In this document: positions 1-64,000 of the stretch, one piece after another
Layout of the letters: every line of letters begins with the position of its first letter
Position numbering within the stretch: the stretch's first letter is position 1
Source of the DNA: Francisella salimarina
Lineage (GTDB): Bacteria > Pseudomonadota > Gammaproteobacteria > Francisellales > Francisellaceae
Direction of reading: 5' to 3'
NCBI RefSeq assembly: GCF_007923265.1
Contig: NZ_VOJA01000001.1
Location: forward strand, 248,001-312,000
Length of the DNA: 64,000 nt
Notes under the pieces: model-generated
What the model saw: the letters and a program-made list of their open reading frames with translations, nothing else
Databases searched by the model: none
Told to the model about the DNA's origin: nothing
Made by a program: the position numbers and the translations under genes

Positions 1-398
1 TTATCTGTCAAATCTATTTTTAGTAAATCTGCTTTACCAAAATCAGGATTATCCTCTGCACCCTCTTGAGCTTGAATAAAAGCTTTTTCGCCACCTGCGA
101 TTAATCCAATAATAGTGTTATAATCAACACTAAATGTTGGTGGACACTCAACAGCGTCGAGTATTCCTAATCGACCACTTGTTCCGGCGCCTATATATAT
201 TATCCTACCACCTTTTTTCAAAGCTTGTGATGTAACCTCGACTATCCTAGCAATGTTTAAACTTTGCTCTTTTAATGCTTCAATCACACCATACTCTTCA
301 TCTATCATTAAATTCACAGATTCCTGGACTGACATCGAATCAAGATTAAAGCTCCTTGGATTCCTTTTTTCTGTATTTATATTTTCTAGCATGCTCAT
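1..398 (-). CDS. murQ: N-acetylmuramic acid 6-phosphate etherase MurQ (partial)
   Basis: This gene runs off the left edge, so only the first 132 codons are visible. MurQ cleaves the lactyl ether of MurNAc 6-phosphate to give GlcNAc 6-phosphate and lactate during recycling of cell-wall sugars in the cytoplasm. The visible part carries the SIS-domain sugar-phosphate loop IYIGAGTSGRLG followed by AVECPPTF, both hallmarks of the family. The start is the ATG at 396-398, which overlaps the stop codon of the upstream pilin-like gene in an ATGA arrangement, so the two are probably translationally coupled. An in-frame ATG two codons later is an alternative. Placing a cell-wall recycling enzyme at the end of a pilin operon is unusual. 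The family call is secure; completeness cannot be judged. Confidence 0.9.
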   Translation of the reverse strand, partial: MSMLENINTEKRNPRSFNLDSMSVQESVNLMIDEEYGVIEALKEQSLNIARIVEVTSQALKKGGRIIYIGAGTSGRLGILDAVECPPTFSVDYNTIIGLIAGGEKAFIQAQEGAEDNPDFGKADLLKIDLTD

Positions 399-2332
399 AT
401 TTTAACTTCCTTAACAATTCCTAACGGATAAAGATATTTACTCTCCAAATAAACTGGAGCGGCAGGTTCTACCTCATCTTCAGCTTTCTTACCTCTGTTT
501 GCTTGCTCTTTTTTTCTTTCAGAAATAGATTTTGACCTACTCCTAGATTTATTTGACTTATCATTAACTTCTGACTTATCTTCAGGTTGTGCTTCATCAC
601 CTATTTCATCTTTCATTTCTTGTGCTTTAAAGTCCAAAGCTTCTGATTGAATATATATTTTGTTAACAGTATTTTTGACAGCATCAAAATCAGCAAGAAT
701 CTGAGGAGATTGAGGTCCTAAATCAACCTCTTGAAGTACATCAAAATCATAATTAAGTTGCATAACTTTATCTGGTGTAAATACAAACAGATAACCAAAC
801 TTAGGTATAACTAGCTGGATACCATTATCATCCTGATCTTCCGTATTCTTACTTTTGTCTCCACCAAGCCTTTTAGGCTTATTCTTTTTTTTCTTAGGAA
901 GCCCTACTACAACATTTAGATTATCATTATCTTCAAAATTAAACTCTTTTTCCAAACCATTAGAACCAAAATCTAAACTAACAAAACTACCAAAACCTTT
1001 TTGATATTCATATCTATGAAGTTTATTTGGTTCATACGTTATGATATACATCGACTCATCAGATTTAGAAACTATAACAGGTTTGCCAAAGCTTTCACCA
1101 TCTATATATGTATCTAGACTTTTACCGACCCTATGATCTCCATTAAAATTAAAATCACTTATTCCCATAAGAGTTTTACTTTGGTTATTAGGATGAAATA
1201 TTAAAACCATATTAGCTTCTAAATTATTTGACATATCAGGTACTAGAAGCTTTATATTATCCTCATCCAAATCGCCTTTAAAGTTAATTTTCTCTGCTAA
1301 CTTAAGTATATAACTCTTATTTGTTGTAGAATATTCTGAATAATAAACCTCTAAGACCTGTCTATTACCTTTTTTCTGACTATCTTTTCTTACCAACATT
1401 ATTTCTGGAGCACCATCATTATTGTCAAAATACCAAACTACCCCAAGTATATTATCTTTTACAAATTGTGCTCCTGATGAGGATCGACCCTTTCCATTAC
1501 CAACCAAAACTGCTTGCCAATTTCCAATTTCTTCACCTATTGCTTTATTGTCTTTCTCAAGCCCTTTCACATCGTCACTAAGCAATTTTTCTAATTCTAT
1601 ATTTGATGTAAACAATTTATCAGTATCATATAACAACAAATATAAAGTCCATTTCCCTTTTTCAAGGTTCCAACCTATCCTAACTTTATAGTCAGTCCCC
1701 ATACTATCTGGAATTGGCACTCCTATTTTTGCCTTATCTGTAAAGATATTCAATTGCTTATTTTGCTTTTCTACAAACCCAATAAACCCTTTTGGTGAAT
1801 CTTCAATACTACCATCACTCTTTAGACGATAACTTCTAGCTTGATAATTAGTCACTGAGTCTGGATTTATCATTGGAACATTTATTGGGGTATAATCACC
1901 ATCAAAGTTTTGATACGTATTAGCTGCAAGCGCGTTATAAATAATTCTCTCTGTTAAATCTACTTTCGTTCCTTGATTAAAAGCTTTATATATAACATCA
2001 TAACTTTTGTATTCCTGTGACTGAAATAATTCAGCATTTGTCATAGCTGGATAGAATGATGATATATCATCGTCATCGACAGTTATTTCAAATTTACTCT
2101 TGCCAATTTCAAACTCACTAGATTTTGTGAAATTAATATCATCCTTTGCCTTAGAAAGATATGTCTCTCCTAGAACTTTATCACTACTATTTCTGATAAT
2201 ACTCTTGGTAGTTAACATCCCCATCTTGAATGTGTATAAAAGACCTCCAAGCATTATCATAATCACAAATGAAAGTATTAAGGCCATTAACAATGCTGAA
2301 CCATTCATATTTGGGCTTAATCTATTTCTCAT
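395..2332 (-). CDS. Large PilX-like minor pseudopilin with a long C-terminal domain
   Basis: A 645-residue protein with a hydrophobic segment at about residues 12-33 preceded by the short basic leader MRNRLSPNMNG. The G-S-A-L-L start of the helix resembles PilX, which also lacks the usual glutamate at +5 of the mature pilin. Typical PilX is about 150-200 residues, so this one is far larger. The added part has repeated short beta-like segments (for example MYIITYEPNKLHRYEY and YLFVFTPDKVMQLNY) that look like propeller blades, which would recall PilY1. It ends in a charged Lys/Ser/Arg/Glu-rich stretch at about residues 575-620. It lies 8 nt downstream of the PilW-like gene and overlaps murQ. 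Expected site is the inner membrane or pilus tip. The pilus assignment is good; the C-terminal function is inference. Confidence 0.65.
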   Translation of the reverse strand: MRNRLSPNMNGSALLMALILSFVIMIMLGGLLYTFKMGMLTTKSIIRNSSDKVLGETYLSKAKDDINFTKSSEFEIGKSKFEITVDDDDISSFYPAMTNAELFQSQEYKSYDVIYKAFNQGTKVDLTERIIYNALAANTYQNFDGDYTPINVPMINPDSVTNYQARSYRLKSDGSIEDSPKGFIGFVEKQNKQLNIFTDKAKIGVPIPDSMGTDYKVRIGWNLEKGKWTLYLLLYDTDKLFTSNIELEKLLSDDVKGLEKDNKAIGEEIGNWQAVLVGNGKGRSSSGAQFVKDNILGVVWYFDNNDGAPEIMLVRKDSQKKGNRQVLEVYYSEYSTTNKSYILKLAEKINFKGDLDEDNIKLLVPDMSNNLEANMVLIFHPNNQSKTLMGISDFNFNGDHRVGKSLDTYIDGESFGKPVIVSKSDESMYIITYEPNKLHRYEYQKGFGSFVSLDFGSNGLEKEFNFEDNDNLNVVVGLPKKKKNKPKRLGGDKSKNTEDQDDNGIQLVIPKFGYLFVFTPDKVMQLNYDFDVLQEVDLGPQSPQILADFDAVKNTVNKIYIQSEALDFKAQEMKDEIGDEAQPEDKSEVNDKSNKSRSRSKSISERKKEQANRGKKAEDEVEPAAPVYLESKYLYPLGIVKEVKI

Positions 2333-2340
2333 ATACCCAC

Positions 2341-3354
2341 CTAATCTTGGCCTAATAGATAAATTTTACTTGTTTCTTGACCGGCCACTTTAAAAGAGAT
2401 TTTAAGTGCAGCAGTCGAGTCACTTTTTATATTCACAAGCTCTTTTTTCAATGACTTCCAGTCTATTTTAGCATTTCCTTGTTGAATATCTGAATTTAAA
2501 ACATACTCAATCTTTAAATCAGTCACATCACTTATTAATTCATATATTTGTGAATCGTCTGCATTTTGCTTCACATATTCATACAGTGAGTATATTTCAT
2601 TACCATCTTTGTCTTTTTTATTAGTAGATGCAACAAAGAATACCTCTAATATATACTTACCAACGTAATCACCAATTTTAAATTTACTTTCTACACGCTT
2701 AGTCGTAGAAACAAAATCATACGTAACAGCACCAACTTTAACAAGATCACATTCATATGAGTTACATAATACTAAGTAATCATTCATAGAAAGGTCTTTT
2801 TCAGGCAATGTATCCTTTTGAAATTCATTTACTTTAAAAATATTATTTGATGAATTTGACTTTAAAGTGGAATCTAAGCTACTTCTTTGAATCATTAAAA
2901 AATCACTCTCAGGCTGTACACAGTGAATGTCCTCGTCAATATTCATATCTCTGAGAGCTTCATCATTTAGCATTCGTTCCTTACATAGCTCAACAGGCAT
3001 ACTTAATCCTTTAGGAAGGCTTTCAAAACTTTGCGCAGGTGACTTACCAATTGTAACTATACCCATTTTCCCAAAGATATCTCCAAAGTTATCCCCTGAG
3101 TTATCCACAAGCTGTTGATATATGTCTCCATATTTAGTTGTAAAGCCTGCTTGTCCGATTGCATTATAGAAAATTTGCTTAATCAATAGTTGATCAGAGT
3201 TTATTCTATGTTTATCACTGAGCCTTATATATTGCTTTTTCATATCAATATATATTCCAACAGCCATACCCATCACTATAGCAGCTATAACCATTGCAAC
3301 CATTAGCTCTGGCAAACTAAAGCCTGCACACTTTCTAACTCTCTTCAACACCAT
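2341..3354 (-). CDS. pilW: Type IV pilus minor pilin, PilW-like
   Basis: A 337-residue prepilin-like protein. It has a class III leader peptide: basic residues, then the prepilin peptidase site GFSLPELM, with cleavage expected after Gly11 and Glu16 at +5 of the mature protein, followed by a hydrophobic helix of about 20 residues. The length and the loop after the helix (positions about 45-70, Q-x-F-x-N-A-x-G-Q-A-G-F) fit PilW, a minor pilin that helps prime pilus assembly at the inner membrane. Its first 20 nt overlap the end of the PilV-like gene, and the PilX-like gene follows after 8 nt, so the three form one operon. The family-level call is firm; the exact subtype rests on gene order and size. 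Confidence 0.75.
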   Translation of the reverse strand: MVLKRVRKCAGFSLPELMVAMVIAAIVMGMAVGIYIDMKKQYIRLSDKHRINSDQLLIKQIFYNAIGQAGFTTKYGDIYQQLVDNSGDNFGDIFGKMGIVTIGKSPAQSFESLPKGLSMPVELCKERMLNDEALRDMNIDEDIHCVQPESDFLMIQRSSLDSTLKSNSSNNIFKVNEFQKDTLPEKDLSMNDYLVLCNSYECDLVKVGAVTYDFVSTTKRVESKFKIGDYVGKYILEVFFVASTNKKDKDGNEIYSLYEYVKQNADDSQIYELISDVTDLKIEYVLNSDIQQGNAKIDWKSLKKELVNIKSDSTAALKISFKVAGQETSKIYLLGQD

Positions 3355-3838
3355 CAGCCTTTATATCTCGCTCAATAATTTTGACCCTATCAGCCACTCC
3401 CATCTGATCATCTATTGCCGCAATATTTACTACCTTGTATACAATATCGACACTATTAGCAGCGTCTTTTTTTGCTTTCTTATCAGCTTTTGCTGCCATT
3501 TTTTTGATATCAGATACACTTAGTGATTTAAATCTATTCACAGGCTGTTTTTTTTCTTCCGGCCTTATATCATTTTCTTTCTCTAAAACAACAGTTTTTA
3601 TAAACTCTATGCCATCATCTGTCTTAGAATCATCAAATACTCCTGTAAGACGATATATACTCACTCTTTCATCAAGAAGAGTTGCTATCTCATCTTTCCT
3701 ATTTTCAAGAGTTATATTCACAAGAATACTGTTTAATAAGATAAATCCTGATGATAAAACAAATAATAAAATCAGAGCAGCAATCATTGATTCTACAATA
3801 CCAAATCCTGCCTGCGATCTTATATTTTTCAGAAGCAT
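3335..3838 (-). CDS. pilV: Type IV pilus minor pilin, PilV-like
   Basis: A 167-residue minor prepilin with the leader MLLKNIRSQAG and the cleavage site GFGIVES (Gly11/Phe12, Glu16 at +5), then a hydrophobic helix to about residue 33. PilV, PilW and PilX primers normally come in this order, as seen here. The middle of the protein is rich in lysine (residues about 90-135) and predicted to be flexible. It is 29 nt downstream of accA on the same strand, so read-through from accA is possible. The 20-nt overlap with the next gene suggests coupled translation. Family call good; which minor pilin it is depends on context. Confidence 0.7.
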   Translation of the reverse strand: MLLKNIRSQAGFGIVESMIAALILLFVLSSGFILLNSILVNITLENRKDEIATLLDERVSIYRLTGVFDDSKTDDGIEFIKTVVLEKENDIRPEEKKQPVNRFKSLSVSDIKKMAAKADKKAKKDAANSVDIVYKVVNIAAIDDQMGVADRVKIIERDIKADGVEES

Positions 3839-3867
3839 TGAAATAAATTAGATTAAAATTGAGAAAA

Positions 3868-4815
3868 TTAAGCTTCTTTGAATCTTCCAAAAGACATTAA
3901 TTTATCATATCTTTTAGCATTTCTTTCTTCTACAGTCATTTCTGACAATACTTTCAACTCTGCAGCAACTGCTTTTCTGATATTAGCAGCTGTTGTATCA
4001 TAGTCTCTATGCGCTCCACCTAACGGCTCTGGAATAACTGCATCAACTATTTCTAACTCTTTAAGACGACCTGAAGTTATATTCATCATTTGCGTAACTT
4101 CAGACGCCTTTTCAGCTGTCTTATGTAGAATTGACGCACATCCTTCAGGAGAGATAGTAGCGAAGTAACTATATTGAAGCATAAGTAATCTATCACCAAC
4201 ACCTATACCTAACGCCCCACCAGAACAACCTTCGCCAATCACGATACAAACCACAGGAACTTTAAGCGCACTCATCTCTAATAAGTTTCTTGCGATTGCT
4301 TCACTCTGACCACGCTCTTCGGCTTTGATACCTGGGTACGCACCTGGAGTATCAATAAAAGTAACGATTGGCATGTTGAATTTCTCAGCCAATTTCATAA
4401 GTCTTAGCGCTTTACGATAACCTTCCGGATGCATCATACCAAAGTTATGCTTAATCTTACTTTTAGTATCACGGCCCTTCTCTTGGCCTATAACCATGAC
4501 AGGCTTATTATTTAATTTTGCTAAACCACCAATCACAGCTAAGTCATCACCAAATGCTCTATCGCCATGTAGTTCTTGAAAATCCGTAAAAACTAGTGAT
4601 AGTAAATCTTTGAAATATGGTCTATCTGGATGACGAGATAGCTGAACTACCTGCCAGTCTGTAAGCTTAGAGTAAGTTGACTCCATAAGCTCAAGTCTTT
4701 TTTTACCAAGCTTCTTAATTTCAGCTTCTGTTTTATCATCTTCATACACATGAGATAATGACGTAATTTTATCTTCGATTTCCTTTATCTTTGACTCAAA
4801 GTCTAAATAATTCAT
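3868..4815 (-). CDS. accA: Acetyl-CoA carboxylase carboxyltransferase subunit alpha
   Basis: AccA pairs with AccD to transfer the carboxyl group from carboxybiotin to acetyl-CoA, making malonyl-CoA for fatty acid synthesis in the cytoplasm. The 315-residue length is typical. The protein has the N-terminal helical region, the crotonase-like core with [12 protein letters not shown], the oxyanion region [15 protein letters not shown], and [14 protein letters not shown]. The ATG at 4813-4815 is preceded by a good AGGAG site 8 nt upstream. It is divergent from mutS. Malonyl units from this enzyme would also feed the polyene locus later in the window, which is inference. No anomalies. Confidence 0.97.
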
Positions 4816-4910
4816 TACTTTCTCCTTTCTAAATACAAATCAATTCGTAAAAATAGCTAGATTATATTCTAAAGCATTTTAACAAAATAAAAAAGCTACA
4901 ACGAATCATT

Positions 4911-4941
4911 TTGAAGGTTTGTTATAGTAGTTAATTATAAT
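4911..4941 (+). promoter_or_regulatory. Possible sigma-70 promoter for mutS
   Basis: TTGAAG at 4911-4916 and TATAAT at 4936-4941, spaced 19 bp. A second TATAAT at 4941-4946 overlaps it. The spacing is a little long, so either box could serve. It lies about 45 bp before the mutS ATG. Confidence 0.35.
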
Positions 4942-4984
4942 ATAATCTCAAACATAAAATTTTGAAATCTGAATATTAACAGCT

Positions 4985-7528
4985 ATGCAAAAAACTTCTA
5001 ATCACACACCTATGATACAACAATATCTAAAAATTAAATCTCAATATCCAGATATATTACTATTTTATAGGATGGGTGACTTTTATGAGCTTTTTTTTGA
5101 TGATGCGAAAAAGGCTGCAAATCTGTTGGATATTACTCTTACAGCACGTGGTAAGTCTAATGGTGAATCGATACCTATGGCTGGAGTTCCCTATCATGCT
5201 GCTGAAAACTATATAGCTAAGATTGTCAAAAAAGGACTTTCGATCGCTATATGTGAACAGGTAGGTGATCCAAACACGTCGAAAGGTCCCGTTGACAGGC
5301 AAGTAACACGAATAATAACTCCAGCAACAGTTTCAGAAGAAGCTTTTTTAGATAGTAATCAAGATAGTATCTTAGTAAGCATCTATAAAAAAAGTGATAA
5401 ATATCACATAGCATACACAAGCTATACTCAAGGTAAAATATACTTAACAAATACTATAAAAGACCTCTCTGAACTAAAAAACCAAATTTTGAAACTCTCG
5501 CCACAAGAAATAGTAACCAATTCCCAAGATCTTGCTGAACAAAATATTTTTGACAAACCAACAAAAGTTTTAGAAGAATGGTACTTTAGTGATTTTGAAA
5601 CAAAAAAACATATAACTAATTCCTTTGATAAAAGTTTTACAAACAACATTTTAAGTCTTTATAAAAAAGAGCAGTTAATAGCAATCGGATCAATACTTGC
5701 TTATTTGACAAGTACACTAAAAAACACACCCAAACATATAACAGATATTTGCTTAGATGAAGACCAAAACACACTAAAAATAGATGCTAATAGTAGAACT
5801 AACTTAGAATTAGACAACAACTCAAAAAGTAGTCTCTTAAACATAATAGATAAATGTAAAACCAGTCTAGGAAGTCGACTTTTAAGAAGATACTTTAAAA
5901 ATCCTACTAGAGATCTAAATAAAATATCTTCTCGTCACAATATTATAAAAGCCTTTAAAGAACAGCATTATTTCCTAAAAATCCAAGAAGTCCTCTCTTA
6001 CATAAATGATATTGAAAGAATAATTTCACGTGTTGCTCTAGGAACAGTAAAACCCAAAGATTTAGTCTCGCTTCACACATCCCTTGAACAACTACCTAAA
6101 CTTAAAGATTTACTTAATCAAAAAAATACAGATGAAATTATAAATATAAATAATCATATTCATCAAATCGATGAACTCACAGACTTATTAGATAAAGCTA
6201 TTATAGATAATCCTCCGGCGACCATTCGTGATGGAGGTGTTATCAAACAAGGCTTTGATCAAGAGCTCGATGAACTAAAAGGGTTAAAAGATAATTCTTA
6301 CGGTTTTTTACTTAACTTTGAAGCACAAGAAAAACAAAAAACAGGTATAAACACCTTAAAAGTTGGCTACAATCGTGTACATGGTTATTACATAGAGCTA
6401 TCAAAACAGTACGCAGATAGAGTTCCAACCGAGTATATTAGACGCCAGACTCTTAAAGCAAGTGAACGCTACATCACTGATGAACTTAAAACATTTGAAG
6501 ATAAAATTCTCTCAGCAAAAGAAAAGGCTTTGGCTAGAGAGAAACTTATCTACGATACTCTATTAAATAAAGTTCTAGAGTACTACTGTCAAATCCAAGA
6601 AACTGCAGTAAGTATTGCAAAAATAGATGTGTTAGCAAACTTTGCAGAAAGAGCTATCAAACTAAACTTAAATCAACCTAAGTTTAATAAACTTGGTAAA
6701 CTCGACATAAAAGAAGTTCGTCATTTAGCAATTGAGCAAAATATCGATGAACCTTTTATACCTAATGACACGCTATTAACTGCAGACACTCATACACTAG
6801 AAATAATAACTGGACCCAACATGGGCGGCAAATCCACATATATGCGCCAAGTTGCTCAGCTTGTTTTTCTGGCATATATCGGTTCATTTGTACCAGCTAA
6901 TTATGCAGACATTTGTGACATAGATACCATATATACCAGAATTGGTGCTTCAGATGACATCTCTAGTGGTAGATCAACTTTTATGGTAGAGATGACAGAG
7001 ACTGCTTATATCCTAAATAACGCAACTGAAAAATCACTAGTGATCATGGATGAGATTGGTAGAGGTACAAGTACGTTTGATGGTTTGTCTCTTGCGAAAG
7101 CTTGTGCTGAAAAATTTGCAAAAATAAGCTCATTCACTCTTTTTGCCACTCACTATTTTGAACTTACAGAATTAGTTAACCAGTATCAAAATATAAAAAA
7201 CATACACTTTGAAGCAAAAGAATATAAGGATGATATCTTTTTTATGCATAAGGCAATAGCCGGTGCTGCTAAAAAATCTTACGGAATCCAAGTAGCTAAG
7301 CTAGCAGGTATTTCAGCAGATGTTTTAGAGTCAGCAAAGAAAAATCTACGTGACTTAGAAAAAAACCAATCAAAACCAAGCTCACCGAAGCAACCTCAGA
7401 AAAATCTCAAACTTGAACGAATAGCAGACGATGAAAACACACTCAAAACCAAGCTTAAAAACATAGATGTCAATACTATAACTCCTATAGAAGCATTAAA
7501 TATTCTCTTTGAATTAAAAAAACTCTAA
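4985..7528 (+). CDS. mutS: DNA mismatch repair protein MutS
   Basis: MutS recognises mispaired bases and recruits MutL. At 847 residues it matches the family. The mismatch-reading Phe-x-Glu motif is at F33-Y34-E35 (GDFYELF). The C-terminal ABC-type ATPase has Walker [10 protein letters not shown] at about 610-618 and Walker [10 protein letters not shown] at about 686-694, followed by the STFDGLSLA signature and the [10 protein letters not shown] switch. A short linker and a C-terminal helical dimer segment complete it. The gene stands alone after a divergent promoter region; secB follows after 71 nt. Everything needed for function appears intact, so there is no sign of a mutator allele. Confidence 0.98.
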
Positions 7529-7599
7529 TTTAGTTATATAAACTTTTTCAATTTGCTATAATTTCTTAAATATAAATTTGTAAAGTCTTAGGAAAAACT

Positions 7600-8049
7600 A
7601 TGCAAGACAATGAAAATCAACCTTCTTTCTTAATTCAAAAAGTGTACACAAAAGATGTTTCACTAGAAACAGTTAATTCTCCAGCTTGTTTTAAAGATCA
7701 GTGGGATCCTAGTTCAGATTTTAATATTGATATAAACACAAAGAAAATCAATGATGAGACTTTTGAACTTGACCTAACAATTACAGTAACAACCAAAAAT
7801 AAGCAATCTAACGCTTATATAGCTGAAGTTACTCAGTCTGGCATATTCACAATCACTGGTATGGGTGAGGAACAGGTTGAATCAGTACTTAATACATACT
7901 GTGCCAATACTCTTTTCCCTTACGCAAAAAGAGTTATTGATTCGTCTATAATTAAAGGTGGTTTTTTACCTCTTAATCTAGCACCAATCAACTTTGATGC
8001 TATATACATGCAAAAAAAAGCAAATCAATCTCAACAACCAGCACACTAA
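7600..8049 (+). CDS. secB: Protein-export chaperone SecB
   Basis: SecB is the homotetrameric cytoplasmic chaperone that keeps secretory precursors unfolded and hands them to SecA. The 149-residue protein has the typical pattern: an N-terminal strand FLIQKVYTKDVSLE, then the conserved central hairpin, AEVTQSGIFTI, and the helix ending LFPYAKRVIDS, followed by GGFLPLNLAPINFDAIY. The acidic tail that binds SecA in some species is replaced here by a Lys/Gln-rich end. Several secreted proteins in this window (chitinase, subtilase, cyanophycinase-like) are plausible clients, though that is inference. A permease gene follows after 14 nt and may share its transcript. Confidence 0.96.
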   Translation: MQDNENQPSFLIQKVYTKDVSLETVNSPACFKDQWDPSSDFNIDINTKKINDETFELDLTITVTTKNKQSNAYIAEVTQSGIFTITGMGEEQVESVLNTYCANTLFPYAKRVIDSSIIKGGFLPLNLAPINFDAIYMQKKANQSQQPAH

Positions 8050-8063
8050 GTTAAGAGTAGTAT

Positions 8064-9281
8064 ATGAATAACCCCGAGAATAGTTTCATCAAAATTTTAG
8101 GATCAATAATGATCATAGTAGGTACTATGATAGGAGGAGGAATACTCGCACTACCTATTATAACTGCTAAACTTGGTTTTGTGATTGGATCTATTCTTAT
8201 AATTCTTATCTGGAGTATAATGACTTATACTGCTGTCGTTATCTCAGATATTTCTTGCTCAATGCCTTATGGTAGTAGCTTTAAAACTATTGCTGAAAAA
8301 TATCTTGGTAAAGCTGGAGGTATTGTAGCTAGTATAGCCTTCCTAGTATTAATGTATTTTATTAGTACGGCATATATATCAGCTGCTGCTTCATCATTAT
8401 CATCATCATTTCCAAATCTTGATGAAAAAATATCATCCTTAATCTTTGTAGTTATTTTTGGAAGCATTGTAGTATTAGGAACAAGGTTTGTTGATTATGC
8501 CAATAGGTTTTTTATAATACTAAAAATACTAGTTCTAGTTATTTTATGTGTAGTATTTAATAGTTACATTGAAGTCCCTAATCTTTTTGTTGCTCCAGTT
8601 GATTTGGGAGTTTCTCTAATTATTGCAATTCCAGTTTTTACAACCTCTTTTACATCACACATTATAGTCCCTGCGCTTTCTGACTATCTTGGCAAAAATG
8701 CCGAAGATATGAAACGCATAGTTATAATTGGTAGCATTATCCCTCTTATATTATATATAATTTGGGTATTTACTATCTTAGGTGTCTTACCCTTACATGG
8801 TCCCGTAAGCTTTATGGACTCGATATTTAACCATATACCTGTTGATAAAGCCAATATCGGTGACATCCTTAAAACTTTAGGAGATAAAGTAAAAACCCCT
8901 ACAACTGATGCAGTACTTCATATTTTCACTTATGTCGCTATTATGACATCCTTCTTAAGTGTTAATCTATCTTTATTCCACTTTAACTTAGACACATATA
9001 AGTTATATAAAACAAAAAAGGTCATTGGATATTCTATAGCAACAATTTTGACTTTTGCTATACCACTGATAATAAATCAAATGGATCCTGATATATTTAT
9101 TTATGCTATGACCTGCGTTGGCCTATCAATAGCTGTTTTGTTGATGATTATGCCCGCTCTTATGGCGTTTAAGATAAATAGCCTTGGAGAGAGCTTTAAC
9201 TATAAGATATCAACTCATAAAAGCCTATGGCTAATTTCTTTACTTTCTGGTGTAATAGTAATACTATGTGTAGTTATCTAG
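8064..9281 (+). CDS. Aromatic amino acid permease (TyrP/Mtr, HAAP family)
   Basis: An inner-membrane transporter of 405 residues with about 11 membrane segments. The first helix carries IVGTMIGGGILALPI, the unwound-helix substrate motif seen in the hydroxy/aromatic amino acid permease family (TyrP, Mtr, TnaB). Proton-coupled uptake of tyrosine or tryptophan is the likely job; the exact substrate cannot be read from the sequence. A paralogue of the same family is encoded on the minus strand further along the window (15606-16802). The gene sits between secB and xerC with short gaps. The ribosome-binding site is weak. Confidence 0.85.
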   Translation: MNNPENSFIKILGSIMIIVGTMIGGGILALPIITAKLGFVIGSILIILIWSIMTYTAVVISDISCSMPYGSSFKTIAEKYLGKAGGIVASIAFLVLMYFISTAYISAAASSLSSSFPNLDEKISSLIFVVIFGSIVVLGTRFVDYANRFFIILKILVLVILCVVFNSYIEVPNLFVAPVDLGVSLIIAIPVFTTSFTSHIIVPALSDYLGKNAEDMKRIVIIGSIIPLILYIIWVFTILGVLPLHGPVSFMDSIFNHIPVDKANIGDILKTLGDKVKTPTTDAVLHIFTYVAIMTSFLSVNLSLFHFNLDTYKLYKTKKVIGYSIATILTFAIPLIINQMDPDIFIYAMTCVGLSIAVLLMIMPALMAFKINSLGESFNYKISTHKSLWLISLLSGVIVILCVVI

Positions 9282-9288
9282 TTAAATA

Positions 9289-10173
9289 ATGACGAATATT
9301 GAACACATTAATAGTTTTCTTGACAATTTACTTTACCTAAAAAATTATTCACAACAAACCATCGATAATTATCGCAGAGATTTGGTACAATTAAATGACT
9401 CAATTGATAATAACAAAGATATAAGTCAATTAAAAAATAATGATATTCTAGCATGGATTAAGAAGCTTCACGCTCAAGGTAACTCATCTTCAACCTTGCA
9501 ACGCAAACTAAGTTCTCTTAGAAGCTTTTATAATTTCCTAGTAAATAATGAAATTATACAAAACAATCCTACAACAGGTATCAAAGCACCTAAAAATAGC
9601 AAAAAACTGCCAAAAGCTATAAATACAGATGAGTTAGCATATTTACTAGATATCAAACCAACCAATAATATAGAAGCTCGAGATATTGCATCATTTGATC
9701 TTTTATATAGTTGTGGGATAAGACTTAGTGAGCTAGCTTCAATAGAGTTAAAAGACATCAATATAGATCAAAAAAGTATACGTGTAATTGGTAAAGGCAA
9801 TAAAGAACGAATTGCATACTTTGGTAACAAAACATTAACAAATTTAGACAGATGGCTCAATATCAGAGATGCTTATAATCCAAAATGTAACTATCTCTTT
9901 ATCTCACAAAATGGTGAGCATTTAACAAATAGATCAATCCAAAAACGTATTGAGATCTTTGCACAAAAATATGCAACTAAACATATACATCCTCATATGT
10001 TACGCCACTCTTTTGCTACCCATGTTTTAGACTCATCCAAAGACTTACTTGCTGTAAAAGATTTACTTGGTCATGCTGATATTTCTAGTACACAGATATA
10101 CACACATTTAAACTTCCAGCAGTTAGCAAGTGTTTTTGATAAAGCACATCCACGAGCGAAAAAGAAATCATGA
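9289..10173 (+). CDS. xerC: Tyrosine recombinase XerC
   Basis: XerC acts with XerD and FtsK at dif to resolve chromosome dimers. The 294-residue protein has the N-terminal SAM-like core-binding domain (to about residue 95) and the C-terminal catalytic domain with the expected residues: Arg in [12 protein letters not shown], Lys in [19 protein letters not shown], the His of LLGHADIS, and the nucleophile Tyr in TQIYTH. XerC is favoured over XerD because the C-terminus [16 protein letters not shown] closely matches the XerC tail. It overlaps the start of rsmJ by 4 nt (ATGA). Confidence 0.9.
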
Positions 10174-10892
10174 ATGTTTACGATTTAGCAGTAAAATCTC
10201 ATATTGAAAATATTATAGATATTAAATTTGAATATATTTTATCAAACCAAGACAATAAGTACTTATATGTCGAGGATAATATCCTAAAACTACATTACAA
10301 AGATAAAGAGTTATTTATAGATTTTAATAGTAACGAAATTCTAAATAGGATAAATCCTAAAACTAAAAAATGCAGTATTGTCCAAGCAGTTGAGGGTCGC
10401 TCAAAAGACAAACTAAATATTCTAGATACAACAACTGGTCTAGGCAGAGATACATTTACACTGGCAGCTAGAGGACATAGATTAACTTCACTAGAGAAAG
10501 ATTCTTATATTTTCGTATTACTCGCAGATGCACTCAATAGAGCAAGACAAACTCCTAACTTAAAAGATACTGCCAATCAAATAGAACTAATTAATATAGA
10601 TGCTAATGAATATATAAGTACTACTAGTATTTCTTTTGACTGTATATATATAGACCCAATGTTTCCGCCACGCAACAAAAGCGCCAAAGTCAAACAAGGA
10701 ATGCAAGTCTTACACGATATTGCCTTTAATAACGATGAATCTAACACAAATTTACTCAAAAATATTATCTTATCGAAAAAAACCAAAAAAGCTGTTGTAA
10801 AGAGACCTATTAATGCTGATTTTCTTTTTGGTAAAAAACCAACATCTCAACTTAAAGGTAAAACAAATAGATTTGATGTATACAGTCTATAA
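10170..10892 (+). CDS. rsmJ: 16S rRNA (guanine-1516-N2)-methyltransferase RsmJ
   Basis: A SAM-dependent methyltransferase of 240 residues acting on small-subunit rRNA. Recognised by the SAM-binding motif [18 protein letters not shown] and the catalytic [19 protein letters not shown], which match the RsmJ (YhiQ) family closely. It starts inside the end of xerC (ATGA overlap), so it is translated from the same mRNA. It converges with the membrane-protein gene that follows. No irregularities. Confidence 0.92.
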
Positions 10893-10897
10893 CTGTA

Positions 10898-11554
10898 TTA
10901 AACATTTCTCTTAGCGTTTGTATATGCTGCTACAATGGTAACTCCAGCAATGAACAAAAGTACAGCTGATACCCAGTAATATGGAATAAAACCTCTTATA
11001 TTTTGAGGCGCATTACTAATAACCATCGCAGAATTTGCATAATTAACAGCATAGCTAATAAATACTACAGAAAAAAATAATAACCCTATAGCTAACCTAA
11101 ACGCAACAAATATAGCTCCTATTACAATTAGCATATAGCATAGATAATCAAATCCAAATAATAACTCGTAATCGAGTATATATGGATTAACATATTTATA
11201 CATCACACCAACCCATAATAATAGGACAATCAAACTAGCAACTATCGCTAGCAATCTTACTTTTTGAGTCGGTTTAGTATAGTTAGATTGTTTGAGCCAA
11301 ATATATCCAGCTACCACAGTTGTTAATATCTGTGCTGATAAGTAGATAAATGAGGTTGTAATCCCATATTTACCATAAATAAAGACCTTTATAATAAGGC
11401 TAGCTAACACAAACATCCATGCATACTTATTTTTCTTATAAAGTAAAACTGCAAACCCAAGTAAACATGCATTAGCTATACAATCATAAATAACATAATT
11501 TAATGTAATCATACTATTAGTAAAACTTTTTCTTAATTGATGTAGTATAAACAT
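10898..11554 (-). CDS. Integral membrane protein of unknown function, faintly PnuC-like
   Basis: I do not recognise this 218-residue protein with confidence. It has about seven hydrophobic segments. A stretch near residues 60-85 (FIYGKYGITTSFIYL) loosely recalls the nicotinamide nucleoside transporter PnuC, whose fold also has seven helices, but key ligand residues cannot be confirmed by eye. The start is uncertain: neither the ATG at 11554 nor the in-frame ATG at 11512 (residue 15) has a clear ribosome-binding site, and the latter would give a more typical membrane-protein N-terminus. It is divergent from the following secreted-protein gene. Confidence 0.5.
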   Translation of the reverse strand: MFILHQLRKSFTNSMITLNYVIYDCIANACLLGFAVLLYKKNKYAWMFVLASLIIKVFIYGKYGITTSFIYLSAQILTTVVAGYIWLKQSNYTKPTQKVRLLAIVASLIVLLLWVGVMYKYVNPYILDYELLFGFDYLCYMLIVIGAIFVAFRLAIGLLFFSVVFISYAVNYANSAMVISNAPQNIRGFIPYYWVSAVLLFIAGVTIVAAYTNAKRNV

Positions 11555-11594
11555 ATATAATTGTAAATATAAAGTTTTAAAATTTATTTGTTTT

Positions 11595-12173
11595 ATGATT
11601 TATTTAAAATACTTATATCCACTAATATTATTAGCTCTCACTAATAGTATTTTATATGCAAGTGAAGATGATTTCGTCTACACATGGAAAGCGCCCAATG
11701 GTACAGTAGTATTCTCTCAAGCTACCCCTGTCTTTGATCAGGAATATGAAAAAGTTGGAGTAACACACAAGAACCAAATTCATCAAAAATCACCCGTAGA
11801 GCAACAACTTGCATCATTAAAACAAAACAACTTATATTTAAACTCCGATGATACTCAAACTGATAGCCAAGCCCAAACAAATAAATCAGGTGCAGTAAAA
11901 GTAAAAGTAATTTCTCCTGCAAATGGCGAAAACAGATTTGTGCATAATGAAAAATTACCTATAGTTTTAGAACCAACATTAACTGCGGAAGATCATCCGA
12001 TATTTGTAGTGAATGGCATACCTTATCCAGCTCACTTTGAAAATGGAGTATGGAAAATCAACAGACCAAACCCAGGACCTGTTACAATCTCTGTTAGAGG
12101 AAGTACTAAAGATCATAAAATCATTACTTCCAATGACTCGGAATTCTTCAGACGTCAAGTTCTAGGTCGATAA
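11595..12173 (+). CDS. Secreted DUF4124-type protein with a C-terminal Ig-like domain
   Basis: A 192-residue exported protein with a signal peptide (about residues 1-22, ending LYAS). Just after it is a short DUF4124-like module (YTWKAPNGTVVFSQ), named for the pattern W-x-x-x-G-x-x-x-x-S found in periplasmic proteins. The C-terminal half (about 105-185) looks like a small beta-sandwich (VKVISPANGENRF, then VNGIPYPAHFENGVWKI). It is paralogous to the next gene over its whole length. Function is unknown; location should be the periplasm or outer surface. Confidence 0.65.
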   Translation: MIYLKYLYPLILLALTNSILYASEDDFVYTWKAPNGTVVFSQATPVFDQEYEKVGVTHKNQIHQKSPVEQQLASLKQNNLYLNSDDTQTDSQAQTNKSGAVKVKVISPANGENRFVHNEKLPIVLEPTLTAEDHPIFVVNGIPYPAHFENGVWKINRPNPGPVTISVRGSTKDHKIITSNDSEFFRRQVLGR

Positions 12174-12249
12174 ATTAATCTGTCTAGGCTTTTGATTATT
12201 ATCAATTTTATATATACTTTAAGATAGCCAAAAATTTGAGATTTCAATA

Positions 12250-12891
12250 ATGTCTAACTTTCATAAAATTATTTTAACTGCTCTTATGTCAGGATTTAGC
12301 TTTATATTTCTTGCACAAGCCGCTGACGACACTACTATTTATTCATGGCGCTCTGAAAGTGGTACTGTCGTATTTTCGGAAGAAAAGCCTAGTGATGGTA
12401 CTGATTACAAAATTATTGAGGTTGGCCAACCTACAGTTGTTGATACCAAAGCCACTAAAGATATCAATTCTAGCAAGCCTGTAAAAATCAATCAAAATGA
12501 TATATCTAAACTGAATAATTCTAGTTTAGCTGAAAAAAATAAGGAAGTATTAGAAGAGAATCAACAATCTGGGAATCTAAGCGTACAAATAACTTCTCCA
12601 GCTAATGATGCTAATATTTTCACCAAAGAAGATAAGCTAGCTATATCGACAAATCCTGCCATAGCTGCTGATGACAAGCCAACTTTTATAATTAATGGAA
12701 CTGTTATGCCAGCAACATTCGAAGATGGTCAGTGGAAAATTGCTAGACCAACACCTGGAGAAAACAGACTTAGCATAGCTGGGCAAACAGCTAACGGTAG
12801 CGAAATTAAATCAACAAATGAAGTAACTTTCTACATCAAAAATGGTTGGTTACAACAAGCAAAAAACACTGGAAACTACAGAGGAAAATAA
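12250..12891 (+). CDS. Secreted DUF4124-type protein, paralogue of the preceding gene
   Basis: A 213-residue exported protein with a signal peptide ending near LAQAAD. It repeats the architecture of its neighbour: an N-terminal DUF4124-like segment (YSWRSESGTVVFSEEKP), a polar Ser/Asn/Lys-rich linker, and an Ig-like C-terminus (VQITSPANDANIF, INGTVMPATFEDGQWKI). The matching motifs in both halves show tandem duplication followed by divergence, mainly in the linker. Function is not known. It converges with relA. Confidence 0.65.
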   Translation: MSNFHKIILTALMSGFSFIFLAQAADDTTIYSWRSESGTVVFSEEKPSDGTDYKIIEVGQPTVVDTKATKDINSSKPVKINQNDISKLNNSSLAEKNKEVLEENQQSGNLSVQITSPANDANIFTKEDKLAISTNPAIAADDKPTFIINGTVMPATFEDGQWKIARPTPGENRLSIAGQTANGSEIKSTNEVTFYIKNGWLQQAKNTGNYRGK

Positions 12892-12912
12892 TAATTCATT
12901 CTTTTTTTATTA

Positions 12913-14844
12913 CTACTCTTCATCCCAGTTAACTTCTATAAATTTCTCAGGACTTTTTTCCTTTAAATGTTTTAGGTTAGGACAGCTTGATGTATGTATA
13001 ACGACTCCCTTTGAGACACTCATATAGCCCTCAATTTCATCTGGATAAATTGGTTGACAACATTTTGCCATTTCATACTTCATACCATTAAATCCTGATA
13101 CTAGAACTTTAGATATTTTAGTTTTGGCTGTATTTGCTCTATTTTGCTTCTTGACAAGCTTTTCTTCTGCTGAATACGTATCAATTATATGATTAACAAT
13201 ACTATTGATTCTAACAGTACCGCTCTCAACAGCAACAAATAAACTATCGCCACTTTTCATATTAAACTTATTTGCTACTTCTACAAAATCAATTTCTTTA
13301 AGATCATAGCCTTTTAGCTCTTTAAGTAGCCTATCTTTGCCCAGAACTATATTATCTTCTTTGTTTTGCTCATTAAACCATTTAGTTACTCTAGATCTGT
13401 TCCTAGCAGAAGATAAATATCCTAGACTCTCTGAGGCCCAATCCTTACTTGGATTTGGCTCCTTTCCTGTCAGAACCTCAACTTTGTCACCAGTTTTTAA
13501 CTTTGTTGTTAATGGAACTATCTTACCATTTAGTTTAATACCTTTAGTACGGTGACCAACCATTGTATGTACTGAATATGCAAAATCAAGAACTGTAGAG
13601 TCTTCAGCCAAATCAATTAACTCATTAGCAGGTGTGAATACATAAAGCCTCTTATTAAGCTCTTTTGTAATTTGACTATCATCTTCGTTGATTTCTTTTT
13701 CCCATTCTAGAAGAGATCTTAACCATGCCACTCTAGCTTCATAAGATGCATCAAACTTAACACCCTCTTTATAACGCCAATGCGCAGCAAAGCCAAGTTC
13801 TGACTCCTCATGCATTTTGTGCGTTCTAATTTGAACCTCAATATTCTGCTGACCTGCTTTGACAACAGTATGTATAGATTTATAGCCATTAGATTTAGGA
13901 TTCGCGATATAGTCACTAAATTCTTCAGGAATGGGCGAGTATAGATTGTTAACTTCAGCTAGTACCTTATAACACTCGTCAACATTATTTGTTATAACCC
14001 TAACCGCTGTAATGTCGTACAGCTCATTGATATTTTGATAACCTTTGTTTTTAAACTTTTTATATATACTATATATATGTTTAACTCTACCCTGAATGCC
14101 CGCATCCAAACCATATTTCTTAAGTATTTGCTTTAACTCATCGATAACATGATTAAGAAACTCTTCTCTTTCTTTACGTGTAAAACCTAGACTCTTAGCT
14201 ATCTTTTTATATTCTTCTTGCTTCAAAAAGAAAAAAGCTCTATCTTCTAACTCCCACTTAACAGCCCCTAATCCAAGCCTATTTGCTAATGGTGCATAGA
14301 TATCTAGAGTTTCTCTAGCTATAACTCTTTGTGTATTACTATTTAATGACTTTAGATGCCTTATAGTACATAATTTATCAACTATCTTAATTAAAACGAT
14401 TCTGACATCTTCTATGATTGTCAAAAGCATTTTTCTAAAAGTATCTATTTGCTCTAATGAAATATTATCTGAACGATACATTCTAATAGCTGACATTTTG
14501 CGAGTACCTTGCAAAATTTTAACTACTGTCTGATTAGTCGCTTGCTCAACATCTTCATCAGATATATCACCAAAATTATATAGTTCATATAAAATACCTG
14601 CTGATACTGATTCTTCATCTGCTTTGATTTTAAAAAGCATATATGCCATCTCGATAGCATATAAAAATGAACTAATACCGGTTGGATGACGTACTGATTT
14701 GGCACTCTTGCTTTTCAGAAGCTCTAATGACGCTGCTATAATTCCAAACTTATCGCTAGTATAAAAACTTTTAAGCTCGGATATTAAAAGATCATCTTTT
14801 ATCTGACCATCACTATCCAAAAGTTTAGAGTCAATAACTTGCAT
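12913..14844 (-). CDS. relA: GTP pyrophosphokinase RelA (no ACT domain)
   Basis: RelA makes (p)ppGpp from GTP/GDP and ATP when uncharged tRNA stalls the ribosome. Domain order: a degenerate hydrolase domain lacking the catalytic His-Asp pair (AGILYELYNFGD replaces the HD motif), so this is the monofunctional synthetase and not SpoT. The synthetase domain follows with GRVKHIYSIYKKF, ANPKSNGYKSIHTVV and VEVQIRTHKMHEESELG. Next come a TGS domain (RLYVFTPANELIDL), a helical domain, and a zinc-finger domain (AKCCQPIYPDEIEGYMS, then HTSSCPNLKHL). The protein stops 15 residues later at 643, so the C-terminal ACT/RRM domain of a roughly 740-residue RelA is missing. The gene end is clean with no remnant seen. 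Confidence 0.93.
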   Translation of the reverse strand: MQVIDSKLLDSDGQIKDDLLISELKSFYTSDKFGIIAASLELLKSKSAKSVRHPTGISSFLYAIEMAYMLFKIKADEESVSAGILYELYNFGDISDEDVEQATNQTVVKILQGTRKMSAIRMYRSDNISLEQIDTFRKMLLTIIEDVRIVLIKIVDKLCTIRHLKSLNSNTQRVIARETLDIYAPLANRLGLGAVKWELEDRAFFFLKQEEYKKIAKSLGFTRKEREEFLNHVIDELKQILKKYGLDAGIQGRVKHIYSIYKKFKNKGYQNINELYDITAVRVITNNVDECYKVLAEVNNLYSPIPEEFSDYIANPKSNGYKSIHTVVKAGQQNIEVQIRTHKMHEESELGFAAHWRYKEGVKFDASYEARVAWLRSLLEWEKEINEDDSQITKELNKRLYVFTPANELIDLAEDSTVLDFAYSVHTMVGHRTKGIKLNGKIVPLTTKLKTGDKVEVLTGKEPNPSKDWASESLGYLSSARNRSRVTKWFNEQNKEDNIVLGKDRLLKELKGYDLKEIDFVEVANKFNMKSGDSLFVAVESGTVRINSIVNHIIDTYSAEEKLVKKQNRANTAKTKISKVLVSGFNGMKYEMAKCCQPIYPDEIEGYMSVSKGVVIHTSSCPNLKHLKEKSPEKFIEVNWDEE

Positions 14845-14869
14845 AATTTCCCACTTTTTTAAAAAAATA

Positions 14870-15206
14870 CAAAGTCAGTCTATAAGCCGGGTTCTGTAAT
14901 AGACAGTCATTTATCTAGACTTGCTGTTGCCAACAAGCTCAAGCGACCTACCCTGCTACAATGCGAGCAACATCTTAGTAGCGCTATTTGGTCTTGCTTT
15001 AGATGGGGTTTACAATGCCATTGAGTGTTGCCACCAATGCGGTGCGCTCTTACCGCACCTTTTCACCCTTACCTTTTAAACAAAGGCGGTATACTTTCTG
15101 TTGCACTTTCCGTAGGCTCACGCCCCCCAGACGTTATCTGGCATCTTGCTCTATAAAGCCCGGACTTTCCTCACTTATAAAAAGCGCGACTGTCCGACTG
15201 ACTTTG
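14870..15206 (-). ncRNA. rnpB: RNase P RNA (class A), rnpB
   Basis: The catalytic RNA that trims the 5' ends of tRNA precursors. On the minus strand the 5' end reads CAAAGTCAGTCGGACAGTCG and soon after GAGGAAAGTCCGGGC, the conserved P4 strand region. The 3' end reads ACAGAACCCGGCTTATAG, the conserved counterpart, and then GACTGACTTTG, which pairs with the 5' end to form P1. The internal stretch contains the expected CGTGAGCC-type and GGTAGG-type conserved segments (seen on plus as GTAGGCTCACG and GACCTACC). The ends are set by the P1 helix. It starts only 5 nt after the stop of the coiled-coil gene. Confidence 0.95.
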
Positions 15207-15210
15207 TATT

Positions 15211-15240
15211 ATTAGCTTTCTCTAATTTTTGCTAACTCAA
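15211..15240 (-). promoter_or_regulatory. Likely rnpB promoter inside the end of the upstream gene
   Basis: On the minus strand TTGAGT (15240-15235) and GCTAAT (15216-15211) are spaced 18 bp and sit directly before the rnpB 5' end. Most of this element lies within the last codons of the coiled-coil gene. Confidence 0.45.
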
Positions 15241-15574
15241 TGTTGTAATTAGATTTTACCGAATTATATTCTTCCTGCAAAGCAGATATCTTAGCATTAT
15301 ACTGCTTTTTTATTCTTATAACTTCAGATTCAAGATTCATTCTATCGTTACTTAGTTTTAGTCTGTATTTATTATATTCCTCTTGTAGACTTATCCTATC
15401 ACAGCGAACAGCCTGTATTAGATTAAATATTTCAACTAGTTCATCTGGAAACTGCTGAAGTTTTTGTACACTAAACTCAGCTACATCAGGTTTTCTGTTA
15501 TTATGGTTATTTGCAAATTGATAACTACCACTAACATGTGATCTTTTTTTGTAATCAAAAGTAGGTTTTTTCAT
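15212..15574 (-). CDS. Small coiled-coil protein of unknown function
   Basis: Starting at the ATG at 15572-15574, the product is 120 residues beginning MKKPTFDYKKRSHVSG. A longer reading from 15628 would overlap the upstream permease gene and add an unlikely hydrophobic extension, so I prefer the shorter form. The second half (about residues 50-120) is a strongly predicted coiled coil with heptad-like Leu/Ile spacing and many Glu/Lys residues. I do not recognise a family. It sits between an amino acid permease and rnpB, and its final codons overlap the presumed rnpB promoter. Confidence 0.55.
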   Translation of the reverse strand: MKKPTFDYKKRSHVSGSYQFANNHNNRKPDVAEFSVQKLQQFPDELVEIFNLIQAVRCDRISLQEEYNKYRLKLSNDRMNLESEVIRIKKQYNAKISALQEEYNSVKSNYNIELAKIRES

Positions 15575-15605
15575 AGAAATATAAAAGATTTGAAAGTTAA
15601 TAAAA

Positions 15606-16802
15606 TTATATATGAGGTAATCTACCAAAGGCTACTAATAATTGCAACGCAATAATACCTACACCACAGAATAATATCAAAGATAAATAAAACTTACTAA
15701 TAATACTATTTTGCCCCTGCTTAGACCTTATAACCCAAACCATTAATGCAGGTTGCACAATCAAAAGCACAGACACAAAAATACTTGCATATCCCAGAGC
15801 TGCTATAAAACTATTAACAAAATATATCGCAAAGAATAATGGAGGCAATAGCGTAACGACCAGAGTAATCAGCTTTTTTCTAGAATTTAGAGCATACAAA
15901 TCTTGATTAAATGAGAATAATGCTAATGCCACGCCGAGAAAAGATGTAATAATTGCAAAATTCTCAAAAAGTCTAATAAAAACTAATGGAGCCCTTTGCC
16001 CTAAACTTACATAGGCTTCTGCTAATGTTTTACCTGAATGACTTAGATCAATAAAACCATTGCCACCATATAAATTTATAGTCCCTAGAGTTGCCATAAC
16101 CCAAACCAAGTAGACAACTAGTGGAGCTAATGCCCCAACAGCTACCGTTCTTTTAAATACAATATCATTTTCAAAATAGTTCCTAATCGCAGGAATCACA
16201 ATATGAAATCCAAAAGATGTTACAAGTATTGGGATAGAAAACCAAACATATTCAACACCTAATGCTCTACTCTCTAATATAGCTGGGCGTATTTGTGGAG
16301 CAACAAAAGATATAAACAATACAAAAGCCAAAACTTTAAGACTCAAGAATAGTTCATTAACTCTAAATACAACCTTGATTCCTTTATAAATGAAAAATCC
16401 AAAAATAAATGTAAATAGAAGCTTTGCAAAACTATCACTTTCAAAATTAAACCAACTAGTGATATATGTCTTAAAAAGCTGTCCCCCCATAAAGATATAA
16501 GCTGTAAGCAACGAATAGAGCAATAACAAATAAAACAATAAATTCATTACTCTACCAGACTTACCTAGTATATTATGAGCAATTGAATCCATATCAGTAC
16601 CTAGTGGCTGTGAAACATTTGCTTCGACAATCAATAAAGCTGTTGCATACATTATAATCCAAACTAGAAAGAGCGCCATAAGCGCATAGTTAAACCCAAC
16701 AGCTGCTACTGCAAACGGAATACCAAGCATGCCAGCACCTATTGCTGTACCAGCTATGATAGCTACTGCGCCTATCTGTTTAACCTTCGAAACATCCTTC
16801 AC
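15606..16802 (-). CDS. Aromatic amino acid permease (TyrP/Mtr, HAAP family)
   Basis: An inner-membrane transporter with about 11 helices, paralogous to the permease at 8064-9281. The first helix contains IIAGTAIGAGMLGIPFAV, the family motif. I choose the GTG at 16800-16802 (protein starting MKDVSKVKQIG, 398 residues). The longer reading from 16835 begins beside a TATAAT box, so its first codon would fall at or before the transcription start. An AGAAG sequence precedes the chosen start. Substrate is probably tyrosine or tryptophan but is not certain. Confidence 0.83.
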   Translation of the reverse strand: MKDVSKVKQIGAVAIIAGTAIGAGMLGIPFAVAAVGFNYALMALFLVWIIMYATALLIVEANVSQPLGTDMDSIAHNILGKSGRVMNLLFYLLLLYSLLTAYIFMGGQLFKTYITSWFNFESDSFAKLLFTFIFGFFIYKGIKVVFRVNELFLSLKVLAFVLFISFVAPQIRPAILESRALGVEYVWFSIPILVTSFGFHIVIPAIRNYFENDIVFKRTVAVGALAPLVVYLVWVMATLGTINLYGGNGFIDLSHSGKTLAEAYVSLGQRAPLVFIRLFENFAIITSFLGVALALFSFNQDLYALNSRKKLITLVVTLLPPLFFAIYFVNSFIAALGYASIFVSVLLIVQPALMVWVIRSKQGQNSIISKFYLSLILFCGVGIIALQLLVAFGRLPHI

Positions 16803-16838
16803 CGACTTTCTTCTCACTTGGTAATTACAAAACACTAA

Positions 16839-16868
16839 ATTATAGCAATTTTAATTAAAAAAAGGCAA
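16839..16868 (-). promoter_or_regulatory. Sigma-70-like promoter of the aromatic permease
   Basis: On the minus strand TTGCCT (16868-16863) and TATAAT (16844-16839) are spaced 18 bp. The predicted transcript start is near 16832, about 30 nt before the chosen GTG start. Confidence 0.5.
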
Positions 16869-16927
16869 CCCAGACTGCTTTGTCAGAACAGATATCACCA
16901 TCAAAAATACACTGTAGAGATTATTTT

Positions 16928-16957
16928 TTGATACCTTAATTTAATAAAAAATATGCT
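16928..16957 (+). promoter_or_regulatory. Sigma-70-like promoter of the chitinase gene
   Basis: TTGATA at 16928-16933 and TATGCT at 16952-16957, spacer 18 bp. The predicted start is near 16964, which puts the adjacent 10-bp hairpin at the very 5' end of the mRNA. Confidence 0.45.
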
Positions 16958-16968
16958 AAAGTATAAGT

Positions 16969-16991
16969 GTGAGTATTTACAAAATACTCAC
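16969..16991 (+). repeat. Perfect inverted repeat at the 5' end of the chitinase transcript
   Basis: GTGAGTATTT (16969-16978) and AAATACTCAC (16982-16991) pair exactly around a 3-nt loop. It lies 42 nt before the ATG and ahead of a strong GGAG ribosome-binding site. It could be an mRNA-stabilising hairpin or a DNA operator. Confidence 0.6.
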
Positions 16992-17033
16992 GAAATAGAA
17001 TTATTTTAATTTTTATGAAGAAGGAGATCAATT

Positions 17034-18872
17034 ATGAGATCAAAGAAAAAAATATTAATAAGCAGTATCTTGGCTGCAATATTCTGTTATGTAGTACCCG
17101 CAAACTCAGCGACGACATATCAACAAGGAAAATCCTATACAGCTGGACAAATTGTAGTAGGTACAGATGGCAATCAATATCAATGTAAACCATTCCCTGC
17201 TAGTGGATGGTGTGGAATGTCTGCGTCACATTATGCTCCTGGTAGTGGTAGCCATTGGCAAGATGCTTGGACAGAAATAAGTAAGGCCAACACATCAGAT
17301 AACAACCAGACTCCTACAGATAATACCAACACTAGCACAAATAACAGCAATCCTGGAAACTCAAGCAGCTCTAACACTAGCGGTTCTTGGCAGGCCAATA
17401 AAGTCTTTGTTGGTGGAGATCATGTTACATACAATGGTAAAGCATATAAGGCTAAATGGTGGACAAAAGGTGACACTCCGGGCTCCGCAAATGTATGGGA
17501 ACTAATTGAATCACCCAATACTGATGACTCTACAAATAATAACAATACTCAAGATAGTGTCAATAATAGTGATAACCAAAGTTGGGATAGTAATAAAACA
17601 TATTCCCAAAAAGGCGATGTTGTAGAATATAAAGGTATATTGTACGAAAATCAATGGTGGACAAAGGGTGATACTCCTGGTAATGCTCAAGTATGGAAAA
17701 AAATTGGCCCTGCTCCAGATAGTGATGACAATAGCAATAATACAGAAGATACCAACAATGTTGTAAAAGCTGCTGTAACAGTAACTGGTTTAGGACAAAA
17801 TACAGAAACTGTAATCTTCACCTCAATACAAGACTCCACGCTCGTAAAATCTTATGAATTTAAAGATGGTACTAACGAAATAAACCTACCAGTGGGTAAT
17901 TACAGCATCATCGATGCATCTCCTGAAAGTAGTAAATTACTAAAACTTGATGGAGAAATTGTAGCAGTGACTAAGGATGCTCAAATAACTCTAGCATATG
18001 AGAATTATACATCAGATGAAGACCATTCAGAGGTAACTAATTCTGAACTAGAAAAGCTATTGCCTTTCAGTGATTTTGAAAAAGCATTTCCATATGCCAC
18101 AAACGGAGCATGTACAGCCAAAAATAATGGCCTAAAAGGTTTATATGATGGTCTAATAGCTGCTGCTGCCAACTTCCCTAGCTTTGCTAACCCAGAAGCC
18201 ATTCCTGATAGAGTTGCCCAAAGCCAGCAACAAAAAATAGAGCTAGCTAAACGAGAAATTGCAGCATTTTTGGCAAATGTATCGCAAGAAACAAATGGTG
18301 GCTGGGCTACAGCCCCGGGCGGTAAATATGCTTGGGGACTATGTTTTATAGAAGAGGTCGGATGTCAAAACGGTGGTTGCTCACAATATACTGACCAAAA
18401 TCCTAGAAACCCAGCCCACAAGGGAGTTCCAGGACAATTTTACCATGGTAGAGGTATGATCCAACTATCGTGGAACTATAACTACGGTCTATTCCAAGAT
18501 TTCTATAATGAGAAATTTGCAGGTAACAACCCTATCAACCTACTTGCTAACCCAGGCTTAGTACTTAGGGACTACAAAATAGCATGGACTTCTGCATTAT
18601 GGTTTTGGATGACTCCACAGCCTCCTAAACCATCAGCTCATGATGCTTTACTGGGTATTTGGAGACCAAGTAATGATGACTTAAATGCTAATCGTGTGCC
18701 GGGTTTCGGCATGACTGCAAATATTATAAACGGGGGAATCGAGTGTAATAAAAGTGGAAATACCGAATCTTATCAAGTTAGTAATAGAAATAACTTCTAC
18801 ACCCGTTTAGCTGATATCATCGGAACATCTACTGGTGATAACTTGGGTTGTAGAAATATGAGAAGTTACTAG
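17034..18872 (+). CDS. Secreted GH19 chitinase with multiple carbohydrate-binding modules
   Basis: A 612-residue exported endochitinase that hydrolyses beta-1,4-GlcNAc polymers. It has a signal peptide (about 1-25, ending ANSA). Three aromatic-rich carbohydrate-binding modules of the ChtBD3/CBM5-12 kind follow: one at about 27-82 (ending HWQDAWTEI), and two clear copies at about 116-158 and 185-228 that share KWWTKGDTPG or QWWTKGDTPG. Asn/Thr/Ser-rich linkers separate them. A small beta domain follows (about 245-325). The GH19 catalytic domain starts near 390: ANVSQETNGGWATAP with catalytic acid Glu419, YAWGLCFIEEVG with the second Glu near 440, and YHGRGMIQLSWNYNYG. It has its own promoter and a strong GGAG site. 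Confidence 0.93.
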   Translation: MRSKKKILISSILAAIFCYVVPANSATTYQQGKSYTAGQIVVGTDGNQYQCKPFPASGWCGMSASHYAPGSGSHWQDAWTEISKANTSDNNQTPTDNTNTSTNNSNPGNSSSSNTSGSWQANKVFVGGDHVTYNGKAYKAKWWTKGDTPGSANVWELIESPNTDDSTNNNNTQDSVNNSDNQSWDSNKTYSQKGDVVEYKGILYENQWWTKGDTPGNAQVWKKIGPAPDSDDNSNNTEDTNNVVKAAVTVTGLGQNTETVIFTSIQDSTLVKSYEFKDGTNEINLPVGNYSIIDASPESSKLLKLDGEIVAVTKDAQITLAYENYTSDEDHSEVTNSELEKLLPFSDFEKAFPYATNGACTAKNNGLKGLYDGLIAAAANFPSFANPEAIPDRVAQSQQQKIELAKREIAAFLANVSQETNGGWATAPGGKYAWGLCFIEEVGCQNGGCSQYTDQNPRNPAHKGVPGQFYHGRGMIQLSWNYNYGLFQDFYNEKFAGNNPINLLANPGLVLRDYKIAWTSALWFWMTPQPPKPSAHDALLGIWRPSNDDLNANRVPGFGMTANIINGGIECNKSGNTESYQVSNRNNFYTRLADIIGTSTGDNLGCRNMRSY

Positions 18873-18886
18873 CCTATAAAATATAA

Positions 18887-18928
18887 GAGTAGTAATTAAC
18901 AACTTTATTATCATAATTAGTACTACTC
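18887..18928 (+). terminator. Hairpin after the chitinase gene, possible terminator
   Basis: GAGTAGTA (18887-18894) pairs with TACTACTC (18921-18928), with extra pairing possible inside. No T-run follows on either strand, so rho-independent termination is doubtful; it may protect the 3' end. Confidence 0.3.
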
Positions 18929-19092
18929 CAATAAAAATCTAATCTACATATAACACTTTGTCTTTTTGCTCAAATTTATATTTAATTCATAACTTGAGCT
19001 GATAACCTAAATTTCATAATTTCTTTGTTGATTTTGATAGCAGATAAAGACAAACTTGCTAATTAAATTTCTAAATCATATTTAAAAATATC

Positions 19093-19971
19093 ATGAATAT
19101 ACAAAGAAAGGCCGTATTTGCCCTTTTTATAGTCACCATTCTTTGGGGAACAACATTTCCTCTAGTTAAGATCTCTCTTGAGTATGTCTCACCTGGGCTT
19201 TTTGTAGCTTTTAGACTAGGGTTATCATGCTTATTATTCTTACCTTTAATTTTAAGAGCTAGGTTTAATAATAAGCTCTACTTACTAAAAGTGGGGGCTA
19301 TATTTGGCTCACTTGAAGGTATGAGTTTTTATTTTCAGACTCAAGGACTATACACCGTTTCATCAAGTGTTTCTGCATTTTTGACAGCTTTGAGTGTAAT
19401 TATGATTCCTTTCATAGGAAGTCTTTTTAAGGTAGATCGATTAACAATTTATGGAATAGTTGCTTCTGGTGTTTCATTATTAGGGATATATGCACTATCT
19501 GGGGCAAGTTTTGATAACTTTACTATAGGTTATCTTTGGTCAGTATTATGCGCTCTGATGTATGCTGTATCAGTGGTATATCTTAGCTATGAAACTAGAA
19601 AAGATTATCGCAGCGAAGCTTTTAAAGACTTGCGTCTACTAATAATACTGCAAGTAGCTTTTGGTATACCTATGCCTTTGATAACAGATGTATCATCGTT
19701 TATGTATCTTCACTTTAACTATATATTAGTAATCGCTATAGTTTTTTGCTCAATTTCAACAATTACTTGCTACTACTTACAGAACACTTATCAAAAACAT
19801 CTAAGTATGTCTCAAGTTGCTGTTATCTTCTCTTTTGAGCCTATTTTTGCGACAATTTTTGGGAAGCTTATCAACGATGAAAAAATATATTTATCAACTA
19901 TTATTGGAGGCTCATTAATACTTGCAAGCTACTTTATAATTGAGATAGGAAATAGAAAAAGACAAAAATAA
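19093..19971 (+). CDS. DMT-family (EamA) transporter
   Basis: A 292-residue inner-membrane protein with about ten helices in two homologous EamA halves. The first half starts with FIVTILWGTTFPLVKISLEYVS, the usual EamA opening (W-G-x-x-F-P), and the second half ends with the conserved FSFEPIFATIFGKLINDE, which matches the glutamate-containing loop found in this family. Members export amino acids or other metabolites; the substrate cannot be told here. The gene is alone, with 220 bp of non-coding DNA upstream. Confidence 0.85.
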   Translation: MNIQRKAVFALFIVTILWGTTFPLVKISLEYVSPGLFVAFRLGLSCLLFLPLILRARFNNKLYLLKVGAIFGSLEGMSFYFQTQGLYTVSSSVSAFLTALSVIMIPFIGSLFKVDRLTIYGIVASGVSLLGIYALSGASFDNFTIGYLWSVLCALMYAVSVVYLSYETRKDYRSEAFKDLRLLIILQVAFGIPMPLITDVSSFMYLHFNYILVIAIVFCSISTITCYYLQNTYQKHLSMSQVAVIFSFEPIFATIFGKLINDEKIYLSTIIGGSLILASYFIIEIGNRKRQK

Positions 19972-19996
19972 AACAGATTATATCCCCAATTTCATT

Positions 19997-21370
19997 TTAA
20001 TTAAATCTAGGTATTAGATCCATGCGCATATTCACAATAGTATAACCATCTAGATTATTTAAACAACTATTATTACTCATAATACAATATGACTTTTTTG
20101 CTGCTTTCGTAAATAAAAATTCAAACACTGGTGTATTAACCGGATATTCTTTAGGTATTTTAGTGCTGCCTATAGCTGACTTAAGATTTGATTTAACCAG
20201 TGATGAAATAATATCAAATACTCCGTACGAGGATAATATATCATCAGAATAAATATTATCTTTAATATTAACTATTATCCTTTTTTTATTTTTTGAAGGA
20301 ATAATGCTTATGTCATTATTAATAAAAACCGCATCATCTCCATCACTTAAATAATCTAATCTAATATTTTTTGCAGAAGTAAAGCTTTTAGAATCTTCAA
20401 AAGCAGCATCAAAAGTTGAAACCATATAGACACCGTTTTTTCCAAAAGCAGATACCTTAAAATGATTATTATTTGTCATAGATATCAATAAAGCTGTATT
20501 ATCTTGATCAACTCCTAAACCTATATGCTTATTAGTATCTCTCATAGCTGATATAAGTCTACCAAGACGCCCCCTATCTCCAAAATGAGTATCAGTAATA
20601 ACTTCATAAGGCAACATATTCAAACCAAACATTTTACCGCCATTTTCCTGATGCTGTATTTCAACTAATTGAGGATTTGAGTTAGTCCTTTGGTCTGCAA
20701 AACTGGTACCATCTAATTCACCATCTTTTACTTGTTTCTGTGCAAGACCCTGACTTTGATTAAAATATAAAATACCAAAAGAATCTTTTGCAGAATCATC
20801 GACTCCACCAAAAGTCATATTCCCCATAACTGCCATACCAGCAGATGTTCCAACAATTAAAGCGCCTTCATCATAACGTTGAGCTAAAACATTCATTAAT
20901 GAATTATATGATCCATCATCTTTTAACCATGTTCTTGAATGATATGTCTGATTACCACCATTAAAAAATATAATATCTGCCTGCTCTATGATTTTGGCAT
21001 TATACCCACCTTGTTCGGTATTAATGTCTGTGTTAGTTTTATAATTATCAATCTGTGCGTTGATATGTGCTGTCACAAAGCCATTGTCTTCAAATATTTT
21101 TTTATAGTATGGGTATACTATACTTTCTGCTGCATTTGTATTATCCGCAGCTGATGTTACAACCGCTACTTTAGGGCATTTTGTTGTATTCCAGCTACCA
21201 CAAGATACTTCTCTATGTAACTGAAACCCTATTGAGTTTGCCATATCATCGTATATCGCAGGATATGTGTCATCGAGATTTCCACCAACTAGAAAGATTT
21301 TTTTATCTATAGCTTGTGAGCAATTAATCGACAAAACGATTAATGACATCAAAGATATTACTTTTTTCAT
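19997..21370 (-). CDS. Secreted cyanophycinase-like peptidase (family S51)
   Basis: A 457-residue protein with a signal peptide (about 1-20, ending CSQA). The first 300 residues look like the class I glutamine-amidotransferase-like fold of cyanophycinases: FLVGGNLDD, VAVVTSAAD, IIFFNGGNQTYH and the nucleophile elbow GTSAGM with Ser176. The last 150 residues are an extra domain I cannot name. Cyanophycinase cleaves poly-Asp-Arg in the few bacteria that make it, but no cyanophycin synthetase is visible here. The natural substrate is therefore open, and an exported form may act on other peptides. It is followed by cbpA's end after 37 nt in the opposite gene order. Confidence 0.8.
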   Translation of the reverse strand: MKKVISLMSLIVLSINCSQAIDKKIFLVGGNLDDTYPAIYDDMANSIGFQLHREVSCGSWNTTKCPKVAVVTSAADNTNAAESIVYPYYKKIFEDNGFVTAHINAQIDNYKTNTDINTEQGGYNAKIIEQADIIFFNGGNQTYHSRTWLKDDGSYNSLMNVLAQRYDEGALIVGTSAGMAVMGNMTFGGVDDSAKDSFGILYFNQSQGLAQKQVKDGELDGTSFADQRTNSNPQLVEIQHQENGGKMFGLNMLPYEVITDTHFGDRGRLGRLISAMRDTNKHIGLGVDQDNTALLISMTNNNHFKVSAFGKNGVYMVSTFDAAFEDSKSFTSAKNIRLDYLSDGDDAVFINNDISIIPSKNKKRIIVNIKDNIYSDDILSSYGVFDIISSLVKSNLKSAIGSTKIPKEYPVNTPVFEFLFTKAAKKSYCIMSNNSCLNNLDGYTIVNMRMDLIPRFN

Positions 21371-21407
21371 AATGTATTACAAAACCACAGTTTTATTAGA
21401 ATATTCT

Positions 21408-22340
21408 TTAAACTCTTGGATCAAAATTCATTTTTTCTTGCATTTGTTTATAGAACTCTTTTTTCTCATCAGTATCAGCAGCTGGTAATTTGACATCATA
21501 GACAATATAAAAATCTCCATCCCCAAGACCTTTACCTTTGATACGCATTTTACGCCCCGATTGACTACCCTCTGGTACTTTCATTTTCTTCTTACCATAT
21601 GGAGTATCTATCTCTAATGATGTACCAAGAGCCGCCTCCCAAGGTGCTATATTAATATGCTCATAAATATCATTGCCATCAATCTTATAGTTTTTATGAT
21701 CGACAACTTCAACTTTGATATACAAATCCCCAGCCGGAGCATTTGCTCCAATACCTGCACTACCTTTACCTTTGACACGTAGTTTTTTGCCATTAGCCAT
21801 AGCAGGTGGTATTTTGACATCTACACTTTTGTGTTGCATAGTTGGCATACCGTTAGCACCTGCTTCTTGATAGCTATATGAAACTGTTCTAGAGCCACCT
21901 TTGATAGCATCTTCAACACTCAAACGTAAAGAGATGTTTATATCTTCACCTTTTCTAGCTCTTGGTTGACCTCCACCAAAGCCTCTTGCTCCAGCTCCGC
22001 CACCACCAAAAAGATCACCCAAAATATCTCCTAAATCCTCGAAGTTGAAACTTTGAGAGCTTCCTCCGCCTTGAGAGAAGCCACCAAAACCACCTCCAGC
22101 TCCGCCAAAACCGCCTTGCTGAACTTTGTCCCAGTTTTCTCCATAAGCATCATAGAGTTTTCTCTTTTCTTTATCTCCTAAGACATCATAAGCTGTTTGA
22201 ATTTCTTTAAACTTATCCTCAGCCCCTTTTTCTTTGTTGACATCTGGATGGTATTTTTTTGCTAATCTTCTATATGCTTTTTTTAACTCAGCTTCTGAAG
22301 CATCTCTACTAACTCCTAGTAAAGAATAATAATCTGCCAT
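21408..22340 (-). CDS. cbpA: DnaJ-class co-chaperone, CbpA type
   Basis: A 310-residue J-domain protein. The J domain is at 1-70 with the essential HPD in [11 protein letters not shown] Gly/Phe-rich region follows (about 80-135). Two substrate-binding beta domains follow and end with the [13 protein letters not shown] strand. The Cys-rich zinc-finger motifs of DnaJ are absent, which puts it in the CbpA/DjlA-like class (type II). It stimulates DnaK's ATPase in the cytoplasm. No cbpM gene sits next to it. An RpoH-like promoter is visible upstream, which fits stress control. Confidence 0.87.
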
Positions 22341-22427
22341 ATTTTAAACTCCCAAATACTTTCAAACATATCCAACAAGTAGATAATATGGATACATAGT
22401 TAATGTTATAAAATTTCCTGCTATTAG

Positions 22428-22455
22428 ATATAGGGATTAATTAGCGAAAAACAAG
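22428..22455 (-). promoter_or_regulatory. RpoH (heat-shock) promoter candidate for cbpA
   Basis: On the minus strand CTTGTTT (22455-22449) and CCCTATAT (22435-22428) are spaced 13 bp. The boxes resemble the sigma-32 consensus CTTGAAA and CCCCATnT (7 of 8 positions if n is free in the second). It lies about 90 bp before the cbpA start. Confidence 0.5.
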
Positions 22456-22498
22456 TGATATGGTTAAATTATCTAAAAATTATTAAAAGTTTTATATA

Positions 22499-22891
22499 TT
22501 ACTTATTACTAGCAAGTGTATATATAAATCCAGCCAACAAAGCCCATGGACAATTAAATATAAGATTAGCGTAAAACACATCATTTCCAGCATTTGATGC
22601 GAAGAAGCCATCGCCGGAATAAGGCATTCTTATCATATAGTTAAAAAGTATAACTATCAAAGCCATAGCAGCACTTCTTACCCAAATATTCTTTGGGAAT
22701 GGTGAAACAAGAATTAATGCCCATACACCGCCCCATATCATCATACGGTATAACTCTAGCTTTAGATCTTCATTTAGGTTTAAATTATGAGTTGTAACTA
22801 AAATCCAAATAATCTCTATAACCAGTCCACTGATTAATCCTGCCATATAGGCAGTAAATACTTTACTTAACAAATCTCTAATGCTATTCAT
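22499..22891 (-). CDS. Small four-helix membrane protein, paralogue of the upstream gene
   Basis: A 130-residue membrane protein with about four hydrophobic helices. I use the ATG at 22889-22891 (MNSIRDLLSK) because GGAG stands 8 nt upstream and because it then aligns with its neighbour's start. A longer reading from 22975 would run into that neighbour's coding region. Matching positions with the adjacent gene include YMAGLISG against FMAGLISA and YRMMIWGGVWAL against YRLMVWGGVWAI. The family is not known to me. Confidence 0.65.
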   Translation of the reverse strand: MNSIRDLLSKVFTAYMAGLISGLVIEIIWILVTTHNLNLNEDLKLELYRMMIWGGVWALILVSPFPKNIWVRSAAMALIVILFNYMIRMPYSGDGFFASNAGNDVFYANLIFNCPWALLAGFIYTLASNK

Positions 22892-22907
22892 AACAATTTC
22901 TCCAACC

Positions 22908-23294
22908 CTATTGCTGAATTGTCGCAATACTATAAATAACACCAGCAAGTAATGCCCATAAAGAATTAAAAACAATATTCATAACAAATACTGCTGTGCC
23001 AGCATTTATAGCAAAGAAACCCTGACCAGCTAATGGCATTTTAACCAAAAAGTTAAACAATATAACAGCTAAGCCAATAACTATGCTTTTGATAAGAATA
23101 TTTTTGGATATCGGTAATGCAAATAATATAGCCCAAACACCACCCCACACCATTAAGCGATAAAGCGTGTATTTAAATTCATCATTAAGCTCAACTCCAT
23201 GCTGACGAATAAAAATAAACAAAAAATATAAAACACAGGCACTAATTAATCCCGCCATAAAGCCCACAAAAGTTTTGTTTAAAAAATTTCTCAT
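22908..23294 (-). CDS. Small four-helix membrane protein, paralogue of the downstream gene
   Basis: A 128-residue membrane protein starting MRNFLNKTFVGFMAGLIS with about four hydrophobic segments. It is a tandem duplicate of the next gene; both share an invariant WGGVWA stretch in the second helix and a Gly-Phe-Phe-Ala near the third. It lies 12 nt downstream of the CDP-alcohol phosphatidyltransferase gene, so it probably belongs to the same lipid- or membrane-related transcript. Function unknown. Confidence 0.65.
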   Translation of the reverse strand: MRNFLNKTFVGFMAGLISACVLYFLFIFIRQHGVELNDEFKYTLYRLMVWGGVWAILFALPISKNILIKSIVIGLAVILFNFLVKMPLAGQGFFAINAGTAVFVMNIVFNSLWALLAGVIYSIATIQQ

Positions 23295-23306
23295 TATAAT
23301 TGCTCC

Positions 23307-23891
23307 TTATTTTTTTTCGTGACAATAAAATTCATAACAACGATACAGCGTAGTCCATAAAACTAACAGTGTATAAATCAACCCTAGTACAAATACTGTG
23401 CTCGGTAATAAAATCATAACTATAAAAAAGATAAATGTTTCGGCTCTTTCAATCAAACCTGGGCTGTAGTAAAAACTTTTAGAAGACTCTTTTTGACTGA
23501 ATATCCCTACTAGCAAAAAACTACTAATACAAACAATAATAGACATCATCATTAATAAACCAACCCATGCAATATCAAGTTGATTGATAAAAATAACGAT
23601 AATAATAAAACTCTCTACAAAACGATCACTTAATATATCTAACATAGTTCCAAATGATGATGAGCTATTTTGTAGACGCGCAACTGAGCCATCTAAAATA
23701 TCTAGATATCCTGATAACAGTAGCAAAAACACACACAAGTATTGATTCATAAAAAATGATACTGCAGCAACTAAACCACAGATTAAAGATAGTATTGTAA
23801 CCATGTTAGGAGCTATTATTGGCGCTACAAGCTTAGCAACATTATCAACGAAGATTTTCTGAAAAGTTGGTCTGATTTTTTGTTCTATCAT
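23307..23891 (-). CDS. CDP-alcohol phosphatidyltransferase family protein
   Basis: A 194-residue integral membrane enzyme. The family signature D-G-x2-A-R-x8-G-x3-D-x3-D is complete: LDGSVARL through FGTMLDILSDRF, at about residues 66-90. The enzymes join an alcohol (glycerol-3-phosphate, inositol, serine or similar) to a CDP-diacylglycerol. Which alcohol is used here cannot be read. Its ATG overlaps the stop of the upstream flavoprotein gene (23888-23891), so they are co-translated. Length is typical of PgsA-like members. Confidence 0.87.
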   Translation of the reverse strand: MIEQKIRPTFQKIFVDNVAKLVAPIIAPNMVTILSLICGLVAAVSFFMNQYLCVFLLLLSGYLDILDGSVARLQNSSSSFGTMLDILSDRFVESFIIIVIFINQLDIAWVGLLMMMSIIVCISSFLLVGIFSQKESSKSFYYSPGLIERAETFIFFIVMILLPSTVFVLGLIYTLLVLWTTLYRCYEFYCHEKK

Positions 23892-25300
23892 AACCTTTTA
23901 CCAAATACTTTCATTAACAGTCTAACTAAGCGTCTAACTTTGTTACTATATAGCTTCGGTGTGAAATAACTTCCAGCAATTCTTTTGTTTAGCTCACTTA
24001 AAGTTGGATATGCCACAATATGAGAGGCTATATCTTTTATCTTTAGCTTGTTTTTAATTGCTAAAGTCCATTGTACAATTAGCTCACTAGCGCTTTCACC
24101 AACAATAGTAACCCCTAATATATATCCTTTTCGGCTAACAGCCACTTTGACTAAGCCATTAGTTGCTAGACTTGCGACTGCTCTATCATTATTCTGATAT
24201 GACAATTTCAGAATTTTTGCACCTTGATCTTGAGCCTGTGAGATATCTTGACCAACATGTGCGATTTCAGGGCTAGTATATATAGACCATGGTAAGCTAC
24301 TATAATCAACTTTTGCTGGTAACTTGAATAAGATATTTTGGATCACTATACCAGCATGATAGCCTGCCACATGAGTGAACTGATATCCTCCAGTGACATC
24401 GCCTATAGCATAGATATTTTTATAGTTTGTTCTCAAGCGCTTATCAACATTTATACCTCTAGAAGTATATCTAACACCCACATTATCTAGATTTAACTTA
24501 GCTAAATTTGGCTGTCTCCCAGCTGCAACTAATAGATGCGAGCCTTCGTAGTACTTATCGCCACAACAAACATTTATCTGTTGATTTTGCTGTTCAATCT
24601 CTGTGATATTTACATTTGTAATTATATTGATACCTAAACGATCAAACTCCTTAATCACAACTTTGCGACATTCACTATCAAGCATACCTAAGATAGTATC
24701 GGAAGCTTCAAAAATTGTAACTTGGCTACCCAACAAAGCATAAGCCTGTGCTAGCTCTACACCTATAGGTCCACCTCCGATAATCATCAAATGTTCTGGC
24801 TTTTCTTTAAGCTCAAAAATTGTTTCATTAGTTAGATAGTCAACCGTATCCAAACCTTTGATATTAGGAATACTTGCTCTTGAACCAGTAGCTATAACAA
24901 TATATTTAGCCCTGATAATATTATCACCAGCTTTGACTGTATATCGATCAACTATCTCCGCATATTCTTGGATAACTTTGACGCCTAATTTCTCAAAACG
25001 CTCGACTGAGTCATGTGGCTCTATTTTTGCTATAGTAGCTTTGATATGTGCTTGTACCTTGGCGTAATCAATATCTATGCTATCTACATTTATACCAAAC
25101 TCAGGAGCCTTATTTAGTTTTGTAATAACTCTTGAAGCTTCTATAATTGCCTTAGATGGCACACAACCATAATTAAGACAATCACCTCCCATCTTACCAC
25201 CTTCACAGAGAACTACGCTTGCACCCATTTGTACTACACCAGCTGCTACAGAAAGTCCACCTGAACCACCACCTATAATACAAATATCTGTTTTAATCAT
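23888..25300 (-). CDS. Pyridine nucleotide-disulfide oxidoreductase (MerA/dihydrolipoamide dehydrogenase-like)
   Basis: A 470-residue FAD flavoenzyme. It has the FAD-binding GGGSGGLSVAAG at about 10-21, the redox disulfide GGDCLNYGCVPSK (Cys41, Cys46), an NAD(P)H domain with IIGGGPIGVELAQAYALLG, and a dimerisation domain. The C-terminal His-Glu pair of true dihydrolipoamide dehydrogenases and the vicinal Cys pair of MerA are not obvious, so neither reaction is assured. It sits 2 nt downstream of a TVP38 membrane-protein gene and overlaps a phosphatidyltransferase gene. In other bacteria TVP38 proteins are found fused to such flavoproteins (from memory), which supports a shared membrane role. 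Confidence 0.85.
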   Translation of the reverse strand: MIKTDICIIGGGSGGLSVAAGVVQMGASVVLCEGGKMGGDCLNYGCVPSKAIIEASRVITKLNKAPEFGINVDSIDIDYAKVQAHIKATIAKIEPHDSVERFEKLGVKVIQEYAEIVDRYTVKAGDNIIRAKYIVIATGSRASIPNIKGLDTVDYLTNETIFELKEKPEHLMIIGGGPIGVELAQAYALLGSQVTIFEASDTILGMLDSECRKVVIKEFDRLGINIITNVNITEIEQQNQQINVCCGDKYYEGSHLLVAAGRQPNLAKLNLDNVGVRYTSRGINVDKRLRTNYKNIYAIGDVTGGYQFTHVAGYHAGIVIQNILFKLPAKVDYSSLPWSIYTSPEIAHVGQDISQAQDQGAKILKLSYQNNDRAVASLATNGLVKVAVSRKGYILGVTIVGESASELIVQWTLAIKNKLKIKDIASHIVAYPTLSELNKRIAGSYFTPKLYSNKVRRLVRLLMKVFGKRL

Positions 25301-25302
25301 AG

Positions 25303-25995
25303 CTACTTTCTCTTTTTAATAATTACTGGAACAATTGACAGTACAGCCAAGGCTATTAATGGCAAAATAAATTGAGGCTCTAATATGATGCCTAAGTTAA
25401 TATCTGCTCCTTGCTGAATTACATAAGCAAAGCTTGTACCAACCCATACATAAACAACACTACCAGGAATTATCCCCAGTAGTGTTGCCCAGAAAAAATC
25501 TCTGAATTTCACACCAAACATACCAGCTGCGATATTTATAATAAAAAATGGAAATATAGGTATCAATCTAAGTATTAATAAATAATTAAAGACATCTTTT
25601 TCAAAACCTCGTCGCATTTTTTCGATACTGCCTTTAGCCTTGCTCTTTAGTGAATCTCCCAACGCTGTTCTAACAGCAATGAAAACTACACTTGCTCCTA
25701 ATGTTGCAGCTAATACAACAATAATTGAACCTAATACCAAACCAAATAGTAAACCACCTAACAAAGTCATAATAGTAGCCCCTGGTATAGATAATGCTAC
25801 AACAACTATGTATGCAACCGAAAACACTAACATACAAGCTAAAAAATGCTGATTAGCAAAGTCCAATATTGTTTGATAGTTATTTTTGAGTGCTTCAAGA
25901 GATAAATACTGCTGTCCACCAAAACTAAAGAAAGAGATTATGCCAATGATTAGTATTGCTATCGGAAAAAATTTATAAAATTTACTATTTGCCAT
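25303..25995 (-). CDS. TVP38/TMEM64 (VTT/SNARE-associated) family membrane protein
   Basis: A DedA-related inner-membrane protein of 230 residues if it begins at the ATG at 25993-25995 (MANSKFYKFF). A longer reading from 26046 would overlap the divergent ogt start, so I prefer the shorter. The family core is clear: LSIPGATIMTLLGGLLFG, then re-entrant regions, and LRLIPIFPFFIINIAAGMFG. DedA/TVP38 proteins help lipid scrambling or membrane homeostasis. It is the first gene of a minus-strand operon with the flavoprotein, phosphatidyltransferase and two small membrane proteins. Confidence 0.85.
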   Translation of the reverse strand: MANSKFYKFFPIAILIIGIISFFSFGGQQYLSLEALKNNYQTILDFANQHFLACMLVFSVAYIVVVALSIPGATIMTLLGGLLFGLVLGSIIVVLAATLGASVVFIAVRTALGDSLKSKAKGSIEKMRRGFEKDVFNYLLILRLIPIFPFFIINIAAGMFGVKFRDFFWATLLGIIPGSVVYVWVGTSFAYVIQQGADINLGIILEPQFILPLIALAVLSIVPVIIKKRK

Positions 25996-26038
25996 TACTT
26001 CGCTATTATCTAATGTATCTAAATTACATAATATACTT

Positions 26039-26593
26039 ATGCTCAAAGAAACTCATCAAATTTATTTAGCTGTAATTAACAAAGAAAATTATAAAACAGT
26101 ATTTTATACCGAAGAAATTAAAACCCCTATTGGCAATCTGATTGCTATTGCTGATGATAATTACCTATATGCTTGCTTTTTTATTAATGATTCAAATATT
26201 TATGCTATAGAGAAATTATTAAAAACTTATAATGCAAAGATATTATTCAAAACAAATGAAATAACTAGCAAAGCTAGAAATCAACTTGATAAATACTTTG
26301 ACAAAGAGTTAAAAACATTCTCTATCCCTCTACAACTAACTGGTACTGACTTTCAAAAACAAGTTTGGCATGAGCTGATAAAGATCCCTTATGGAGAAAC
26401 AATCAGCTATCGTAAAGAAGCTACAAATATTGGTAAACCAACTGCTTTTAGAGCTGTAGCTAATGCTAACGGTAAAAATCTACTACCTATAATTATCCCT
26501 TGTCATCGAGTAATCAACTCCAACGGTAAACTTGGTGGCTATACTGGTGGATTATATAAAAAAGAGTTTTTGTTAAATCTAGAAACTAATTAG
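26039..26593 (+). CDS. ogt: Methylated-DNA-protein-cysteine S-methyltransferase
   Basis: A suicide repair protein that takes the methyl group from O6-methylguanine onto its own cysteine. The 184-residue protein has the helix-turn-helix region QVWHELIKIPYGETISY and the acceptor motif IPCHRVI with Cys155, then GGYTGGLYKKEFLL. There is no N-terminal Ada zinc domain, so this is the Ogt type and not an Ada fusion. The start is the ATG at 26039; no other in-frame ATG is near. It is divergent from the TVP38 operon. Confidence 0.93.
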   Translation: MLKETHQIYLAVINKENYKTVFYTEEIKTPIGNLIAIADDNYLYACFFINDSNIYAIEKLLKTYNAKILFKTNEITSKARNQLDKYFDKELKTFSIPLQLTGTDFQKQVWHELIKIPYGETISYRKEATNIGKPTAFRAVANANGKNLLPIIIPCHRVINSNGKLGGYTGGLYKKEFLLNLETN

Positions 26594-26625
26594 TGCTTGA
26601 AAGTAACTCTTGCATATAAGGTTTA

Positions 26626-28029
26626 TTATAAAATTCTTTTTCTATGCAACCAAATCCATATCAGTGGAATTGCTATAATTATAATATCCGCTACAACCAA
26701 AATCATTGTATATTGGAAGACATTTTTAACATGTGAGAAGCTTGGTGGAAATAACCCAAGTATAAAGCCTAACATACACATAAATATTGCAACTAAAGAC
26801 ATAGTTACAAGTAACCAGTTAGAATTTCTCCTACCCACATGAAATACTCTATGAGTATCTGGTTGCGTAAATCTAAGTCTAATCGCTGCAGCAAAAACCA
26901 TTATCCACATAACTACCGTAAACTGTGATGTAATAGCAATTAATAATGCGAATGCTGCATATACTGATGGCATCACTAAGAATACCGAAGATAGAACCAA
27001 AACTATCAAAATCTGAATAATTAGCATATTTACTGGCATACCAAATCTATTTTTACCTGCCATGATTTTTGGGAAAAGCTCCTGTTCTGCTGCTGTCTGC
27101 ATACCACGAGCAGGCCCTAACACCCATGTACTAAGAGCCGCTAACATACCCAAACTTATCATTACCACAACTACTGGCTTAACATTACCTAAGCCTATTA
27201 TGTTTAATACTTGTGAGATGCCCTGTATCAGACCATTTAAAACATTAACATCTTGTACAGGAATAATAATAGTTAAACCAACCGTTGTTAAAATAGTTAA
27301 TGATACTATTATCAAAGTAGCTATAAGTATTGATTTGGGAATATTTTTCTGAGGATTTTCGATATTTGTCATATGGAAAGCTACTGACTGAATACCTGAG
27401 TATGAAGATAAAGTCTTAACTAAAAGAGCATAAGTACCTACAGAAAACACTGGTAAAAGATCACTAAAACCATGATATTCCAAATTACTTTGCCCAGTAA
27501 CTAAGAAATATACTGCACCAGAAATTAATAGTATTCCTGGAATTATCATACCAAATACTGCACCAATAATATTTAGCACAACAACTTTTCGTAATGGTAA
27601 GCAGTTAAATAAACTTATAGCGATAAATACAGCAACCATTATTAACCAAAAAGTAACACTTGTTTGAGTATTCTCAGCAAAACCTCTAAAACCAATATAT
27701 GAAAATGTCGCGATTAATGCTGTCACAGAACTTGGGAAGCCTACCACATTATTAAACCACTCCAACCACATTGCAAGTACACCGGCTTTTTCACCAAGAC
27801 CTGCTTTGACCCAGCTAAATACACCGCCATTATTTTGCGTTATCATACTACTAAGCTCAGCACAAATAAGCGATGTTGGTAACAAAAATGTAACTGCAGC
27901 AATTAGATAAAAGAAAACACTTTGTAAACCAATTGTTGCCATATAAGCTATCGAACTTAAACTAATTATCGCTGAGATATTTAGCATTGTTAGCGATAGT
28001 GTCGAAATTTTTTTGTTAGATATATGCAT
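26626..28029 (-). CDS. APC-family amino acid permease (GadC-like antiporter)
   Basis: A 467-residue inner-membrane protein with about 12 helices. The motif CAELSSMITQNNGGVFSWVK and the cytosolic arrangement are those of the glutamate/GABA antiporter branch of the APC superfamily. It is the last gene of a minus-strand operon after lysA and an L,D-transpeptidase gene, with 14 nt between it and lysA. That context suggests a substrate tied to lysine or diaminopimelate, but the substrate is inference. Confidence 0.8.
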   Translation of the reverse strand: MHISNKKISTLSLTMLNISAIISLSSIAYMATIGLQSVFFYLIAAVTFLLPTSLICAELSSMITQNNGGVFSWVKAGLGEKAGVLAMWLEWFNNVVGFPSSVTALIATFSYIGFRGFAENTQTSVTFWLIMVAVFIAISLFNCLPLRKVVVLNIIGAVFGMIIPGILLISGAVYFLVTGQSNLEYHGFSDLLPVFSVGTYALLVKTLSSYSGIQSVAFHMTNIENPQKNIPKSILIATLIIVSLTILTTVGLTIIIPVQDVNVLNGLIQGISQVLNIIGLGNVKPVVVVMISLGMLAALSTWVLGPARGMQTAAEQELFPKIMAGKNRFGMPVNMLIIQILIVLVLSSVFLVMPSVYAAFALLIAITSQFTVVMWIMVFAAAIRLRFTQPDTHRVFHVGRRNSNWLLVTMSLVAIFMCMLGFILGLFPPSFSHVKNVFQYTMILVVADIIIIAIPLIWIWLHRKRIL

Positions 28030-28043
28030 AATTTAAATAAACC

Positions 28044-29228
28044 TTATATAAAATACTCTTGAACAGTTGGTCTTAGATTATATTCACTAGCTAAAACCTT
28101 ACCATAAGCTCCTGCTGAATATATAGCTAATAAGTCACCACGCTTTATTTTAGGAAGCTGATAATATTTTGCAAATACATCACTAGATTCACAGATAGGC
28201 CCAACTATATGATAATGTTGCTTTTCATCGACACTTTCATCAATCAAAGCCTCAATCTTGTGTTGCGCTTGATACAATGCTGGTCTAATAAGCTCTGTCA
28301 TACCTGCATCTATAATCGCAAAATGAGTATCTTGAGTCACCTTATTAAATAATACCTGTGATACAAGCACGCCTGACTGCCCTACTAATGATCTACCAAG
28401 CTCAAAATGTAGCTTAACATCATCACAATACTCAAAAAACTCTCTAAATCTAGCAAAATAGTTATCAAAGTCCACTATAGGATTCTGATGTGGATTTTGA
28501 TAATCAATCCCCAAACCACCACCAAAATTAATATGTTCAATATCAATATCATTTTGCTTGAGAAGTTTTATATGCTCATTTGTGGTTATAGCTAGTGATT
28601 GAAAAACCTGATAATTCAATATCTGTGAACCGACATGGTAATGTAACCCTATAATATTTATGTTGTCAAAGTTTTGAAAATCATTTTTTAACCAATTAAG
28701 AATATTAGCAAAAGCAATGCCAAACTTATCATCAAATTGCCCTGTACTTATATAATGATGAGTCTGTGCATCTATATTTGGATTAACTCTCAGACAAATA
28801 TTTACATGTTTATTCTTCGAAGATGCTATTTGGCTAATAACCTCTATCTCTTCTAAGGACTCGCTGTTAAAAGCAAAAATATCATTATCAATAGCCAATT
28901 CAATCTCCCAATCAGCTTTGCCAACTCCTGCAAAAACAATATTCTGAGGATCTACATTCTGCTCAAGTGCCCTTTTAATCTCACCGCCACTTACACAATC
29001 AATCCCCATACCATATTTCTTAGCAATACTTACTATCTTTGGATGATGATTTGCCTTAATTGCATAATGAATCTCAGCATTTTTGAAATTTTTATCTAAT
29101 GCTTTTTTTGCACTAGCAAATGTATCTTCTAAAAGTCTACTATCATATATATAACATGGTGTTGTGAGTTTATGCTCTTTTATATAATTAGCTAGTCTAG
29201 CTTTATCAAAAACTATATAGTTACTCAT
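28044..29228 (-). CDS. lysA: Diaminopimelate decarboxylase LysA
   Basis: LysA removes CO2 from meso-diaminopimelate to make lysine, the last step of the pathway. The 394-residue PLP enzyme has the Schiff-base lysine in AEIHYAIKANHHP, the phosphate-binding GGGLGIDY and the C-terminal active-site GPICESSDVFAK, where Cys is the partner contributed across the dimer. The TIM-barrel, then beta-domain order is normal. It is 13 nt downstream of the L,D-transpeptidase gene and 14 nt upstream of a permease gene. The decarboxylase controls how much diaminopimelate remains for the cell wall, which fits the adjacent wall enzyme. Confidence 0.95.
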   Translation of the reverse strand: MSNYIVFDKARLANYIKEHKLTTPCYIYDSRLLEDTFASAKKALDKNFKNAEIHYAIKANHHPKIVSIAKKYGMGIDCVSGGEIKRALEQNVDPQNIVFAGVGKADWEIELAIDNDIFAFNSESLEEIEVISQIASSKNKHVNICLRVNPNIDAQTHHYISTGQFDDKFGIAFANILNWLKNDFQNFDNINIIGLHYHVGSQILNYQVFQSLAITTNEHIKLLKQNDIDIEHINFGGGLGIDYQNPHQNPIVDFDNYFARFREFFEYCDDVKLHFELGRSLVGQSGVLVSQVLFNKVTQDTHFAIIDAGMTELIRPALYQAQHKIEALIDESVDEKQHYHIVGPICESSDVFAKYYQLPKIKRGDLLAIYSAGAYGKVLASEYNLRPTVQEYFI

Positions 29229-29241
29229 TTAATTATCCTTT

Positions 29242-29925
29242 TTAATATAAAATCGGCAAATGCCAATCATTTTGTACTTGTTTATAAACATCTTGAGTTA
29301 ATTGCACCAACATAGGATTTTTATTCATATCCAAATAAGATTGAATATCTCTAATATCATCCTCTGCCATAGCAGTACATCCTTCTGTACCTGTCGTCGA
29401 AGACTTCCAGATATGCATAAAAATACAAGAGCCTTTTTTGGCTATCGCTGGATTAGTATTGTACAAAATCTCTACACCATATTTATAGATAGCAATCTCT
29501 GACATATTTTCAGCTGATAGCCAATCTTTATCATCAATAAGATTACTATTAACTATTTGGTTATAGTATTTTGAATTACTATCATCTACACATTCGATTC
29601 CAGTTTTTAGCTGTATATATTCAACTACTGAGATATTAGCAAATCCAAAAGTTTTACCAATATCGAAAATACCTGCTGGTGACTTACTATCACCTTCTTT
29701 TTTTAAGTCAGTATCTGCTAGATTTTGATATATGCTATCTGCCCAAGCTAAGCCATTTTTACCAACTACTACAGCAGTTGCTAATTTCTTAGCCAACCAA
29801 TTATTTTTATTGTCTTTTTCAAAAAACCAAAGCTTCCCCGATACACTCTGCCAATTTGATGTGGTTACTACAATTAATTGCTTAGCCTTTGATATTTTTT
29901 GTATACTTAGATTTTGACTAACCAT
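29242..29925 (-). CDS. L,D-transpeptidase (YkuD) domain protein without a signal peptide
   Basis: A 227-residue protein with the YkuD catalytic signature: His171 in CIFMHIWKS and Cys183 in GTEGCTAM. Such enzymes make 3-3 diaminopimelate cross-links or attach proteins to peptidoglycan in the periplasm. It looks like the COG3786 branch. The ATG at 29923-29925 follows an excellent AGGAGG site 5 nt upstream, so the start is secure, yet the N-terminus (MVSQNLSIQKISKAK) is not a Sec signal. Either it is exported another way or it acts in the cytoplasm on recycled wall peptides. It starts the lysA operon. Confidence 0.82.
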   Translation of the reverse strand: MVSQNLSIQKISKAKQLIVVTTSNWQSVSGKLWFFEKDNKNNWLAKKLATAVVVGKNGLAWADSIYQNLADTDLKKEGDSKSPAGIFDIGKTFGFANISVVEYIQLKTGIECVDDSNSKYYNQIVNSNLIDDKDWLSAENMSEIAIYKYGVEILYNTNPAIAKKGSCIFMHIWKSSTTGTEGCTAMAEDDIRDIQSYLDMNKNPMLVQLTQDVYKQVQNDWHLPILY

Positions 29926-30423
29926 TTTGTCCTCCTAAACTTCAATCAATAAAATAAATTTAAAGGATAAGAGGTTTTCGCTTAGTGTATGTTTTATGGT
30001 TTTTGGGTATTAATGAATAATTTATTTTGATATAAAAGTTTGAAATATACATACACTATTCTCCTAATGTTAGAGGTTCCAAATGCGACTCATAAAGTTA
30101 TAACCAAATGACATACTCATGCTCTATTCCTTTTGGTTTAATTTAACGAAAAATATTATTTATCTCATTAGACTAAACAATAATCAATAAGTTGTAAAAT
30201 ATTTTGTATATTAAATTAGATTATTTGGTTTTTATTAATAAAATATTATTATAAAATCATGTTAATTAAACCAAGTTCGTTGTAAACTGATTTGGTAAAA
30301 TGCAAACTTGTATATGTAGGATATTCTCTTATATTTTATTCATCATGAAAGATCATGACTGAGTTTACTTGGTATATGAGAAATATTCTAAATAAATTTT
30401 CAAATCACAAAGGAGATGCATAA
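29926..30423. other. 498-bp non-coding region before gdhA
   Basis: No convincing gene is visible. It contains the promoters of the L,D-transpeptidase operon (minus) and gdhA (plus). A perfect 10-bp inverted repeat, TAGTGTATGT (29983-29992) and ACATACACTA (30049-30058), brackets the transpeptidase-proximal part. A weaker pair, AACCAAA and TTTGGTT, lies near 30107-30153. Two copies of TCATGA occur near 30342-30358. The length is unusual for this gene-dense window and could house a small RNA or a long regulated leader, but I cannot fold it here. Confidence 0.5.
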
Positions 30424-31773
30424 ATGAATGCTCAGAAATATATTGATAGCGTAATTGCTGATGTTGAAAAAAGAGACGGACATGAAAAGGAATTCATCCA
30501 AGCCGTTAAAGAAGTATTTTCTACTCTTAAACCAGCTCTAGAACAAAACCCTAAGTATATCGAAGAAAATATCTTAGGACGTATTGTTGAACCTGAAAGA
30601 GGCATCTCTTTTAGAGTACCATGGGTTGATAGAAATGGTGACGTACAAGTTAACAGAGGTTTCAGATACCAGTTTAACGGAGCTATCGGTCCTTTCAAAG
30701 GTGGTATTAGATTCCATCCTAGCGTATATTCTGGAATCATCAAATTCTTAGGTTTTGAGCAGGTTTTCAAAAATAGCTTAACTACACTTCCAATGGGCGG
30801 TGGTAAAGGTGGTGCTGACTTTGACCCTAAAGGCAAAACAGAGCAAGAAATCATGAACTTCTGTCAAAGTTTTATGATGGAATTACAGCGTCATATTGGC
30901 CCAGACAGAGACGTTCCTGCTGGAGATATTGGTGTTGGTGGTAGAGAAATTGGCTATATGTATGGCCAATACAGAAGAGTAAGAAATTCTTTTGAAAATG
31001 GTGTATTAACTGGTAAGTCGTTAGAGTCTGGTGGAAGCTTGATTCGTCCAGAAGCTACTGGTTACGGTGCTGTTTTCTTCTTAGATGAAATGCTCAAGCA
31101 TGATGGTGAAACTATGGAAGGTAAAACTATTGTGACATCTGGCTATGGTAACGTTGCTTGGGGTGTATGTAAAAAAGTTGCACAACTTGGTGGTAAAGTT
31201 GTTACTATTTCTGGCTCAAAAGGATTCGTACATGATCCTGAAGGTATCACAACAGATGAGAAGATTGAATTCTTACTTAAAATTCGCGAAGGTAAAGCTT
31301 CTATGCAAGACTATGCTAAAGAATTCAATGCTAGCTGGCATCCAGGTGAGAAGCCTTGGGGAGTCAAAGCAGATATCGCTATCCCTGCAGCTACTCAAAA
31401 TGAAATTGATGTTGAAGAAGCTCAAAAGCTTATTGATGCTGGTGTTAAATATGTTGTTGAAGCATCTAACATGCCTACAACTAACGAAGCAATCGAATTC
31501 TTAATGAAAAAAGGCGTATGCCTAGCTCCAGGTAAAGCTGCCAATGCTGGTGGTGTTGCGGTTTCTGGTTTAGAAATGAGTCAAAACTCTGCTAGATTGG
31601 CATGGACAGCAGAAGAAGTTGAAGCTAAGTTACAACAAATTATGGCTAACATATTCCACGCTTGTAAGTTTGCTAGTAGCAAATACAACCTAGGATACAA
31701 CTTGGTTGCTGGTGCAAACTTGGCCGGCTTTGAGAAAGTTGCAGAAGCTATGATTCAACAAGGTAGATATTAG
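30424..31773 (+). CDS. gdhA: NADP-type glutamate dehydrogenase GdhA
   Basis: GdhA makes glutamate from 2-oxoglutarate and ammonia with NADPH in the cytoplasm. The 449-residue hexameric type is complete: the substrate lysines lie in PFKGGIRFHPSV and LPMGGGKGGAD, the catalytic Asp in DVPAGDIGVGGREIGYM, and the nucleotide-binding loop in TSGYGNVAWGV. It starts at an ATG with a strong AGGAG site 7 nt upstream. Codon use looks like that of a highly expressed gene. It follows a long non-coding leader and is followed by a hairpin, so it is likely monocistronic. Glutamate metabolism is important in Francisella's intracellular growth; that is general knowledge. Confidence 0.96.
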   Translation: MNAQKYIDSVIADVEKRDGHEKEFIQAVKEVFSTLKPALEQNPKYIEENILGRIVEPERGISFRVPWVDRNGDVQVNRGFRYQFNGAIGPFKGGIRFHPSVYSGIIKFLGFEQVFKNSLTTLPMGGGKGGADFDPKGKTEQEIMNFCQSFMMELQRHIGPDRDVPAGDIGVGGREIGYMYGQYRRVRNSFENGVLTGKSLESGGSLIRPEATGYGAVFFLDEMLKHDGETMEGKTIVTSGYGNVAWGVCKKVAQLGGKVVTISGSKGFVHDPEGITTDEKIEFLLKIREGKASMQDYAKEFNASWHPGEKPWGVKADIAIPAATQNEIDVEEAQKLIDAGVKYVVEASNMPTTNEAIEFLMKKGVCLAPGKAANAGGVAVSGLEMSQNSARLAWTAEEVEAKLQQIMANIFHACKFASSKYNLGYNLVAGANLAGFEKVAEAMIQQGRY

Positions 31774-31801
31774 TATCTAAAATTTATATTACATATATAC
31801 T

Positions 31802-31825
31802 GCTAGTGACTATTCAATCACTAGC
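31802..31825 (+). terminator. Hairpin after gdhA, possible terminator
   Basis: GCTAGTGA (31802-31809) and TCACTAGC (31818-31825) form a perfect 8-bp stem with an 8-nt loop about 30 nt after the gdhA stop. No T-run follows, so it may be a 3' stabiliser. Confidence 0.4.
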
Positions 31826-31923
31826 AAAATCTGCTAAAATCACTTTCTCTTAAAGTTCTTTCTTAAAACAAATTGATTAAACAAAATAATTTTACGTCCA
31901 ATAACTATAAGCATAGGGTAAGA

Positions 31924-33069
31924 ATGCTTATATTACTGTCATTCCCCATATTGATGGGCATGAGTATAGATTTATTTGCACCATCTTTACCAGGTATAAG
32001 TATTTCATTAAATACTACAGCATCTATTTCAAAGATGGTGATCTCAATATATCTGATAGGATATGCTATTGGTAATCTGCTAATAGGTATCATTACTGAT
32101 GGTATAGGTCGCAAAGTTCTACTTAGATCATCATGCGTACTATTTGTGATAGTTAGCTTACTACCTACTCTAATACCAAACGAATATGTATTGCTAGGTT
32201 CAAGATTTTCTCAAGGGTTCCTTATGGGGTCAATGGGAGTTGTTACTCGAGGAGTTTTTTCAGATATTCTGCCACCTGAGAAGCTACTAAAACTTGGGCC
32301 AACAATGGGATTTTTATGGGGATTAGGACCTATTGCAGGACCTATAATCGGCGGCTTCTTACAAGATGCTTTTGGTTGGAAATCTGGATTTTACTTCTTT
32401 AGCATAGTAGTAGCATTGCTGACAATATTAGTTTTTATCTATATCCCAGAAACGCTTAGCAAAAAATCAAAACTAAGCATAACTAAAATCAAACAAGATA
32501 TAATAGAGGTTGTAACTAATAGAGAATTCATGACTCTCTGTGTAGCTATGGGGATAGCTTATTCACTTATCATTAGTTTCAATACTTTGGGACCTTTTTT
32601 AATTCAAGATGTAATGGGATATTCAGCCGCTTACTTTGGTAAATTAGCTATATTTTTAGGCTGCGCTTTCCTACCAGCACCGATACTTGGGCGTAGATTA
32701 TTAGATCACTATCCTGTTGGTAAAATATTTTTTGTAGTTATACATCTATTTATAGTATTGACTAGTATTTTCTTTATAATTAGCTTAATAAGCAATAATA
32801 TATCTTTGATCATTATTGCTACTATGGCTGTTTATTTCACATGTGGATCAATTTTTCCATTATCGATGGGTAAAGGTATATCAATGTTTCGCCATATCCC
32901 TGGAACTGCAGCAGCAATTATGTATTTTGTGAATATCTCAATGACTAGTCTAACATCATTTTTACAAAGCTACGTTCATGCTCACAGTATTACAAATATT
33001 ATAAGCATTTACTTGGTTTTAATGTTTATAATTGTTGGGTTATACTGGTATAAACTAAAGGATCTTTAA
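31924..33069 (+). CDS. MFS transporter, Bcr/CflA drug-resistance type
   Basis: An inner-membrane exporter with about 12 helices. It opens with LLSFPILMGMSIDLFAPSLPGI, the conserved D-x-x-x-P-x-x-P motif of the Bcr/CflA group, and has the MFS loop GIITDGIGRKVLL between helices 2 and 3. I choose the ATG at 31924, which has AGGG 5 nt upstream (381 residues). An in-frame TTG at 31873 would add 17 residues with a basic end but has no clear ribosome-binding site. Substrate is not predictable from sequence. The flavoprotein gene follows after 6 nt. Confidence 0.82.
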   Translation: MLILLSFPILMGMSIDLFAPSLPGISISLNTTASISKMVISIYLIGYAIGNLLIGIITDGIGRKVLLRSSCVLFVIVSLLPTLIPNEYVLLGSRFSQGFLMGSMGVVTRGVFSDILPPEKLLKLGPTMGFLWGLGPIAGPIIGGFLQDAFGWKSGFYFFSIVVALLTILVFIYIPETLSKKSKLSITKIKQDIIEVVTNREFMTLCVAMGIAYSLIISFNTLGPFLIQDVMGYSAAYFGKLAIFLGCAFLPAPILGRRLLDHYPVGKIFFVVIHLFIVLTSIFFIISLISNNISLIIIATMAVYFTCGSIFPLSMGKGISMFRHIPGTAAAIMYFVNISMTSLTSFLQSYVHAHSITNIISIYLVLMFIIVGLYWYKLKDL

Positions 33070-33075
33070 AGTCTT

Positions 33076-34260
33076 ATGTCTATAAAAAGCTATGATGTAA
33101 TAATAATTGGTGCAGGCGCTGCTGGACTTATGTGTGCTATAGAAGCTGCTAAAAGAGGGCGTAGTGTACTAGTATTAGACCATGCCAATAAAGTAGGCAA
33201 AAAGATTCTAATGTCTGGTGGTGGAAGGTGTAATTTCACAAATTATAACATAGCCACTGATAGATACTTAGCAGATAATCAACACTTCATGAAATCCGCA
33301 CTATCAAGATATACCCAATGGGATTTCATCAGCTTGGTTAGTGAATACAACATTCCTTATCATGAGAAGACTCTAGGCCAGCTTTTTTGTGATAACAAAG
33401 CTAAAGATATCGTTAATATGCTTCTAGATGAGTGCCAAAAATATCAAGCTAAGATACAACTACATACAACTATTGATAGCGCCATAAAAAAAGAAGACTT
33501 ATTTTATCTAAAATCTAATTCTGGCGAATATGCATGCCAGTCACTGGTGATTGCTACCGGTGGCTTATCTATACCTACTATGGGTGCAACTGGATTTGGT
33601 TATAAAATCGCTAAAAAATTTGGATTAAAGGTTAATCCTCAAAGAGCTGGTCTTGTGCCTTTTATTTTCAGCTCAGAAGATCAACAAAAGTTTGGACAAT
33701 TACGTGGAGTATCAACTTATTGTAGAGTTTCAAACAATCGAGCAAGCTTCGACGAAAACATTCTTTTTACACATAAGGGATTAAGTGGTCCAGCAATTTT
33801 ACAAATATCATCTTATTGGCATTCAGGAGAAAGTGTTGAAATTAATCTTTCTCCAAATATAAATATTGCTGATTTTTTGATTTCGAAAAAAGAACAAGGT
33901 TCAAAAGTCACTTTAAAAAATACTCTATCGGAGCTACTACCAAAAAATCTTATTAGTACATTTTTTGAGAACTTTCTACTTGAAAAAAGAATTTGTGATT
34001 TGTCTACTGAACAAATAAATAAGATTCATCAACAGCTCCATGAGTGGGTAATATACCCTCAAACAACAGAGGGCTACCGAACTGCAGAAGTTACCTTGGG
34101 TGGTATCAGTTGTGATGAAATATCATCAAAAACTCTTGAAGCAAATAAAGTCAAAGGTTTATACTTTATTGGCGAAGTTATTGATGTAACTGGATGGCTA
34201 GGTGGATATAATTTTCAATGGGCTTGGGCTTCTGGTTGGGCCTCGGGACAAGTTGTATAA
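33076..34260 (+). CDS. BaiN/HI0933-family flavoprotein
   Basis: A 394-residue FAD protein of the HI0933 (YhiN/BaiN) family. It has the dinucleotide-binding IIGAGAAGLMCAIEAAKRG at about 10-28, MSGGGRCNFTN at about 47-57, and the C-terminal GEVIDVTGWLGGYNFQWAWASG that closes the FAD site. Members are proposed flavin-dependent reductases, one of which acts on bile-acid intermediates; the reaction here is unknown. It lies 6 nt after the MFS gene, so they probably share a transcript. Confidence 0.87.
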   Translation: MSIKSYDVIIIGAGAAGLMCAIEAAKRGRSVLVLDHANKVGKKILMSGGGRCNFTNYNIATDRYLADNQHFMKSALSRYTQWDFISLVSEYNIPYHEKTLGQLFCDNKAKDIVNMLLDECQKYQAKIQLHTTIDSAIKKEDLFYLKSNSGEYACQSLVIATGGLSIPTMGATGFGYKIAKKFGLKVNPQRAGLVPFIFSSEDQQKFGQLRGVSTYCRVSNNRASFDENILFTHKGLSGPAILQISSYWHSGESVEINLSPNINIADFLISKKEQGSKVTLKNTLSELLPKNLISTFFENFLLEKRICDLSTEQINKIHQQLHEWVIYPQTTEGYRTAEVTLGGISCDEISSKTLEANKVKGLYFIGEVIDVTGWLGGYNFQWAWASGWASGQVV

Positions 34261-34314
34261 ATCTAATCGCTAAGCTATAATTAAATAAATATTTTTCGGG
34301 TCAAATATTTTAAT

Positions 34315-34791
34315 ATGAAAATACCTAATGAGAAAGAATTTGCTATAAAAAAAGCTATTCTAAAAGCTATTGAACAGGGCTATAGCGTTGCCCAATTAGC
34401 AGATGGTTTTGGAGTTTCTAGAAGTTTAATATACAAATATCGTAGGGCACTCAGAGACCAGGGTTTCATCAAAAAAAATGAAAATGATGTTTATGTTATA
34501 ACTGAGAATAAATTCTCTATGAAGCCCGAAGCCCCAAAAACTGCTAGCCTTGATTTAAAATATACTGATTTAAATGACCCAAATATTTATTCTGAAGAAA
34601 TACAGCTAACTGAAGAAGAGACTTCTCCTAATGAGGACTGTCTGCAAAGTAACGATTCAGAAAATATAGAATCTATTCAAAACTCCGTAGATCAAATGCA
34701 TAAGCTTAACGAACTAAAGAGAGCCAATAAATCGCGAACTAAAAAAGGGTTTCTAAACAAAGTCTTTGGCAAAATAAAAAAGATAATTTAA
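34315..34791 (+). CDS. Small protein with an N-terminal helix-turn-helix
   Basis: A 158-residue protein I do not recognise as a named family. Residues about 10-50 look like a Hin/transposase-type helix-turn-helix (AILKAIEQGYSVAQLADGFG then VSRSLIYKYRRAL), suggesting DNA binding. The middle is acidic and low in complexity, and the end is basic (KSRTKKGFLNKVFGKIKKII), possibly amphipathic. It is followed 9 nt later by a tiny gene and probably forms an operon with it. A role as a regulator is inference. Confidence 0.6.
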   Translation: MKIPNEKEFAIKKAILKAIEQGYSVAQLADGFGVSRSLIYKYRRALRDQGFIKKNENDVYVITENKFSMKPEAPKTASLDLKYTDLNDPNIYSEEIQLTEEETSPNEDCLQSNDSENIESIQNSVDQMHKLNELKRANKSRTKKGFLNKVFGKIKKII

Positions 34792-34800
34792 GGAAAGAAC

Positions 34801-34998
34801 ATGACAAAAATTATTGAAGACATTTCAGAATTTGCACACAAAAACCATATATCAGAAGAAACTGTAAAAGAGTTAATTGCTCACTTTACTAATGATGTTG
34901 AGAAAATCCAAAAATTTATTTTAGAGAAAACAGAATGTATTTTTGATGCTAATATTAGAAATCTAGAAATAAAAGAAGCCCTTAAAAATCTTAAATAA
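34801..34998 (+). CDS. Small helical protein of unknown function
   Basis: A 65-residue protein, predicted all alpha-helical and lacking membrane segments. It starts at an ATG with AAGGAA 5 nt upstream, which supports translation. I do not recognise it. It follows the helix-turn-helix gene by 9 nt, so the pair may act together. It converges with the subtilase gene. Confidence 0.55.
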   Translation: MTKIIEDISEFAHKNHISEETVKELIAHFTNDVEKIQKFILEKTECIFDANIRNLEIKEALKNLK

Positions 34999-35019
34999 TT
35001 TTTGTCTTCAAAGTCATCT

Positions 35020-36531
35020 CTATGCTGCTATTGATTGTGTAGTACTCTTCAAATTATTCAATGAATTCTTCGCATTAACAATATTAGGGCTATAAATATC
35101 TTTAGAATCTTGCAATGCTTTTCTTACTACACTTACATCTTGCCCTGAAGACTGAGACTCTTGTAAATTAGCGTACAATAATGCAATGATACCAGCAACA
35201 TGAGGAGTAGCCATAGATGTACCCTGCATATAACCATATTCATAGTTATTTAAAGTAGAGTATATTTGAGCTGTTTTGCCATAATTATAACTATCTCCAC
35301 CTGGAGCTCTAACAACTAGACTGTTTACTACCCACTTTAGTATCCCATCAGGAGCATAGTATGTCGAGTAAGGCGCTAACAATCCTTCCGGCCCTGTAGA
35401 TTCAACAACTATAGCATTAATATCTCTACAGCCTGATGGTATGTCATTAAATAAATTTTTACCATCATTACCTGCGGCAATAACTACTGTCACACCTCTT
35501 TCATGTGCAGCTTGAATGGCCTCTTTCCATGCTGGGCATAATGTGCCCATATAGTTTTCTCTCCACTCATCTCGACTGACTATAGGCTGTCCAGTGTATG
35601 GATCAATTCTAGACATCCCAAGGCTAAGATTGATAACTTTAACTGGAGCTTTGTTGTCCTCTAAATATTGCCCACTACTATTTTTTGCATATACTTGCGC
35701 TCCTGCTGCCCATTTGACAGATTCTAAAATAGCATAAGTATCACCACTGCCATCATCTCCTAAAGCTCTAATAGGCAAAATCTTAATACTATCTATTGGC
35801 CCTGCAACACCTTTGACTTTAGGACCATTTGCAGCCACTGTCCCTGCTACATGTGTACCATGAAAACTACCATTATCATAGATATTGCTAGATACTCTAA
35901 GCTCTCTATTCTTCATAAAAAAATAGTAATGGCTATGATCTCTATCTATTTTTTTTGATATATCTTCAGGAGCAGCATAAGCTAATCCTGAATCAATTAC
36001 AGCGACATCAACTCTCTTTGGGTTATCTAAAACTAAGTCCCATGCACCATAAGCATCAATCCCACCTGTGACCTCTTTCGGACTCTGCATATCCCACTGT
36101 TGTCCCCAGCTTATGATGTTATTTTGAAAGTTAGTCGTATTGGTTGTTTGTGTATTGTTTAAATCATAAGCATACATTTTTGAATTTTTTGGGATAGCAT
36201 ATTCAACATTTGGATTACTATCCATAAAATTTTTGGCAGCGGCATAAGCATTATTGTTTGATACCTTTTGGGCTGCACTACTTGACTGAGTTTTTAAACT
36301 AGTAGTAGTTGGCCGTAAAGCCTGGCCATCACTTACTTTTACAACTTTTGTTCTCGAATCTATATCTTCAAGGACTTGATAGTTTTGAACTGTACTCATA
36401 GTAGCTACAGAATTAGCACTAACAGTCCCTATTTTATTTTGATTATCTTTATACTTAACGATTAACTCAATATCGTTTGCATACGCTGAGGCATACAAAG
36501 AAGCTCCTATTAAAAATATTTTTTTAAACAT
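35020..36531 (-). CDS. Secreted subtilisin-like serine protease (family S8)
   Basis: A 503-residue exported protease. The signal peptide is short (about 1-18, ending ASAYA). A propeptide-like region (about 20-130) follows. The catalytic triad is complete: Asp180 in VAVIDSG, His224 in FHGTHVAG, and Ser439 in GTSMATPHVAG, with the oxyanion Asn355 in AAGND. It resembles extracellular subtilases of gammaproteobacteria, with a Ca-independent look and no obvious C-terminal P-domain. The gene stands alone. Its upstream region holds a long palindrome shared with a divergent SDR gene. Confidence 0.93.
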   Translation of the reverse strand: MFKKIFLIGASLYASAYANDIELIVKYKDNQNKIGTVSANSVATMSTVQNYQVLEDIDSRTKVVKVSDGQALRPTTTSLKTQSSSAAQKVSNNNAYAAAKNFMDSNPNVEYAIPKNSKMYAYDLNNTQTTNTTNFQNNIISWGQQWDMQSPKEVTGGIDAYGAWDLVLDNPKRVDVAVIDSGLAYAAPEDISKKIDRDHSHYYFFMKNRELRVSSNIYDNGSFHGTHVAGTVAANGPKVKGVAGPIDSIKILPIRALGDDGSGDTYAILESVKWAAGAQVYAKNSSGQYLEDNKAPVKVINLSLGMSRIDPYTGQPIVSRDEWRENYMGTLCPAWKEAIQAAHERGVTVVIAAGNDGKNLFNDIPSGCRDINAIVVESTGPEGLLAPYSTYYAPDGILKWVVNSLVVRAPGGDSYNYGKTAQIYSTLNNYEYGYMQGTSMATPHVAGIIALLYANLQESQSSGQDVSVVRKALQDSKDIYSPNIVNAKNSLNNLKSTTQSIAA

Positions 36532-36562
36532 ATAGTTTGTCCTTAAGTTGTATATTTCACAA

Positions 36563-36597
36563 ATTGCAAACCATTAATTATTTTAATGGTTTACAAT
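36563..36597. repeat. Long palindrome between the subtilase and SDR genes
   Basis: AAACCATTAA (36568-36577) and TTAATGGTTT (36583-36592) form perfect arms around 5 nt. Four more pairs (ATTG with CAAT) extend the stem beyond one mismatch, to 36563-36597. It lies 32 bp from the subtilase start codon, and no T-run follows. It could be an operator for the divergent pair or an mRNA leader hairpin. Confidence 0.55.
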
Positions 36598-36724
36598 ATC
36601 ATTATATAAAAGCAAATCTTTTTAAATATTTTTACAGCAGCTTAGAATTTAATTTTCCGTTATTTTGACTATTCGATAGACTTAAAATAAACTAACTTAG
36701 TAGGATACTTTAGATTTTATAAAT

Positions 36725-37546
36725 ATGGATAACAAAAAAAATATTCTAATAACAGGTTGCTCTCATGGTGGTATTGGCTACGCTACAGCCATCTATCTTC
36801 GAGATAAAGGATATCAAGTTTTTGCTTCTACTAGAAAGCAAGAAGATGTAGATAAGCTCAAAGCCGAAGGCTTTGATACTTACTTGATAGATGTCACTAA
36901 TTATCAACAAGTTGATCAGGCTTTAGAGTCTATTTTAGCTAAAACTGGTGGCAAATTAGATGCTGTATTTAATAATGCTGGATTTGGACAAGTGGGCGCA
37001 TTAGAAGATATAGATACGCAATTTATCAAAAAGCAGTTTGAAACCAATGTATTTGCCGTACATAATCTAACTAACAAAGCTATAAAAATCATGCGTAAAC
37101 AAGGTTATGGGAAAATAATACAGCATAGTTCAATATTAGGGCTTATTGGTATGAGGTTTCGCGGATCATACGTAGCTAGTAAATATGCACTAGAAGGTAT
37201 GACTGATACTATGCGACTTGAGCTTAGGGATACTAATATTTTCATTAGCCTATTAAATACTGGACCTGTAACAAGCAAATTTAGAGAGAATGCTCTAAAG
37301 ACTATAGATAATGTTGAAGTAGAAAATTCACCTCACAATAAAGAATACTATAGAATAATGCTTGGTAATCACAAACCTATCCCTTTCAACCTACCTGCAA
37401 TTGAAGTAGCCAAAGTTGTTGAAAAAATTCTTGTAGCAAAAAAACCAAGACCTAGATACTTTATAACAAAAGCAACTTGGATTATGACAACTCTCAAAAG
37501 ATTTTTGACAACAAAAGCTTTCGACAAGGTTGTAGGAAAGTATTAA
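36725..37546 (+). CDS. Short-chain dehydrogenase/reductase (classical SDR)
   Basis: A 273-residue NAD(P)-dependent oxidoreductase. It has the nucleotide loop TGCSHGGIGYA, NNAGFG at about 84-89, and the catalytic Ser, Tyr and Lys in HSSILGLIGMRFRGSYVASKYALEG. The C-terminal third extends past the SDR core and has a basic end, suggesting a retinol/steroid dehydrogenase-like or membrane-associated member. Substrate unknown. It is divergent from the subtilase and converges with a permease. Confidence 0.85.
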   Translation: MDNKKNILITGCSHGGIGYATAIYLRDKGYQVFASTRKQEDVDKLKAEGFDTYLIDVTNYQQVDQALESILAKTGGKLDAVFNNAGFGQVGALEDIDTQFIKKQFETNVFAVHNLTNKAIKIMRKQGYGKIIQHSSILGLIGMRFRGSYVASKYALEGMTDTMRLELRDTNIFISLLNTGPVTSKFRENALKTIDNVEVENSPHNKEYYRIMLGNHKPIPFNLPAIEVAKVVEKILVAKKPRPRYFITKATWIMTTLKRFLTTKAFDKVVGKY

Positions 37547-37549
37547 CCA

Positions 37550-38899
37550 TTATTTTCTAAACTTATACAAAAACCATCCTACAAATATAAAAATCATTGG
37601 CCCTAAAATTAGTTCTGATTCATATATTGCAATCTCATAAGCATCATTCATATCGCTTGGTGGTTGAAAGCTAAATATTATACCTAATGATGTCGATACA
37701 AAAACTAGTACTGCAAACAGATATTTTATCTTATGATTCATAAGCTTGATATAAGCGATTACAAGATATAAATAAGGGATAAAATAAAGTACAGTAGCCA
37801 TAAGGATCAAGATTTGATACATCGCATCAACTGACGGCAACAAGTTTGTAAGTACGACTATAAAGGTGACCAACACTCCCATAAATATCAAAGCATTTCT
37901 TGGAGAATCGTGCTTGTTAGTTTTATGCAACCAGTCCGGCAAAATTCCTTTAGGAGTACATTTAAAAAACATAATAACAGGTGCTAATAACCAAATACTA
38001 ACTGCGGCAAATTCAGCAAATGTTAATAAAAATGCCATGAGTTTAGGAAACCATGCCCAATGAAATTGATGACCTATAATCTCAAATGCAGTCATCAAAC
38101 CAGATGCTTTACCGATATCATCAGGTGATGCTACCAGATTCAGAGCTACGGTACCTAGTATATATAGTCCAAGTAATATAAAAGCAGATAAAATCAAGCC
38201 ATAATAGAGGTTTTTCTTAGCATCTCTAACAGAGTTGGCAAAAGTAGGAATTATCTCGATACCCGCCATAGCAAACATAATAATAGTCAAAGTAGAAAGA
38301 TTGTCCCACGAACTACCATGAGGAGCTATATTAGCCATAGAAAAATCAGTAGCACTATGCCCTACGGCTATATATGCTGCCACCCCTAAAATGATTATCA
38401 CAATAGCAGGTATAAATGAGCCTAAAATACCTCCAATATCTACTAGATATTTATTTGCCCTTAGACCATAAAAGCTAATTACCGTAATCAACCAAAAAGC
38501 TATTAATACCACCACAGTAATATAATAATGATTCTCGACTAACTCAGGCTTACCGATGAAGTAAGCAAAATTTGTAGCCAAGAATATTAGAACTGCTGGA
38601 TAGTAAAATATTGTATTAATCCAGTAAAGCCATGCAACCATAAAGCCTGATTTTTCACCCAAAGCTCTAGTAGTCCAAGCATACATACCGCCCTCATCCG
38701 GATACTTACGTGACAACTGAGTAGCTATAACAACCAATGGTAGGAAAAATACCAAAGCTCCAAGTACCCAAAAGAATATTGCAGATGCCCCCAAGCCTGC
38801 GGCAACAGGTATCCAACGAATACCAAAGTTAGCAGTGACTGCCATTATAGTGACATCTTTTAATCCAAGAACTTTATTATCTGTTGAGATTGAACCCAT
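37550..38899 (-). CDS. APC-family amino acid permease
   Basis: A 449-residue inner-membrane transporter with about 12 helices. It has the APC opening with NFGIRWIPVAAGLG and the motif SRKYPDEGGMYAWTTRALG, the loop that precedes the substrate site in the GadC/YjeM-like branch. It is a relative of the permease at 26626-28029. Substrate cannot be assigned; glutamate/GABA-type exchange is one possibility. Monocistronic by appearance; it lies about 190 bp downstream of groEL. Confidence 0.8.
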   Translation of the reverse strand: MGSISTDNKVLGLKDVTIMAVTANFGIRWIPVAAGLGASAIFFWVLGALVFFLPLVVIATQLSRKYPDEGGMYAWTTRALGEKSGFMVAWLYWINTIFYYPAVLIFLATNFAYFIGKPELVENHYYITVVVLIAFWLITVISFYGLRANKYLVDIGGILGSFIPAIVIIILGVAAYIAVGHSATDFSMANIAPHGSSWDNLSTLTIIMFAMAGIEIIPTFANSVRDAKKNLYYGLILSAFILLGLYILGTVALNLVASPDDIGKASGLMTAFEIIGHQFHWAWFPKLMAFLLTFAEFAAVSIWLLAPVIMFFKCTPKGILPDWLHKTNKHDSPRNALIFMGVLVTFIVVLTNLLPSVDAMYQILILMATVLYFIPYLYLVIAYIKLMNHKIKYLFAVLVFVSTSLGIIFSFQPPSDMNDAYEIAIYESELILGPMIFIFVGWFLYKFRK

Positions 38900-39042
38900 A
38901 AAATATATTACTCGTTAATAATTCATAGAATGATTATATACATCATAATTAAGAATAAATATTCTAGAAGCTTATTTTTTTAATGATGAATTTAATTTTT
39001 AGATAAAAGATATATGAGAATTTGAAATGTAGTCTTTAGATG

Positions 39043-39081
39043 ATATCCAAAACATATCTAACAAGAGATACTTTTGGATAT
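39043..39081 (-). terminator. Hairpin just after groEL
   Basis: ATATCCAAAA and TTTTGGATAT pair exactly (39043-39052 with 39072-39081), and inner pairing (TATCT with AGATA) lengthens the stem. It begins 10 nt after the groEL stop on the minus strand. There is no T-run, so it may be a terminator without one or a 3' stabiliser. Confidence 0.5.
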
Positions 39082-39091
39082 TAAGACTTTA

Positions 39092-41055
<1,964 letters not shown>

Positions 41056-41122
41056 AACAATCTTACTCCTTTGTTAATTATTGCTATTTTGTGTTTTCAA
41101 AAATTTTTTAATTTTTGTGCAG

Positions 41123-41145
41123 CTTAGAAATTTTCCTATTCTAAG
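41123..41145 (-). repeat. Inverted repeat in the groES leader
   Basis: CTTAGAA (41123-41129) and TTCTAAG (41139-41145) with a 9-nt spacer, read from either strand. It falls inside the predicted leader, starting about 10 nt after the expected transcript start. The 9-nt spacer recalls CIRCE, but the arms are 7 bp and do not match its sequence. Confidence 0.45.
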
Positions 41146-41160
41146 TTCTTGCATGACTAG

Positions 41161-41188
41161 ATATTGAGCCAAAAAAGTCATTTTCAAG
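41161..41188 (-). promoter_or_regulatory. RpoH (heat-shock) promoter of groESL
   Basis: On the minus strand CTTGAAA (41188-41182) is an exact sigma-32 -35 box, followed after 13 bp by CTCAATAT (41168-41161), which resembles CCCCATnT with two changes. Predicted start near 41155. Confidence 0.6.
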
Positions 41189-41246
41189 ATTTTTTTGTAT
41201 TTTTTTTGTTAGAATCTCCTTGATAAAAATCAAATACACCAAAAAG

Positions 41247-42131
41247 ATGAAGAAAATAGTACTGGCCATATTCCTTATTACTATTACAACAAGTATTTTT
41301 GCTTTAGATATCCAAAGTAAAGAAATAATGATAAACAAAAATAAGGTTCATTATTATCAAGTTAACAATTCCAAGAGCAACTTAAATCTTATTATGTTAA
41401 CTGGTATTGGTACTACTGCTAACTTTTGGCCAAAAGATTTTATAGATATACTCTCGCAAAAGTATAACTTATATATTCTTGATTATCGTGGTGTAAATAC
41501 AAGTCAAGATAATTCAAATGTAAACTATTCCATCTATGATCTAGCAAATGATACTAACTCCTTCATCAAGAAACTAAATTTGAAAAATACGTATCTATTA
41601 GGTTGGTCAATGGGAACTACAATTGCCCTACAAACAGCTTTTGATAAAAATAAATCATTTAAAAAAATCTTTTTAATATCTCCACCTTTGCCAACAAATG
41701 CTAATGACAACTCTACAAAGTTTAAAAAAACTCCTAAATTCAATAGTAATGACGATATCTATAATTATGTATTTAACAATAATTTATATAAATACTCTCC
41801 TAAAGATCTAACCACTGAAAAATCTAGATTCATAAACTCTGATATAAGCACTTTATTTCCTACTCCAGAAGTTTATGCGAAACAGAAAATAGCTCGAAAC
41901 GAATGGGTTTCAAATAAGGATGCTATTAATAATTTTGTTAATATTGATATACCTACTGTAATATTCTTATCAAATAATGATCAAATAGAGCATATTGATA
42001 GTATTCAAAAAACCATATCTTTAGTAAAAAATAAATCTATAGTAAGTACAATTTATCTAAATAAATCCGGACATGCTATTGATTGGGATCAATCTCTCAA
42101 ATTAGCAAATATCATAAATAACTTAGCATAA
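41247..42131 (+). CDS. Exported alpha/beta hydrolase
   Basis: A 294-residue protein with a signal peptide (MKKIVLAIFLITITTSIFA, about 1-19). I use the ATG at 41247, since the reading from a TTG at 41220 only adds nine residues before the signal. The fold is alpha/beta hydrolase: nucleophile elbow GWSMG with Ser121, acid near SNNDQIEH, and His in KSGHAIDWD close to the end. The oxyanion strand is LTGIGTTANFW. Its natural ester or amide substrate is not known. It is divergent from groESL; the PACE-type gene follows after 40 nt. Confidence 0.8.
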   Translation: MKKIVLAIFLITITTSIFALDIQSKEIMINKNKVHYYQVNNSKSNLNLIMLTGIGTTANFWPKDFIDILSQKYNLYILDYRGVNTSQDNSNVNYSIYDLANDTNSFIKKLNLKNTYLLGWSMGTTIALQTAFDKNKSFKKIFLISPPLPTNANDNSTKFKKTPKFNSNDDIYNYVFNNNLYKYSPKDLTTEKSRFINSDISTLFPTPEVYAKQKIARNEWVSNKDAINNFVNIDIPTVIFLSNNDQIEHIDSIQKTISLVKNKSIVSTIYLNKSGHAIDWDQSLKLANIINNLA

Positions 42132-42171
42132 TTAAATATATAGTATTAACAACAAAACATGAGGTATAACT

Positions 42172-42606
42172 TTGAACAATAAAAGTATGAGCTTCACTGC
42201 CCGTTTAGTTCACACAATAGGCTTTGAATTTTTTGGAATAGTGATTTTCACCCCATTTGCCATGTTTGTCCTACACAAAGATATGTTTCATATCGCAGGA
42301 CTAGCTATCATAGTATCAATAATAGCCATGCTATGGAATCTTGTATATAACTATATTTTTGACATCGTCGAGAATAAAACAGGCGGGTGTCGCTCAAAAA
42401 GAGGAGTTATTATAAGAGTGTTGCATGCCATTCTCTTTGAAGCTGGTCTTTTAATTGTTACTATCCCTCTTGTTGCATATATGCTAGATATGGGGCTAAT
42501 AGAAGCAGTTATTGTTGATATTGGCTTTGTTATTTTTTATCTTGTATATGCTTTTGTGTATAATTATATTTTCGATAAGATTTACTTCGGTTTTATACAT
42601 AATTAG
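42172..42606 (+). CDS. PACE-family membrane protein (possible multidrug or polyamine exporter)
   Basis: A 144-residue membrane protein made of two repeats, each with two helices. The first has FTARLVHTIGFEFFGIVIFTPF and the second has RVLHAILFEAGLLIVTIPLVAY. Both share the R-x-x-H-x-x-x-F-E pattern of the PACE (AceI) family, and each repeat ends YNYIFD. PACE proteins export polyamines and biocides such as chlorhexidine. The start is a TTG at 42172 with GAGG 7 nt upstream; the ATG five codons later has no such site. The tRNA gene follows within 6 nt. Confidence 0.8.
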   Translation: MNNKSMSFTARLVHTIGFEFFGIVIFTPFAMFVLHKDMFHIAGLAIIVSIIAMLWNLVYNYIFDIVENKTGGCRSKRGVIIRVLHAILFEAGLLIVTIPLVAYMLDMGLIEAVIVDIGFVIFYLVYAFVYNYIFDKIYFGFIHN

Positions 42607-42611
42607 ATATA

Positions 42612-42687
42612 GCACCCATAGCTTAACTGGATAGAGCGTCGCCCTCCGGAGGCGAATGCGGGGGTTCGAGTCCCTCTGGGTGTGCCA
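42612..42687 (+). tRNA. tRNA-Arg(CCG)
   Basis: A standard cloverleaf. The acceptor stem pairs GCACCCA with TGGGTGT (one G-U). The anticodon stem TCGCC/GGCGA holds the loop CTCCGGA with anticodon CCG at 42646-42648, which reads CGG arginine codons. The T-arm has GGTTCGAGTCC. The encoded CCA tail is at 42685-42687. Confidence 0.95.
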
Positions 42688-42875
42688 AATCAGGACAACA
42701 ATTTGAGTTATACATTACACAATCCTACTTAAAACATATATTACTACTAAAATTTCAGCACAAATAATAATTACTACTCTTATAAAAACTTTTGAGATGG
42801 AAATAGTGGTAGCACCTAAGTAATAATCAAAAAATATTGAAAAAAAATGGGATATGAATTACAATTCACCGATAC

Positions 42876-42890
42876 TGATAATAATTATCA
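42876..42890 (+). promoter_or_regulatory. Fur box upstream of feoAB
   Basis: TGATAATAATTATCA is a perfect 7-1-7 inverted repeat, the core of the Fur operator. It ends 16 bp before the feoA ATG, so bound Fur would block the promoter or early transcription when iron is plentiful. Confidence 0.8.
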
Positions 42891-42906
42891 TTTATGGAAT
42901 AGGTAA

Positions 42907-43137
42907 ATGTCAAAATATAAGACTAATACTAAATATTTAATCAAAGGGTACCTCCAGAGCTGTCCAGTCGCCTATAAAAACAGACTTTTATCCTTAGGTT
43001 TATTACCTGGTAAAACTCTAGAAATAAAACGTAAAGCTATTTTTGGTGGTCCATGCCAAGTCAGTGTAAGAAATGCTGATATTTCCATACGTGTAAAAGA
43101 ACTAGACCTATTAGATCTAGAGGAGATCAAATCATGA
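42907..43137 (+). CDS. feoA: Ferrous iron transport accessory protein FeoA
   Basis: A 76-residue cytoplasmic SH3-like protein needed for FeoB-mediated Fe(II) uptake. It has the small-domain pattern YLQSCPVAYKNRLLSLGLLPGKTLEI and ends in VKELDLLDL. The ATG follows AGGT a few nt upstream. Its stop overlaps the feoB start by 4 nt (ATGA), so the two are coupled. A Fur box lies just before it. Confidence 0.9.
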   Translation: MSKYKTNTKYLIKGYLQSCPVAYKNRLLSLGLLPGKTLEIKRKAIFGGPCQVSVRNADISIRVKELDLLDLEEIKS

Positions 43138-45371
43138 GATATGCCTTAGTTGGTAATCCAAACTGTGGTAAAACAACAATCTTCAATGTACTGACAGGAC
43201 TTAATCAAAAGGTAGGTAACTGGTCTGGCGTTACAGTAGATAAAAAAGTTGGTTATTTTAAAGTTGATGATCAACAAGTTGAAATAGTTGATATACCCGG
43301 TATATACAGCCTATCAGCATCCGATAGTAGCTCTATTGATGAACAAATAGCTTTCAACTATGTTATACAAGAGAAACCGGATGCAATAATAAATGTTTTA
43401 GATGCATCTAATCTTGAAAGAAGTATGTATCTAACCATACAACTACTAGAGCTAAATGTTCCAATAATACTAGCTGTAAACATGGTAGATGTCGCTAATA
43501 AAAGTGGAACTATAATTGATTTTGACAAATTATCTAAACTCTTGGGAATAAATGTTTTTCCAGTAATTGGTTCAAAAGGTGTTGGAATAAATGAACTTAA
43601 AAACGCTCTCACTAAACCACAGTCGGCCTCACACTATGACTTAAAATCTCACTATCCTAAAGAGATATTGAGATTAGATAATCAACTTCAAGAACTACGT
43701 CAATCAGATACAGCAAACTTATGGCTAGCTGGAGAGCTTTATGAGGGTCGAACTATCCAACTTGAACAGGATAATCAAGATATTGATATTGAAGCACTAC
43801 TTTCAGAGCACTCAGAATTAATAGCTAAATCTGGACACAAAATACCAGAAACTCGCTATGGCATAGTAGATGATATCCTTAAAAACACGGTTAGCTATAC
43901 AGCTTCAAAATCCAGTAGAAGCATAACACAAGTATTGGACTCTGTATGTATGAACCGTTTTTTAGGGATACCTGTGTTCCTAATGATGATGTACCTAATG
44001 TTCTTTTTCTCAATAACATTTGGTTCTGCAGTACAGCCTTTGTTTGATGATTTTACAGCTTCAGTATTTATTGATGGTGTTGCATATTACTCGAATATGA
44101 TTGGTCTACCTGAACAATTGACTATGATATTATCCCAAGGCTTTGGTACAGGTATTAACACAGTACTTGCATTCATCCCTCAAATTGGCTTCCTATTTAT
44201 ATTCTTATCTCTACTTGAAGACTCTGGATATATGTCAAGAGCTGCTTTTGTCATTGATAGATTTATGCAATCTATAGGACTTTCTGGTAAAGCTTTTGTA
44301 CCTATGATTGTTGGCTTTGGATGCAATGTTGCTTCAATTATGGCCTCAAGAACTCTAGAAACTCGAGAAGATCGTTTAATGACAATCATGATGTCACCAT
44401 TTATGTCATGTGGCGCTAGACTTGCTATCTTCTCAGTATTTGCAACAGCATTTTTTCCTGACCACGGTGCTTCAGTAATATTTTTACTTTATTTACTAGG
44501 AATTATTGCAGCAATTTTGACAGGATATGTTATTAAATTTACATTCCTAAAAAATGAAGCAACTCCTTTTGTATTAGATATACCAAAATATCACTTACCT
44601 CACTTTAGTACAATTATGCTCTACAGTTGGAATCGTCTAAAATCATTCCTACTTAAAGCAGGTAAAGTTATAGTACCAATAGCAGTTATCATCGGAAGCC
44701 TAAATAGCATCAATGTAACTAAAAACGAATCTGCTCTTAGCTATGCAGGTAAAGAGATAACTCCAATATTTGCACCTATGGGAGTTAATAATGATAACTG
44801 GCAAGCTACTGTTGGTTTAATGACTGGGGTGCTTGCAAAAGAGGTTGTTGTAGGTACTTTAAATACTCTTTATACACAAGATGATAGTCAGGGTATTCCA
44901 GATAGTTACAGTATTACAGATAACTTTAAAGACGCTATATATAGTACTTGGGATAACCTTTTCAATATGGATCTTAACCCAATCACAAGTAACGAGGCAG
45001 ATGCTAATATGAGTAGCTCTGCTATGGGTAATATGACAAGTAAATTTAGTTCTGGGCTAGCTGCATTTTCATATTTACTATTCGTACTATTATATATACC
45101 TTGTATATCTGTAATTGGTGCCACAGTTAGAGAATCTACCAGAGGATGGGCTATTTTATCTATTATATGGAGCTCGGCAATGGCATATACTTCTGCAGTT
45201 GTAGTATATCAGCTAGGCAATATACTTAATACACCAGTTAAATCTATCGTGTATACAGCAATTGCCATAGTTGGGTTAGGTATTGTAATTGCCATAATGA
45301 GATATTTATCAACCAGAATCAAATTTGTAGCAAACTTAACTGGCTGCTCAAGTTGTCAGGTCAGAAAATAA
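43134..45371 (+). CDS. feoB: Ferrous iron transport protein FeoB
   Basis: The inner-membrane Fe(II) transporter, 745 residues. The N-terminal G-domain has G1 GNPNCGKTT at about 7-15, G3 DIPG, and G4 NMVD. A helical switch domain follows, then two Gate regions with conserved cysteines (GFGCNVASIMASRTLETREDRLM and PFMSCGARLAIF). A C-terminal CSSCQ gives a short Cys-rich tail. The FeoC gene is not adjacent. Expression should be induced by iron starvation through the Fur box upstream of feoA. Confidence 0.97.
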   Translation: MRYALVGNPNCGKTTIFNVLTGLNQKVGNWSGVTVDKKVGYFKVDDQQVEIVDIPGIYSLSASDSSSIDEQIAFNYVIQEKPDAIINVLDASNLERSMYLTIQLLELNVPIILAVNMVDVANKSGTIIDFDKLSKLLGINVFPVIGSKGVGINELKNALTKPQSASHYDLKSHYPKEILRLDNQLQELRQSDTANLWLAGELYEGRTIQLEQDNQDIDIEALLSEHSELIAKSGHKIPETRYGIVDDILKNTVSYTASKSSRSITQVLDSVCMNRFLGIPVFLMMMYLMFFFSITFGSAVQPLFDDFTASVFIDGVAYYSNMIGLPEQLTMILSQGFGTGINTVLAFIPQIGFLFIFLSLLEDSGYMSRAAFVIDRFMQSIGLSGKAFVPMIVGFGCNVASIMASRTLETREDRLMTIMMSPFMSCGARLAIFSVFATAFFPDHGASVIFLLYLLGIIAAILTGYVIKFTFLKNEATPFVLDIPKYHLPHFSTIMLYSWNRLKSFLLKAGKVIVPIAVIIGSLNSINVTKNESALSYAGKEITPIFAPMGVNNDNWQATVGLMTGVLAKEVVVGTLNTLYTQDDSQGIPDSYSITDNFKDAIYSTWDNLFNMDLNPITSNEADANMSSSAMGNMTSKFSSGLAAFSYLLFVLLYIPCISVIGATVRESTRGWAILSIIWSSAMAYTSAVVVYQLGNILNTPVKSIVYTAIAIVGLGIVIAIMRYLSTRIKFVANLTGCSSCQVRK

Positions 45372-45399
45372 AAATATCTCATCCTTCTCAGTATTTATC

Positions 45400-45429
45400 T
45401 TGTACATAAACTATGACTAAAATGTACAA
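45400..45429. promoter_or_regulatory. Spaced inverted repeat before the halogenase-like gene
   Basis: TTGTACAT (45400-45407) and ATGTACAA (45422-45429) are exact inverted copies 22 bp apart centre to centre, about two helical turns. Each half contains the palindrome TGTACA. It lies 65 bp before the chosen start codon of the halogenase-like gene, so an operator for a dimeric regulator is plausible. Confidence 0.5.
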
Positions 45430-45493
45430 TGAAAGTATCTAATAATAATCAATAGTGCTAAAATTCAGATGTAAATCTAAGTTTAAGGCTTGC

Positions 45494-46729
45494 ATGCTCA
45501 ATAATAATTTGAAGGCTACGGTTGCAATAATTGGCGCTGGTCCATCCGGCTCGGTTGCAGCAGCAATACTAGTCAAAAAAGGTTATGATGTAATTATCAT
45601 TGAAAGACAAATATTCCCAAGATTTTCAATAGGTGAAAGTCTCTTACCTCAATCAATGCAGTATTTTGAAGAAGCTGATATGCTTGATGTAATTAAACAA
45701 CAAGCAATATTTCAGCATAAAAATGGAGCTGCTTTTAATAATAATATTGACTCTATTTCTATAGATTTTAATCAAAAGTTCACCGCTGGTTATGGTGATA
45801 CTTTTCAGGTTAAACGAGGGATCTTCGACAAAGCTTTGGCTGATAAGGCTCAAGGTCTAGGTGCAAAAATATTTTATAATACTGAAGTTATCCATGTAGC
45901 TGAAGAGAGAGATAGTATCACTCTGACTGTCAGAAATCTTGAAACTCAAAAACAGTATAAATTAGAAGCTAATTTTGTACTTGACGCTAGTGGTTTTGGG
46001 AGAGTGCTACCAAAATTACTTAATCTTGAGAAACCTTCTAGCTTTCCAATGCGACAATCATATTTTTGTCATATAGAGGATAATATTGTTGCTGGAAGTT
46101 TTGATCGCGATAAAATTCTTATAAGCGTTCATCCAGAACATAGAGATATTTGGTACTGGCTAATACCTTTTGCTGATGGAACATCATCCATTGGAGTAGT
46201 TGCAAAGCCAGAGAACTTCATTGATAACAATACCAATATGCAGAATCTAGATTGCTTTATAAAGCAAATGCCATATTTAGCAAACTTAACATCTGCCTCA
46301 ATACTTAGATCTGATGTTCAAACTATCAAAGGTTACTCATCAAATGTTTCTAAACTTTATGGCGAAAGATTTGCATTGCTTGGTAATGCCGCTGAATTTT
46401 TAGACCCTGTATTTTCATCAGGTATAACCATTGCTGTTAAATCAGCATCCTTAGCAGCAAATGCTCTTGATAGACATCTAAGGGGTATAGATGTAGATTG
46501 GCAAAAAGAATTTGTTGATGAGTTATATATAGGTATAAATACTTTTAGAGAATTTGTTAGCGCTTGGTATGAAGGTAGCTTGCAGGATATAATATTTCAT
46601 AAAAATAGCACCAAAAACATAAAAGAACAAATCGTATCAATCTTAGCGGGATATGCTTGGGATAAAAATAACCCCTTTGTGAGAAATCCTAGACAAGGAA
46701 TTAAAGCATTATCAAGGTTATGCTGTTAA
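45494..46729 (+). CDS. Flavin-dependent halogenase-like monooxygenase
   Basis: A 411-residue FAD enzyme of the tryptophan-halogenase family. The FAD loop is GAGPSG at 14-19. Other marks of the phenolic/carrier-protein-bound halogenase group are IGESLLP at 46-52, Lys76 in QHKNGAAF (aligned by eye with the catalytic Lys79 of PrnA/RebH), WYWLIP at 220-225 (the WxWxIP motif) and FLDPVFSSG near 302-310. The start is the ATG at 45494, with AAGG 5 nt upstream; a GTG at 45455 has none. It would add chlorine or bromine to an aromatic ring if active. Related proteins in this group also act as plain oxidoreductases. It lies next to a polyene locus, convergent with a small secreted-protein gene. Confidence 0.75.
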   Translation: MLNNNLKATVAIIGAGPSGSVAAAILVKKGYDVIIIERQIFPRFSIGESLLPQSMQYFEEADMLDVIKQQAIFQHKNGAAFNNNIDSISIDFNQKFTAGYGDTFQVKRGIFDKALADKAQGLGAKIFYNTEVIHVAEERDSITLTVRNLETQKQYKLEANFVLDASGFGRVLPKLLNLEKPSSFPMRQSYFCHIEDNIVAGSFDRDKILISVHPEHRDIWYWLIPFADGTSSIGVVAKPENFIDNNTNMQNLDCFIKQMPYLANLTSASILRSDVQTIKGYSSNVSKLYGERFALLGNAAEFLDPVFSSGITIAVKSASLAANALDRHLRGIDVDWQKEFVDELYIGINTFREFVSAWYEGSLQDIIFHKNSTKNIKEQIVSILAGYAWDKNNPFVRNPRQGIKALSRLCC

Positions 46730-46733
46730 AATA

Positions 46734-47171
46734 CTATTTGATAACAACTCCTTTTAATGCAACTCCAGACATTAAGAGACCCTCGCCACAAACATAAGTA
46801 TCTTTACTTGATGTAGGATTATTTTTCCAGTTAGATTCGATATCTGCAATACCTTTGCCACCGGCAGCTTGTGATTGCTCTTTTAGATCAATTAATGCTG
46901 AATAAAAAGCCCAATTACAAGACTTCTGATAATTTTTAAAGACACCATTAGTCCTTTTGCTAGTATATATTGTTCCTTCAGCTGAATAATCAAATGGCTT
47001 AGAATCTTTACCAAAATAAAACTTAAAATCGCCAAGTTTATTTTTGACTTTTTCAGGCATTACTTCCATAGCATTCTTGATACTCACATCATGAATATCA
47101 TCCGAAGCATAAACAGATAAAGGTAAAACAAAACAGCCTGCAGCAACCAATGAAAGTAACATCTTTTTCAT
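46734..47171 (-). CDS. Small secreted protein of unknown function
   Basis: A 145-residue exported protein with a signal peptide (about 1-22, ending VYAS). It has three or four cysteines and resembles short gammaproteobacterial secreted proteins with the pattern SCNWAFYSALIDLKEQSQAAGG followed by a Cys-Gly pair and a GVALKGVVIK end. I do not know a function. It lies between the halogenase-like gene and the first polyene operon, so it may serve that locus. A 3-nt gap separates its end from the halogenase-like gene end. Confidence 0.65.
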   Translation of the reverse strand: MKKMLLSLVAAGCFVLPLSVYASDDIHDVSIKNAMEVMPEKVKNKLGDFKFYFGKDSKPFDYSAEGTIYTSKRTNGVFKNYQKSCNWAFYSALIDLKEQSQAAGGKGIADIESNWKNNPTSSKDTYVCGEGLLMSGVALKGVVIK

Positions 47172-47247
47172 ATTATGTATCCTATAACTTTTCAGAAAAT
47201 TGTGTTAAATATCATATCAATTTTGTGACTAAAGTATAATCTTTATT

Positions 47248-48465
47248 CTAAAATTTTTTAAAAATCAAAGATGTATTAACCCCACCAAAAGCAAAGTTAT
47301 TAGTCATCACATACTCAGTCTCTATATTTTGTTTATCTACAAGGTAGTCTAAGCTAGCACACCTTGGATCTACATTTTGTAAATTTATATTTGGGATAAA
47401 TACACCTCTATTCATCATCTCTATAGTTAGCCATGCTTCAAGCGAGCCACTAGCACCTAATGTATGACCAAAATAGCCCTTTAATGAACTGATGCTAATA
47501 TCCCTAGCAAAAACCTCACGCGTGGCAATACTCTCGGCTATATCGCCAACCTCTGTTGATGTACCATGAGCATTGACATAACCTATCATATCTGGTGTTA
47601 TCTGTGCATCTTCTAAAGCAAGTTTGAGAGCAATCTGCATTTTTTCGGCTGTTGGCTGCGTAACATGCTCAGCATCACAGTTCGTACCATACCCAATAAC
47701 TTCTGCATAAATTTTTGCTCCACGCTGTTGAGCATGCTCTAATGACTCTAATATCAAAGTAGCACTTCCCTCTCCTATAACTAAGCCATCTCTATCTCTA
47801 TCAAAAGGTTTAGGTGCAAGACTTGGCGTATCATTCATCTGACTTGTCGCGAATAATGTGTCAAATATTGCAACCTGACTTACACAAAGCTCTTCTGCGC
47901 CACCAGCAACCATCACATCCTGCATACCATATTTAATAGCTTCATAAGCATATCCTATAGCTTGACTACTTGAGGTACATGCACTAGATGTCGGAATCAA
48001 TCTACCAGTCAACCCAAAAAACAAAGCTACATTAACTGCACAAGTATGACTCATACCCTTGATATAAGTTGTTGCATTAACATTGCCAATTTTTTTGTCA
48101 GTAAGAATCATCAAAAGATCAGCTAATGGTTGTGGACTGCCAGAGCATGATCCATAAGCAACACCTGTTCTACCACTAGTTAATATATCTGTCTTATCAA
48201 GTAAACCAGCATCCGCTAATGCTTGCGAGGTTGCTACGGTTGCTAACTTTGACACCATACCCATACCACGTATTTTTTTACGAGGATAATTTGGCATTTT
48301 AAAATCTGTTACAGGAGCAGCAAGCTTAGTGTTAAGACCTTGAATATCATCCCAAGGCATTCTCTTAGTTGCGACTTTTCCAGCTAATAGTGACTCAAAA
48401 ATAGTATCAGCATCACTACCAAGAGCTGTAACGCCTGACATACCAGTAACAACAACTCTATGCAT
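47248..48465 (-). CDS. Beta-ketoacyl-ACP synthase, ApeR-like (polyene locus)
   Basis: A 405-residue ketosynthase that condenses an acyl chain with malonyl-ACP. The Cys-His-His triad is complete: Cys163 in SSACTSSS, His300 in VNAHGTSTEVGD, and His334 in YFGHTLGASG. It is the fourth and last gene of a minus-strand operon. Its ATG overlaps the ketoreductase stop by one base (TAATG). In aryl polyene loci a second FabF-type ketosynthase with this position is named ApeR; the name is by comparison, not proof. It should not be confused with the housekeeping FabF, because it sits among polyene genes. Confidence 0.85.
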   Translation of the reverse strand: MHRVVVTGMSGVTALGSDADTIFESLLAGKVATKRMPWDDIQGLNTKLAAPVTDFKMPNYPRKKIRGMGMVSKLATVATSQALADAGLLDKTDILTSGRTGVAYGSCSGSPQPLADLLMILTDKKIGNVNATTYIKGMSHTCAVNVALFFGLTGRLIPTSSACTSSSQAIGYAYEAIKYGMQDVMVAGGAEELCVSQVAIFDTLFATSQMNDTPSLAPKPFDRDRDGLVIGEGSATLILESLEHAQQRGAKIYAEVIGYGTNCDAEHVTQPTAEKMQIALKLALEDAQITPDMIGYVNAHGTSTEVGDIAESIATREVFARDISISSLKGYFGHTLGASGSLEAWLTIEMMNRGVFIPNINLQNVDPRCASLDYLVDKQNIETEYVMTNNFAFGGVNTSLIFKKF

Positions 48466-49190
48466 TAAGCAAGTCCTCCATTAATAGAAATTACTTGTCT
48501 TGTTATATAAGCTGCAGCATCCGACATCAGATACTCTGCTAAGCTTGCTACCTCATCCACACTACCTGCCCTTTTCATTGGTATATGCTTAATGATCTCA
48601 TCATAATGCTCAATATCATCAGTCATTTCTGTATCTATCAAACCTGGTGCTATGCAATTAACTGTAATTTTTCTTTTCGCTAACTCTACAGCCAAAGCTT
48701 TTGTGGCTCCAATAATACCAGCTTTTGCAGCACTATAGTTGACCTGTCCTCTATTACCCACGATACCAGATACAGAAGCCATAGTAATAATCCTGCCACC
48801 TTTTCTAAGCTGTATCATTGGCATAATACAAGGCTTTAAAACATTATAAAAACCATCCAGATTAGTATCTATAACTCTTGACCAATCATCTTTTGTCATT
48901 GCTGGAAATGCAGTATCCCTACAAAGACCGGCATTATTAATCACTCCATAAAATGCACCATGATTTTCGATATACTCGCCAATAGCTTGTTCTGTCTGCT
49001 GATTATTAGAGATATCAAAACTTATAATATCTGCTTGAAAACCCTTATCAAGAATACTATCACGAACGTTTTCAGCACCAACTTTGTCCGTATTATAGTG
49101 TATAGTTATATGCCTATTTTCAGCCGCAAGTTTTAGTGCTATAGCCTTACCGATTCCTTTACTCGCACCTGTGACTAATATTCTTTTCAT
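48465..49190 (-). CDS. 3-oxoacyl-ACP reductase, ApeQ/FabG-like (polyene locus)
   Basis: A 241-residue SDR ketoreductase. It has TGASKGIGKA at 7-16, NNAGLCRD, and the catalytic set SVSGIVGNRGQVNYSAAKAG, and the C-terminal VISINGGLA that is typical of FabG. It reduces the new 3-keto group in each elongation cycle. It lies 3 nt downstream of the dehydratase gene and overlaps the next ketosynthase by 1 base. In aryl polyene loci the ketoreductase is ApeQ. Confidence 0.87.
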   Translation of the reverse strand: MKRILVTGASKGIGKAIALKLAAENRHITIHYNTDKVGAENVRDSILDKGFQADIISFDISNNQQTEQAIGEYIENHGAFYGVINNAGLCRDTAFPAMTKDDWSRVIDTNLDGFYNVLKPCIMPMIQLRKGGRIITMASVSGIVGNRGQVNYSAAKAGIIGATKALAVELAKRKITVNCIAPGLIDTEMTDDIEHYDEIIKHIPMKRAGSVDEVASLAEYLMSDAAAYITRQVISINGGLA

Positions 49191-49193
49191 ATT

Positions 49194-49661
49194 TTATATT
49201 TCTCTACTAATAACTTTTTTTACATCTCCAAAACTTTGTGGCTGATAGGCATTGATCGTAAGTGATGCAACTTCTTGTTGACCCAACAATACTTTGCAAC
49301 TAAATACCCCTGTCCCTTTATCAAGAATAATACATTCAGCAAATATATCTAAAACACTACCAGTTTTATATCTTTTAACATCTGTCTTGTAACCTCTCAC
49401 ACTGAGTAAAAATGCTACTGGAGGTTCATTGGTACTAGCGTCAGATGTAGCAAGCTTACTAGCTCTACCATAGGAAGCAGCCGTTTGAGCCATGATTTCA
49501 ACCGCTACCCAGTGTGGTATACCATCTAATTGCTTATCGAAGAATATATTGCCATCAGTCACAATGGTTCTACAGTGTACTGTATTGTCTTCAAAAGCGA
49601 TAAACTCATCAACGAGTCTCATAGGTAGTTCATGCGGTATCAAATCGCCAATATTATGCAT
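49194..49661 (-). CDS. Hotdog-fold dehydratase, ApeP/FabZ-like (polyene locus)
   Basis: A 155-residue hotdog protein resembling 3-hydroxyacyl-ACP dehydratases; it removes water to leave a conjugated double bond. The pattern LIPHELPMRLVDEFI opens it, and WVAVEIMAQTAASYG is the central helix. In aryl polyene synthesis ApeP works as a heterodimer with ApeI; the likely ApeI partner here is at 54993-55334. The ATG directly follows the TAG stop of the upstream ketosynthase (TAGATG). Confidence 0.8.
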   Translation of the reverse strand: MHNIGDLIPHELPMRLVDEFIAFEDNTVHCRTIVTDGNIFFDKQLDGIPHWVAVEIMAQTAASYGRASKLATSDASTNEPPVAFLLSVRGYKTDVKRYKTGSVLDIFAECIILDKGTGVFSCKVLLGQQEVASLTINAYQPQSFGDVKKVISREI

Positions 49662-50843
49662 CTATTTCTTTCCTATAATTACACTTACGTTATTACCGCC
49701 AAAAGCAAACGAGTTACTCATGAAATTTGGCTTGTGGTATCGAATATCACTAGTTATTATACCAATATCAGAAATAATATCCTTATCTGAATCGTATTGC
49801 ATTGGTAGTTTTTTGTTAGGATTGTAATTATCTGATAATAATAGCCAACACATCCCTACCTCTGTAGCTGCCGCTGCACCTAGAGTATGACCTGTCAATG
49901 ATTTAGTAGAGCTGCACGCAACAGGTGCTTTAAATATATCTTTTACTGCATTACTTTCCATATTATCATTCAGTATAGTTGCTGTACCATGCAAATTTAG
50001 ATAACCGATATCATCAGGAGCTAGATTTGCAGAGCTCAATGCCTGTATCATAGCTAATTTAGCACCTTCACCACTAGGATCTGGTGCTGTAATATGATAA
50101 CCATCTGATGATTCCCCAACACCTAAAAGTACTATTTCTGAGCAATCTCTAGACATAATAAATGCTGCAGCGCCTTCACCGATATTTATACCATCTCTTT
50201 GATTATGAAAAGGTAAACACAAGTTCTGAGATATCGCATCTAAACAATCAAAGCCATTTAATGTTAATTCACAAAGAGTATCGCAACCTACAACAATAAC
50301 TGCATCACACAAATTCTGTTTTAATAATCTAGCAGCTGAGGCAAATGCTTTACCACTTGATGAACAAGCTGTTGATATAGTATAAGCAATATTTTCAAGA
50401 TTATAATACTCCCTCAAAAATTCACTAAGACCTGCGGTTTCTTCTTGCTTGTAGCTAAATTCTTTGGGGAATTGACCTGATATAAACTTTTTAGTTAAAG
50501 CTCGTTCACCATTATCTATACCTGATGTACTAGTACCGCAAACCACAGCCACTCTATCAGCTCCATATTTATCTATAACTCGACTTATATCATGATTTAT
50601 TTGCATACAGGCATGAAGAGCCATTTGGTTATTACGACAATCAAATTCTTTTAATCGGTGAGGAATTTCTGGAAGTATATTATCATTTACTTGCCCTACC
50701 ATTGTCTTGCGACCCGACAATAGATTCTTATCAGTTACCAAGCCAGTTTGATTACTAAGCAATGATTGCAAAACAGCTTGTTTAGAATCACCTAAACAAT
50801 TGATTATACCTAGTGAATTCAGATAAATTTCATTGCCACTCAT
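49662..50843 (-). CDS. Beta-ketoacyl-ACP synthase, ApeO-like (polyene locus)
   Basis: A 393-residue ketosynthase, first gene of the minus-strand operon. The triad is intact: Cys160 in STACSSSGKA, His285 in NLHGTATILND, His319 in SLTGHTLGAAAATE. In aryl polyene systems ApeO pairs with the inactive ApeC as a chain-length-factor dimer; the ApeC-like protein is the first gene on the divergent operon 130 bp away. This placement supports the pairing. The name is by analogy. Confidence 0.85.
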   Translation of the reverse strand: MSGNEIYLNSLGIINCLGDSKQAVLQSLLSNQTGLVTDKNLLSGRKTMVGQVNDNILPEIPHRLKEFDCRNNQMALHACMQINHDISRVIDKYGADRVAVVCGTSTSGIDNGERALTKKFISGQFPKEFSYKQEETAGLSEFLREYYNLENIAYTISTACSSSGKAFASAARLLKQNLCDAVIVVGCDTLCELTLNGFDCLDAISQNLCLPFHNQRDGINIGEGAAAFIMSRDCSEIVLLGVGESSDGYHITAPDPSGEGAKLAMIQALSSANLAPDDIGYLNLHGTATILNDNMESNAVKDIFKAPVACSSTKSLTGHTLGAAAATEVGMCWLLLSDNYNPNKKLPMQYDSDKDIISDIGIITSDIRYHKPNFMSNSFAFGGNNVSVIIGKK

Positions 50844-50877
50844 ATTCTGTATAATTTTTAATAACTTCCTGTAAGTA

Positions 50878-50931
50878 TAAATACAATTACGATTAGTTTA
50901 AATACAATTAAGTGTATGTTAACTGTATTTA
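50878..50931. promoter_or_regulatory. Triple 12-bp motif between the divergent polyene operons
   Basis: TAAATACAATTA occurs at 50878-50889 and again at 50899-50910, one 21-bp step (two helical turns) apart. A third copy, inverted with one mismatch (TAACTGTATTTA), lies at 50920-50931. Copies 2 and 3 form an inverted pair around 9 bp. It looks like an operator for both operons. Confidence 0.55.
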
Positions 50932-50972
50932 ATACTTAAAAATGTTATAGATATACATTTTTTTACTTCAAT

Positions 50973-51728
50973 ATGATAGATTCTAGTAAAGACAATAAAA
51001 TAGCATATTGGATGAGATTTTATATAGATTCGGTTTTAGCCATAGCTCAAGGAAAAAACGACATATCAAGTTTTAAAGATATATCATACCTTGAAATGAT
51101 AAAACAGGACGTCAACATCGATACTAGCCTCATAGCTGCCGCTATGAGAAGAAGATGTAGTAAATCTAGCAAAATCGCTCTTTCAGTATCCATACCTCAA
51201 CTCCATAAATATAAAATAGATGCCGTAGTATTTGGATCTCAACATGGTGAACTAGCAAATACATTATCTATATTTAAAGATATTTCTAATCAAGAAATCC
51301 TTTCACCAAACGCATTTTCTCAATCTGTGCATAACACTCCTTCTGGACTTCTATCAATCCAACAAAAACTAAAAATACCTTTTAACTCAATAGCTGCTGG
51401 TACCGAGACTTTTGAAATGGGTTTAATTGACGCTATCACACAGTTACAAGACTATGATAATGTTTTGTTTACTTGTTATGATGATAATGTGCCAGAAATC
51501 TTTGATAAACTCAATATCTCAGATAATCTTGCTTATGGAATTAGTTTTGTCATATCAAGAGAACCACTATCACAGTCAAGTATAGGCTTAAAATTAGAGA
51601 TTAATAACAACATAACATTATTACAAAAATTTAATCGACTCCCATCTGCAATTATTTTTGCAAACTGGTATGCTTGTAATGAACTTAATCCATTATTTTT
51701 GAAGAGTATATCTATAGAGAAGATGTAA
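50973..51728 (+). CDS. Chain-length-factor-like ketosynthase homologue, ApeC-like
   Basis: A 251-residue protein related to the N-terminal half of ketosynthases. The nucleophile Cys is gone: the expected T-A-C-S-S-G site reads IAAGTETFEMG, with Gly143 where Cys should be. That makes it a decarboxylase-dead partner of the chain-length-factor type. SPNAFSQSVHNTPSGLLSI is the usual family stretch before it. It would pair with the ApeO-like ketosynthase. It is first on the plus-strand polyene operon; no clear ribosome-binding site is visible. Confidence 0.8.
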   Translation: MIDSSKDNKIAYWMRFYIDSVLAIAQGKNDISSFKDISYLEMIKQDVNIDTSLIAAAMRRRCSKSSKIALSVSIPQLHKYKIDAVVFGSQHGELANTLSIFKDISNQEILSPNAFSQSVHNTPSGLLSIQQKLKIPFNSIAAGTETFEMGLIDAITQLQDYDNVLFTCYDDNVPEIFDKLNISDNLAYGISFVISREPLSQSSIGLKLEINNNITLLQKFNRLPSAIIFANWYACNELNPLFLKSISIEKM

Positions 51729-51730
51729 TT

Positions 51731-52507
51731 ATGTATAAATACTTAAATAGGTTTTATCGCAGAATTGCTACAGGAATATGTTTCTTTTTATTTAGCTTTT
51801 TTGGAGCTATATTAGGCTATATATACTTCCCTCTAGTTAGAATATTTATAAAAGATAAAAGTGCTCGCACAGTACATGCTCAACACACTATAAACATTGG
51901 TTTTAAGATTTTTATTGGAATTATTCATCATTTTAGAATTATTCGATTTGAGTTTGAAGGTATTGAAAAACTATATCAAGATAAAGGTTGTATTTTCATA
52001 GCTAATCATCCTACTTTAATCGACTATGTTGCAATAGTGTCTAGACTCAAGCTTTGCGATAATATTGTCAAACAAAGCTTATGGGAAAACCCATATTATA
52101 AGCATGTAATAGAAACAGCTGGATATATTCCAAATATCAATCCTGACCAAACATTCTCACGCTTAAATGAAATATTTGCAGAAGGTAGAAATTTGTTAAT
52201 GTTTCCAGAAGGTACCAGAACTAGTCCCAACCAGTTACCAAAACTAAAACGAGGTGCCGCGCAACTAGCAATTAGAACAAATGCTCCTATAAGAATGATA
52301 CATATTTCATGCTCTCCTGTTACTTTGACAAAAAATACCAAATGGTATAACATTGCCGAAACAACGCCGTTGTTTAGAGTAGTTGTTGGAGATAAGGTTA
52401 ATCCTCAAGATTTTATTGATGAGGCAGATGGGATACCATCTCTAGCTGCTCGTAGGCTAACTAAATTTTTACAGTATAATCTCTCTACTAAATTAGATTT
52501 TTTATAA
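51731..52507 (+). CDS. 1-acyl-glycerol-3-phosphate-type acyltransferase (polyene locus)
   Basis: A 258-residue membrane-bound PlsC-type acyltransferase. It has the catalytic IFIANHPTLIDYVAI (H-x4-D) and MFPEGTRTSPNQLPKLKRGAAQLA, the second conserved block. One N-terminal hydrophobic segment anchors it. In a polyene operon it probably joins the chain to a lipid head group; this is inference. It is 2 nt after the ApeC-like gene. Confidence 0.82.
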   Translation: MYKYLNRFYRRIATGICFFLFSFFGAILGYIYFPLVRIFIKDKSARTVHAQHTINIGFKIFIGIIHHFRIIRFEFEGIEKLYQDKGCIFIANHPTLIDYVAIVSRLKLCDNIVKQSLWENPYYKHVIETAGYIPNINPDQTFSRLNEIFAEGRNLLMFPEGTRTSPNQLPKLKRGAAQLAIRTNAPIRMIHISCSPVTLTKNTKWYNIAETTPLFRVVVGDKVNPQDFIDEADGIPSLAARRLTKFLQYNLSTKLDFL

Positions 52508-52525
52508 AATAGGTACTTTAAAAAC

Positions 52526-52774
52526 ATGCAACAAGAAATAAAAGAAATGATCATCGAGGTCTTAAATCTTGAAGATATTACAGCTGATGAAATAGATGCT
52601 GATGAAGCACTTTTTGGAGAGGGTTTAGGACTAGATTCAATAGATGCTTTAGAGATAGGGGTTGCGTTAAAAAAACGCTATAATATAAGTCTTGAAGTTG
52701 CTGATGAAGATGTCAAAAAACACTTTGAATCTGTGGCATCTTTGGCTAAATTTGTAGAAGAAAATAAATCTTAA
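52526..52774 (+). CDS. Acyl carrier protein, ApeE-like (polyene locus)
   Basis: An 82-residue acyl carrier protein. Ser38 in GLGLDSIDALEIG is the phosphopantetheine attachment site (D-S-I-D rather than the common D-S-L). It is strongly acidic and all helical. It is the first of two carriers in tandem, typical for aryl polyene loci, where one may hold the starter acid and the other the growing chain. Confidence 0.87.
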   Translation: MQQEIKEMIIEVLNLEDITADEIDADEALFGEGLGLDSIDALEIGVALKKRYNISLEVADEDVKKHFESVASLAKFVEENKS

Positions 52775-52784
52775 GGATATACTG

Positions 52785-53039
52785 ATGAGCTTTTCTAAAG
52801 AACAAATTTTCGCACAATTACAGGATATTCTTAATAATCTTTTTGAAATAGATAAGGATGATGTCACTCTAGATTCAACACTATACGAAGATCTTGATTT
52901 AGATAGTATTGATGCTGTTGATTTAGTAGTACAACTGCAAAACTTCACAGGTCGCAAGTTTAAACCTGAGGAATTTAAATCTGTTCGTACTGTTGGGGAT
53001 GTTGTTGACACTATAATTGCAGCTCTAGCACAAGACTAA
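52785..53039 (+). CDS. Acyl carrier protein, ApeF-like (polyene locus)
   Basis: An 84-residue acyl carrier protein, second of the tandem pair, with Ser41 in LDLDSIDAVDLVV as the phosphopantetheine site. It lies 10 nt after the first carrier gene. The two share only the general carrier pattern, so they likely have different acyl partners. It is followed 11 nt later by a membrane-protein gene. Confidence 0.87.
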   Translation: MSFSKEQIFAQLQDILNNLFEIDKDDVTLDSTLYEDLDLDSIDAVDLVVQLQNFTGRKFKPEEFKSVRTVGDVVDTIIAALAQD

Positions 53040-53050
53040 ATACACACTTA

Positions 53051-53617
53051 ATGAAATCTCTACTTAAATTCTTTGTATTGATAATTATTATACTATATCC
53101 ATTTATAGTCTATATTGGCTTAAATTCACTCTCGATAAAGTATCTTGGCTTAATTGTCGCCTTAATATTTATACTAAGATTACTAATTTTAAAAAAAGAT
53201 CCTAGCATCACTTGGAAACTTATTACTATTGTGGGGATACTTCTTGCAGGTATAGCCATCATTGTAGATAATATCACCGTTATGCTACTATACCCTGTCT
53301 TTGTAAGTATTAGCCTCTTCTGTGTTTTTTGTTATTCATTATTCCAAGACAAAAGTCTGATTACCAAACTTGCAATTCGTATGAGCAGAGAGCCTCTACC
53401 AGACTATGCAATAAAATACACATGGTATGTAACATTAGCTTGGTGTGTGATTTTTGCTATAAATGCCAGTATTTCAACATACACTATTATATTAGGTTCG
53501 ATACAATTTTGGACACTTTATAACGGTTTTATCAGTTATATCCTTATAGGATTAATGATGCTTAGTGAGATTATAATTAGAATTGTTGTTAGGAGATATT
53601 TTGAAAAGCACACTTAA
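53051..53617 (+). CDS. COG4648-type membrane protein (polyene locus, ApeG-like)
   Basis: A 188-residue membrane protein with about five helices. It resembles the family found in aryl polyene loci, with RMSREPLPDYAIKYTWYVTLAWCVIFAINAS then an ending FISYILIG. The biochemical role is unknown; it may help present the product at the membrane. The next gene starts inside its last codons, with a strong AGGAG site at 53591-53595. Confidence 0.75.
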   Translation: MKSLLKFFVLIIIILYPFIVYIGLNSLSIKYLGLIVALIFILRLLILKKDPSITWKLITIVGILLAGIAIIVDNITVMLLYPVFVSISLFCVFCYSLFQDKSLITKLAIRMSREPLPDYAIKYTWYVTLAWCVIFAINASISTYTIILGSIQFWTLYNGFISYILIGLMMLSEIIIRIVVRRYFEKHT

Positions 53618-54914
53618 ATCAATACTAGAATTTTATGCACAAAATCCTTCTGAAATCATATTTATCAAAGATTCAAATAATATTATCGCAAAAGAGTTTT
53701 TAAATGATATAAAAACTTTAGCTAATCATCTTGATATCATTCTAAGCAATAGTTGCAAAGTTGCATTATCAGTTGATGATATGTACTTATTTTGTTGCAC
53801 ATGGATAGCATGTCAGTTTTTAGGTAAAACTACTATAATGATACCAAATGACAAACCTGGCACAATTGCCAAGCTTGCAAAACATTACGACTCTTTAATA
53901 ACTAATAATGATCTTGATTTATCAGCAAAAATCATCAATGAATATACATTAAAAGATTGTGAAACTATATTTTTCACATCTGGATCTACTGGTGAATATA
54001 AAAGCTATAGCAAAACCATAGACAATCTTGAACAAGAGTCTTTCGCGATCAACAGTGTCATACAAAGCTTTAATCTTAAGAATATCAATGTGCTTACAAC
54101 AGTATCACATCAGCACCTGTATGGCTTTAGCTGGGCTATAGTATGGCCACTGCTATACCAAAAAATCATTCACACAGAAAGGCTATTTGTACCCGAACTT
54201 ATCCACAAAAAGCTACTTCAAGATAATAATATTTTGATAACAACTCCTGTAATTATTTCTCACCTTGATGGTAGTATCAGTAGTCCTATCACTAACTCTT
54301 TGCTCATTTCATCAGCTAGTGCATTAAGTGCCGATATCGCGATTAAATTTCAAAATAGTTACAACATCCCTATTCTCGAAGCTTATGGTAGTAGTGAAAC
54401 TGGAGTTATTGCGTATAGACAACAGTTAATCGATAAACTATGGAAACCTTTTGATAATGTTTGTATTACTACAGAGTCTGATCAACTAGTTGTTAGATCT
54501 CCCTTTTTTAAGCAAGAAAAACAACTAATGGCAGATATCGTTACATTATACAACGATAAATTTGAGCTAAAAGGTAGGGTCGATAAGATTGTCAAAATTG
54601 CTGGTAATCGTTTATCAATATCACAAATGCAAAATATATTAATCGCTCATGACTTAATAAAAGACTGTGTATGTATCAAGCGTCAAAGCTATCGTGAATA
54701 TATAGCAGCAATAATATGTCTAAATCAAGATGGACAAGACTTATTACAAAATTTTGGTAAACAAAATTTAATTAAACAAATAAAGAGCTATCTATTAAAC
54801 TATTACTCAAATGTAGTTATACCTAAAAAATGGCGCTTTGTAACTGAAATACCAACCAACTCTCAAGGAAAAAGAACTCTAGAGCTATTAGTTGAATTAT
54901 TAGATGATAATTAA
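53601..54914 (+). CDS. AMP-dependent acyl ligase, ApeH-like (polyene locus)
   Basis: A 437-residue ANL-family enzyme that would activate a carboxylic acid as its adenylate and load it on a carrier protein. It has the P-loop FFTSGSTGEYKSYSK, EAYGSSETG and GRVDKIVKIAGNRL. I use the TTG at 53601, because AGGAG stands 5 nt upstream, rather than an earlier TTG at 53583. In aryl polyene systems ApeH activates the aromatic starter (4-hydroxybenzoate), but the pocket residues here do not tell me the substrate. It overlaps the preceding gene by 17 nt. Confidence 0.85.
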   Translation: MKSTLKSILEFYAQNPSEIIFIKDSNNIIAKEFLNDIKTLANHLDIILSNSCKVALSVDDMYLFCCTWIACQFLGKTTIMIPNDKPGTIAKLAKHYDSLITNNDLDLSAKIINEYTLKDCETIFFTSGSTGEYKSYSKTIDNLEQESFAINSVIQSFNLKNINVLTTVSHQHLYGFSWAIVWPLLYQKIIHTERLFVPELIHKKLLQDNNILITTPVIISHLDGSISSPITNSLLISSASALSADIAIKFQNSYNIPILEAYGSSETGVIAYRQQLIDKLWKPFDNVCITTESDQLVVRSPFFKQEKQLMADIVTLYNDKFELKGRVDKIVKIAGNRLSISQMQNILIAHDLIKDCVCIKRQSYREYIAAIICLNQDGQDLLQNFGKQNLIKQIKSYLLNYYSNVVIPKKWRFVTEIPTNSQGKRTLELLVELLDDN

Positions 54915-54992
54915 ATAGGTTAGAGCTTATAAGTTTGATAAGATTTAAGCTTATTAAGGAGACTTTATTTAAAATTTATGGCGAAATAAACT

Positions 54993-55334
54993 ATGAACAA
55001 ACATCTTAAGATAAATAATATACAAAATATTGATGATTGCTGTGTTTTAGTATCGGCGCAAGTACTCCACGAGTGCGATTTTTTTAAAGGTCATTTCCAA
55101 GAGCAGGCCATTTTACCGGGTATTGCTCAAGTTGATTTTGTTATAAATTTGGCAAGCCAGATATTCGGTATTAATAAACTCTCTTTTGGTAATATTCCAC
55201 AAGTAAAATTCAAAAAAGTTATATTACCTAATGATGATATAGAAATAAAAATCGCAAATAACAACAATACAATTACTTTTGAAATTTCTGTCAATAATCA
55301 AGTAGCATCTCAGGGTAAAATAAAATATGAGTAG
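54993..55334 (+). CDS. Hotdog-fold dehydratase, ApeI-like (polyene locus)
   Basis: A 113-residue hotdog protein. CDFFKGHFQEQAILPGIAQ holds the conserved H-F and P-G pair of the FabA/FabZ family. It probably forms the dehydratase with the ApeP-like protein encoded on the other strand. It starts 78 nt after the ligase. The only AAGGAG (about 54956) is some 30 nt from the ATG, and a tiny in-frame M-A-K-stop precedes it at 54978, so re-initiation is possible. Confidence 0.78.
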   Translation: MNKHLKINNIQNIDDCCVLVSAQVLHECDFFKGHFQEQAILPGIAQVDFVINLASQIFGINKLSFGNIPQVKFKKVILPNDDIEIKIANNNNTITFEISVNNQVASQGKIKYE

Positions 55335-56076
55335 TAGTGATTGTAATTTATGTATTGTAGTACCAATCTATAACCATGGAAAGCAACTACGTAACACCAT
55401 CAAAAATATCGCCAGATATGACTTACCTATCATACTTATAAATGATGGTAGCCAAGATAACACTAAACAAATTATGAGAGAAGTTGCTGATGAATTTAAT
55501 AATATTGTTTTGACAGAATCACTTGATAAAAATCAAGGTAAAGGTGTTGCTGTAAGTTATGGTGCCAATTTAGCTTTTAAAATGGGTTATACACATATGC
55601 TTCAAATAGATGCTGATGGTCAGCATGATTCGACCGATATCCCTAAATTTATACAAGCAATGCAGCAAAACCCTCAGGCACTAATATCTGGTATGCCTAT
55701 CTATGATGATAGTATTCCCAAAAGTAGACTTCATGGTAGAAAAATTACAAATTTTTGGGTAGCAATAGAAACTCTGTCGTTTGATCTCAAAGAATCAATG
55801 TGTGGTTTTCGTATCTATCCACTAGAGGCTTATACAAAGCTTATGCAGAAAAAAACTTTCTCAGTGAAGATGGATTTCGATATAGATGTAATCGTGAGAA
55901 TGTACTGGCTAGGTCTTCCTATAGTCTATATAAATACCAAAGTAATTTACCCTCAAGATGGTTACTCCAATTTTAGAATGTTTCGAGATAATGTCAGGAT
56001 ATCTTTGACTCATACAAAATTAGTTACTGGTATGATTATTAGATTACCATTACTATTATGGAGAAAAATCAGGTGA
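55327..56076 (+). CDS. Family 2 glycosyltransferase (polyene locus)
   Basis: A 249-residue GT-A fold transferase. It has CIVVPIYNHGKQLRNTI and the DxD-like QIDADGQHD at about 94-101, with a C-terminal amphipathic or membrane-near end. It would add a sugar to the lipid-polyene or its head group. It overlaps the dehydratase gene by 8 nt. In enterobacterial aryl polyene clusters, glycosyltransferase and acyltransferase are fused in ApeJ (from memory); here they are separate. Confidence 0.83.
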   Translation: MSSSDCNLCIVVPIYNHGKQLRNTIKNIARYDLPIILINDGSQDNTKQIMREVADEFNNIVLTESLDKNQGKGVAVSYGANLAFKMGYTHMLQIDADGQHDSTDIPKFIQAMQQNPQALISGMPIYDDSIPKSRLHGRKITNFWVAIETLSFDLKESMCGFRIYPLEAYTKLMQKKTFSVKMDFDIDVIVRMYWLGLPIVYINTKVIYPQDGYSNFRMFRDNVRISLTHTKLVTGMIIRLPLLLWRKIR

Positions 56077-56996
56077 AACATTGGACTAAGATAAAAGAAG
56101 CCGGTGGTATATTCGGGCTTAGAACTACTTTTATTTTATTTCGTTTGTTAGGTCGTAGACTCACCTACTCAATCATGTCAGTAGTTATGATCTATTATTT
56201 TTTATTGTACAAAAGTGCACGTAAATATTCTTTTAAATATATTAAACACCTCGATAAAAATATTAAAACTTCAAAATTATGGTTTTATAGTTTCAGACAT
56301 TTTTTAGCATTTGGTGAAATGGTTATAGATAAAATAGCTGTTTGGAGTAATAAGATCACTATAGATAATGTAGACTTCTCAGTACAAGATCGCAAAATCA
56401 TGAACCAAGCTATCAAATCACAAAAAGGTGGTGTTATTTTTACTGCTCATCTTGGTAATCTTGATGTTGCAAGATCATTGGCAGACTTTGATAATAGTAT
56501 GAAGATAAATGCTCTAGTATTTAGCAAGCAAGCTCCTACATTTAACAAACTTTTGACAAAGATTAATCCTAAATACTCGATCAATATGATATGTATACAA
56601 GATGTTACTCCAGATCTAGCAATTGAGTTATATGAGCGTGTTGCTAATGGTGAATTTATCGTTATACCTGCAGATAGAACTTCTGTAACTAAACCAGAGA
56701 GAAATCTTAGATTATCATTTTTAGATGATATGGCATTTTTCCCGCAAGGTGCATTTATATTAGCAAGCATTCTAAAATGCCCTACATACTTTATGCTATG
56801 TCCAAAAAAAGATCGTAATAACTTTGATTTTATTTTCAAAGAGTTTGATCAAAATAGCATTATTTTAAATAGAAAAACAAAACAACAAGATTTAGAAAAG
56901 TATGCACAAAAATACGCACAAATGCTTGAATCATATTGTAAAAAATATCCAAAACAATGGTTTAATTTTTTTGATTTTTGGCATCAAGGAGAATAA
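56073..56996 (+). CDS. LpxL-like acyltransferase (polyene locus)
   Basis: A 307-residue lysophospholipid acyltransferase-type protein, with the H-x4-D motif in IFTAHLGNLDVARSL. One N-terminal hydrophobic segment is near 20-45. I use the GTG at 56073, which forms a GTGA overlap with the stop of the glycosyltransferase and has GGAG 9 nt upstream. An in-frame ATG at 56058 has no clear site. Its product could transfer the polyene acyl group to the lipid. It corresponds to the second half of ApeJ by position. Confidence 0.8.
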   Translation: MKHWTKIKEAGGIFGLRTTFILFRLLGRRLTYSIMSVVMIYYFLLYKSARKYSFKYIKHLDKNIKTSKLWFYSFRHFLAFGEMVIDKIAVWSNKITIDNVDFSVQDRKIMNQAIKSQKGGVIFTAHLGNLDVARSLADFDNSMKINALVFSKQAPTFNKLLTKINPKYSINMICIQDVTPDLAIELYERVANGEFIVIPADRTSVTKPERNLRLSFLDDMAFFPQGAFILASILKCPTYFMLCPKKDRNNFDFIFKEFDQNSIILNRKTKQQDLEKYAQKYAQMLESYCKKYPKQWFNFFDFWHQGE

Positions 56997-57000
56997 GTAA

Positions 57001-57429
57001 ATGCTTAAAGATAGTTTATTCACACATGTTTACAAAATGGCTATCCCATTTTTTGATGTTGATATGCTCGAAATTGTTTGGCATGGTAATTATATCAAGT
57101 ACTTTGAAATGGCTAGATGTAGTATGCTCAAAGAAATTGGCTATGATTATATAGCTATGAAGAAAGATGGTTTCGCTTGGCCTATAGTTGATATAAAAGC
57201 CAAATTTATTAAATCTGCAAGATTTGGACAAGATATTGATATTTATTGCGATCTAATAGAGTTCGAGAACAGATTAAAAATAAACTATACTATTTTAGAT
57301 AGCTTAACTAAAATAAAGTTATGTCAAGGTTATACTACTCAGCTTGCTGTTGATATTAACAAAAAAGAAACTTGTTTCGTAACACCTCAGCAATGGCAAC
57401 AAAAAATAAAAGAGATTATTAGAAGATGA
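57001..57429 (+). CDS. 4HBT-type thioesterase, ApeK-like (polyene locus)
   Basis: A 142-residue hotdog thioesterase. The pattern FFDVDMLEIVWHGNYIKYFE matches the 4-hydroxybenzoyl-CoA thioesterase family, and Asp21 aligns by eye with the catalytic Asp17 of that enzyme. It may edit misloaded carriers or release the polyene. It follows the acyltransferase after 4 nt with a GGAG site, and its stop overlaps the LolA-like gene (ATGA). Confidence 0.85.
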   Translation: MLKDSLFTHVYKMAIPFFDVDMLEIVWHGNYIKYFEMARCSMLKEIGYDYIAMKKDGFAWPIVDIKAKFIKSARFGQDIDIYCDLIEFENRLKINYTILDSLTKIKLCQGYTTQLAVDINKKETCFVTPQQWQQKIKEIIRR

Positions 57430-58010
57430 AGAGACTATTTACTTTTATTAGCATTTTTTTAACTATTGTGGCTCCTTTGTATGCTTCAGACCTTACAAAT
57501 AATTCAGACTTCCAAGCAGTTGAAAAGCAATTAACCAAAGATACTAATATCTCGGGTAAATTTATACAAATCCGACAAATTGCAGGTTTAAACTCAAGTT
57601 TAAAATCTTCAGGAACATTTAAACTAACCGATGATGGATCTCTGCTATGGCAACAGCAACAACCAATCAAAACCACAATGCAAATGTCTAAAAATAAGCT
57701 TACACAAACTATTATGGATAATCCTCCTACGGTTCTAACACGCGAAGACCAACCTGTAGTGTTCACATTCACTAGTGTTTTTATGTCTGTATTTAAAGGT
57801 GATACAAAAACCATATCAGAATTTTTTAATATTAATTTTGAGGGTAATACTCAAAACTGGACTATCACCCTCACACCGAAATCTAGCCCTCTTAATAAAG
57901 CTATAAAAGAGATAACTCTAAAAGGTAATAGATATATTACAAATATTGACGTCGCTGATACCCAAGATAATATAATCAAAATACAACTTTTTGATATTAC
58001 AACAAACTAA
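57426..58010 (+). CDS. LolA-like outer-membrane carrier, ApeL-like (polyene locus)
   Basis: A 194-residue exported protein with a signal peptide (about 1-22, ending LYAS). The beta-barrel-like pattern GKFIQIRQIAGLNSSLKSSGTF followed by WQQQQPIKTTMQMS resembles LolA/LolB-type lipid carriers. In this operon it probably shuttles the polyene lipid across the periplasm rather than lipoproteins. It starts in the stop of the thioesterase gene. Confidence 0.78.
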   Translation: MKRLFTFISIFLTIVAPLYASDLTNNSDFQAVEKQLTKDTNISGKFIQIRQIAGLNSSLKSSGTFKLTDDGSLLWQQQQPIKTTMQMSKNKLTQTIMDNPPTVLTREDQPVVFTFTSVFMSVFKGDTKTISEFFNINFEGNTQNWTITLTPKSSPLNKAIKEITLKGNRYITNIDVADTQDNIIKIQLFDITTN

Positions 58011-58015
58011 ATATT

Positions 58016-60358
58016 ATGATTAATAAATATCTTATCCGTCTTATTATTTGGAGTGTCATTGTTCTAAGTAGCATAACCCTATTTATAGCCATCATTACAA
58101 AAGGACTAAACTTAAATACAAACATTCTATCTTTGTTACCAAACCAAGAGACCTCGCCTGAACTTACCTCAGCATCAAATAAGTTTTCTGACCGTATAAG
58201 TAATGATGTTGTATTTTTAATAAGTTCTAAAGATCAAACTAAAGCTACAAATGCTGCAGCAAAGTTTAGCCATTTACTAGAACAAAGTAATAACTTCACA
58301 ACGGTAAATACTGGAATAAACCAAGACCAGCAATTATCTTGGGCAAAATTTTATTTCCCATACAGACTACAATTACTTAACGATAAAGACCAACAACTAT
58401 TAGTTGATAAAAACTACGAAAGACTATACCAAAATGCTCTAGCAAATATATATAACCCAACAGGAGTGGTTAATCGTAACTTACTTAATAATGATCCTTT
58501 CTTTACATATCAAAACTTTCTTTTAAACTTACCTAAACCAAGCTCCAACCTTAAGCTTAGAAATGGCTTTCTAGTAGCCGAAAAAAACAATACTTATTAT
58601 GTTCTTATTAAAGCCGAAATTAAAGGACAAAGCTTTTCATTAACTACTCAAACTGAAATTATCAAAAGCATTAATAATGCTATCAAACAGATTAAATCAA
58701 ATCATATTAGTGTTCTAAAAACTGGAATGCTCTTTTATGCAAATGCTGGAGCCGAAGATGCTCATCATGAGATAAATACTATTGGTATTGGCTCTATGAT
58801 AGGCGTCTTGATTTTGATAATTCTAACATTTAGATCAATTATTCCACTTTTTTTTACACTATTTTCAATACTTTGTGGATTTATTGCTGCGTTTGTTGTT
58901 ACACACTATATATTTGGTAGTGTCTTCTTATTTACGCTAGTTTTCGGTGCAAGTTTGATTGGTATATCTGTCGACTATGCTTTCTTTTACTATTCTGAAA
59001 AGCTTTTAGCTGATGCTAATTGGACTCCAAAAACAGGACTAAATCGTATTTCCAAAGGCATAACATTAGGACTTTTAAATGTTATTATAGCTTTTTTAGT
59101 TATAGCAATTGCACCTTTTCCTGGACTACATCAACTAGCAGTTTTTGGTATTATTGGCTTAGCTGTGTCATATCTAACAGTGATATGCTTTTTCCCATAT
59201 ATTATCAATATCAAATCAAAAAGCCATAAGAGTATTCCTCTATTAAGGCTTACGGATAAATATCTAAATCTATGGAAAAATATTAGTACAAAAAAAATTA
59301 TTCTTATCTTACTAGCTCTAGTGATAATAATTATTGCAGGAATATATAAAATAAAGCCAAATGATGATATTCATATATTACAATCAACTCCTAAAGAGCT
59401 CAAGGATGAAGAACAACAGCTTAAAAACATAATTGGCAGTGATATAGGTCTCAGCTATATTATCGTATTAGCTAAAAATGATAATACCCTTCTGTCAAAA
59501 GCGAATCATGTAACAAGCATTATTCGTAGTAACTTTGCTAATATTAAAAATCCACTAATTAGCATAAGTGACTATGTACCAGGCTTAGAGCAGCAGCAAC
59601 AAAACTATAATCTTATACAAAACTTTATTAATACCAAATATCCACAAGAGTACCTTAAACAAATAGGTTTCTCAGGGGCTCAACAAGTAAAAGTTATAGA
59701 TGAAATTAAAAACACAAAATTTAAGCCTCTGGAACTATCTGCATGGTTAGATAAACCTGTTTCAGCACAGATGAGATTTTTGTGGTTAGGAGACCAGCCA
59801 AATGATTATAAAGCTGTGGCAATAGCACTTTCAAAAGATATTGATATTGCTAAACTACAAAATTTGCTTAGCTCTATCGATAATGTTTATATTGTTGATA
59901 AGGTAAGTCAGATAAGTGATATTTTTGGTCATTATCGTAATATGATTTCTTACATAATGGCGATTGTATTTGTCTTACTATGGTTAGGATTAACTATTAG
60001 ATATTCTTTTAGAAAATCTATAGTTTATATTGTAGTACCATTATTATCATGCTTCACATCTATAGCACTCCTTGGATTACTCAATATTCCTCTGACATTA
60101 TTTAGCATCCTTGCGATAATACTTGTTTTAGGAATAAGTATGGATTATGTTTTATTCTTAGCTGAGAGTCATAATAGATTCAGTAGTACTATGCTAGCAT
60201 TAGCACTATCAGCTATTACTACTATACTATCATTTGGGCTTTTAGCATTAAGTAATACTCCAGCTATTGAATATTTTGGTCTAACTGTACTAATAGGTAT
60301 TTCGGTAGCATTTTTATTAGCTCCTATAGCAATTAAGATACAAGGTTATGAAAAGTAA
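58016..60358 (+). CDS. MMPL/RND-family exporter, ApeM-like (polyene locus)
   Basis: A 780-residue inner-membrane transporter with two halves of about six helices and a large periplasmic loop after the first helix of each half. The helices TLVFGASLIGISVDYAFFYYSE and AIILVLGISMDYVLFLAES carry the proton-relay Asp typical of RND/MMPL proteins. MMPL exporters move lipids; in this operon the likely cargo is the finished polyene lipid. The next gene overlaps it by 11 nt. Confidence 0.87.
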   Translation: MINKYLIRLIIWSVIVLSSITLFIAIITKGLNLNTNILSLLPNQETSPELTSASNKFSDRISNDVVFLISSKDQTKATNAAAKFSHLLEQSNNFTTVNTGINQDQQLSWAKFYFPYRLQLLNDKDQQLLVDKNYERLYQNALANIYNPTGVVNRNLLNNDPFFTYQNFLLNLPKPSSNLKLRNGFLVAEKNNTYYVLIKAEIKGQSFSLTTQTEIIKSINNAIKQIKSNHISVLKTGMLFYANAGAEDAHHEINTIGIGSMIGVLILIILTFRSIIPLFFTLFSILCGFIAAFVVTHYIFGSVFLFTLVFGASLIGISVDYAFFYYSEKLLADANWTPKTGLNRISKGITLGLLNVIIAFLVIAIAPFPGLHQLAVFGIIGLAVSYLTVICFFPYIINIKSKSHKSIPLLRLTDKYLNLWKNISTKKIILILLALVIIIIAGIYKIKPNDDIHILQSTPKELKDEEQQLKNIIGSDIGLSYIIVLAKNDNTLLSKANHVTSIIRSNFANIKNPLISISDYVPGLEQQQQNYNLIQNFINTKYPQEYLKQIGFSGAQQVKVIDEIKNTKFKPLELSAWLDKPVSAQMRFLWLGDQPNDYKAVAIALSKDIDIAKLQNLLSSIDNVYIVDKVSQISDIFGHYRNMISYIMAIVFVLLWLGLTIRYSFRKSIVYIVVPLLSCFTSIALLGLLNIPLTLFSILAIILVLGISMDYVLFLAESHNRFSSTMLALALSAITTILSFGLLALSNTPAIEYFGLTVLIGISVAFLLAPIAIKIQGYEK

Positions 60359-60935
60359 AACTCTTTCAACTATTTTTATACTTATCTTTTTAAGCAGTTG
60401 CTCATTGTTGCAAACAAAACAGCAAATCGATGTAAAGGTAGCTATAACACCAGATACAACTGTAACACTACCCCAGCCACAACAACTAGGTATTGATAAA
60501 ACAATATCGCAAATAGTCTCTGCTACTTATTATGATAAAGATGGCAAACAAAAAAATCTAACAACAAATATGATTATTGAAGCCAACTCAAAACATATCA
60601 TAATGGTAGCATTATCAGCCTGGGGTGGATCTTTATTTAAGCTTGACTATAATGGTAAAGATATCCAAAGTAGTAGCCTGCCAATGCCAAACCAAAATAT
60701 TGGTGTTAAACAAAGCCTCACAGAGTTTATTATAAGCCAGGCAACTGTCAATATTGTCAAAGAGATGTTTGCTAATACAAATATTAGTGTATCAGAAAAA
60801 GCAAATAAAAGGATTTTAACTTCTAAAGACGGCAAAAAAATTCTAACAATAAAATACAGTGATAATAATAAAAAAATAACTATTCACAACTATCACTACA
60901 ACTATATTATTAACATAACAGATTTAGATCAATAA
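60348..60935 (+). CDS. DUF3261-type lipoprotein (polyene locus)
   Basis: A 195-residue lipoprotein. The signal ends with the lipobox LSSC, with Cys17 as the lipid-modified residue. The rest is mainly beta strands and contains the pattern typical of DUF3261 proteins, which accompany aryl polyene loci. It may sit in the outer membrane and receive or anchor the product. It is the last gene of the plus-strand operon. Confidence 0.78.
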   Translation: MKSKTLSTIFILIFLSSCSLLQTKQQIDVKVAITPDTTVTLPQPQQLGIDKTISQIVSATYYDKDGKQKNLTTNMIIEANSKHIIMVALSAWGGSLFKLDYNGKDIQSSSLPMPNQNIGVKQSLTEFIISQATVNIVKEMFANTNISVSEKANKRILTSKDGKKILTIKYSDNNKKITIHNYHYNYIINITDLDQ

Positions 60936-60950
60936 TTTTTTTGATATATC

Positions 60951-62249
60951 CTATTTTGTAAAGACACTATCAAAGCCATAATATTGTGCAAACTGCTCAT
61001 TGTTCCAGCCTTGACTTTTAACATATTCTGGATCATCTGAATATTCCATAAGCTCAAAATAAACTACACCCGTGTGTCTCATCAGATGAAAACTTGGTAG
61101 AAGTATATTTTTCTCATGCATCTGTTGATAATGCCTTACATCAACCATTCTAAGATGATTGTAATAACCCAATTGAAGATAAGCATAAAAAAACTTAACT
61201 ACAAAAAATAATAAAGCGACAACAAAAAATAAATATAACTTATCAAATAAATATGAAAAACCTGAACGAAATAAGTATTTGCATATGATATAAAAATATA
61301 TAAGCATGTATAGCATTTCAACTCGTATTTCTAAACCAAACATAATAAGAAATGTTGTCAGAGAAATCGATACTAAGCATAAAATTGTAAGAACCTTAGT
61401 TTTTATATCCTTTTCAAAAGCAAAAACCATAAATATAGAAAGAATAAATGGTAGTGAAAGTTCAAATTTTGAAAAAAACTTTATAGTTATATCAAATAAA
61501 TTATGAAATATATACCCTAAAAGAGATTGCCCAGCAAGCATACCACTAGTTCTGGCAAAATTTCCAGGTGCTATCATCATCACAATACCCGCAATTATAA
61601 ATGGTATAACAAAATATAAAGTATTCTTATTTAGTTTATCTTTTTTGACAATTTGATGAATTATATAGTAAAAACAAATGGTAAAAATTACCATGAAAAA
61701 TGCTTCATTATATAAACCAAGAAAAATACCCAAAATAATACTTAATACTTTTGAGTGCTTGTTCTTTACGAAAAGAAAATAAAAACCCCATACAAGCAAG
61801 CTAATGCCCCAAAGATATTGAATGCCTATGGTCTTCCACATTGCATTGCCTAAAAAAGTATTTTCTATGAAGTAACCCATAAATAGACAAGCATATATAA
61901 TGAATTTTCTAGATAGAATACTAACTTGATCTCTAAATATTAATTTATATAAGTAAACAAACAACACTGTTAGTGCAAGTGCATTTAGCATATCTACAAC
62001 ATAAATCAAAGAAGGGTAACTTTTGTTAAAAAGAATATAAACTGGTAATTGTGCCGAAACTCTACCAGTCCAATAGAAATAGTCACTTCTAATGTGAAAC
62101 CATACTGTTCCATCATGAAGAGCATTTACATTTGATCGCCAAAGATCATCCATCATCAAAGGTTGACACAGATTAATAATTAAAAAGTAAGTGAATATCA
62201 AAAGGTAAACAAATATCTGATATTTTATATTTGATTTTGTACTGAACAT
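60951..62249 (-). CDS. DUF6056-type multi-pass membrane protein
   Basis: A 432-residue protein with about 11 hydrophobic segments. It has the sequence LMMDDLWRSNVNALHDG followed by YFYWTGRVSAQL near the N-terminus, which matches the DUF6056 family; the Asp pair after the first helix resembles GT-C-type glycosyltransferases. The reaction is unknown. It converges with the polyene operon and is downstream of ffs on the same strand. Confidence 0.65.
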   Translation of the reverse strand: MFSTKSNIKYQIFVYLLIFTYFLIINLCQPLMMDDLWRSNVNALHDGTVWFHIRSDYFYWTGRVSAQLPVYILFNKSYPSLIYVVDMLNALALTVLFVYLYKLIFRDQVSILSRKFIIYACLFMGYFIENTFLGNAMWKTIGIQYLWGISLLVWGFYFLFVKNKHSKVLSIILGIFLGLYNEAFFMVIFTICFYYIIHQIVKKDKLNKNTLYFVIPFIIAGIVMMIAPGNFARTSGMLAGQSLLGYIFHNLFDITIKFFSKFELSLPFILSIFMVFAFEKDIKTKVLTILCLVSISLTTFLIMFGLEIRVEMLYMLIYFYIICKYLFRSGFSYLFDKLYLFFVVALLFFVVKFFYAYLQLGYYNHLRMVDVRHYQQMHEKNILLPSFHLMRHTGVVYFELMEYSDDPEYVKSQGWNNEQFAQYYGFDSVFTK

Positions 62250-62314
62250 CTATAAAGTTTAAACAATTTACATAATAGAAAACTATTATATATAATTTCT
62301 GATCAAAAATACTG

Positions 62315-62330
62315 ACTTTTTCTAAAAAGT
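62315..62330 (-). terminator. Possible ffs terminator
   Basis: ACTTTTT and AAAAAGT flank 2 nt directly after the 4.5S RNA gene, followed on the minus strand by CAGTATTTTT. The T-run and hairpin suit termination, but pairing is A-T only. Confidence 0.35.
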
Positions 62331-62432
62331 GCTGACTTAGCCTTGACACGGCACATGAATCAAAAGTTACCGTTGCTTCCTTCCGGACCTGGCGGGGTTC
62401 ACAATCTATCATTGCGTGGAAACCAAGTCAGC
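62331..62432 (-). ncRNA. ffs: 4.5S RNA (signal recognition particle RNA), ffs
   Basis: The RNA of the signal recognition particle, which binds Ffh. On the minus strand it contains the conserved tetraloop region CAGGTCCGGAAGGAAGCA and the self-complementary ends GCTGACTT and AAGTCAGC, which fold into one long hairpin. The length of about 102 nt is typical. Confidence 0.93.
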
Positions 62433-62439
62433 GTTAGGT

Positions 62440-62468
62440 ATATTACTAGATATATCCTAAAATTACAA
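62440..62468 (-). promoter_or_regulatory. Sigma-70-like promoter of ffs
   Basis: On the minus strand TTGTAA (62468-62463) and TAATAT (62445-62440) are spaced 17 bp, ending about 8 nt before the RNA 5' end. Confidence 0.5.
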
Positions 62469-62541
62469 GCTAACAAAGCAAATTCCATTATCTAAGATAA
62501 ATTGGTATTATTATCAAAAATAGTTAAAGTTAACAAATATC

Positions 62542-63306
62542 ATGATAATAGTTATATCACCTGCTAAAAGTCAAAATTTTGAAACTGCAACGGCAAAATA
62601 TCAATTTACACAGCCAATATTCAAAGATCAGATAACTAAGCTTATAAATACCCTTAAACACTATGAAGTTGATGAGATTGAAAAGCTAATGAAAATTAGT
62701 CCCAAACTAGCTGAAGAAGTATTTACTAAACATAATAGCTTTGACCCTAAGAGTTATAACGAGTCAAATTCAAAAGCTGCTATTTTCACATTTAGTGGAG
62801 ACGTTTATAAAGGTCTTGAGGCAGATACACTAGATAAAGAGACTATCGAATATGCTCAAAATCATCTTTTGATGTTATCTGGACTGTATGGACTGATACG
62901 CCCTCTTGATTTAATGCAAGCTTATAGATTAGAAATGGGTACAAAAATTAAAATTGATGGAGAAATTCTATATAAGTATTGGCAAGATAAGATTACTGCT
63001 CAATTAGATGAATACTTCAGCCAGCAACAGAATAAAGTTTTGATAAACCTTGCTTCTAATGAATACTCACAAGCAATAGATAAAAAATCTTTAGATGCAA
63101 AGTGGTTAAATATTGATTTTAAGGAAAATAAAAATGGTACATATAAGACTATAGGGATTCATGCGAAAAAAGCGCGTGGTTTAATGACAAGATACATTCT
63201 TGAAAATAGGATAGAAAATATCAGTGATATTAAAAAGTTCAATGTAGCTGACTACAAATTTAACTTAGAACTTTCAAATGAAAATCTTATGTGCTTTACG
63301 AGATAG
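62542..63306 (+). CDS. yaaA: Peroxide-stress protein YaaA (UPF0246)
   Basis: A 254-residue protein of the YaaA/DUF328 family, which lowers free iron and oxidative damage under peroxide stress in E. coli. It begins MIIVISPAKSQNFETA, the hallmark SPAK motif, and contains FSGDVYKGLEADTL and LSGLYGLIRPLDLMQAYRLEMG. It is divergent from ffs and is followed 3 nt later by rlmH. Confidence 0.93.
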   Translation: MIIVISPAKSQNFETATAKYQFTQPIFKDQITKLINTLKHYEVDEIEKLMKISPKLAEEVFTKHNSFDPKSYNESNSKAAIFTFSGDVYKGLEADTLDKETIEYAQNHLLMLSGLYGLIRPLDLMQAYRLEMGTKIKIDGEILYKYWQDKITAQLDEYFSQQQNKVLINLASNEYSQAIDKKSLDAKWLNIDFKENKNGTYKTIGIHAKKARGLMTRYILENRIENISDIKKFNVADYKFNLELSNENLMCFTR

Positions 63307-63309
63307 TTT

Positions 63310-63777
63310 ATGAAAATTAGAATACTCTCTTTAGGAGAAAAACCACCCAAATGGGTTAGTGACGGTTACGATGAATACAAAAAACGCCTAAGCAAATCAA
63401 TCCCGCTTGAACTGATTGAATTACCAATAGCTAAACGAACTAAAACTGGTAATCCCAAACTTTGGATGGAACAAGAAGCAAAAACTATCCTTACTAAACT
63501 TAGTGATTCTGATCACTTAGTAATTCTTGATGTTAACTCTAAAATAATTTCAACGGAAGAATTAGCTGAAAAAATGCAAAATTGGAAATTTAACAATCCA
63601 AATGTTGTGATTTTAATTGGTGGTCCAGATGGTATAGATCAAAGTATCAAGAATATTGCTAAAGAAAAAATATCCATATCAAAAATGACTTTCCCTCATC
63701 CTCTAGTACGTATCATTATTGCTGAACAATTGTATAGGGCTTATACAATATTAGAAGGTCATCCGTATCATAAATAA
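63310..63777 (+). CDS. rlmH: 23S rRNA (pseudouridine-1915-N3)-methyltransferase RlmH
   Basis: A 155-residue SPOUT-fold enzyme that methylates Psi1915 in the ribosome's helix 69. It has the SAM-binding knot region IGGPDGID and the C-terminal SKMTFPHPLVRIIIAEQLYRA and EGHPYHK, which are nearly invariant in the family. It begins 3 nt after yaaA, so they share a transcript. It converges with prmC; their ends overlap by 10 nt. Confidence 0.96.
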   Translation: MKIRILSLGEKPPKWVSDGYDEYKKRLSKSIPLELIELPIAKRTKTGNPKLWMEQEAKTILTKLSDSDHLVILDVNSKIISTEELAEKMQNWKFNNPNVVILIGGPDGIDQSIKNIAKEKISISKMTFPHPLVRIIIAEQLYRAYTILEGHPYHK

Positions 63778-64000
63778 CCACAAAACCTAGCTTTTGTACA
63801 CCTATCTTTATGATTTAAATCTTTAATAGTCTGAATGTCACAAAAACTATACTGAGAAAATATACTTGCTATATCATCCGCTTGCGTGAAGCCATGCTCT
63901 ATATATAAATATCCTCCTTGCTTTAGAAAAGCATCTGCTTGGGATATTATTGTTCTAATATCTGCTAAGCCATCACTTCCTGCAAATAAAGCTCTTGAAG
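63768..64000 (-). CDS. prmC: Peptide-chain release factor glutamine methyltransferase PrmC (partial)
   Basis: Only the last 77 codons lie in the window; the gene continues past 64000. The visible part reads ALFAGSDGLADIRTIISQAD, then GGYLYIEHGF and a C-terminus near DLNHKDRCTKARFCG. This fits the end of the HemK/PrmC family, which methylates the glutamine of the GGQ loop in release factors. Its stop is at 63768-63770. Confidence 0.88.
   Translation of the reverse strand, partial: SRALFAGSDGLADIRTIISQADAFLKQGGYLYIEHGFTQADDIASIFSQYSFCDIQTIKDLNHKDRCTKARFCGYL

Follow-up and report, generated by a model that had tools for sequence, protein, structure and literature searches.

HAL1, a halogenase-like flavoprotein encoded beside the aryl polyene cluster of Francisella

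The HAL1 gene and the adjoining aryl polyene cluster

The window, i.e., the whole stretch of 64,000 nucleotides that was analysed, is part of a 1.98-Mb Francisella genome, in agreement with the intracellular pathogen lineage put forward in the initial annotation. The nearest named relative, F. philomiragia ATCC 25015, shows 95% protein identity in the window. We found that positions 46734–60935 hold a complete aryl polyene (APE) set, composed of an ApeO/ApeC KS-CLF pair, a KR, two DHs, two ACPs, a ligase and transport genes (Table 1); our literature search retrieved no paper on Francisella aryl polyenes. The gene under study, designated here HAL1, adjoins this cluster, so that its initial placement beside a polyene locus holds. 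It is located on the + strand, 122 bp downstream of feoB, and is convergent with the − strand APE genes. The HAL1 ORF extends from an ATG at 45494 to a stop at 46729. A longer version starting from a GTG at 45455 is possible, but the ATG is preferred because the relatives of HAL1 begin aligning at about residue 1–9 and an AAGG lies just 5' of this codon. Comparison with close relatives indicates that HAL1 is under purifying selection (omega 0.08–0.22).

Table 1. Coordinates of HAL1, its motifs and the APE genes in the window.
Feature	Position	Strand	Evidence
HAL1, FAD-dependent halogenase-like protein, 411 aa	45494..46729	+	ORF, profile search, PDB search, alignment, Foldseek
GxGxxG FAD-binding motif (G14-A-G16-P-S-G19) in HAL1	45533..45550	+	sequence and alignment
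Lys76 codon in HAL1, the residue matching the catalytic lysine position in flavin-dependent halogenases	45719..45721	+	alignments
WxWxIP motif (W220-P225, WYWLIP) in HAL1	46151..46168	+	alignments
FxDPxFSSG (F302-G310, FLDPVFSSG), group-B halogenase halide/FAD-side loop, in HAL1	46397..46423	+	alignments
145-aa secreted-type protein, conserved at APE cluster end	46734..47171	−	homologues in other clusters
ApeR-type beta-ketoacyl-ACP synthase	47248..48465	−	
ApeQ-type ketoreductase (FabG2)	48465..49190	−	
ApeP-type dehydratase	49194..49661	−	PF22817
ApeO-type ketosynthase	49662..50843	−	
ApeC-type chain-length factor	50973..51728	+	
ApeD-type acyltransferase	51731..52507	+	
Acyl carrier protein 1	52526..52774	+	
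Acyl carrier protein 2	52785..53039	+	
ApeG-like membrane protein	53051..53617	+	position between ACP and ligase
ApeH-type AMP-forming ligase (4-coumarate-CoA-ligase-like)	53583..54914	+	
ApeI-type dehydratase	54993..55334	+	PF22818
Glycosyltransferase (55327–56076) and LpxL-type acyltransferase (56058–56996), jointly ApeJ-like	55327..56996	+	
ApeK-type thioesterase (57001–57429) and ApeL/LolA-like protein (57426–58010)	57001..58010	+	
ApeM-type MMPL exporter (58016–60358) and ApeN/DUF3261 (60348–60935)	58016..60935	+	

The genes of the PKS core, of transport and of attachment have counterparts in the E. coli APE cluster (apeA-apeR, CFT073). The latter encodes the methyltransferase ApeB, which is thought to methylate the aryl head group, and lacks any gene of the halogenase type (PMC8253772 Table 1; strain A19 checked here), while the Francisella cluster possesses HAL1 and no ApeB match. 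With a single tblastn query, ApeB gave no match in any HAL1 locus.

Two minor features of the cluster should be mentioned. Many APE clusters end with a homologue of the 145-aa protein, annotated as 'excinuclease' in Acinetobacter and Pseudoalteromonas. The protein has no match in Pfam or NCBIfam and is a putative, uncharacterised APE accessory protein. In turn, the true start of apeC is probably at about codon 14 (MRFYIDSV). Internal stops in relatives were considered as a sign of apeC decay, which we rejected, as in one relative (G007) they precede this likely later start codon.

Motifs, family and fold of HAL1

Lys76, the counterpart of the catalytic lysine of halogenases (PrnA K79 / PltA position), WxWxIP (220–225) and FxDPxFSSG (302–310) lie exactly where the initial annotation put them. 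Across 20 homologues, Lys76, W220-Y-W222-L-I224-P225 and F302-L-D304-P305-V-F307-S308-S309-G310 are invariant except at the 'x' positions. Profile searches matched HAL1 with the Pfam families Trp_halogenase (E 1e-21) and FAD_binding_3, and with the NCBIfam CmlS (151 bits) and GG-reductase (128 bits) models, both under their cut-offs. The top PDB match is 3NIX (E 4e-100), followed by PltA, ChlB4, CmlS, Mpy16 and CndH, the PDB halogenases matching at E about 1e-35. Judged by these sequence scores, the likeness to halogenases is far above chance. The AlphaFold2 model of HAL1 (pLDDT 89.4, pTM 0.90) led to the same proteins: in the Foldseek search, 3NIX ranked first (TM 0.93, 1.8 Å), and PltA, ChlB4, Mpy16, RadH, FasV, Bmp2, CmlS and CndH came next, ahead of other flavoproteins. 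Thus, motifs, fold and relatives agree on a halogenase-like enzyme, as initially annotated.

3NIX, a structural genomics entry from Cytophaga hutchinsonii deposited as 'flavoprotein/dehydrogenase', is 40% identical to HAL1, shares the Lys/WxWxIP/FLDPxFSSG motifs and belongs to the same clade, though its host, unlike that of HAL1, is a member of Bacteroidota. Cytophaga is linked to flexirubins. We found in the literature no functional report on 3NIX and no paper naming it together with halogenase. The group-B halogenases PltA, ChlB4, Mpy16, CmlS and CndH have in common with HAL1 the fold, GxGxxG, the position of the catalytic lysine, WxWxIP and FxDPxFSSG (FSQG in CmlS). Yet, their identity to HAL1 in structural alignments is only about 24–26%, they form a separate clade, and they act in pyrrole or chloramphenicol pathways, whereas the context of HAL1 is an APE type II PKS; HAL1 also lacks the PltA-type insert after the lysine.

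The motifs were compared with those of related proteins of other activities. All three are retained in 34/34 HAL1 proteins, 12/12 members of a second halogenase-like family described below (HAL2) and six PDB relatives, with the above exception of CmlS. Lys76 aligns also with the lysine of the distant PF04820 Trp-halogenase-type proteins, which possess the lysine and WxWxIP, their loop reading EPLEST or EPLEAT. None of the three occurs in the 14 GG-reductase relatives that were usable, which read YxWxFP or YxWxF and have GEG/AEG/GAG as the loop, or in four QhpG hydroxylases, where the lysine is absent and the other two sites read WAWMA[RM] and SGNG; three mis-extracted or truncated controls (GG_L155, GG_L169 and QHPG_L224) were left out of the comparison. 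QhpG is an important control, as it shares the fold of halogenases but hydroxylates Trp (PMC7876137). The catalytic lysine is required for halogenation, and WxWxIP has been proposed to disfavour or prevent hydroxylation (review PMC10696468). The identification of HAL1 as a generic flavoprotein or GG reductase (TIGR02032, 128 bits against a cut-off of 158.8) was rejected because the GG-reductase relatives lack all three motifs.

A profile search of the source genome revealed no PF01613 flavin reductase, so the usual FADH2-supplying partner appears to be missing. The genome encodes one 250-aa PF00970-type protein that could take this role. HAL1 is a candidate halogenase of an ordinary enzyme class.

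Association of HAL1 with APE genes across genomes

The suggestion that HAL1 belongs to the polyene pathway gained support from other genomes. We found HAL1 within an APE cluster in 17/17 named non-Francisella loci, where it is usually positioned between the MMPL/apeM exporter and apeO. The homologues of A. baumannii and Pseudoalteromonas, annotated as 'NAD(P)/FAD-dependent oxidoreductase' or 'tryptophan 7-halogenase', are likewise cluster members. Among 17 Francisella genomes, HAL1 occurs solely in APE-bearing ones, namely in 6/8 with apeC and 0/9 without it (p 0.002). In a class survey of 369 genomes, apeO was present in 16/17 HAL1 genomes vs. 83/369 overall (Fisher p 2e-10), and the sole HAL1 genome without apeO is 55% complete. 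In one Francisella relative (G016, L053), APE genes flank HAL1 on both sides, and feoB gave no match next to it.

In seven other Francisellaceae loci (L055, L057, L059, L060, L063, L065 and L067), HAL1 is solitary and lies apart from APE genes. Hence, the physical linkage of HAL1 with APE genes is not universal, and the APE genes are scattered in Francisellaceae.

The DNA identity to F. philomiragia ATCC 25015 varies along the window. It amounts to 76–95%, mostly under 91%, at 39000–45500 (groEL-feoB), to 95–98% upstream of this region and to 94–99% from HAL1 onward. The feoB/HAL1 border is a change point of DNA divergence at which HAL1 resembles the APE block, and this pattern suggests that 39000–45500 is a recombined segment ending at that border.

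As for lesions among relatives, the only stop that we counted as real is an in-frame TGA at HAL1 codon 389 in a same-genus genome of 1.86 Mb (G006, L049 10001–11233), where the APE genes are open. The loss of the tailoring step alone is possible there.

Two clades of halogenase-like proteins in APE clusters

The class survey showed that APE clusters hold two distinct clades of halogenase-like proteins, HAL1 (with 3NIX) and HAL2, which are about 29% identical to each other. HAL2 is APE-linked in 24/25 genomes and resembles HAL1 in being encoded in aryl polyene clusters and in its motifs. The two differ in their gene neighbors: TAL (tyrosine ammonia-lyase) accompanies HAL1 in 22/40 loci and XanB2 in 0/40, whereas a XanB2-type chorismatase occurs in 14/25 HAL2 loci and TAL in none. 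In addition, ApeR is present in HAL1 clusters and absent from HAL2 clusters. No surveyed genome encodes both proteins (P 0.002 under the assumption that they are independent among APE genomes).

In our tree, the HAL2 clade (support 100/98) joins PltA/CmlS/CndH (99/97), and HAL1 with 3NIX (98/94) falls on the other side. When Trp halogenases are included, the tree does not fix the order among HAL1, HAL2 and the characterised groups. Relative to GG reductases, HAL1 falls within the flavin-dependent halogenase assemblage, yet the HAL1-3NIX branch is separate from the assayed enzymes. The characterised group-B halogenases of the tree fall on the HAL2 side, so that we found no assayed, biochemically characterised member of the HAL1 clade, 3NIX included.

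The initial annotation had drawn an analogy with xanthomonadins, which did not survive this comparison: the xanthomonadin/arcuflavin-type halogenase is the one of the other clade, encoded beside XanB2. In the Azoarcus arcuflavin cluster, the halogenase gene arcA (azo3921) neighbors arcB/XanB2, and the cluster has one KS-CLF pair (PMC3949708); we assigned ArcA to HAL2 by this cluster architecture, and because the architecture is of the HAL2 type, xanthomonadin is the wrong comparison for HAL1. Arcuflavin itself is a non-brominated aryl heptaene despite the annotated halogenase gene (PMC3949708), which means that carrying a gene of this kind is no proof of a halogenated product. In turn, xanthomonadins are brominated, and the non-brominated Lysobacter lacks the halogenase gene (PMC3691225).

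Proposed role of HAL1 in APE biosynthesis

We propose, with a probability of roughly 60%, that HAL1 is a halogenase-fold, flavin-dependent tailoring enzyme of the APE pathway that halogenates the 4-hydroxyphenyl head. A cellular reductase would supply FADH2, which with O2 would give C4a-hydroperoxyflavin; halide bound at the FSSG loop would then be oxidised to HOX, and this would travel behind the WxWxIP wall to Lys76 for halogenation of the activated 4-hydroxyphenyl head. This reaction would most likely take place ortho to OH, on the ring taken to be the target of ApeB methylation in E. coli, and the substrate may be either the ACP-bound starter or the polyene. Halogenation by HAL1, the halide used, the carbon and the timing are all what we infer. 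The family, the fold, the intact motifs, the strong association with APE-bearing genomes and the lack of an ApeB match in HAL1 loci speak for the proposal; against it count the separate HAL1-3NIX branch, the non-brominated arcuflavin, the lack of a PF01613 match in the source genome and the premature stop in G006. A para-hydroxyphenyl head is expected because HAL1 loci carry TAL and never XanB2, and the source genome has UbiC (chorismate lyase); the APE ligase of the window is 4-coumarate-ligase-like. As the halogenase-like HAL1 belongs to a pigment gene set, the yellow membrane pigment may carry chlorine or bromine. More tentatively, and with the odds slightly against it, HAL1 may represent a clade of APE halogenases replacing ApeB-type ring methylation, so that the pigments of Francisella, Acinetobacter, Pseudoalteromonas and myxobacteria would be halogenated on the 4-hydroxyphenyl.

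A different flavin reaction on the APE, such as ring hydroxylation, polyene redox or quality-control oxidation, with the motifs kept as an inherited scaffold, is a less likely, though not negligible, reading. It is consistent with the separate position of the HAL1 clade and its want of an assayed member, with QhpG, which hydroxylates using the same fold (PMC7876137), with the deposition of 3NIX as 'flavoprotein/dehydrogenase' and with the non-brominated arcuflavin (PMC3949708). However, the known non-halogenating relatives lack Lys, WxWxIP and SSG, which are invariant in 34/34 HAL1 proteins, and WxWxIP is the very motif proposed to prevent hydroxylation (PMC10696468). That HAL1 is silent or degenerating in this Francisella lineage, though a halogenase by descent, seems highly improbable: the TGA in G006 and two APE-bearing Francisella genomes devoid of HAL1 would fit such a scenario, but the gene of the window is intact, retains all motifs and evolves at the low omega given above.

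We consider it just as implausible that HAL1 is a direct counterpart of the xanthomonadin brominase, making a brominated xanthomonadin-like pigment. Halogenase-like genes do occur in polyene clusters in both cases, and in Lysobacter the lack of the gene coincides with the lack of bromine (PMC3691225). Nonetheless, the XanB2-linked halogenases form the separate, well-supported HAL2 clade, the XanB2 and TAL counts are reversed between the two types of loci, both genes never meet in one surveyed genome, and ApeR is present in HAL1 clusters. On the grounds of the tree and linked genes, orthology with the xanthomonadin brominase is largely refuted, and we rejected it. Equally slim are the chances of HAL1 being a feoB-linked oxidoreductase unrelated to the polyene and merely adjoining the APE cluster. 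Its strand, its 122-bp distance from feoB, its convergence with the APE genes and the seven detached Francisellaceae loci speak for it. Against it stand the 17/17 outside loci, the G016 arrangement, the distribution among APE-bearing and APE-lacking Francisella genomes (6/8 vs. 0/9, p 0.002) and the shift of DNA divergence at the feoB/HAL1 border; the gene context in outside genomes led us to reject HAL1 as a feoB-operon gene.

If HAL1 indeed acts as a halogenase, organohalogens would account for a large subset of APEs that has clinical relevance, among them the pigments of Acinetobacter and Francisella, and the E. coli-type APE structures do not cover such compounds. The split between TAL-linked HAL1 and XanB2-linked HAL2 offers a simple predictor at the genome level, open to testing by mass spectrometry.

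Distant homologues of HAL1

Neisseria gonorrhoeae NZ_CP119140.1 (L218 6001–7141) has a homologue of HAL1 (45%) that is broken into two reading frames. The search for APE genes within 6 kb of it found none, and it is probably a relic. Another homologue (40%) is carried by the Aureispira anguillae plasmid pAUEa (L215 3882–12074), near genes for an MMPL/acyltransferase/methyltransferase fusion, a CrtD/isomerase-like protein and an AMP-ligase; from these neighbors, the locus is possibly a flexirubin-like cluster on a plasmid.
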